Shown: positions 1-32,533 of the stretch, in pieces
How the letters are laid out: each line of letters starts with the position of its first letter
Position numbering within the stretch: the first letter of the stretch is position 1
Virus record (IMG/VR): IMGVR_UViG_3300044630_008075
Location: 1-32,533 of that record
DNA: 32,533 nt
Reading direction: 5' to 3' (one strand)
Source of the DNA: a virus
Position numbers and translations under genes: made by a program
The notes under the pieces: model-generated
The model's input: only the letters and a program-made list of their open reading frames with translations
Databases searched by the model: none
What the model was told of the DNA's origin: nothing

Positions 1-3000
1 AATATATTTTCTAATTCCTGTTGTATCACCACAACACGGCATCAATTCAAGATATACAACGGCTTGTGATGGTGTAACCGTAGGTGTTGGTGTTAGTGTT
101 CTTGTGGGAGTTATAGTTGGGGTGATGGTTGGGGTTCTTGTAGGAGTTATGGTTGGGGTGATAGAAGTTGTTGGGGTGATGGTTGGGGTTCTTGTAGGAG
201 TTATGGTTGGGGTGATAGAAGTTGTTGGGGTGATGGTTGGGGTTCTTGTAGGAGTTATGGTAGGAGTAATCGTTGGAGTTATCGAAGTTGTTGGGGTGAT
301 TGTTGGGGTAACCGTTGCAGTTCTAGTTGGGGTTATAGTTGGTGTCAATGTAGGAGTCACAGAGGTTGTTGGGGTGATTGTAGGTGTTATTGTTGGGGTA
401 ACTGTTGCTGTTCTTGTTGGGGTGATAGTCGGGGTTATAGATGTTGTTGGCGTAATTGTTGGTGTAACAGTTGTGGTTCTAGTTGGAGTAATGGTAGGGG
501 TAACTGATGTGGTAGGGGTAATTGTAGGAGTAATGGTAGGTGTTACAGTTGGTGTAACTGAAGTAGTTGGGGTTATCGTTGGAGTAACAGTTGCTGTACT
601 AGTTGGAGTTATGGTTCTTGTTGGAGTTATTGTTGGAGTTACGGTACTAGTAACTGTTGGAGTGATGGTTGGTGTAATAGAAGTGGTTGGTGTAATAGTC
701 GGTGTAATAGTTGGAGTAACAGTTGCCGTTCTGGTTGGTGTAATAGTAGGTGTGATAGAGTTTGTTGGCGTAATAGTAGGGGTAACTGTAGGTGTTCTTG
801 TTGGTGTGATTGTAGGTGTTATGGTTGGTGTAATTGAGGTCGTAGGAGTAATGGTAGGAGTAATGGTAGGTGTTACTGTACTTGTTGTGGTTGGGGTAAT
901 TGTAGGTGTTATACTTGTTGTTGGTGTTATGGTTGGGGTAACTGTTGCTGTTCTTGTTGGAGTAACCGTTGGGGTGATAGTTGGTGTAACTGAGGTTGTT
1001 GGAGTTATTGTTGGAGTAATTGTACTAGTGATAGTTGGAGTAACAGTTGCTGTCCTAGTTGGTGTAATAGAAGTGGTTGGGGTTATTGTTGGGGTTATCG
1101 TTGGAGTAACTGTTGCCGTTCTTGTTGGAGTAACGGTCGGTGTTATACTTGTTGTTGGGGTTATAGTTGGGGTAATTGTTGGTGTAACTGTTGCAGTTCT
1201 TGTTGGGGTAATGGTTGGTGTAACTGAGGTTGTTGGTGTAATTGTTGGAGTTATAGTTGGTGTAACTGTTGCAGTTCTTGTCGGTGTAACTGTTGGGGTT
1301 ACAGATGTTGTTGGAGTTATTGTTGGGGTAATTGTAGGTGTAATTGTCGGTGTAACTGTTGGGGTTACAGAAGTAGTTGGAGTGATAGTTGGGGTAATGG
1401 TAGGTGTTATGGTTGGTGTGATAGTGGTTGTTGGAGTAATTGTTGGAGTAACAGTTGCTGTCCTAGTTGGAGTTATAGAAGTTGTTGGTGTTATAGTAGG
1501 TGTAACAGTTGCGGTTCTTGTAGGTGTTATTGTAGGGGTAATAGACGTTGTGGGTGTAATTGTCGGTGTTATGGTTGGTGTAACTGTTGCGGTTCTTGTA
1601 GGGGTAATTGTAGGTGTGATAGAGGTTGTGGGGGTAATTGTAGGAGTAATAGTACTAGTAACTGTTGGTGTTATAGTTGGGGTAATGGTTGGAGTTACAG
1701 ATGTTGTTGGTGTTATTGTAGGTGTTATTGTTGGTGTAACAGTTGCGGTTCTAGTTGGTGTTACAGTTGGTGTAATAGAAGTAGTAGGAGTGATAGTAGG
1801 TGTAACCGTACTAGTGATGGTAGGGGTGATAGTAGGTGTAACTGATGTCGTAGGAGTTATGGTTGGAGTGATAGTAGGAGTTATAGTAGATGTTACAGTT
1901 GGAGTTATGGTTCTTGTTGGAGTAATGGTTGGAGTGGTGGTTGGGGTGATTGTAGATGTTACAGTCGGTGTAATGGTTGGGGTTACAGATGTAGTTGGTG
2001 TTATTGTTGGAGTTACTGTTGCCGTTCTGGTTGGTGTTATGGTTGGTGTTATAGAGGTCGTAGGAGTTATAGTTGGGGTAATGGTAGGTGTAATGGTTGG
2101 TGTTACCGTTGCAGTTCTTGTTGGTGTAATAGAAGTGGTTGGTGTTATTGTTGGGGTTATAGTCGGCGTAACAGTTGCAGTTTTAGTTGGAGTAATGGTC
2201 GGCGTAATAGAAGTTGTTGGCGTGATAGTTGGGGTTACCGTACTGGTAATGGTTGGAGTTATAGTAGGGGTAATTGTAGGTGTAACAGAAGTTGTGGGAG
2301 TTATAGTTGGAGTTACCGTACTAGTAATTGTAGGAGTTACTGTAGGAGTTACAGAAGTTGTTGGAGTGATTGTAGGTGTCAATGTTGGAGTAATTGTTGC
2401 CGTTCTAGTTGGAGTTATAGAAGTTGTTGGTGTTATCGTTGGAGTCACGGTTGGTGTAACTGTACTAGTAATTGTTGGAGTTACTGTTGGTGTTATAGAA
2501 GTTGTTGGGGTGATGGTTGGGGTAACCGTTGCCGTTCTTGTTGGAGTTATAGTAGGAGTTATAGATGTTGTGGGGGTGATGGTTGGTGTAATTGTAGGTG
2601 TCAATGTTGGAGTTATACTAGTTGTTGGGGTGATAGTCGGTGTTACAGTTGCAGTTCTAGTTGGAGTTACGGTTGGTGTTATAGAAGTTGTTGGGGTAAT
2701 AGTTGGAGTGATTGTAGGGGTAACCGTACTAGTGATTGTTGGTGTAATTGTAGGAGTTATAGATGTCGTTGGTGTTATGGTAGGGGTTATCGTACTTGTT
2801 ATTGTTGGAGTTACAGTTGCTGTTCTTGTTGGGGTTATACTAGTTGTTGGTGTTATAGTTGGAGTTACGGTAGGTGTTACTGTTGGAGTTCTTGTTGGTG
2901 TAACAGATGTTGTTGGTGTGATGGTAGGTGTAACCGTTGCTGTTCTAGTTGGGGTTATTGATGTAGTTGGAGTAATTGTTGGGGTAATGGTTGGAGTGAT

Positions 3001-6000
3001 GGTTGGAGTTACTGAGGTTGTTGGGGTGATGGTTGGGGTAACCGTACTAGTGATGGTTGGAGTTATAGTGGGTGTTATACTAGTAGTAGGTGTAATGGTT
3101 GGTGTAACTGTACTAGTGATAGTTGGGGTCTGAGTTGGTGTCAATGTTGGTGTAATAGATGTGGTAGGGGTTACTGTAGGTGTTACTGTTGAAGTTCTAG
3201 TGGGGGTTATTGTTGGGGTAATTGTAGGGGTTATAGATGTCGTTGGGGTAATTGTAGGGGTTATGGTCGGAGTAACCGTTGCAGTTCTAGTTGGAGTTAT
3301 AGTGGGAGTTACAGATGTAGTTGGAGTTATAGTAGGGGTTACGGTACTAGTAATTGTTGGTGTAACGGTTGCGGTTCTAGTCGGTGTAATTGAAGTTGTC
3401 GGAGTAATTGTCGGTGTCAATGTTGGTGTAACCGTTGCTGTTCTTGTTGGGGTAATTGTTGGGGTAACAGAAGTTGTTGGGGTGATTGTCGGTGTAACTG
3501 TCGCGGTTCTAGTTGGGGTGATGGTTGGTGTGATAGAAGTTGTTGGTGTAATAGTAGGTGTGATAGTTGGGGTAATTGTAGGAGTAACCGTTGCAGTTCT
3601 AGTTGGAGTTATAGAAGTTGTAGGTGTTATAGTAGGTGTTACCGTACTAGTGATGGTTGGGGTTATAGTTGGAGTTATAGTAGGAGTTATAGATGTCGTT
3701 GGTGTAATAGTAGGGGTTACTGTTGGAGTAACTGTTGCGGTTCTAGTTGGGGTAATAGTAGGAGTTATAGATGTTGTTGGTGTTATGGTTGGAGTGATGG
3801 TTGGTGTTACAGTACTAGTAATAGTTGGTGTAACTGTTGGTGTAATTGAAGTTGTCGGGGTGATTGTCGGTGTAACCGTTGGAGTTACGGTCGGTGTAAC
3901 TGTTGCAGTTCTGGTTGGTGTTATTGAAGTAGTTGGAGTAATGGTTGGTGTAATGGTTGGAGTAACCGTTGCAGTTCTAGTTGGGGTAATAGTGGGAGTT
4001 ATAGATGTTGTTGGTGTGATTGTAGGTGTAACGGTACTAGTAATAGTTGGGGTAATTGTAGGAGTTACAGAAGTTGTTGGGGTAATTGTTGGGGTTACTG
4101 TTGCCGTTCTAGTTGGTGTGATGGTTGGTGTTATACTAGTAGTTGGAGTAATAGTTGGAGTTACCGTACTAGTAATTGTGGGTGTAACTGTTGGGGTTAC
4201 AGAAGTGGTTGGTGTAATAGTTGGAGTTACGGTACTAGTAATGGTCGGTGTTATAGTTGGGGTTATACTAGTTGTGGGGGTAATTGTAGGAGTGATAGTA
4301 CTAGTAACTGTTGGTGTTCTTGTAGGGGTAATTGTTGGTGTAATAGATGTTGTTGGAGTAATTGTCGGTGTTACTGTACTAGTAACGGTTGGAGTAACAG
4401 TTGGTGTAATAGAAGTAGTAGGAGTAATGGTTGGGGTTACAGTTGCAGTTCTAGTTGGTGTGATGGTTGGTGTTATAGAGGTTGTTGGGGTGATTGTCGG
4501 TGTTACGGTACTAGTAATAGTTGGGGTTACAGTTGGAGTAATAGTTGGGGTAATAGATGTTGTAGGTGTGATTGTTGGTGTAATAGTTCTTGTTGGAGTA
4601 ACAGTTGGTGTAACCGTACTAGTAATTGTAGGTGTAACTGTTGGAGTCACAGAAGTGGTTGGTGTGATGGTTGGTGTTATAGTTGGTGTTACAGAAGTTG
4701 TGGGAGTTATAGTTGGTGTAACCGTACTGGTAATGGTTGGAGTTATAGTAGGGGTAATTGTAGGTGTAACAGAAGTTGTTGGGGTGATGGTTGGGGTAAT
4801 AGTAGGGGTAATTGTCGCCGTTCTGGTTGGTGTTACAGTTGGAGTTACTGAAGTTGTTGGGGTGATGGTTGGAGTAACCGTTGCAGTTCTAGTTGGGGTA
4901 ATAGTGGGAGTTATAGTTGGAGTTATAGTTGGAGTTACTGAGGTAGTTGGTGTAATAGTAGGGGTAATTGTACTCGTAATAGTTGGAGTTACAGTTGGTG
5001 TAACTGTTGGGGTCACAGAAGTTGTGGGAGTTATAGTTGGGGTTACCGTACTTGTAATGGTAGGTGTTATGGTAGGGGTAACTGAAGTTGTCGGAGTGAT
5101 GGTAGGTGTCAATGTTGGAGTAATTGTTGCCGTTCTTGTAGGTGTTATAGAGTTTGTTGGTGTTATGGTTGGGGTTATCGTACTTGTTATTGTTGGAGTT
5201 ACAGTTGCAGTTCTTGTTGGGGTTATACTAGTTGTGGGGGTAATTGTAGGAGTGATAGTAGGTGTTACTGTTGGAGTTCTTGTTGGTGTAACAGATGTTG
5301 TTGGTGTAATAGTAGGGGTAATGGTTGGAGTGATGGTTGGAGTTATAGAGGTTGTTGGCGTAATAGTAGGGGTTACTGTGGCAGTTCTTGTTGGAGTCAT
5401 TGTAGGTGTTATACTAGTAGTTGGAGTAATAGTTGGGGTTACCGTACTGGTAATTGTAGGGGTGATTGTAGATGTTACTGTAGGTGTTACTGAAGTTGTT
5501 GGTGTAATGGTAGGTGTAATGGTTGGTGTAACCGTTGCAGTTCTTGTTGGTGTAATGGTAGGAGTTACGGAAGTTGTTGGTGTAATAGTTGGTGTAACTG
5601 TGCTTGTGATTGTTGGTGTTACAGTTGGGGTGATAGTTGGGGTTACAGAAGTTGTGGGGGTTATTGTTGGAGTAATAGTTGGAGTTACTGTTGAGGTTCT
5701 AGTTGGTGTAATGGTAGGAGTAACGGATGTTGTTGGTGTGATAGTTGGAGTTATAGTCGGTGTTACCGTACTAGTAATGGTCGGAGTTATCGTTGGTGTA
5801 ACTGAAGTAGTTGGGGTGATGGTTGGTGTAACTGTACTAGTAATGGTCGGAGTAATGGTAGGGGTAATAGTACTAGTGATAGTAGGTGTTACCGTTGCAG
5901 TTCTGGTTGGAGTTACAGAAGTAGTCGGAGTAATTGTGGGTGTTACCGTACTAGTAATGGTTGGGGTAACGGTCGGTGTTATACTAGTAGTCGGAGTAAT

Positions 6001-9000
6001 TGTAGGTGTTACCGTACTAGTAATAGTTGGAGTTACAGTTGGTGTTATAGTTGGAGTTATCGAAGTTGTTGGGGTGATTGTTGGGGTAACCGTTGCAGTT
6101 CTTGTAGGGGTGATTGTTGGTGTTACGGAAGTTGTTGGTGTAATAGTTGGAGTTACTGTACTAGTAATGGTTGGAGTAACTGTTGGGGTGATGGTTGGTG
6201 TGATAGAAGTTGTTGGTGTAATAGTAGGTGTGATAGTTGGGGTAATTGTAGGAGTTATTGTTGCGGTTCTTGTTGGAGTTATCGAAGTTGTTGGGGTTAT
6301 CGTTGGGGTAATGGTACTAGTAATAGTTGGTGTTATTGTGGGTGTTATTGTTGGTGTAACAGAAGTAGTAGGTGTTATAGTTGGTGTCAATGTAGGAGTT
6401 ACTGTTGCCGTTATTGTTGGAGTAATGGTTGGTGTTACACTAGTTGTTGGGGTTATCGTTGGTGTAACCGTACTAGTAATAGTTGGGGTTACCGTACTAG
6501 TAATAGTAGGTGTAACAGATGTTGTCGGGGTGATTGTTGGTGTTATGGTCGGTGTGATAGTTGGTGTGACGGTTGCAGTTCTAGTTGGTGTTATTGATGT
6601 TGTTGGGGTAATAGTAGGTGTTACCGTACTAGTGATTGTCGGAGTAATGGTCGGTGTTACTGATGTTGTTGGTGTAATGGTAGGAGTTACTGTTGCAGTA
6701 ATAGTTGGGGTAATGGTTGGTGTTACAGATGTTGTTGGAGTTATCGTTGGAGTAACGGTACTTGTTATAGTAGGTGTAACTGTTGCCGTTCTTGTTGGTG
6801 TAATTGAAGTTGTTGGCGTGATAGTTGGGGTTACCGTACTAGTAATAGTAGGGGTTACCGTTGGTGTTATAGTTGGTGTTATAGATGTAGTAGGAGTGAT
6901 GGTTGGAGTTATTGTACTGGTGATTGTCGGTGTAACGGTTGGGGTTACTGAAGTAGTTGGAGTTATTGTGGGGGTCTGAGTCGGTGTCAATGTAGGGGTT
7001 ACTGAAGTAGTTGGAGTGATAGTAGGAGTTACAGTTGCGGTTTTAGTTGGGGTTACAGAAGTTGTTGGAGTGATAGTAGGTGTAACTGTACTAGTAATGG
7101 TTGGGGTCACAGTTGGTGTTATCGAAGTTGTTGGAGTAATAGTTGGAGTAATGGTTGGTGTAACTGTACTAGTAATGGTTGGTGTTACAGTTGGTGTTAT
7201 CGAAGTTGTGGGTGTAATAGTTGGAGTTACTGTTGCGGTTCTAGTTGGGGTAATAGTAGGAGTTATAGATGTTGTTGGTGTTATGGTTGGAGTTATTGTA
7301 CTGGTAATTGTCGGTGTAACGGTTGGGGTTACTGAAGTAGTTGGAGTAATTGTAGGAGTTACAGTACTTGTGATGGTTGGTGTAACAGTCGCAGTTCTAG
7401 TTGGTGTTACTGAAGTTGTTGGTGTTATTGTACTTGTTATAGTTGGAGTTACTGTTGGTGTAACGGTTGGTGTAATTGAAGTTGTTGGAGTTATTGTACT
7501 AGTAATGGTAGGTGTAACTGTTGGAGTTACAGAAGTCGTTGGTGTAATGGTAGGTGTAATGGTTGGTGTTACCGTTGCAGTTCTTGTTGGTGTAATAGAA
7601 GTGGTTGGTGTTATAGTAGGTGTTATCGTTGGGGTAACGGTACTAGTAATCGTCGGTGTTATAGTTGGTGTTACAGAAGTTGTTGGTGTTATAGTTGGGG
7701 TTACAGTACTAGTAATCGTCGGTGTTATCGTTGGAGTTACAGAAGTGGTTGGAGTTATGGTTGGCGTAATAGTAGGTGTAACTGTTGCAGTTCTAGTTGG
7801 AGTAACGGATGTTGTTGGGGTAATAGTCGGTGTAACAGTAGGTGTAACTGTTGCCGTTCTTGTGGGTGTGATTGTTGGTGTAATTGAAGTTGTTGGGGTT
7901 ATTGTTGGGGTAATGGTACTAGTAATAGTTGGGGTAATAGTCGGTGTAACTGATGTTGTAGGTGTGATTGTTGGTGTAATGGTTGGAGTAATAGTTGGAG
8001 TAACTGAAGTTGTTGGTGTAATGGTTGGAGTTATGGTTGCTGTTCTTGTAGGTGTAATGGTTGGGGTTATACTAGTTGTTGGGGTTATTGTTGGGGTAAT
8101 GGTACTAGTAATAGTTGGGGTAATAGTCGGTGTCAATGTTGGGGTTACTGATGTGGTAGGTGTAATTGTTGGAGTTATGGTACTAGTAATGGTTGGGGTT
8201 ACAGATGGAGTTACAGAGGTTGTTGGTGTCAACGTTGGTGTGATGGTTGGAGTGATGGTTGGTGTGATAGAAGTTGTTGGTGTTATTGTAGGTGTTACCG
8301 TACTAGTAATGGTTGGGGTTACAGAAGTTGTTGGGGTTATAGTAGGTGTGACAGTACTAGTAATAGTTGGAGTTATAGTTGGTGTAACTGAGGTTGTAGG
8401 GGTTATAGTTGGAGTAATAGTAGGAGTTACAGTACTAGTAATAGTTGGAGTTACTGTTGGTGTAACTGAATTAGTTGGTGTTATAGTTGGTGTAACCGTT
8501 GCAGTTCTTGTTGGAGTTACAGTTGGTGTAATGGTAGGAGTTATAGATGTCGTTGGGGTTATTGTTGGTGTGATAGTTGGAGTTACAGTCGGTGTAACCG
8601 TTGCAGTTCTTGTTGGGGTTATACTAGTAGTTGGAGTTATAGTTGAGGTAACAGTTGGTGTAACCGTACTAGTGATAGTTGGAGTTACGGTTGGGGTTAC
8701 AGAAGTTGTTGGGGTAATAGTTGGAGTAACCGTTGCAGTTCTAGTTGGTGTGATGGTTGGTGTAACAGAAGTAGTTGGAGTCACGGTTGGTGTAACTGTA
8801 CTAGTGATAGTTGGAGTTACGGTTGGGGTTACAGAAGTTGTTGGGGTTATGGTTGGGGTAATTGTTGGAGTTACTGTACTAGTAATTGTTGGGGTTACCG
8901 TAGGTGTCACCGATGTTGTTGGTGTAATAGTTGGGGTAATTGTAGGAGTTACAGTTGCGGTTCTAGTTGGTGTGATGGTTGGTGTGATGGAAGTTGTTGG

Positions 9001-12000
9001 GGTTATGGTTGGTGTTACCGTGCTTGTGATAGTTGGTGTAATTGTTGGGGTTACAGTAGGAGTTACGGAAGTTGTTGGTGTGATAGTAGGTGTAACTGTA
9101 CTAGTAATAGTTGGTGTGATGGTAGGAGTTATAGTGGGTGTAATTGAAGTTGTTGGTGTAATAGTTGGGGTAACGGTTGGTGTTACCGTACTAGTAATGG
9201 TTGGTGTTACAGATGTTGTTGGTGTAATAGTCGGTGTTACTGTTGCTGTTCTAGTTGGAGTGATGGTTGGGGTTACTGATGTTGTTGGAGTAACTGTAGG
9301 TGTTATTGTGCTAGTAATAGTTGGAGTTACTGTTGGTGTTACAGATGTAGTGGAAGTTATAGTTGGGGTAATTGTACTAGTAATGGTTGGTGTAACGGTT
9401 GCGGTTCTAGTCGGTGTAATTGAAGTTGTTGGTGTTACCGTACTAGTGATTGTTGGAGTTACTGTTGGTGTAACAGTTGGTGTAATTGAAGTTGTAGGGG
9501 TAACCGTACTAGTGATTGTTGGAGTAATTGTGGGTGTTACAGAAGTAGTTGGGGTTATGGTTGGAGTGATGGTTGGGGTTACGGTTGCGGTTCTAGTTGG
9601 GGTTATACTAGTAGTTGGTGTTATTGTGGGAGTAATTGTTGGTGTTACGGTACTAGTAATTGTTGGAGTTACAGTAGGAGTTACGGATGTTGTTGGTGTT
9701 ATAGTAGGTGTTACCGTACTAGTAATAGTTGGGGTTACAGTTGGGGTTACAGAAGTGGTTGGTGTAATTGTGGGTGTCAATGTTGGTGTTCTTGTTGGTG
9801 TTACAGATGTTGTAGGTGTAATAGTTGGAGTAACCGTACTTGTTATGGTTGGTGTAATTGTGGGTGTTATAGAGGTTGTGGGAGTTATAGTCGGTGTTAC
9901 GGTACTAGTAATTGTTGGTGTTACCGTTGGTGTTATAGTAGGTGTTACGGATGTTGTTGGTGTCACCGTTGGAGTTATTGTTGGAGTTACAGTCGGTGTA
10001 ACTGTTGAAGTTCTAGTTGGTGTAATAGAGGTTGTTGGTGTAATTGTGGGTGTTACGGTTGGGGTAACAGTACTAGTGATAGTTGGAGTTACGGTCGGAG
10101 TTATCGATGTAGTTGGTGTAATGGTTGGAGTTACAGTACTAGTAATAGTTGGTGTAATAGTTGGGGTGATAGTAGGTGTAACAGTTGGTGTAATAGAAGT
10201 AGTAGGAGTAATGGTTGGGGTTACAGTACTAGTGATAGTTGGAGTTATGGTTGGAGTTACTGAGGTTGTTGGCGTAATAGTGGGAGTTATTGTTGGAGTA
10301 ACGGTCGGTGTAATTGAAGTTGTAGGAGTTATAGTTGAAGTTATAGTAGGAGTTGTTGTGGGGGTCTGAGTCGGTGTCAATGTAGGGGTTACTGAAGTTG
10401 TTGGGGTGATTGTAGGTGTTACTGTACTTGTTATGGTTGGAGTTACAGTAGGAGTCACAGAGGTTGTAGGTGTAATAGTAGGAGTAACGGTACTTGTTAT
10501 GGTTGGGGTTACCGTAGGAGTAATCGATACGGTTGGGGTAACTGTAGGAGTTACAGTACTAGTGATAGTAGGTGTTACCGTTGCAGTTCTGGTTGGTGTT
10601 ATTGAAGTAGTTGGAGTAATGGTTGGTGTTACTGTACTAGTAATAGTTGGGGTTATAGTTGGGGTCACCGAAGTAGTTGGTGTGATGGTAGGTGTAACCG
10701 TACTAGTAATTGTCGGTGTAACTGTAGGTGTAATAGTCGGGGTTACGGTACTTGTTATTGTTGGGGTAATTGTTGGAGTTCTAGTTGGTGTTACCGATGT
10801 AGTTGGAGTTATAGTAGGTGTTACGGTACTAGTAATAGTTGGGGTTATAGTTGGGGTTATAGAAGTAGTAGGTGTGATTGTTGGAGTAACAGTACTAGTA
10901 ATAGTTGGAGTTACGGTAGGTGTTACGGATGCTGTAGGTGTGATAGTTGGTGTTTGTGTTGGTGTAGGTGACGGTATCATCGTATAATCAATGTCACATG
11001 ATGGTGCTGGTGTTTTTGATGGGGTAACTGTGGCGGTTGGTGTGATGGATGTAGTTGGTGTAATTGAAGTTGTTGGTGTTACAGTTGGAGTGACCGTACT
11101 AGTAATAGTTGGAGTTACAGTAGGTGTTATAGATGTTGTTGGTGTGATTGTGGGTGTTACAGTACTTGTAATGGTTGGGGTAATTGTTGGTGTGATAGTT
11201 GGAGTTACCGAAGTTGTAGGAGTAATAGTAGGAGTTACTGTACTAGTGATAGTTGGTGTAATAGTCGGTGTTACCGAAGTAGTAGGAGTTATAGTACTAG
11301 TGATAGTTGGAGTAACCGTTGGGGTAATCGTTGGAGTAACAGAAGTGGTTGGGGTAATAGTTGGTGTTACAGTTGCAGTTCTAGTGGGTGTAACCGTTGG
11401 AGTTATTGAAGTTGTTGGAGTAACTGTTGGGGTAATTGTTGAGGTAATAGTCGGTGTTACAGTACTAGTAATTGTTGGGGTTACCGAAGTTGTTGGAGTT
11501 ATTGTAGGTGTAACTGTTGCTGTTATAGTTGGAGTTATTGTTGGTGTCAATGTCGGAGTTACGGAAGTTGTTGGTGTTATAGTTGGGGTAACTGTGCTTG
11601 TGATTGTTGGAGTTACAGTTGGGGTAATTGATGTTGTAGGTGTTATAGTTGGGGTAATAGTACTTGTTATGGTTGGTGTTACAGATGTCGTTGGAGTTAT
11701 TGTGGGAGTTACGGTACTAGTAATTGTTGGTGTCAATGTCGGAGTTACAGAAGTTGTTGAGGTAACCGTTGGAGTTACAGTGCTTGTGATGGTTGGAGTT
11801 ATGGTTGGTGTAACTGAAGTAGTTGAGGTGATAGTTGGGGTAATAGTACTTGTTATGGTTGGTGTTATGGTTGGTGTAATTGAAGTTGTTGGTGTTACCG
11901 TACTTGTGATAGTTGGAGTTATTGTAGGGGTAATCGTTGGAGTCACAGAAGTAGTTGGAGTTATAGTACTAGTGATGGTTGGTGTAATGGTAGGGGTAAT

Positions 12001-14019
12001 CGTTGGAGTAACTGAGGTTGTTGGGGTTACGGTTGGTGTTATAGTTGGAGTTATTGTTGAAGTAATTGTGGGGGTGATGGTGGGGGTTACTGAAGTAGTT
12101 GGTGTTATTGTTGGTGTTACCGTACTAGTGATAGTGGGAGTTTGTGTTGGTGTCTCTGAAGTAGTGGGAGTTATAGTACTAGTGATGGTTGGTGTAATGG
12201 TAGGGGTAATCGTTGGAGTAACTGAGGTTGTTGGGGTTACGGTTGGGGTAACAGTACTGGTGATAGTGGGAGTTTGTGTTGGTGTCTCTGAAGTGGTAGG
12301 TGTAACGGTTGGTGTTACAGTACTAGTAATTGTTGGGGTTTGTGTTGGAGTTACTGAAGTAGTTGGAGTTATAGTTGGTGTAACTGTACTAGTGATTGTT
12401 GGTGTGATAGAAGTGGTTGGCGTAATAGTTGGTGTTACGGTACTAGTAATAGTTGGTGTAACAGATGTTGTAGGTGTTATAGTTGGGGTAACCGTTGCAG
12501 TAATTGTTGGGGTTTGTGTTGGTGTTTCTGAAGTTGTAGGAGTTATTGTTGGTGTTATAGTACTAGTAATAGTTGGGGTCTGAGTTGGAGTTTGTGTTGG
12601 TGTCTCTGAAGTAGTTGGAGTTATTGTTGGTGTTATAGTACTAGTAACAGTTGGGGTAATGGTTGGTGTTATAGAAGTGGTTGGCGTAATAGTTGGTGTT
12701 ACGGTACTAGTAATAGTTGGTGTAACAGATGTTGTAGGTGTAACTGTGGGTGTTTCCGTACTTGTAATGGTTGGAGTAATAGTTGGGGTTTGTGTTGGAG
12801 TCTCCGAAGTAGTAGGTGTGATTGTTGGTGTTACCGTACTAGTAATTGTTGGAGTAATGGTAGGAGTTTGTGTTGGTGTTTCTGAAGTAGTTGGAGTAAT
12901 GGTGGGAGTAATTGTACTAGTGATTGTTGGTGTTATAGTTGGGGTAACTGTAGGGGTTATAGAAGTGGTTGGAGTAATAGTCGGTGTTACAGTACTAGTA
13001 ATTGTTGGGGTAATAGTTGGGGTTTGTGTTGGTGTTTCTGAAGTTGTAGGAGTTATTGTTGGTGTTATAGTACTAGTAATAGTTGGGGTCTGAGTTGGAG
13101 TTTGTGTTGGTGTCTCTGAAGTAGTAGGAGTTATAGTTGGTGTAACCGTACTAGTAATCGTAGGGGTTACAGTTGGAGTAACTGTAGGTGTTTCCGTACT
13201 AGTTGGAGTAACTGAGGTTGTTGGTGTTATAGTTGATGTTATAGTTGGAGTAACCGTTGCAGTAATAGTTGGGGTTTGTGTTGGAGTCTCCGAAGTAGTA
13301 GGGGTTATTGTTGGGGTTACGGTACTAGTAATCGTTGGTGTGATAGTTGGAGTTTGTGTTGGCGTTTCTGAAGTTGTAGGGGTAACTGTAGGTGTTACCG
13401 TACTAGTAATAGTCGGTGTAACTGTTGGTGTTTGTGTTGGGGTTTCTGAAGTAGTGGGTGTAATTGTCGGTGTTACAGTACTTGTTATGGTTGGAGTAAC
13501 TATGGGTGTTTCTGATACGGTAGGTGTAATAGTTGATGTTACGGTTGGGGTTTGTGTTGGTGTTTCTGAAGTAGTTGGAGTTATTGTTGGTGTTATTGTT
13601 GAGGTAATAGTTGGGGTTACAGTACTAGTGATTGTTGGTGTGTTAGTTTGAGTTACGGTACTAGTAATTGTAGGCGTAATTGTTGGAGTTACTGAGGTGG
13701 TTGGGGTAATAGATGGTGTTAACGCCGGTGTTCTTGTAATTGTTGGAGTAATGGTTGGTGTTAGTGTTGGTGTTCTTGTAATTGTTGGGGTTAAAGATGG
13801 AGTAGCGGTTGGAGTTGGGGTTGGACATGGAACTTCGGCGTAACATGTTTTGTCTAAATTACTAAAATAAACTGAATATGTTCCTAAATAATAATTTGTG
13901 TCATAATAATACGGCATGACAACGGTACCAATATTAATTGTACCACCCGAACAAGGATAGTAGGTAATAACCGCAGTCTCTCCACCATAATTTCCTGTAT
14001 TAATCTTTATTATCGCCAT
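1..14019 (-). CDS. Giant Thr/Pro-repeat protein, putative tail fibre or stalk (3' end outside window)
   Basis: The ATG at 14019-14017 is preceded directly by an in-frame TAA (14022-14020), so it is the first possible start. From there the minus frame shows no stop to base 1: 4,673 codons, and the gene continues beyond the window. Residues 1-65 form a small non-repetitive, Tyr/Gly/Thr-rich domain (starts MAIIKINTGNYGGETAV, ends CYAEVPC). Residues 66-4650 are a Thr/Pro array. Residues 4651-4673 (SQAVVYLELMPCCGDTTG...) open a new Cys-containing domain that is cut off. There is no signal peptide or membrane segment. The gene lies 116 bases downstream of a baseplate gene whose own C-terminus carries the same Thr/Pro words, which suggests a virion-associated, surface-exposed fibre, whisker or mucin-like stalk. 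Virion location and function are inferred; the intact frame is seen directly. Alternatives: a secreted or cell-surface decoy, or a tether. I know of no characterised family with this architecture. Confidence 0.88.
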   Translation of the reverse strand, partial: MAIIKINTGNYGGETAVITYYPCSGGTINIGTVVMPYYYDTNYYLGTYSVYFSNLDKTCYAEVPCPTPTPTATPSLTPTITRTPTLTPTITPTITRTPALTPSITPTTSVTPTITPTITSTVTQTNTPTITSTVTPTITSTITPTITPTTSETPTQTPTVTSTITPTVSETPIVTPTITSTVTPTITPTTSETPTQTPTVTPTITSTVTPTVTPTTSETPTQTPTITPTITSTVTPTITPTTSETPTQTPTITATVTPTITSTITPTTSVTPTSTETPTVTPTVTPTITSTVTPTITPTTSETPTQTPTQTPTITSTITPTITPTTSETPTQTPTITPTITSTVTPTITPTTSITPTVTPTITPTITSTITPTITPTTSETPTQTPTITPTITSTVTPTITPTTSETPTQTPTITPTITSTETPTVTPTTSVTPTITSTVTPTITPTTSITPTITPTVTSTITPTITPTTSETPTQTPTQTPTITSTITPTITPTTSETPTQTPTITATVTPTITPTTSVTPTITSTVTPTITPTTSITPTITSTVTPTITPTTSVTPTQTPTITSTVTPTVTPTTSETPTQTPTITSTVTPTVTPTTSVTPTITPTITPTITSTITPTTSETPTQTPTITSTVTPTITPTTSVTPTITPTITSTITPTITPTVTPTTSVTPTITPTITPTITSTITPTTSVTPTITPTITPTITSTVTPTTSITPTITPTITSTITPTITSTTSVTPTITPTITSTVTPTVTSTTSVTPTLTPTITSTVTPTITPTTSVTPTITSTITPTITPTTSITPTVTPTITSTVTPTITPTTSVTPTLTPTITPTITATVTPTITPTTSVTPTITSTVTPTITSTITPTVTPTTSITPTVTPTRTATVTPTITPTTSVTPTITPTVTPTITSTITPTTSVTPTITPTITSTVTPTITPTTSVTPTITPTITPTITSTVTPTITPTTSITPTVTPTITSTVTPTVTPTTSITPTTSITPTATVTPSKTPAPSCDIDYTMIPSPTPTQTPTITPTASVTPTVTPTITSTVTPTITPTTSITPTITPTITSTVTPTITPTTSVTPTRTPTITPTITSTVTPTITPTVTPTITSTVTPTITPTTSVTPTITPTITSTVTPTITPTTSITPTRTATVTPTITSTVTPTVTPTVSITPTVTPTITSTVTPTITPTTSVTPTVTPTITSTVTPTITPTTSVTPTLTPTQTPTTTPTITSTITPTTSITPTVTPTITPTITPTTSVTPTITPTITSTVTPTITPTTSITPTVTPTITPTITPTITSTVTPTITPTTSITPTVTPTITSTVTPTVTPTITPTTSITPTRTSTVTPTVTPTITPTVTPTTSVTPTITPTVTPTITSTVTPTITPTTSITPTITPTITSTVTPTITPTTSVTPTRTPTLTPTITPTTSVTPTVTPTITSTVTPTITPTTSVTPTVTPTITSTVTPTITPTITPTTSITPTRTATVTPTITPTITPTTSVTPTITPTITSTVTPTTSITPTVTPTVTPTITSTVTPTTSITPTRTATVTPTITSTITPTITSTTSVTPTVTPTITSTITPTVTPTTSVTPTITPTRTATVTPTITPTTSVTPTITSTVTPTVTPTITPTTSITPTITPTITPTITSTVTPTITPTTSVTPTVTPTITPTITSTVTPTITPTTSITPTITPTRTATVTPTITPTITPTTSVTPTVTPTITSTVTPTITPTITPTTSVTPTVTPTITSTVTPTVTPTTSVTPTITPTRTATVTPTITPTTSVTPTVTPTITSTVTPTVTSTITPTTSITPTRTATVTPTVTPTITPTITPTTSITPTITPTVTPTRTATVTPTITPTNSVTPTVTPTITSTVTPTITPTITPTTSVTPTITPTITSTVTPTITPTTSVTPTITSTVTPTITPTTSITPTITPTITPTLTPTTSVTPSVTPTITSTITPTITPTTSVTPTLTPTITPTITSTITPTITPTTSITPTITPTRTATITPTITPTTSVTPTITPTITPTITPTTSVTPTITPTITSTITPTITPTTSITPTITPTRTATVTPTVTPTITPTTSVTPTRTATVTPTITPTITPTTSVTPTITPTITSTVTPTITPTTSVTPTITPTITSTVTPTITPTITPTTSITPTRTATVTPTITPTITPTTSVTPTVTPTITSTITPTTSITPTVTPTVTPTITSTITPTTSVTPTRTATVTPTITSTVTPTITPTTSVTPTVTPTITSTITPTITPTTSITPTITPTRTATVTPTITPTTSITPTVTPTITSTVTPTITPTITPTTSITPTVTPTITSTVTPTITPTTSVTPTKTATVTPTITPTTSVTPTLTPTQTPTITPTTSVTPTVTPTITSTITPTITPTTSITPTITPTVTPTITSTVTPTITPTTSITPTRTATVTPTITSTVTPTITPTTSVTPTITPTITATVTPTITPTTSVTPTITPTITSTVTPTITPTTSITPTRTATVTPTITPTITPTITPTTSVTPTITSTVTPTITSTVTPTITPTTSVTPTITPTITATVTPTLTPTITPTTSVTPTITPTITPTITSTITPTITPTTSITPTRTATITPTITPTITPTITPTTSITPTITPTVTPTITSTVTPTITPTTSVTPTITPTRTATVTPTITPTTSITPTITPTVTPTITSTVTPTITPTTSITPTVTPTITSTVTPTITPTTSVTPTRTATVTPTITSTITPTITPTITSTVTPTITPTTSVTPTITPTITSTVTPTITPTITPTTSVTPTITPTRTSTVTPTITPTITPTTSVTPTITPTVTPTITSTVTPTITPTTSVTPTITPTRTATVTPTITPTITPTTSVTPTVTSTITPTITSTVTPTITPTTSITPTMTPTRTATVTPTITPTTSITPTITPTITPTITPTTSVTPTRTPTVTPTITPTITPTTSITPTRTATVTPTITSTITPTITPTNSITPTRTATITPTLTPTITPTTSVTPTITPTITSTVTPTITPTTSVTPTVTPTVTPTITSTITPTITPTTSVTPTITPTITPTITPTRTATVTPTITPTTSVTPTVTPTRTATITPTITPTITPTTSVTPTITPTITPTITSTVTPTITPTTSVTPTITPTITPTTSVTPTVTPTITSTVTPTVTPTRTITPTITPTTSITPTITPTVTPTITSTVTPTITPTTSITPTITPTRTATVTPTITPTTSITPTVTPTVTSTVTPTITPTTSITPTITPTRTPTVTSTITPTITPTTSITPTITPTITSTVTPTITPTTSVTPTVTPTITSTVTPTITPTTSITPTITPTRTATVTPTITPTTSVTPTITPTITSTVTPTITPTTSITPTITPTRTATVTPTITPTITPTTSITPTRTATVTPTVTPTVTPTITPTTSITPTVTPTITSTVTPTITPTITPTTSITPTITPTRTATVTPTVTPTITPTTSITPTITPTITPTITSTVTPTITPTTSITPTRTATVTPTITPTITPTITPTTSITPTITPTRTATVTPTITPTTSVTPTITPTRTATVTPTLTPTITPTTSITPTRTATVTPTITSTVTPTITPTTSVTPTITPTRTATVTPTITPTITPTTSITPTITPTITPTRTSTVTPTVTPTTSITPTLTPTQTPTITSTVTPTITPTTSITPTITPTITSTVTPTITPTTSVTPTITPTITPTITPTTSITPTRTATVTPTITPTTSVTPTRTPTVTPTVTPTITPTTSITPTRTATVTPTITSTITPTITPTTSITPTITPTITSTVTPTITPTITPTTSITPTVTPTRTATVTPTITPTTSITPTLTPTITPTITPTTSITPTITPTRTATVTPTITPTTSITPTVTPTITSTVTPTVTPTITPTTSITPTRTATITPTLTPTITPTTSVTPTVTPTITSTVTPTITPTTSVTPTITPTITPTITSTVTPTITPTTSITPTITPTKTATVTPTITPTITPTTSITPTRTATVTPTITPTITPTITPTTSITPTITPTRTATVTPTITPTTSVTPTITPTVTSTITPTTTPTITPTRTITPTVTSTITPTITPTITPTTSVTPTITPTITSTVTPTITPTTSITPTVTPTRTATVTPTITPTITPTTSVTPTITPTITPTVTSTITPTITPTTSITPTITPTRTATVTPTITPTITPTTSITPTITPTRTATVTPTITPTTSITPTRTATVTPTITPTTTITPTITPTITPTITPTTSVTPTVTPTITPTITPTITPTTSVTPTVTPTRTATVTPTITPTITPTTSVTPTITPTRTATVTPTITPTITPTTSITPTVTPTRTATVTPTITPTITPTTSITPTRTATVTPTITSTITPTITPTTSVTPTITPTVTPTRTATVTPTITPTTSITPTITPTTTSTVTPTITPTITPTTSITPTITPTITPTRTPTVTPTITPTNSITPTITPTRTATVTPTITPTITPTTSITPTITPTVTSTVTPTITPTRTITPTSTATVTPTITPTTSVTPTVTPTITPTITPTTSVTPTITPTRTTTVTPTITPTTSITPTITPTRTATVTPTITPTITPTTSVTPTLTPTITPTRTATVTPTITPTTSITPTITPTITPTRTPTITPTTSITPTITPTRTPTITPTTSITPTITPTRTPTITPTITPTRTLTPTPTVTPSQAVVYLELMPCCGDTTGIRKYI
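119..260 (-). repeat. 54-bp tandem repeat, 2.6 copies
   Basis: Two identical 54-bp units (119-172 and 173-226) are followed by an identical 34-base part of a third (227-260). Each unit encodes 18 residues of Thr/Pro array at its C-terminal end. Base-perfect identity contrasts with the codon-scrambled repeats elsewhere and indicates a recent duplication. Confidence 0.9.
6966..10398 (-). repeat. 43-bp long-range direct repeat pair (6966-7008 and 10356-10398)
   Basis: Two identical 43-base stretches lie 3,390 bp (1,130 codons) apart. Each includes the rare TQT word, with plus-strand ggggtctgag. A third, partly similar site at about 3125-3153 has the same ggtctgagt...ggtgtcaatgt core, 3,846 bp from the 6966 copy. 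They may mark a higher-order duplication of roughly 3.4-3.8 kb, since overwritten by drift. Confidence 0.6.
10969..11019 (-). other. Non-repeat island inside the Thr/Pro array (residues 1001-1017)
   Basis: The 17 residues SKTPAPSCDIDYTMIPS break the Thr/Pro pattern. They contain the only Cys (residue 1008), Asp, Tyr and Lys found between residues 66 and 4650. The island ends in IPS followed by PTPT. The neighbouring baseplate gene (14136-18683) enters its own Thr/Pro stretch with the similar CIIPSPTPT, so the island looks like a second array junction. It could be a linker remnant, a crosslinking or processing site, or a fusion scar. The sequence does not decide between these. Confidence 0.8.
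11957..12246 (-). repeat. 80-bp direct repeat pair, 210 bp offset
   Basis: Bases 11957-12036 and 12167-12246 are identical over 80 bases. The 210-bp offset is 70 codons, so the reading frame and the two-residue Thr alternation are both kept. Confidence 0.88.
12407..12741 (-). repeat. 71-bp direct repeat pair, 264 bp offset
   Basis: Bases 12407-12477 and 12671-12741 are identical over 71 bases. The 264-bp offset is 88 codons. It lies in the N-terminal part of the array and overlaps the region of the 510-bp-offset duplication, so several exchange events have occurred here. Confidence 0.85.
12506..13125 (-). repeat. 110-bp direct repeat pair, 510 bp offset
   Basis: Bases 12506-12615 and 13016-13125 are identical over 110 bases, the longest exact duplication I found. 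The 510-bp offset is 170 codons. Both copies carry the SETPTQTP and TPTQTPTQTP words typical of the N-terminal part of the array. Confidence 0.88.
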
Positions 14020-14075
14020 TTACTTTATAAAAACCCCTTTTTCTTAAATATCCATAATCTAAGAACCCAATAGAA

Positions 14076-14088
14076 AAATATAAACAAA
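14076..14088 (-). promoter_or_regulatory. Candidate promoter element, TTTGTTTATATTT
   Basis: This minus-strand 13-mer lies in the 116-bp gap between the 1,515-residue baseplate gene and the giant repeat gene, about 57 bases before the giant's ATG. The identical 13-mer sits just upstream of the gp25-like gene at 29951-29963. The gap is otherwise very AT-rich, with no convincing terminator and no ORF. In such AT-rich DNA a chance match is possible. Confidence 0.25.
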
Positions 14089-14135
14089 TTTGTGATTCAT
14101 TTAAAGATTAATAAAAATAATTTTAAAAAAAAATA

Positions 14136-17100
14136 TTACGGAGTAGTTGTTGGTGTTGGTGTTGGTGTTGGTGTGGGTGTGGGTGTGATACATGTTGGAT
14201 TTGCAGGAGCAGAGTTTGCTTGACATACAAAGTTAGTTAGGTTTGGATATAAAATAAGTGCTGCCGCCTCTATTTCCGCACAAGATGCTCCATTATTACC
14301 TTCTATTACGATACCGTTTGAACAGAATTTTGCATAATAAATTGATGCCGTAGTTGGTGTTGGTGTAACTGAAGTTGTGGGGGTGATGGTTAGTGTTGGT
14401 GTAATGGTTCTTGTTGGAGTAACAGTAGGTGTGACCGTTCTTGTTGGTGTAGGACTAGGTATTATACATTCAAATGGAAAATCATCTAACGATGAATCAC
14501 TTGGTGGGGTTGGACACCATGTTGGGTCGGTATAATATTGTCCTAAATTAAAATCAATATTAGGGTGAACATTGTACTTATGTCTCATTAATATTTGTTG
14601 GTCTGAATTTCCATCAAATACAACAACATGTTCAACATTTAAATCAACATTATTTTTTTTGAAATTTAAATTAAAATATAAATCAGAATTACAATAATTT
14701 AAATCAACATTTATAACTTCAATTAATTCACCATATTGATTTATTAAATAATCCCCATGGTTATATAATTCTTTTCCGTGGTCACAGCAAGGGTCAATAA
14801 AATTTTCCGGTTTTATTTGTAATTCTTCAGGGAATCTATCGTCGAAATGATAAATACTATTTGTTATTTGTCCATAATCTTCAATTAATCTATTTGTATA
14901 AACTCTTAATTCAGTATTTGGTAGAACTTCAAATATTTCATAATCACCATTAGATGTTAAACCGGTTATTAAACTTTTTTTAACAGAAGATAAACATTCC
15001 TTATCAGTAACCTGCAATTTGGTATAAGTAAACGTGGATGAATATCCACTAACAATACCATCTTGTAGATTTTGATTTGTAAATCCACTACACGGTGTAT
15101 AATCCGCCGATAAAATATATTCACCAACCGATAAATCACAAACACTTTTTTCAACAATTGTTCCTCCGGTTATATATGATTCGATATTATATCTAGTTGT
15201 TGTATTGTTAATGGTTACACCAGATGCCATTGTTAAAACAATAGAATCACATTTTAATCCATAATCAAAATTAGATTTATATTCTACTTTAGGTTGAATG
15301 GTATATCCCGTGTAATTATCACAATATGTTGACCCAGTTAATGTTGATATGGTATTTCCACTACTACCTTGATATCCTGAAATTTGAAAAATTTCATTAT
15401 GACTTTTACCGCATGGGTCGTGTTCAACTTTTGCCGTTAATCCTTCGATTCTGAATTTAACTTCTTTGTTCGCTCCATCAATAATATTAAAATCAATTAT
15501 ATCCGTATCGGTTACTCCTGTTATTTTAAAAACACAATCACTTACTTTTTCAATATAAATGTCAGCGTTTTCATTGTATCCATTAACACAATTCGCATAG
15601 ATATAGTATGACCAGTTTGTTCCGTTTTGTACTCCAACTTTTGTTGAGCCGATTACTTCAATATATAAATCAGTAACTAATTGACAGTACTCAGGATTAA
15701 CACAATAATAATCACCATTTGTAGTAACTTCAACACTAATTTTATCACTATTTTTTGTTACATTATATTCACTTTCAAATCTATAATCAAAATAATCCTT
15801 AACCGAACAATCTCTAACACCATATTTTATTGATGAGAATTTTATTTTTTTCTTACCATCAACATCCGTAAAAAATTCATATGTAATTAATGGTTTGTAT
15901 TCCCATTCATAAGTTGACCCACTCGTTGCTGCGGTGTAAGGTGCATAATTTTCATATCCAGCAGTATAACCTGTAACGGATTTATTCACAACATTATCAA
16001 TTAAATCAATAAGAGACACAACCCATAAAGTTTCAATTGTGTTAACATCAGGTTCTAAATAATCTTTATAATTACAAATAAGTGGAAGTACGGTTGTACT
16101 TGTATTTAAATCGGTACAACCCGTCTGTGGAAACGATGGATAATTAAATAATTGAGCACTAACACCAGAGTATGATGTTGACCCACTAACCGTTATTGTG
16201 TCACCTGTAAAAATAATCCCATCAATTTCAATGATTGGATAATAACTAACACCAGTAATTGAAACTAAATCCCTAAAATTATTTTCTTCACCAATTAATG
16301 TTTCTAAATCTTCTTCGATTACCGTTTCAAAATCTGGATATAATTCCTCAATAAACTGTAATGGTTGGCAATCTAATTTATATTGGTATTTTGGTCTACC
16401 CAAAACATTATTTTCAATTAAATTACCACCTGTCCAAAGTGTAGTTGACGGAATTATTTGCTCAAGTAATTGAGCCCAATATGGTGATAATCTATCTATA
16501 AATTCATATGAATCAATAAAATGATATGAAGTAAATCCTGTTTGACTAAAATAATCACTATAAACATCTTCAAGTTGGATATAATTCTTTTTATATCTAA
16601 TTTTATTTGAATTGAATACAAGTTTATTTACTGCACTATCAATAAATTGTGCAAATGTTATACCTGTTTGTGGGTGTAACGTATTTGAACCGAAAGATAA
16701 TTCAAGTTCTCTACCTTTTCTAAAAATATCATAATCAACCGCTCTAGATGATGAAATATACGCACCAATATTTTTTCTTTGTAAAATAAGTGATGAATCA
16801 TCCTCAACATTACTACCTTTTTTATTGTCAATAACGGGTGTTAATCCGTAACCTGTATCTAAACCGGGTAAAGTTCTAAAATTATCAAAATAATCCTCAC
16901 CATATGTATATGGTTTGTTTTTTGTTTTAATTGTTTTAGTTCTACCTGTTAATATTGAATTTTCCGTATCGAGAATTGATGGTGAACGGTGAGATAATGT
17001 GTTATCGTACCATCCAGAACCAGCACCAAAGAAAATATTTTCAGTTGTGTTGAGTGCTCTTCTAGGTAAACCTGTGATTTCATCAACGGGATAACCAACT

Positions 17101-18683
17101 CTATCGAATGTTGTAGTTGCAGTGTATGTTACTTTGTTATATGTAAAACCTGTGGTGTCAAATACCGCATATGTGTATGTTTTTTCACCTATAATAACAT
17201 CATAAATGTCTTTTTGTAAATCAAAACTTGCCGGCATTGATGTTACTTTGTAAACATACTCATCAATCTTTATAAGTGGTTCTGGTGCTCCTAAAAACTT
17301 TAAGAAAAAGTTAATTGATGACTTTGTTCCTTTTGATTTAAAAATATATGCTAAGTTTACAAGAAGTCTTCTGTAAAATTCGTATTCAGCTTCAATTAAA
17401 TTGTAACCATTTGATACCCCACCATAACTTGAATTAGTTCTGGAATAAAGTACTTCGTCTAATGACTTCTCATCAAATAATGGTACACCGGAAAGTCCAA
17501 TATTTTCCGCCAAATTCTTTAATAAAACATCAGGTAAGTTATTAATACCGTCATAACTTACATTTCTCATGTAAGCAATATTATCAATGAATTTTTTTAC
17601 ACTATCAAAACTTTGACCATATAATTGAAATACGCTTTGTGCCTTTTGGTCATCGGTATCAAATTCAAATAATTGTGGTGCGGCTAAAAATCTAACCATT
17701 AAGTTAGATTTGTAATCATCAATTTCATCTGATATTGAACTTAGATTACGAACATAACTTTCATAATCAATACCTGAAATTTGTACGTTCCAACCATCTG
17801 CACTTACCGGCCAGCTATATTGTACATTAACAAGAGACGTTTTACTGTTGTCCGAACTATCTCTCGGTACTTGGAAATTAGATGAATAAATTGGATTTGT
17901 ATCCCTATTCATTAATGATTCTTCCAAATCGTCCAATCCACTAAAAAATTCTTCGACCATACCATCGTTTGGTCTAAATAAAAGATTCGAACTATATGGT
18001 TGGGTATTGAATAATCTACCGGAAACAACAAATTTAATCTGATTGTTATTGTTTGGTTCGGAGTATTCAAGGATTGGATATGGTTCTCCGTCAACAATTA
18101 CAACATATTTTGTATATGACGAATAAAAATTTCTTATCTCATTTTCTGTTGCCGGTTTAATAATACTATTTGGAGTTATAAAAGCAATTTCAAATGGATT
18201 AAAAATTTTACTTCTTTCAACATAAAAAGTTGTTTTATTTAAATTTGTATCGTATGTTACATTTAATGCACTATATATACTATTACCGATAGGACTATTG
18301 GTATCAACATAAAATCCAGCAGGAAATTTATTTATTATTTTTTCTATTGAAACTAATATTCTACTTTTTAAAGAACCAAATAACGATTTATCCGCATTTT
18401 TTTTGTTTGATTTGAATTTAATCTCATCACTTCTTTTTTTAGAAACAGATTGGTTAGTGGTTGGAGCACCACTTTCCTCTTTTAATGTATCTAATGTTAA
18501 AAATTTAGAAAATGGATTTGTTTTGAAAGTTTTTGCATCCTTTTCGGGAATCACTTTGTCTAACTCAAAGACAGTATTAGTAAGCGCAGATGTTCCGTCA
18601 GTAATTTGTCTACCAACTAAAAAATCACTAAATGTTTCAGCTCCACTAGCTACTTGGCTAGGTACTTTCCTTTTTACTGTCAT
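14136..18683 (-). CDS. Large baseplate/tail protein with Thr/Pro C-terminal tails
   Basis: 1,515 residues. The ATG at 18683 overlaps the previous stop as TAATG, which fixes the start. Residues ~430-470 (YRRLLVNLAYIFKSKGTKSS, then FLKFLGAPEPL) resemble the Arg...Lys-Gly-Thr segment of P2 gpI-type baseplate proteins. This fits a large baseplate wedge or fibre-attachment role but is a weak similarity. The middle is rich in Tyr, Asn, Thr and Gly with scattered Cys, suggesting beta-sandwich repeats. Residues ~1405-1447 are a Thr/Pro linker (PSPTPTRTVTPTVTP...), followed by a small domain with three Cys and a terminal run of TP repeats. The linker words match those of the giant gene downstream. Likely the structural neighbour or attachment partner of that fibre; this is inference from order and shared sequence. 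Confidence 0.8.
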   Translation of the reverse strand: MTVKRKVPSQVASGAETFSDFLVGRQITDGTSALTNTVFELDKVIPEKDAKTFKTNPFSKFLTLDTLKEESGAPTTNQSVSKKRSDEIKFKSNKKNADKSLFGSLKSRILVSIEKIINKFPAGFYVDTNSPIGNSIYSALNVTYDTNLNKTTFYVERSKIFNPFEIAFITPNSIIKPATENEIRNFYSSYTKYVVIVDGEPYPILEYSEPNNNNQIKFVVSGRLFNTQPYSSNLLFRPNDGMVEEFFSGLDDLEESLMNRDTNPIYSSNFQVPRDSSDNSKTSLVNVQYSWPVSADGWNVQISGIDYESYVRNLSSISDEIDDYKSNLMVRFLAAPQLFEFDTDDQKAQSVFQLYGQSFDSVKKFIDNIAYMRNVSYDGINNLPDVLLKNLAENIGLSGVPLFDEKSLDEVLYSRTNSSYGGVSNGYNLIEAEYEFYRRLLVNLAYIFKSKGTKSSINFFLKFLGAPEPLIKIDEYVYKVTSMPASFDLQKDIYDVIIGEKTYTYAVFDTTGFTYNKVTYTATTTFDRVGYPVDEITGLPRRALNTTENIFFGAGSGWYDNTLSHRSPSILDTENSILTGRTKTIKTKNKPYTYGEDYFDNFRTLPGLDTGYGLTPVIDNKKGSNVEDDSSLILQRKNIGAYISSSRAVDYDIFRKGRELELSFGSNTLHPQTGITFAQFIDSAVNKLVFNSNKIRYKKNYIQLEDVYSDYFSQTGFTSYHFIDSYEFIDRLSPYWAQLLEQIIPSTTLWTGGNLIENNVLGRPKYQYKLDCQPLQFIEELYPDFETVIEEDLETLIGEENNFRDLVSITGVSYYPIIEIDGIIFTGDTITVSGSTSYSGVSAQLFNYPSFPQTGCTDLNTSTTVLPLICNYKDYLEPDVNTIETLWVVSLIDLIDNVVNKSVTGYTAGYENYAPYTAATSGSTYEWEYKPLITYEFFTDVDGKKKIKFSSIKYGVRDCSVKDYFDYRFESEYNVTKNSDKISVEVTTNGDYYCVNPEYCQLVTDLYIEVIGSTKVGVQNGTNWSYYIYANCVNGYNENADIYIEKVSDCVFKITGVTDTDIIDFNIIDGANKEVKFRIEGLTAKVEHDPCGKSHNEIFQISGYQGSSGNTISTLTGSTYCDNYTGYTIQPKVEYKSNFDYGLKCDSIVLTMASGVTINNTTTRYNIESYITGGTIVEKSVCDLSVGEYILSADYTPCSGFTNQNLQDGIVSGYSSTFTYTKLQVTDKECLSSVKKSLITGLTSNGDYEIFEVLPNTELRVYTNRLIEDYGQITNSIYHFDDRFPEELQIKPENFIDPCCDHGKELYNHGDYLINQYGELIEVINVDLNYCNSDLYFNLNFKKNNVDLNVEHVVVFDGNSDQQILMRHKYNVHPNIDFNLGQYYTDPTWCPTPPSDSSLDDFPFECIIPSPTPTRTVTPTVTPTRTITPTLTITPTTSVTPTPTTASIYYAKFCSNGIVIEGNNGASCAEIEAAALILYPNLTNFVCQANSAPANPTCITPTPTPTPTPTPTTTP

Positions 18684-19600
18684 TATTCTGTTATAGTGTC
18701 AAAGTTTAAGGTTTCATCGACATTTGTTCTTTCTTCACGAACTTCATATAATGTTTCGTTAAATTCATCTTTAACTTCATAAAGATTGTATTGTCTGTAG
18801 ATGTTATTATTATTATCGTAAATAGTGTAAACACCTTGAGAGACCGCCTTACTTTGATTACCGTACAATGCGTGTGCAAGTGTTGAAGCATCATGTTCAA
18901 CCATTTCAATTTCAACAGTTGTCGGGTTGAAATATGTATTGGTTAAAATAATCTTTTGAGATGGTGTACCAATAAATGGAACGGTATTAGGTTTATTTGT
19001 TGGTGCCGATGAAGGTGTTACAGTTAAAAACATTAAGTTACTAACTTGTTCACTATATTGATATCTTATTGCTTTTTGTGATGTACTCGTTAAATTAGAA
19101 ACAATTGGCGTGCAATAGAAAGATGAAGTTACAATTCTATAAAAGTTTGGTATTTTTTTATTGTCAGCTGAATTTATATATTCAATTCTATATCCAACTA
19201 ATCCTTGTGGTGTAAATTTATTTCTATCAGCCGCAGGAACATTACTAAGGTCAATAATTAAACCTCTTACCGATGGTAAAGATGCTAAAATACCACAATC
19301 AGTTATTGAAGTTCTTATTTGTTTAGGTCTAACGTGAAGTGTGTAGATACCTAAATCAGAAAAATCTGTGGCTGATAATTTTAAATTGTATAATCCACCC
19401 AATATTTCATTATTAGGTGCTGCGGTATCATCTGTTGTTTCTGAATTGTGAAAAACAGGTGTCAATACATCGGAAGAACTTAATCTTTTCAATGTAACTT
19501 CAGACGTACTGCTTCTATCTGAAACATAATGAAAGTAAATTTCAATGTCTTCAGGTGACACATCCGCTGGTCTTATTATTCCGTAACTTCCTACTGCCAT
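18683..19600 (-). CDS. Tail/baseplate structural protein, unrecognised family
   Basis: 305 residues starting MAVGSYGIIRPADVSPEDIE. Only an A-rich stretch ending AAAAAAGA precedes the ATG, with no clear Shine-Dalgarno. The protein is soluble-looking, with no signal or membrane segment and a mixed beta composition (YTLHVRPKQIRTS, VTPSSAPTNKPN). The C-terminus is acidic (EVREERTNVDETLNFD). It follows the 387-residue gene by 25 bases and overlaps the next gene by one base (TAATG), which places it in the baseplate operon. I do not recognise the family. A structural role is assigned from context alone. Confidence 0.65.
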   Translation of the reverse strand: MAVGSYGIIRPADVSPEDIEIYFHYVSDRSSTSEVTLKRLSSSDVLTPVFHNSETTDDTAAPNNEILGGLYNLKLSATDFSDLGIYTLHVRPKQIRTSITDCGILASLPSVRGLIIDLSNVPAADRNKFTPQGLVGYRIEYINSADNKKIPNFYRIVTSSFYCTPIVSNLTSTSQKAIRYQYSEQVSNLMFLTVTPSSAPTNKPNTVPFIGTPSQKIILTNTYFNPTTVEIEMVEHDASTLAHALYGNQSKAVSQGVYTIYDNNNNIYRQYNLYEVKDEFNETLYEVREERTNVDETLNFDTITE

Positions 19601-19625
19601 TCTTTTTTATTAATAAATATTATTT

Positions 19626-20789
19626 TTATTGTTTTCGGACATTAAAATATCCATTTCCGTAAATATCCAACTCTCCGGTGTTATCTAACTCAGATAATCT
19701 TAGACTTTTCTCTAAAACTCCTTGTTTTCCTCTCTCAACAAAAATGTCAGAATATATTACCGGTTCATCAATGAATCCTAAGAAGTGTTCATTTCTTGTT
19801 ATCATTGTATTAAACACTTCTTCTTTAGTGTAACCAGAGGTTGTACCTGTAATTGTTGTGATTCCATCATCAAAATCTTGATAATATAATCCATCAATAG
19901 TGTATCCACTATAATTATTTCCATCAATTGTTGTCCCCGTTGTTACACCACTATAAACATTTGAACCATATTGTTTTTTCTCATCAATTCTACTTCTCGA
20001 TATTGCAGCATAATTAAATGTAGTATAACCCGTATTGTTAGTGTAATCCAAATTATTTAAATAATTAAGACTCACACCAGATAATGTTGTATAAGGTACT
20101 GTGAATCCTGAAAATGTTCCAAGTGGATTTGTAACGGTAGTATTTGAAGGGACTTTAATTAGTTTTTTAGTTTCGAACTTAGTCCACGGTGTATCGATTG
20201 ATACCGATAACGTGTACCCTGAAGATGTGGAATATGTTTTACTAGCTGAAAGTATATCCGTTGTTAAAATACTTGTTGTATTATCACCCCAATTCACGGT
20301 AAAGTCAATATCATGTATTTCAGATACCTTACTGGTATCAATGGTATTATAAACCGTTACAGTATTTCCAGATTGTATGTAAGAGAAGTTACAAATTTGT
20401 TCAACTTGTTCAAGTTCACCACTAAATCCAACCATAACACCCATCTCATCAATTTTTGATTCCAAAAATATTGGTAAATAATGGTCACCATACGCTTGTG
20501 GTTTAGTTATTGATTGCCACCCAAATAATTCTATAGTTAAATCACAACCTGTATCTCCATATGATAATGTAGATATTGTTGCTCCCGTCCAAATATAGTA
20601 ACCGATTGCTACGTTACTTGATGCATTATAAATTATTTCACCATCCGGCGGAGGTAATGTTTGTGAGTCTGACCATGGAACTAAATTACCAAACGAGTCA
20701 TACCAATAAGGACTTGTTAGTGAATTTAAATTCACATTCAATATTGTCCTTCTTAGTATTTGATGTATATTATCTCCTTTTGGTTTCAT
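19626..20789 (-). CDS. Tail structural protein with a PKD-like beta domain
   Basis: 387 residues; the ATG at 20789 overlaps the upstream stop (TAATG). Residues ~160-203 read VNWGDNTTS...SASKTYSTSSGYTLSVSI, the WGDG...Y...G-Y-x-L-x-V layout of PKD/Ig-like beta-sandwich domains often found in extracellular adhesins and phage fibres. The region around residues 250-320 is rich in Tyr, Gly and Thr (SGVTTGTTIDGNNYSGYT). The C-terminal section (IFVERGKQGVLEKSLRLSE) is more conserved in appearance and may be the docking part. Likely a baseplate-peripheral or fibre-network protein. The domain call is from pattern only. Confidence 0.65.
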   Translation of the reverse strand: MKPKGDNIHQILRRTILNVNLNSLTSPYWYDSFGNLVPWSDSQTLPPPDGEIIYNASSNVAIGYYIWTGATISTLSYGDTGCDLTIELFGWQSITKPQAYGDHYLPIFLESKIDEMGVMVGFSGELEQVEQICNFSYIQSGNTVTVYNTIDTSKVSEIHDIDFTVNWGDNTTSILTTDILSASKTYSTSSGYTLSVSIDTPWTKFETKKLIKVPSNTTVTNPLGTFSGFTVPYTTLSGVSLNYLNNLDYTNNTGYTTFNYAAISRSRIDEKKQYGSNVYSGVTTGTTIDGNNYSGYTIDGLYYQDFDDGITTITGTTSGYTKEEVFNTMITRNEHFLGFIDEPVIYSDIFVERGKQGVLEKSLRLSELDNTGELDIYGNGYFNVRKQ

Positions 20790-21589
20790 TATTTAATTCT
20801 TTCGTAAAATCTTATTGGTGACCCCGTTTTCCCAATTCTTGAACCTTGAGTTCCGTAAAAATCAAATACTTGATATGAAAAATCAGTTCTTTGAATTATC
20901 ACTTTATAGTATATATGATTCTCTTCCACAATAGGTGTTGACGAAGAAAGAGTTTGGTTTACAAAATCTATAACCGTACCATCTTTTGCGTTATAAAATT
21001 TTGCGGTCATATAAAATGTGTTACCCGTTATTGATGTTCCCTCAAATGGTGAATCATCTTCAAACCAGAAAAAATACATATTTTCTGTATTTCTATAGTT
21101 TGAACCCGTAAACACGGGGAAATATATAAATTCATTTAATGGTGACGTTCCACCTGTATAAAACATTTTTTCACCCAATGGTAATGATAAATTCTTAGCA
21201 AATACCATTCTTCTATTTGTTTGATTTGGTGCATCCCCATTTGGTGTTTTGTAAAACTCTAATCTAAAAAAACTTTCAGTAGATTGTTTTAACATTTTAT
21301 AGTTTTCTATTAATGTTAAACCGGTTGCTTCATAATCTTGGGTGTATGTTCCACCACTATTTAAAAAATAAAAATAAAACCATATGTCAGTTTGTTGAAT
21401 GTTGTTTGTTGATAGATATGGTTCATGTATAAATCTAACGGTTTCATAGTTTTCAGTTGGATTAATAATACTATATAGTATTTCTCTATCCATTTCTTCT
21501 GCGGCATCACTCCAACCTAAATCAGTTTTAAATTCCTGAGTTTGGGTGAGTAATATGTTTTGGTCGATATCTTTTACTAAAATTTCCAT
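20789..21589 (-). CDS. Tail/baseplate structural protein, unrecognised
   Basis: 266 residues starting MEILVKDIDQNILLTQ. I chose the ATG at 21589, which shares a base with the upstream TAA (TAATG), over a TTG two codons earlier, because the same overlap occurs at three other junctions here. The protein is rich in aromatic residues and Thr/Gly (IWFYFYFLNSGGTYTQDYEA; YFFWFEDDSPFEGTSITGN), consistent with a beta-rich virion protein. It has no signal peptide, membrane helix or catalytic motif I can name. Its role is inferred from its place between two other coupled tail genes. Confidence 0.62.
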   Translation of the reverse strand: MEILVKDIDQNILLTQTQEFKTDLGWSDAAEEMDREILYSIINPTENYETVRFIHEPYLSTNNIQQTDIWFYFYFLNSGGTYTQDYEATGLTLIENYKMLKQSTESFFRLEFYKTPNGDAPNQTNRRMVFAKNLSLPLGEKMFYTGGTSPLNEFIYFPVFTGSNYRNTENMYFFWFEDDSPFEGTSITGNTFYMTAKFYNAKDGTVIDFVNQTLSSSTPIVEENHIYYKVIIQRTDFSYQVFDFYGTQGSRIGKTGSPIRFYERIK

Positions 21590-23367
21590 TAACAATCAAA
21601 TTTATCAAATTTCTTAATTCCATCATTTTTATTTGTGTAAAGTCTTTCATTACGTAAATAGAAATTTATATCATTTTTTACATAATGGGTATAGTTCATA
21701 AATGGAAAATTAGTACCAAAACCATCCGGGTCAATAAACCCATGGTCATATAAATCATGCCACTTCCACAATCTTTCATCTTCAGAATACTTTGCATTTT
21801 GTGGTAAACCATAAATGTCATTTGTTGTTGATGATTCAACGTATGGTGAAAGTTGTCTAAGTTTAACTCTATAGTGTGGTTGGTAATAAATTCCCGTTTT
21901 ATTTGTTGGTGATGCACCAGAATAATAGTCACTATCTTCCTGATAATAATCAAAAATATTAGTTGGATTTGAAAATTTATGGAAAGCTTCACTAACTACT
22001 CTTTCTTTTAATTCATATTCGTTATATTCAATAAACGCTCCCGTTAAAATAGTATTCAAAGGTAATTCGGTACCACCTGTAAAATTAAAAGTAGTTGAGG
22101 CTACGGTTCTAGAAAAACCTGTCGTTGGGATTGTTGTTTCAATTGAAGATGAACCGTTAAAGTGTTCATCAGCCCACGAATCGTGAAAGTTAAATTTAAA
22201 TCCAACTTTTGGTGGATAATCAAAATAACCATTCGCATTAATTAGAACAACCGTAACATACACTTCAGTTGGAAGGTATCCTAAATTATTTGTCAATCCG
22301 GTTAAAACAAATGAATTTTTGAAATCGTATATTAATGATTCCATTCTATTTCTTTCAACTAAGTAATCGTTTGTACCGGCACTGTTTTCCAATAAAAGTT
22401 TTCTTTCATTTTCCCATATTGGAGATTCAAAACCAACTTTATCGAGTATATAATCTTTTTCTTCTGTTAATGTTTTGTGTTTATGGACATAATATGTTGA
22501 GGTTGTTCCTGTAATATTATTTCTATCAATACATCTTTTACCTAACACAACAGTTGATAGTGTTGTTCCGGATGGCATCTCGGATTTATTAATTTCTAAA
22601 ACAAATTTTTCAGAACGAAAAAATGAGTCACCAACACTATTGATAGAGAATGTTCTACCTGAAACAGGAACACTATTATCTAAAGTACCACCAGATATCG
22701 TTATGTATTCACCAGCAATCATACCGTGTTCAACGGGACATATTAGTGTATAAGTGTTACCATTATCAGTAACTCTAAAAGGTATCCCATCACCTGAAAC
22801 AAAACTATAAACGGTATTACCACTTAATGTGTATTTTATTGGAAATTGGGTATCCCCTGAATAAACATAACTTAAATAAATGTTCCAATTATGATAAGGA
22901 GCTTCAATAGATGAGATTGATTGATGTGGGTTAGTTCCTGTTAATTGTATATTAGGTGTGTAGAAATCAAGGTTTGATGTTCCACCCGTTATTAAATTAA
23001 CTTCTCTATAAACGTCTTTTCTTAAAAATGCAAATTCATCATATGGTAAGAACCCAATAAACTTACTAGATGCACCGGGAGGTATTGCACTACCGTCACC
23101 AACCAAATAAAGTCTCTCTTGTAATGTGTCATATAAAGTTTCACCACTATACATGTTTCTAAAAACCATTTTTAATTTACCATGGATTTTATAATTAGGA
23201 CTTTCATTTCTTTCTTTTGCAAAAAGAACTGAGTTGTCGAGTATAATTGTTCTATCACCTTCCCTTAAAAGATTTCTACTCTCGTCTAAACCTAAACGAA
23301 TATTTAAATCTTCCTCGGATGAACCAAAAAACTTTTTAGATGGTAATATGATTTTTTTCTTTTCCAT
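21589..23367 (-). CDS. Tail/baseplate structural protein, unrecognised
   Basis: 592 residues; the ATG at 23367 overlaps the preceding TAA (TAATG). The N-terminus is basic (MEKKKIILPSKKFFGSSEED). A beta-rich body follows, with repeated Thr/Gly/Ser turns (YTLSGNTVYSFVSGDG, ITISGGTLDNSVPVSG). The protein ends near a Tyr/Asn/Lys-rich stretch (HYVKNDINFYLRNERLYTNK). No enzyme motif or membrane segment is visible. The size and cassette position suit a baseplate wedge or peripheral component. The family is not recognised. Confidence 0.62.
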   Translation of the reverse strand: MEKKKIILPSKKFFGSSEEDLNIRLGLDESRNLLREGDRTIILDNSVLFAKERNESPNYKIHGKLKMVFRNMYSGETLYDTLQERLYLVGDGSAIPPGASSKFIGFLPYDEFAFLRKDVYREVNLITGGTSNLDFYTPNIQLTGTNPHQSISSIEAPYHNWNIYLSYVYSGDTQFPIKYTLSGNTVYSFVSGDGIPFRVTDNGNTYTLICPVEHGMIAGEYITISGGTLDNSVPVSGRTFSINSVGDSFFRSEKFVLEINKSEMPSGTTLSTVVLGKRCIDRNNITGTTSTYYVHKHKTLTEEKDYILDKVGFESPIWENERKLLLENSAGTNDYLVERNRMESLIYDFKNSFVLTGLTNNLGYLPTEVYVTVVLINANGYFDYPPKVGFKFNFHDSWADEHFNGSSSIETTIPTTGFSRTVASTTFNFTGGTELPLNTILTGAFIEYNEYELKERVVSEAFHKFSNPTNIFDYYQEDSDYYSGASPTNKTGIYYQPHYRVKLRQLSPYVESSTTNDIYGLPQNAKYSEDERLWKWHDLYDHGFIDPDGFGTNFPFMNYTHYVKNDINFYLRNERLYTNKNDGIKKFDKFDC

Positions 23368-26300
23368 TATTCAGCAGATGGAAACGCACCTTTTGGTCCG
23401 AATCTTTCAATAAATTTATCAACCGCAGTTTTTCCGGGTCTCAATCCAAAATAAAATAAGAATGGTGTGGATAATATTTGTTTATTACCAGTGTAATTAT
23501 TCAAGGTTGGTTTAATAATATAAGTAACTCCCGATAATGACCATGGGGTTGGACTCCAACCTCCAGCATTGCCCACTCTTGTCCAAAGAGTACCCGCGGT
23601 TGGTTGATAAAACGGTGGGTTTGTTGTTGCACCTGTTGATGTTGCGTAAAGATACGTGAACCCCTCATATTGGTTATTATAACTTAAATGGTCATCAGCT
23701 GCGGGAAAAAAATCTTCCTCATCAAAACTACCTTCATTTAAATCGGGTCCATCAAATGTGATTCCACCATATTCCTTTGTCATTGGGAAAAGAACATAAT
23801 TATATGTATTATCAGTAAATCCTGTAAACTTATAATTATATGTCATCCCTTGTAAATCATTTTTAATTACACCGCCAAAATCCCAAAATTGACTAACACC
23901 TTCCCCAAAACCTTCACCTTTTTTATCCCAATAAAGGAACGGTATTGGTTGTGATGATTCTGTTAATCTGCCCGGTTCATTTAAACAAACCCTAATTCTA
24001 TATCCGTCCTGACCTAAAGCAAAATTAATTGGTAAAGGACCGTTGGGTGTTCCCGCTTCGGATTCAAAAAGAGTGGGATAATTATCAGGGTCAACAATTA
24101 ATGGAGAATACGCCCCATAATTTCTATCTTGTAAATCAAATTCTTGAATGCCAGATTCATTGTTAATTGATATTAATTGTAAAATATCTCCATTCATAAC
24201 TAAATCTCTACTGTCATTTGTTGGTAGTGGTATTGTAATAGTTGTACCCGTTGTAGGGTTCATGAAAAAATCTTTATAATTATAGGTAAGGTTAGTATCC
24301 ATTCTATAATTAATATATAACCCTAACATCTCTTTAAAACTTTGAAATGATGTTGCACCCACACTTCTTACAACGGAACAATTTGGGTCTAACGATGGGT
24401 CAACACAAATTTCTTTAATAAACTCATCTCTTGGACCTAGGTCAACAACAGTTGTTGGGTGACCAAGTGTTGTTATTTCGTCACTATTAATTCTTTTTAA
24501 TGAGAAGTTTGTACCATTAAATTTTGTTGACCTGTAATAAAATCTTTTAACTGCTGTTTTTGTTGATTCTTCCTGTACCTTAAAATATAATAGGTTTTCA
24601 CAGTATCTCGTACCGGCATAACTCAAGTCTAAATTTTCCTCATCGTCCCATCTAACCTTTGCTTTAAATGGAAACATATATAATGAACCCGTTAACCAAT
24701 TGTCAACAAATGAATAATTGGCAATACCTTCACAGAACACTTTACCAACTAATTTTCTTCTAGCATATTCTTTAATTGCACTAAAATTCTTAGGCCAATT
24801 TGTTGATGTGTTACCGGCTGCCGGTATAATAGTGAATATACCAAATCTAAATTCTGAAAATCCACTTTTTGTATTTAATGAACTAGCACATGAATTACAT
24901 GCATTTGCACCACCACCCATATCATTTAAAATTTGACCAACGGGAATATCTGACCCAAAACACACATCACCGGTGGTGATTGTTAATCCACTATATGGAA
25001 CATTTACGTTTGCTGCACAATATGTACCTGTGGAAATATTTTCATCATATACCGTATTATAGCTTTTACATCCTTCAGGTAAACTACTGGTATCTAATCC
25101 ACTTCCTGAAGTTCCACCTGTTAGTGGTAAACTAATACTATATATTTCATACGTTATTCCCGACCAAACATAATCTACCGGAGATGGTCCCGCACTATCC
25201 CATTTTAACCATAAACTTGTACTAGATGTATCAACATGTTGATATCCACTAGGTGAACAAGTGTAACCTGAAATAAATAAATTATTATACCCACCTGTTG
25301 TGCCACTTGAGGATAAAAGTGCTAAATCCGCCGAAGTAGCATATGCGTATGGGAGATATCCCGTTATTTTAATGATGTATTGTTGTGGTGGAGATAATAA
25401 AGTGTTATTATATATTGTAGTAATAGTTTGTGGAATTGTTCCTCCAGAAGTATATGATGCAACTCCTCCGTTAAGATATAATTCTCTTTCTGAACCGTCA
25501 TTATCACAGGTATTTGGAAAAACGGTGACTCTACTTGATGTTGTACATGTACCAATCACAGATTTAGAACCGTTTCCACCGGAAATTTGTGTTACCACAA
25601 CCCCTCCCATACCTTGCCTAACACATCTTGTTGTTGAGGTGCTACCACTAGTAAGTGTTACCGTTGAAAGGGCGTTTGTGTCACAATCATAGTAATCAAA
25701 TTTAGTTGAGCCTGATGTTGTTGGTTTATTAAATTGATATTGTTCACACTCTAAAAATAAAGTTAATTTATCTCTAACGGCAATACCCCCACCAACTTTA
25801 TTGTATTTTAAAGATGGGTCAATATTACTAGGGTTTTCAACTGTGGGTGTAGAATCCAAAACTTCATCACAGGATTCACATTCGGGATATGTGACAACAC
25901 CTAAACTAACAGTTCCCGCTCTTTGTAAACTTTCAACAATATCTTCAAAAAATTGAAATCGACCAAATTCAAATATTGTTCTACCAAAGGCTCGGATTCT
26001 AAAATATAAATTATCATAAAGCCATTGGAAAGGAAGTATAAGAATTTGTATTGCACCAACATAAGCGGTGTATATTATTCTTTCAAATACATTTATTATT
26101 ATGGCCAATAAAATTGCAAATGAGAATTTTCTAAATGCAAAATTTGTGGGTGGTGTTAATACACTACTTTCACAATCATCATCTTCTTTAGGTGAAATTT
26201 CTTTTATTCCTAAGAAATTACCTCTACTAACAAATGAACCACCACCATATTGTCCACCCATATAGGATGAAACACCATATACTTTATTGTATGTGAATCT

Positions 26301-27590
26301 ATAAAAATAATCTTCAGGAAAATAACTACCAAATACATTATTGAAAATTACAGGACTTGATGTTGTACTTATTGCACTTGATGGATAGTCAGTCCAATCT
26401 GTTGAGAACGCATATGATTTATCAACATCATTATTGTATTCTCTAATGTTTGGTACCAAATAACTAGCAACTGTTCTTACTCTACTTAAAGTTTCATTTT
26501 TACCTGAAATTCTAAATCTATAACAAGATGATGTTGGTATTCCTTTGTTTGGGTCGTTTGTTATTTCATTCTCTCCAAATTCGTTGGTAAATACATAATC
26601 CAAGTTCATTGGTAATGGTAACACGAATGAACCGGATTCATCAATATCTTCCTGAATTTCAAAACTCTCTAATATAGGTCTATTATTTTCATCTTTTCTT
26701 GTTGTAAACCTAATCATCTCAATTACGGCGGGGTATGTGGTTAAATCACATTTTCTACCCATATTACTTTGAGGTCTACATACTTTATTAACCGTATTTT
26801 TTCCTTGGTCAGAATATATTGAACCTAAGAAATATGCTTTAGGTTGTACCTTTACACCTTTACTTGAAAGGTCAAAGTCAGTTCTTGTTATACCAATCTC
26901 ACATAAATCCTCATTACCCCAAAACGGATAAACCTCAATATTTTTATCGAATGAAATTATCTGAGGTAATGTGTCAATATCATTTGATGATTTGTATTTA
27001 AATGTGTTTTCAAAACTATCAACACCTCTACCTTGTCTAATGAAATCATCAGGTCTTAATGAGAAACATCCAATATCCGATAAATCCACATCAACATGTA
27101 TTGTTTGTTGTCCAAGTGGTACACCCCAAATCATGAAGTCACCGGCATCGTTTGTTTTTACAGTATATTTGTAGTATTTTTCATAAACCTCAAGAACTTC
27201 TTCTCTTGTTAAAATATCCGTTTGGTCGGGGAATGTCCCGGTTGGTACATGTCCACCGTGTTGTTTTCTTTGTGGTAGTAAATTATATCGATATCCATCA
27301 TCATTTTTATCACCAACTTGAGAAAACGGATATAATGCGGATATGACAGGGTCGTTTAAATCTTCTTCGGAAACGGGAATAAAAATAGATACTCTAGCAT
27401 TTGGTATACCAAATCCATTATTTACTGATATTCTACCGCAAACAACACCATAATCCGAACACATAGATGAGTATATGTCGGTCTGTGTAAATTTTAATGA
27501 TAGGATTTCTAATAAGTCGTAATCTTGTTTAATTTCAACAACAACTTTTTGGTCGTTACCTATATTTGTGGAAATTCTGTGTTTTTGCAT
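23367..27590 (-). CDS. Very large baseplate/tail protein with N-terminal beta-sandwich
   Basis: 1,407 residues. The ATG at 27590 has AAGG seven bases upstream, one of the few Shine-Dalgarno-like sites here. Residues ~46-75 (VVCGRISVNNGFGIPNARVS) and ~143-172 (VKTNDAGDFMIWGVPLGQQT) together resemble the carboxypeptidase-regulatory/transthyretin-like fold: a G-x-V/I start, an N-A-x-V strand and a T-x-x-G-x-F...P-x-G strand. Residues ~485-535 are strongly hydrophobic (FAILLAIIINVF, then AYVGAIQILILPF), which is unusual for a virion protein. Cys pairs (CESC, CNSC) occur later. It follows the gp6-like gene after 64 bases and is coupled to the next gene by TAATG. It is probably a central baseplate component in the place of T4 gp7; this is positional inference. 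Confidence 0.68.
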   Translation of the reverse strand: MQKHRISTNIGNDQKVVVEIKQDYDLLEILSLKFTQTDIYSSMCSDYGVVCGRISVNNGFGIPNARVSIFIPVSEEDLNDPVISALYPFSQVGDKNDDGYRYNLLPQRKQHGGHVPTGTFPDQTDILTREEVLEVYEKYYKYTVKTNDAGDFMIWGVPLGQQTIHVDVDLSDIGCFSLRPDDFIRQGRGVDSFENTFKYKSSNDIDTLPQIISFDKNIEVYPFWGNEDLCEIGITRTDFDLSSKGVKVQPKAYFLGSIYSDQGKNTVNKVCRPQSNMGRKCDLTTYPAVIEMIRFTTRKDENNRPILESFEIQEDIDESGSFVLPLPMNLDYVFTNEFGENEITNDPNKGIPTSSCYRFRISGKNETLSRVRTVASYLVPNIREYNNDVDKSYAFSTDWTDYPSSAISTTSSPVIFNNVFGSYFPEDYFYRFTYNKVYGVSSYMGGQYGGGSFVSRGNFLGIKEISPKEDDDCESSVLTPPTNFAFRKFSFAILLAIIINVFERIIYTAYVGAIQILILPFQWLYDNLYFRIRAFGRTIFEFGRFQFFEDIVESLQRAGTVSLGVVTYPECESCDEVLDSTPTVENPSNIDPSLKYNKVGGGIAVRDKLTLFLECEQYQFNKPTTSGSTKFDYYDCDTNALSTVTLTSGSTSTTRCVRQGMGGVVVTQISGGNGSKSVIGTCTTSSRVTVFPNTCDNDGSERELYLNGGVASYTSGGTIPQTITTIYNNTLLSPPQQYIIKITGYLPYAYATSADLALLSSSGTTGGYNNLFISGYTCSPSGYQHVDTSSTSLWLKWDSAGPSPVDYVWSGITYEIYSISLPLTGGTSGSGLDTSSLPEGCKSYNTVYDENISTGTYCAANVNVPYSGLTITTGDVCFGSDIPVGQILNDMGGGANACNSCASSLNTKSGFSEFRFGIFTIIPAAGNTSTNWPKNFSAIKEYARRKLVGKVFCEGIANYSFVDNWLTGSLYMFPFKAKVRWDDEENLDLSYAGTRYCENLLYFKVQEESTKTAVKRFYYRSTKFNGTNFSLKRINSDEITTLGHPTTVVDLGPRDEFIKEICVDPSLDPNCSVVRSVGATSFQSFKEMLGLYINYRMDTNLTYNYKDFFMNPTTGTTITIPLPTNDSRDLVMNGDILQLISINNESGIQEFDLQDRNYGAYSPLIVDPDNYPTLFESEAGTPNGPLPINFALGQDGYRIRVCLNEPGRLTESSQPIPFLYWDKKGEGFGEGVSQFWDFGGVIKNDLQGMTYNYKFTGFTDNTYNYVLFPMTKEYGGITFDGPDLNEGSFDEEDFFPAADDHLSYNNQYEGFTYLYATSTGATTNPPFYQPTAGTLWTRVGNAGGWSPTPWSLSGVTYIIKPTLNNYTGNKQILSTPFLFYFGLRPGKTAVDKFIERFGPKGAFPSAE

Positions 27591-27654
27591 TATTTACCTT
27601 GTCTCTATATAAATAGAAATTTATCTGTTTTCTATAAAATAAAGAAAAAATAAA

Positions 27655-29490
27655 TTAGAATGTAGTCGTTCCTAAAGTTTTAACCCTAATTTTTACATCT
27701 ATATTAGGGAATCTAATTTGGAATATTTGATTTGACTTCATGTAAATCGTACTATCGTTCTGTTGTATCTCTTTGGTAACGGAATTTACGTAAGATTGAG
27801 CAACCTCAGCAGATGAGTAATCACCACCAATTAGATTGAATACTCTAATATCAATAACGTTAACAACTCCGCTAACCGCACCAATCATTCTATATAAATC
27901 ACCAACTAATAATGGGTCACCCATTTTTCTTTTTTCGATTGCAAAGTAACTAATAATATCCTCAACTGATGTTTTCACAATTTCGGTTTGGTTACCATTT
28001 TTATCTATTACCAAATCAATCTCTAATCCCATATCGATAACTTCACCACTTTGAATGTCAAGGAAATCATTCACCATTCTATATTCAGAAAGATAATCTA
28101 AAATATTATTCCTTAATGTAGTAGAAACAGTATCTGTTAAATTACCATTCTCATCATAAGATAATAATTTTATTTTAATCTTATTATCTTCTTCCATTAC
28201 GTTAACCTTAGCCGGTGCCCCAAATGTTGACGGCATCGTTTCTATTAAAGATTTATAGTCATTTAATGTTACCGCTCTGTTTTGTGCAGCAAAATTATAT
28301 GCAATCATATTTCTTATTTCTTCAATAGTAGGTTGGTCAGCACCACCAATTGCGGGCGTAACATTCGTAACCACTAATGATTGGGAAACTTGAGAATTTA
28401 TTGATGAATTGGGACCTAAAATACTAAAATCCACATTATCAACACTTGTAATAACATCAACACCTAAATTTGTATCTTTACCTCCACCAAGTCTATATTT
28501 TACGAATAGAGTTGTATTTGCGTTCGGTAAATTTCCTAATGATAAATTATTTAAATAATTGCCAAGACTAGGTTTCATATTACCAGTAATGTAGTTATCC
28601 ATATTATCTAACGGGTCAACATTACCTGAACCAAATGTTATTGAGAAATAATTCTCCGGAGTATATTCTGTTACAAATTTATTTACAACATCAATGTATG
28701 TTCCCGCTTTTAGATTGTCTCTATCAGATGCGGATGTTGGGTCGGGAACAAATATCTTATCTTGTATTAATGATTTTACCTCATACCATTTATTTGTGGT
28801 TGCACTTAAAAATTCAGACTCACTAGGATTATTTAAAAAATTAGTTCCATCTTTATGAATTACACCTGTAACACCCAATACATTTTGTTCGGGTAGATAA
28901 ATTTTTAAAAATGGTTTTTGGTCAACTTCAGTAATAACTTTTCTAAAAATTCTTGTAACACCATTAACCACCGCTTCTCTTTTTACAATTGAATATGAAA
29001 TTAATCTATTATTACCATCAAAGTTTGGTATTTTTAATCTATTTGGTTCTCCTCTTTTATTGAATGGATTTGAAAAATCTATCTCATCCATTGTTTCAAA
29101 TATTTGTCCGCCACCTGATACTTGAGCTCCCGATTTTATTATTCCCAAATATCTCTCATCTTCTTTATCACCTCTAACGGGTACATTTATTGTAAAATCA
29201 CATAATGCAACTGATGGTCTATTACCAGGTAATCTGATACCATATGTTTTTGCAATATGAAATAGAGATTGTCTTTGTTGAGCAAAATCTAACATTGTTT
29301 CTTGCCAAACCCTATCAATATGGAAATGTAAGTTATCAGCAACCGCTGCGTTTAAATCTAAAAGAACAGAATAGATTGATGCGTCATTCGTATTTTTAAC
29401 TAAATCAGGATAATATTGTTTAGTTAAATTTACCAACTCTTGTCTTAGTCCCGCAAAATCTCTTGTTGCGTATGATATTTTTTTACTCAT
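27655..29490 (-). CDS. Baseplate wedge protein, T4 gp6 / baseplate J-like
   Basis: 611 residues. The N-terminal ~90 residues follow the gp6/baseplate-J layout: NDASIYSVLLDLNAAVADNL, then HIDRVWQETMLDFAQQRQSL and FHIAKTYGIRLPGNRPS. Later segments include QNRAVTLNDYKSLIETMPST, typical of the J family's C-terminal half, and VEDIISYFAIEKRKMGDPLL. In contractile tails this protein forms the wedge ring and controls sheath contraction. Its ATG follows the gp25-like stop after one base, and gp25 and gp6 homologues are usually adjacent. The length is close to that of T4 gp6 (about 660). No Shine-Dalgarno is evident. Confidence 0.85.
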   Translation of the reverse strand: MSKKISYATRDFAGLRQELVNLTKQYYPDLVKNTNDASIYSVLLDLNAAVADNLHFHIDRVWQETMLDFAQQRQSLFHIAKTYGIRLPGNRPSVALCDFTINVPVRGDKEDERYLGIIKSGAQVSGGGQIFETMDEIDFSNPFNKRGEPNRLKIPNFDGNNRLISYSIVKREAVVNGVTRIFRKVITEVDQKPFLKIYLPEQNVLGVTGVIHKDGTNFLNNPSESEFLSATTNKWYEVKSLIQDKIFVPDPTSASDRDNLKAGTYIDVVNKFVTEYTPENYFSITFGSGNVDPLDNMDNYITGNMKPSLGNYLNNLSLGNLPNANTTLFVKYRLGGGKDTNLGVDVITSVDNVDFSILGPNSSINSQVSQSLVVTNVTPAIGGADQPTIEEIRNMIAYNFAAQNRAVTLNDYKSLIETMPSTFGAPAKVNVMEEDNKIKIKLLSYDENGNLTDTVSTTLRNNILDYLSEYRMVNDFLDIQSGEVIDMGLEIDLVIDKNGNQTEIVKTSVEDIISYFAIEKRKMGDPLLVGDLYRMIGAVSGVVNVIDIRVFNLIGGDYSSAEVAQSYVNSVTKEIQQNDSTIYMKSNQIFQIRFPNIDVKIRVKTLGTTTF

Positions 29491-29491
29491 G

Positions 29492-29944
29492 TTATATGTT
29501 AATAATTATAAAATCAGACGAAGTGAATGGTTCGTTATTTATGTCGTAATCTATTCTTACTTTAGCTGTGTATGGTTTTGTTGAAAAACTTGAAACCCTA
29601 AATAATCTTGAATCCTCATCTTCACTTATACTAACGGACTCGTCTGGGTCTTGGTCAGCAGGAGTAATGGTAATTGATTTGATTTCTAAATTTGGAATGT
29701 ACTTACTAACGGATGTTCTTATTTCATCCTCAATTTGATTGAATGTAATTTGGTCGTTTGGTTCAAAAATAAACTCATATAGTCTTGTACCAAAATCGGG
29801 TAAATAATATCTAGTACCCTTTCTACATAGAATGAGATGTATTAAATTAGCCCTAATCTCCCTTTCGGGTATTTCCGTCATATTCAGAAAATCACCCACG
29901 GGACTTTGTCTAAATGGAAAATCTATACCATATTTTGATGCCAT
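29492..29944 (-). CDS. Baseplate wedge protein, gp25-like
   Basis: 150 residues from the ATG at 29944 (MASKYGIDFP). A TTG six codons earlier would add MFIFIG and is less likely. Residues 26-64 carry the GPW/gp25 signature: EREIRANLIHLILCRKGTR, then YYLPDFGTRLYEFIFEPND. This is the small wedge protein that joins the baseplate to the first sheath ring in T4-like tails. It is the first gene of the baseplate block and lies just after a terminator, so a promoter probably lies in the 40-bp gap upstream. Slightly longer than T4 gp25 (132) because of an acidic C-terminal insert (DQDPDESVSISEDEDS). Confidence 0.87.
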   Translation of the reverse strand: MASKYGIDFPFRQSPVGDFLNMTEIPEREIRANLIHLILCRKGTRYYLPDFGTRLYEFIFEPNDQITFNQIEDEIRTSVSKYIPNLEIKSITITPADQDPDESVSISEDEDSRLFRVSSFSTKPYTAKVRIDYDINNEPFTSSDFIIINI

Positions 29945-29950
29945 ACCAAT

Positions 29951-29963
29951 AAATATAAACAAA
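29951..29963 (-). promoter_or_regulatory. Candidate promoter element, TTTGTTTATATTT
   Basis: Identical to the 13-mer before the giant repeat gene (14076-14088). It lies 7 bases before the preferred ATG of the gp25-like gene and directly downstream of a terminator, where a promoter is expected. Such closeness would imply a leaderless or nearly leaderless message, or an unrelated AT-rich match. Confidence 0.25.
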
Positions 29964-29984
29964 GATAAAATAGTAATAAATGAG

Positions 29985-30004
29985 AAAAATCGGAATTACC
30001 GATT
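29985..30004 (-). terminator. Hairpin terminator after the GNAT gene
   Basis: The 6-bp inverted repeat aatcgg / ccgatt with a 5-base loop (29988-30004) begins immediately after the GNAT stop codon. On the minus strand it is followed by a short T run (TTTCTC). The U-tract is short, so termination may be partial. Confidence 0.5.
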
Positions 30005-30334
30005 CTAAACAACCTTAATTAAATTTTTAATTCTGTTTAGTTGTTCATTTAGTTCCACATCTTTATGTGTAAACTTAGCACCTAAATCGGTTTTTAATGA
30101 CGGTTTATAGGTTGATTCGGGGTGTAATTGTTTCATTTTCTTTATTAACATTGAACCAAAACCTTCCCTACGTCTATTTGGTCTTACTAAAATGTCACTA
30201 ACCGTAATCTCATTATCATAAATAACAAAGGAAACATACCCGACTATCTCATCATCTTCATATACCCCTAATTCATAGTTGTTTTGACCATCATAATAGT
30301 CCAAATGTTCTTCTTCAAATCTTATTTTTCCCAT
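30005..30334 (-). CDS. GNAT-family N-acetyltransferase, small
   Basis: 109 residues. The core GNAT pattern is visible: strand VYEDDEIVGYVSFVIYDNEI, then motif A at residues 47-63, DILVRPNRRREGFGSML, with the Arg-x-x-Gly-x-Gly acetyl-CoA pyrophosphate loop, then helix IKKMKQLHP. The protein is shorter than usual (about 140-170), and the region after motif A is reduced, so the substrate is unknown. It sits alone between two hairpin terminators, which marks it as an independently expressed accessory gene between the nucleotide-metabolism and tail modules. Possible roles are modifying a host or phage protein or a small molecule. The sequence does not show which. Confidence 0.75.
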   Translation of the reverse strand: MGKIRFEEEHLDYYDGQNNYELGVYEDDEIVGYVSFVIYDNEITVSDILVRPNRRREGFGSMLIKKMKQLHPESTYKPSLKTDLGAKFTHKDVELNEQLNRIKNLIKVV

Positions 30335-30351
30335 TATTATTAAATATCGTT

Positions 30352-30384
30352 AAATAAAAAAATCGAGGAGTTTAGTCCTCGATT
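30352..30384 (-). terminator. Rho-independent terminator
   Basis: A perfect 9-bp stem, aatcgagga / tcctcgatt, with a 6-base loop (30361-30384). On the minus strand it runs into a T tract (TTTTTATTTA). It ends the HNH/DUF5522 transcript ahead of the GNAT gene. The stop codon of a possible 24-codon ORF lies in its loop. Confidence 0.85.
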
Positions 30385-30446
30385 AGTATTTGATATTCAC
30401 CCCCTGTATTTTCAAATTTAGATGCTTGAGGTCGGCCTCGAACCAT
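30372..30446 (-). CDS. Possible 24-residue peptide with an AT-hook-like RGRP core
   Basis: ATG at 30446, stop TAA at 30374-30372. The peptide begins MVRGRPQASKFENTGGEY and ends QILIED. An AGGTGA lies 8 bases before the ATG, one of the best Shine-Dalgarno matches in the window. The ORF overlaps the end of the DUF5522 gene by 29 bases in another frame and stops inside the terminator loop. RGRP preceded and followed by small or polar residues resembles an AT-hook DNA-binding core, but one motif in 24 residues is weak evidence. It could be a real micropeptide, the displaced end of a once longer protein, or chance. Confidence 0.35.
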   Translation of the reverse strand: MVRGRPQASKFENTGGEYQILIED

Positions 30447-30639
30447 TAAGGGAGTCACCTAATTTCTTTTTATAAGGACAATGTCTACATCCGGAATTAC
30501 AACAAAATCCTCGTTTTAAATGAAACTCCTCAGTAAAAACATATTTACCGTCCTCAATATAAAAATCATTACTGATATTTTGTGTTGAGTCCCCATTTAA
30601 ATCCGTTAATTTCTTCTTTTGAAGATTTGCTTTTTTCAT
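30418..30639 (-). CDS. DUF5522-like small Cys-rich protein
   Basis: 73 residues. The core is DFYIEDGKYVFTEEFHLKRG followed by FCCNSGCRHCPY, with Cys46, Cys47, Cys51 and Cys54. This Y-x-V-F-T-x-E-x-H-L-x-R-G-x-C-C-x3-C-x2-C-P pattern is that of DUF5522, a small family common in Bacteroidota; the Cys set suggests metal binding. Its biochemical role is unknown. The first 23 codons overlap the end of the HNH gene in another frame, and no later ATG would keep the domain, so the overlap appears real. The last residues (LGDSLNGSRPTSSI) look like non-conserved read-out into the following sequence. Confidence 0.75.
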   Translation of the reverse strand: MKKANLQKKKLTDLNGDSTQNISNDFYIEDGKYVFTEEFHLKRGFCCNSGCRHCPYKKKLGDSLNGSRPTSSI

Positions 30640-31153
30640 TTTGTTCTGAAACTTTATTACATAAAAAAATATACATTTCTTGAGGAAATGAATTTTTCAT
30701 TACATTTATGTGTTTGTGTACCCATTGGACATTACCTTTAATGTAGCCTATTTCGCTATTTATTCTATCTAAAGATGCGGTATAGGTTCTATCTCTCCAT
30801 GTTTTTGGTAGGGTTATTTCTAATCCAGATAAAATACATTTACCATTTTGTTTAATATATAAGTCATTTATATATTCTTTAGTTATGTTAACTTCTAAAT
30901 TGGTTCTTTTTTGTCTGGTCTTAATTCCTGAATGTATAATTTTATACCACATATCTCCCGATACTCCATTTACTTTATTCTTACAACCGCAAGAAATTAT
31001 TTTTTTATATCTAAGATGTGTTCCAAAAACTTCTTTATTGTTACCACATTCACATTCACATAAAAATTTTATATGTCCATTTTTATTTTTACTAATTTCT
31101 TTAATAACGGTAAGTTTACCAAATTTTTTACCAACAATTTCAATCTTTCTCAT
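30569..31153 (-). CDS. HNH endonuclease (free-standing homing-type)
   Basis: 194 residues. Residues ~8-57 (GKKFGKLTVIKE...CECECGNN...IISCGCK) form the Cys-rich N-terminal module common in phage HNH proteins, with Cys32/34/36 and Cys55/57 as likely zinc ligands. Residues ~106-150 hold the nuclease part: CILSG, SLDRINSEIGYIKGNVQWV and HKHINVMKN, the D-R-I-(N/D)...G-Y...G-N-x-Q-W pattern of HNH enzymes. It sits directly behind the ribonucleotide reductase gene, a class of gene often targeted by phage homing enzymes. The C-terminus runs 71 bases into the DUF5522 gene. Probably a selfish insertion; the cleavage target is unknown. Confidence 0.83.
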   Translation of the reverse strand: MRKIEIVGKKFGKLTVIKEISKNKNGHIKFLCECECGNNKEVFGTHLRYKKIISCGCKNKVNGVSGDMWYKIIHSGIKTRQKRTNLEVNITKEYINDLYIKQNGKCILSGLEITLPKTWRDRTYTASLDRINSEIGYIKGNVQWVHKHINVMKNSFPQEMYIFLCNKVSEQNEKSKSSKEEINGFKWGLNTKYQ

Positions 31154-31190
31154 ATTTCACAATTGTTTATCATAACAATAAATATGTGTG

Positions 31191-31222
31191 AAATAAAAAA
31201 AGAGATATTTCTATCTCTTTTT
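31191..31222 (-). terminator. Rho-independent terminator after nrdJ
   Basis: A perfect 10-bp stem, aaaaagagat / atctcttttt, with a 6-base loop (31197-31222), 18 bases past the ribonucleotide reductase stop. On the minus strand the stem ends in a long T run (TTTTTTTATTT). It separates the reductase from the HNH gene. Confidence 0.85.
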
Positions 31223-31240
31223 CTTAATAATTTATTTTTA

Positions 31241-32533
31241 TTACTTTATTTCACAACCTAAAGCTCCACATGCAATTTCACCACTTAAATCTGTGTCGTC
31301 TTGATGTTCAATAACTTTACTTAAATCGATTGAATGTAATTTAGAAAACATTCTATTGTATGTTTCTTCGTCACAATCTTCAAATGGTGCTTGAATATAT
31401 GTTCCACCATCATGTGGTAATACTGACAATCCGTTGTAGTAATCTCTATTTTCCCACATCCATTCACCAGCCAATTCCCAATCTTCAGGTTTTAAACTAA
31501 TCGTTGCCGATACATTGTGTGAATTTGAACCACTTCTATGACCCGGTTTAACCCATTCTTGTGTTACTTTTTTAACACGTTCCAAAAGTTGGAAAGGTGA
31601 CTCGGTTCTTAAAATTGCTCCTTGTGGTGCCTTTTGTGGAACTGAAATAACTGCGGTATCATGTGGACGGAAATATTCATCCTCAACCAATTCAGGGTGA
31701 TTATTTTTAAAGAAATCATATATCGACTCATTCTTTCCAACACGAATTCTACGAATGTAATAATCGTTATGCCAAGCGTGAATACCCGAAGATGTTCCAA
31801 GTGTTAACGATGTTGTTCCGGCAGGTTTTACAGTAGTAGTACGAGCCGATTTATTGATACCGATTAATTCAGCAACTCTTGTATTTTCTTCTTTAACAAT
31901 TTTTGCTGATTCTTTCATATTGTACCCTAATACAACACCAGAACCAATACCCGTCATTGATACACCAATTAATGCATCTTTTTCTGTTGTACGTTTCCAA
32001 ACATCTCTTAAATAATGAAAGTCAGTATAACCAGCTTGTAGTGTTCCAATGAACGCCGCAGCTCTAACACGATTATTTAAATCTTCTTGTGATTCAATGT
32101 CTGAAACATTTACCTCACATAAGTTACAGAATTGATTTGGTCTCAATGCAATTTCACAACATGGATTTGTTCCCCAATCTTTATCATTTGTTAAATAAAT
32201 TCCAGGTTCACCAGCTCCCGATGCCTCAACACGTTTCCATAACTCTATGAAGAATTCTTTAGTGATTTTATGTCTAACAAGAACAGCCGAATTATTCGCT
32301 CTACCACGTTGTGCGTTTTGTTCCCACCATGCACCTGATTTACACGCAATCATTTCATGGTCATCGGCTGAGAATAATGAAATCAATGCCGCTCTTCTAA
32401 TACCACCCGCCAATACAGCATCCGCAATATGACAAACCATATCATGAACCTCAATTGGGGTTAGTCTATCACCATCTTCTTTAGCACTTAACATACCTTG
32501 TAATTTGTGAAGACAATCTTTTAATGGTTGAGG
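31241..32533 (-). CDS. nrdJ: Class II (B12-dependent) ribonucleotide reductase, C-terminal part
   Basis: The frame is open to the right edge, so the N-terminus lies outside the window; an internal ATG at 32494 is not the start. 430 residues are visible. The catalytic segment NPCCEIALRPNQFC has the spacing of Asn406, Cys408 (thiyl radical), Glu410 and Cys419 of the monomeric Lactobacillus leichmannii enzyme. The protein ends ACGALGCEIK, matching its C-terminal redox pair Cys731/Cys736. TVKPAGTTSLTLGTSSGIHA is another conserved reductase stretch. It reduces ribonucleotides to deoxyribonucleotides for phage DNA synthesis, needs adenosylcobalamin and works without oxygen dependence. The family match to the monomeric triphosphate type is good. 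Substrate level (NTP or NDP) cannot be proved from this part. Confidence 0.93.
   Translation of the reverse strand, partial: PQPLKDCLHKLQGMLSAKEDGDRLTPIEVHDMVCHIADAVLAGGIRRAALISLFSADDHEMIACKSGAWWEQNAQRGRANNSAVLVRHKITKEFFIELWKRVEASGAGEPGIYLTNDKDWGTNPCCEIALRPNQFCNLCEVNVSDIESQEDLNNRVRAAAFIGTLQAGYTDFHYLRDVWKRTTEKDALIGVSMTGIGSGVVLGYNMKESAKIVKEENTRVAELIGINKSARTTTVKPAGTTSLTLGTSSGIHAWHNDYYIRRIRVGKNESIYDFFKNNHPELVEDEYFRPHDTAVISVPQKAPQGAILRTESPFQLLERVKKVTQEWVKPGHRSGSNSHNVSATISLKPEDWELAGEWMWENRDYYNGLSVLPHDGGTYIQAPFEDCDEETYNRMFSKLHSIDLSKVIEHQDDTDLSGEIACGALGCEIK

Follow-up and report, generated by a model that had tools for sequence, protein, structure and literature searches.

Organization of the tail block and the giant gene

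The stretch of DNA analysed here (the window) is the whole of an IMG/VR virus record of 32,533 bases that is classed as linear, a class that often denotes a fragment, and one of its ends falls just beyond a very long repetitive array. All genes described in this section lie on the minus strand. A gp25-like baseplate wedge protein (29492..29962; phrog_261, 1.2e-18; PF04965) and a gp6/Baseplate_J-like baseplate wedge protein (27655..29490; phrog_6, 4.4e-21; PF04865) are followed by tail-block proteins of 1407 aa (23367..27590), 592 aa (21589..23367), 268 aa (20789..21595) and 387 aa (19626..20789), all of unknown function; the latter three had no family match, and the 1407-aa protein had no match among annotated phages at E 1e-5. 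The block continues with a 305-aa conserved phage protein (18683..19600), present in 414 confirmed viral stretches, and with a 1515-aa protein (14136..18683) that ends in a TP run and has a single weak PHROG match, to a family of unknown function. The giant gene begins 116 nt after this 1515-aa gene, on the strand common to gp25 and gp6. Beyond gp25 lie a GNAT-like gene and a gene of a PHROG ribonucleotide-reductase family (31241-32494). Relatives of the latter were 78-92% identical among the 80 viral loci kept, and it shares 67% identity with its counterpart in Microcystis phage Mel-JY01 as compared to 26% for the gp6 gene; judging from these identities, it may have been transferred between phages.

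A preliminary description of this DNA reported an unbroken minus-strand frame starting at the ATG at 14019 and containing one Thr/Pro array of 4,585 residues, and both observations were confirmed. The frame runs for 4,673 codons to base 1 with no stop codon, leaving it open where the window ends, and the array, with limits now set by a sliding Thr/Ser-parity rule, spans residues 66-4656 (52..13824, minus strand; 4,591 aa) and is recognized by its register, Pro spacing and codon pattern. The array was also thought to be flanked by globular ends, which holds for the N-terminal domain (residues 1-65; 13825..14019, minus strand), whereas the C-terminal end is merely begun in the window and is complete in relatives. 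The last 17 residues of the window (4657-4673; 1..51, minus strand; '...VYLELMPCCGDTTGIRKYI') are the start of a further domain, the first of the C-terminal ones, which is cut by the record end, and comparable domain starts were seen in the related loci L007 and L110. A leftward extension of the contig, previously suggested as a way to find the stop codon, was searched for past base 1, but no continuing contig was found and the stop codon is absent from the window. The 4,673 residues comprise 2,289 Thr, 861 Pro, 589 Ile, 343 Val and 328 Ser. Plus-strand ORFs between 104 and 12583 were rejected as real genes, being Val/Gly-rich mirrors of the array.

The N-terminal domain was predicted by AlphaFold2 to form a small six-stranded beta sandwich (pLDDT 89.7), and its structural matches were generic Ig/FN3-like sandwiches with Z scores of at most 6.5. 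The last 159 residues of the complete 5,472-aa relative L110 were likewise predicted to be beta-rich, with a moderate pLDDT of 65.7, and the Foldseek rows obtained for this model were not significant. Foldseek gave no match for the end-domain models at E<=0.001, and Pfam gave none at E<=0.1 for residues 1-65 or for the last 159 aa of L110; another 172-aa C-terminal stretch gave a sub-threshold Pfam row only (E 0.014). When solved structures were searched by sequence, the N-terminal profile returned one insignificant match (E 0.65) and the C-terminal profile none. Tape measure proteins are long and mainly helical, and this identity was ruled out for the giant protein by the 37% Pro at the X positions of its Thr/Ser-X array and by its beta-predicted ends.

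A two-residue register encoded by scrambled codons

Thr or Ser occupies 2,287 of the 2,295 positions of one parity in the window array, while all 857 Pro residues of the array lie on the opposite parity and the Pro-Pro spacing is even in 856 of 856 cases, mostly with a distance of 4-8 residues. When the array was cut at residue 4641 and its residues were shuffled 1,000 times, at most 1,364 Thr/Ser fell on one parity as compared to the 2,282 of 2,288 observed, indicating that the register did not arise by chance. The same register was present in all 17 sequences measured, ranging from 216/227 to 1,264/1,266; this set consists of the window and 16 loci, some of them partial and one (L113) a near-copy of L110, with L030, which has only 26 residues, L378 and further near-identical copies from phages already represented left out. 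Occasional Pro residues of wrong parity or odd spacings occur in relatives (e.g., 6/789 in L115 and 1/193 in L025), and L115 carries one parity shift near residue 76. The filling of the X positions varies between relatives (P/I/V, P/N/V, P/N/L/I, or P/V/S), and their Pro share ranges from 33 to 49% across the 17 sequences. What is conserved is thus that every second position bears a hydroxyl residue and that Pro takes up a third to half of the remaining ones.

In the Thr/Ser-parity codons of the window, diversity was 0.148 at the first, 0.016 at the second, and 0.682 at the third codon position, so that the amino acid is kept while synonymous sites are nearly saturated, which points to purifying selection acting on the register. 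Between array positions, codon identity was close to that of codon shuffles at most lags (60 shuffles per sequence), with small excesses at a lag of 22 residues in the window (0.392 vs. 0.367) and of 18 residues in L118 (0.447 vs. 0.382). Tandem-repeat periods among the rows listed were multiples of 6 nt, with one exception of 33 nt, and the array DNA of the window holds no exact 120-base duplicate. Owing to the near-random choice of synonymous codons, the protein repeat is barely a repeat at the DNA level; this scrambling may result from selection disfavouring DNA repeats, or simply from the age of the array. The array thereby offers a natural case of a highly repetitive protein made from barely repetitive DNA.

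Relatives, full length and soundness of the assembly

A tblastn search of viral contigs with residues 1-65 found 29 related loci, and a profile scan with the same domain gave 138 confirmed loci, of which 80 were kept. None of 178 pattern matches in cellular genomes (genome contigs) was confirmed by tblastn, and neither the N-terminal domain nor the last 159 aa of L110 had a match in annotated phages at E 0.1; a scan with a Microcystis-phage gene gave no match either. Complete relative frames encode proteins of 5,472 aa (the identical protein on three contigs), 4,989 aa, 2,940 aa and 2,737 aa, and the N-terminal domain of the 4,989-aa relative is 97% identical to that of the window. Their complete C-termini consist of several small Cys-rich domains with further TP linkers between them. 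As 342-677 residues follow the array in these four kinds, we estimate from the comparison that the full window protein is probably about 5,000-5,330 aa long.

Several features of these data could be read as signs of a functionless assembly or repeat-expansion artefact: the region is rich in repeats, the contigs of many relatives end within the array, and indels end the frame at 4,267 and 4,248 aa in two contigs (G003 and G010) of the phage represented by reference L021. For that phage, 13 of 14 contigs, the reference included, nevertheless agree completely over the initial 10,195 nt of the gene, while the fourteenth (L024) differed from L021 by 170 mismatches in 7,890 sites, departing from the 13 otherwise near-identical contigs in the later part of the array. 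This agreement and the absence of 120-base duplicates led us to reject the artefact, which is highly improbable also in view of the codon-position diversity, a mark of selection on the protein.

Apparent replacement of the array and TP fusions to a tail-block protein

One relative, L031 (contig 3300033994_001077), is 96.7% identical to the window across 15.9 kb, up to approximately codon 79 of the giant gene (about 13770..13790, minus strand). Past this point, the two arrays are unrelated in letters, being of the TPTITPTTSV and TPTNTLTPTNT types. This loss of identity points to replacement of the array between close relatives, perhaps including the C-terminus.

Thirty-eight loci, many of them near-identical, extend beyond the gene for the 1515-aa homologue; extensions of this protein were surveyed in 16 loci. 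In the ORF lists of array carriers, the 1515-aa homologue is followed directly by the giant gene. Seven loci (L064, L068, L075, L086, L098, L099, and L101) carry other proteins at this place and have no separate giant gene there. Three of them have a 1515-aa homologue that is itself extended, by 1,210 aa (L064), 1,284 aa (L075), or 959 aa (L086), the added part starting with TP arrays followed by further sequence; L098, L099, and L101 carry a TP-rich extension of 161 aa, and L068 has one of just 27 aa that is not TP-rich. The TP-rich extensions of L072 (820 aa) and L074 (790 aa) continue without a stop until the contig ends, as does the 1515-aa homologue of L108 and L058. Moreover, L078 possesses both a 291-aa extension and a giant gene, and L083 combines a 324-aa, mostly non-TP extension with the start of a giant gene. 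The TP extensions indicate that a TP module serves within a tail-block protein in relatives, and no other observation speaks as strongly for the giant protein having a role in the tail.

A putative tail-associated tether

We consider it probable that the giant protein is a tail-associated tether of a large contractile-tailed phage, and a virion tether is the best reading on the basis of gene position and of the TP fusion to the neighbouring tail-block protein. The virion fibre proposed in the preliminary description is thus retained as regards its place in the tail/baseplate block, on one strand with gp25 and gp6, although a tether would describe the product better. In the proposed arrangement, the beta-sandwich N-terminus would be the probable anchor on the virion side, seated on the tail apparatus with the N-terminus presumably directed inwards, and the Thr/Ser-X array would act as a single, very long hydrophilic and presumably flexible linker that provides reach. 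The C-terminal Cys-rich domains would probably contact the host surface or an extracellular polymer as candidate binding modules, and the linker would widen the radius of cell capture by the virion. A further and less certain step would be the glycosylation of Thr/Ser residues by enzymes of the phage.

Fully stretched, the array would measure 1.42-1.56 micrometres, while the root-mean-square span of a worm-like chain is 40-176 nm for assumed persistence lengths of 0.5-10 nm. The filament of 1.4-1.5 micrometres envisaged earlier is therefore a stretched upper limit only; a flexible chain would span approximately 40-180 nm, and a rigid rod is not supported. A rigid micrometre-scale filament built from extended beta strands, one face of which would carry the Thr/Ser residues, would agree with a two-residue register held over thousands of residues, as a beta strand would want. 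However, Pro at 33-49% of the X positions would break the hydrogen bonds of a sheet, and the other X residues change from I/V to N between relatives, leaving no conserved hydrophobic face, so that we regard an ordered fibre as unlikely. Instead, the mostly 4-8 residue spacing of Pro argues for a flexible or mucin-like chain, and the exchange of X residues among relatives (I/V, N/V, N/L, and V/S) with Thr/Ser and Pro kept fits a linker better than a packed sheet.

Some observations speak against the tether. Neither end domain significantly matches a known binding fold, several relatives are without a separate giant gene, and the strict two-residue register exceeds the needs of a plain disordered linker, which may reflect an ordered structure or the requirement of an enzyme. 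The product might also act outside the virion, as a coat or glue protein that is produced during infection and either secreted or set free by lysis, and the many glycan-related genes of the relative G001 would suit such a role. In contrast, no signal peptide is apparent by eye on the giant protein, although some proteins of G001 have N-termini that resemble signals by eye, and a type IX sorting domain is encoded elsewhere in this relative. Moreover, the gene lies within the tail block, and relatives carry TP modules joined to the adjoining tail-block protein; a non-virion product is hence improbable. If the tether is confirmed in virions, the phage spends a 16.4-kb gene on it, of which some 14 kb encode a single linker, and, if true, a tethered adhesin with a reach comparable to that of a tail would alter models of host capture in dilute lake water. 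The replacement at codon 79 together with the fusions to the neighbouring tail protein suggests how adhesive ends may be swapped.

Possible glycosylation of the array

The giant protein has a long, low-complexity region rich in Thr, Ser, and Pro, which is a mucin-like (PTS) trait. We therefore considered a phage mucin, in which Thr/Ser would be O-glycosylated by PF11397 enzymes of the phage to give a hydrated bottlebrush that is stiff and resists proteases; such a mucin would complement the tether reading and does not oppose it. PF11397 comprises what we take to be GT60-type glycosyltransferases, and its characterised members modify Thr or hydroxyproline. Two adjacent PF11397 genes were found in four of nine records (G001, G003, G006, and G007), all of them array carriers and representing approximately two phage types, and G001 has further sugar genes. 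PF11397 is absent from the other five (G002, G004, G005, G008, and G009), from all ten window proteins scanned, and from all 21 clade records (G004 among them), which include at least five array carriers (L055, L078, L083, L005, and L008) and are linear records, often fragments. Moreover, the five searched clade contigs without PF11397 all still show the TP-pattern.

Among PF11397 contigs of 75 kb or more, 23 of 31 had the TP-pattern, as compared to 4 of 14 controls of 50 kb or more that lack PF11397 (Fisher p 0.0075); the PF11397 set consists of the best 80 of 166 contigs, and the sets are unmatched for length or lineage. These 14 controls remained from 17 of at least 50 kb, 6 of them with the TP-pattern, after three that have PF11397 were set aside, and with controls of at least 75 kb only the comparison was 23/31 vs. 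3/9 (p 0.044). In addition, an ORF with a TP linker lay within 3 kb at 5 of the 80 PF11397 loci (L194, L204, L205, L214, and L216). Pooled over all tested records, leaving out L225/G059 (from the immuto-gp6 set of mostly short contigs), the counts were 25/34 vs. 9/19 (p 0.077), and the association between PF11397 and the TP-pattern is suggestive only. O-glycosylation of the array is plausible but unproved, and we regard the phage mucin as a tentative possibility. The fullest version, in which a bottlebrush tether would be O-glycosylated by the phage's own PF11397 enzymes and encoded by scrambled codons, with array and adhesive end exchanged wholesale between close relatives, is more doubtful. 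Such a bottlebrush would have an estimated mass of about a megadalton if densely glycosylated. Prolyl hydroxylation was rejected, as PF13640 occurs in only one of nine records, G004 (L075), which lacks a separate giant gene but has a TP extension.

Comparison with known systems

Mucins and other PTS-domain glycoproteins are long, repetitive and rich in Thr, Ser, and Pro, and have folded Cys-rich ends. The giant protein differs from them by its strict two-residue register and near-random codons, and no sequence relation between the two is shown. Closer counterparts are found in related lake phages, where proteins built from domains and TP linkers (e.g., two of G001, with 308 and 973 aa, and L380-L429) likewise have small, often Cys-containing domains joined by TP/SP linkers, and the N-terminal domain of L380-L429 is 50-64% identical to that of the giant protein. 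Their complete ORFs are 288-1,437 aa long, whereas the giant array alone has 4,591 aa, and outside the MAxxKINTGN group their longest uninterrupted Thr/Ser alternation is 8-142 aa. The TP-extended 1515-aa homologues (L064, L075, and L086) occupy the same tail-block slot and, like the giant protein, have TP arrays and then further sequence, but they are fused to the upstream protein and their extensions are 959-1,284 aa in all. The earlier view that no described phage structure is like this one must accordingly be narrowed, as related phages frequently possess small domains connected by TP linkers, and the giant protein is an extreme form of a known kind of phage protein. What is unusual, as judged from its sequence, is its length, strict register and scrambled codons, and no description of such a protein appeared in literature searches covering open-licence PMC papers.

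Flavobacterium phage immuto has genes named tail fiber and tail spike by its depositors in the block after its gp25 and gp6 homologues, which is a comparable place. This region of immuto shows no positive sequence similarity and no long Thr/Ser/Pro-rich ORF, with just minus-strand ORFs of 93 and 95 aa passing the filter. Of the eight window genes profiled, only gp6 and gp25 were recognisable in immuto, Microcystis phage Mel-JY01, and one uncultured phage. Unusual appendages are also known from the jumbo myovirus CBB, whose hair-like whiskers of 119.3 nm cover the tail surface and are described with no gene assigned to them (PMC5259590); they have no link to the giant protein. The Hoc fibres of T4 are Ig-like domains shown on the virion, and they are capsid-bound strings of domains of 18 nm, as opposed to one giant linker (PMC10385173).

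Genomic setting and host

In the 288-kb relative G001, the giant gene follows the same block and is itself followed on the same strand by genes for proteins of 854, 282, 973, and 716 aa, the first three of which are mosaics of domains and TP linkers. A tail sheath gene (PF04984) is located elsewhere on this contig. The PF18962 type IX secretion sorting domain was detected in four of the eight records tested, and to our knowledge the type IX secretion system is confined to Bacteroidota, which suggests a host of this phylum. The phage is thus probably a contractile-tailed phage infecting Bacteroidota. A PF18962 protein of G001 (C1:6674-8590; L120) has a signal-like N-terminus by eye, and the domain was also seen in G004, G011, and G012.

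On the G001 contig, 23 tRNA genes, with Thr(TGT) and Pro(TGG) included, lie at C1:573-5473 (L120), and an 844-aa protein with seven DUF5122 beta-propeller stretches is encoded near the tail sheath gene (C1:61770-64304; L123). Finally, C1:272967-274196 (L133:12967-14196) encodes a 409-aa protein that contains the catalytic domain of the RuBisCO large chain (PF00016, E 1.1e-31), and the surrounding region holds PF11397 and further genes related to sugars.
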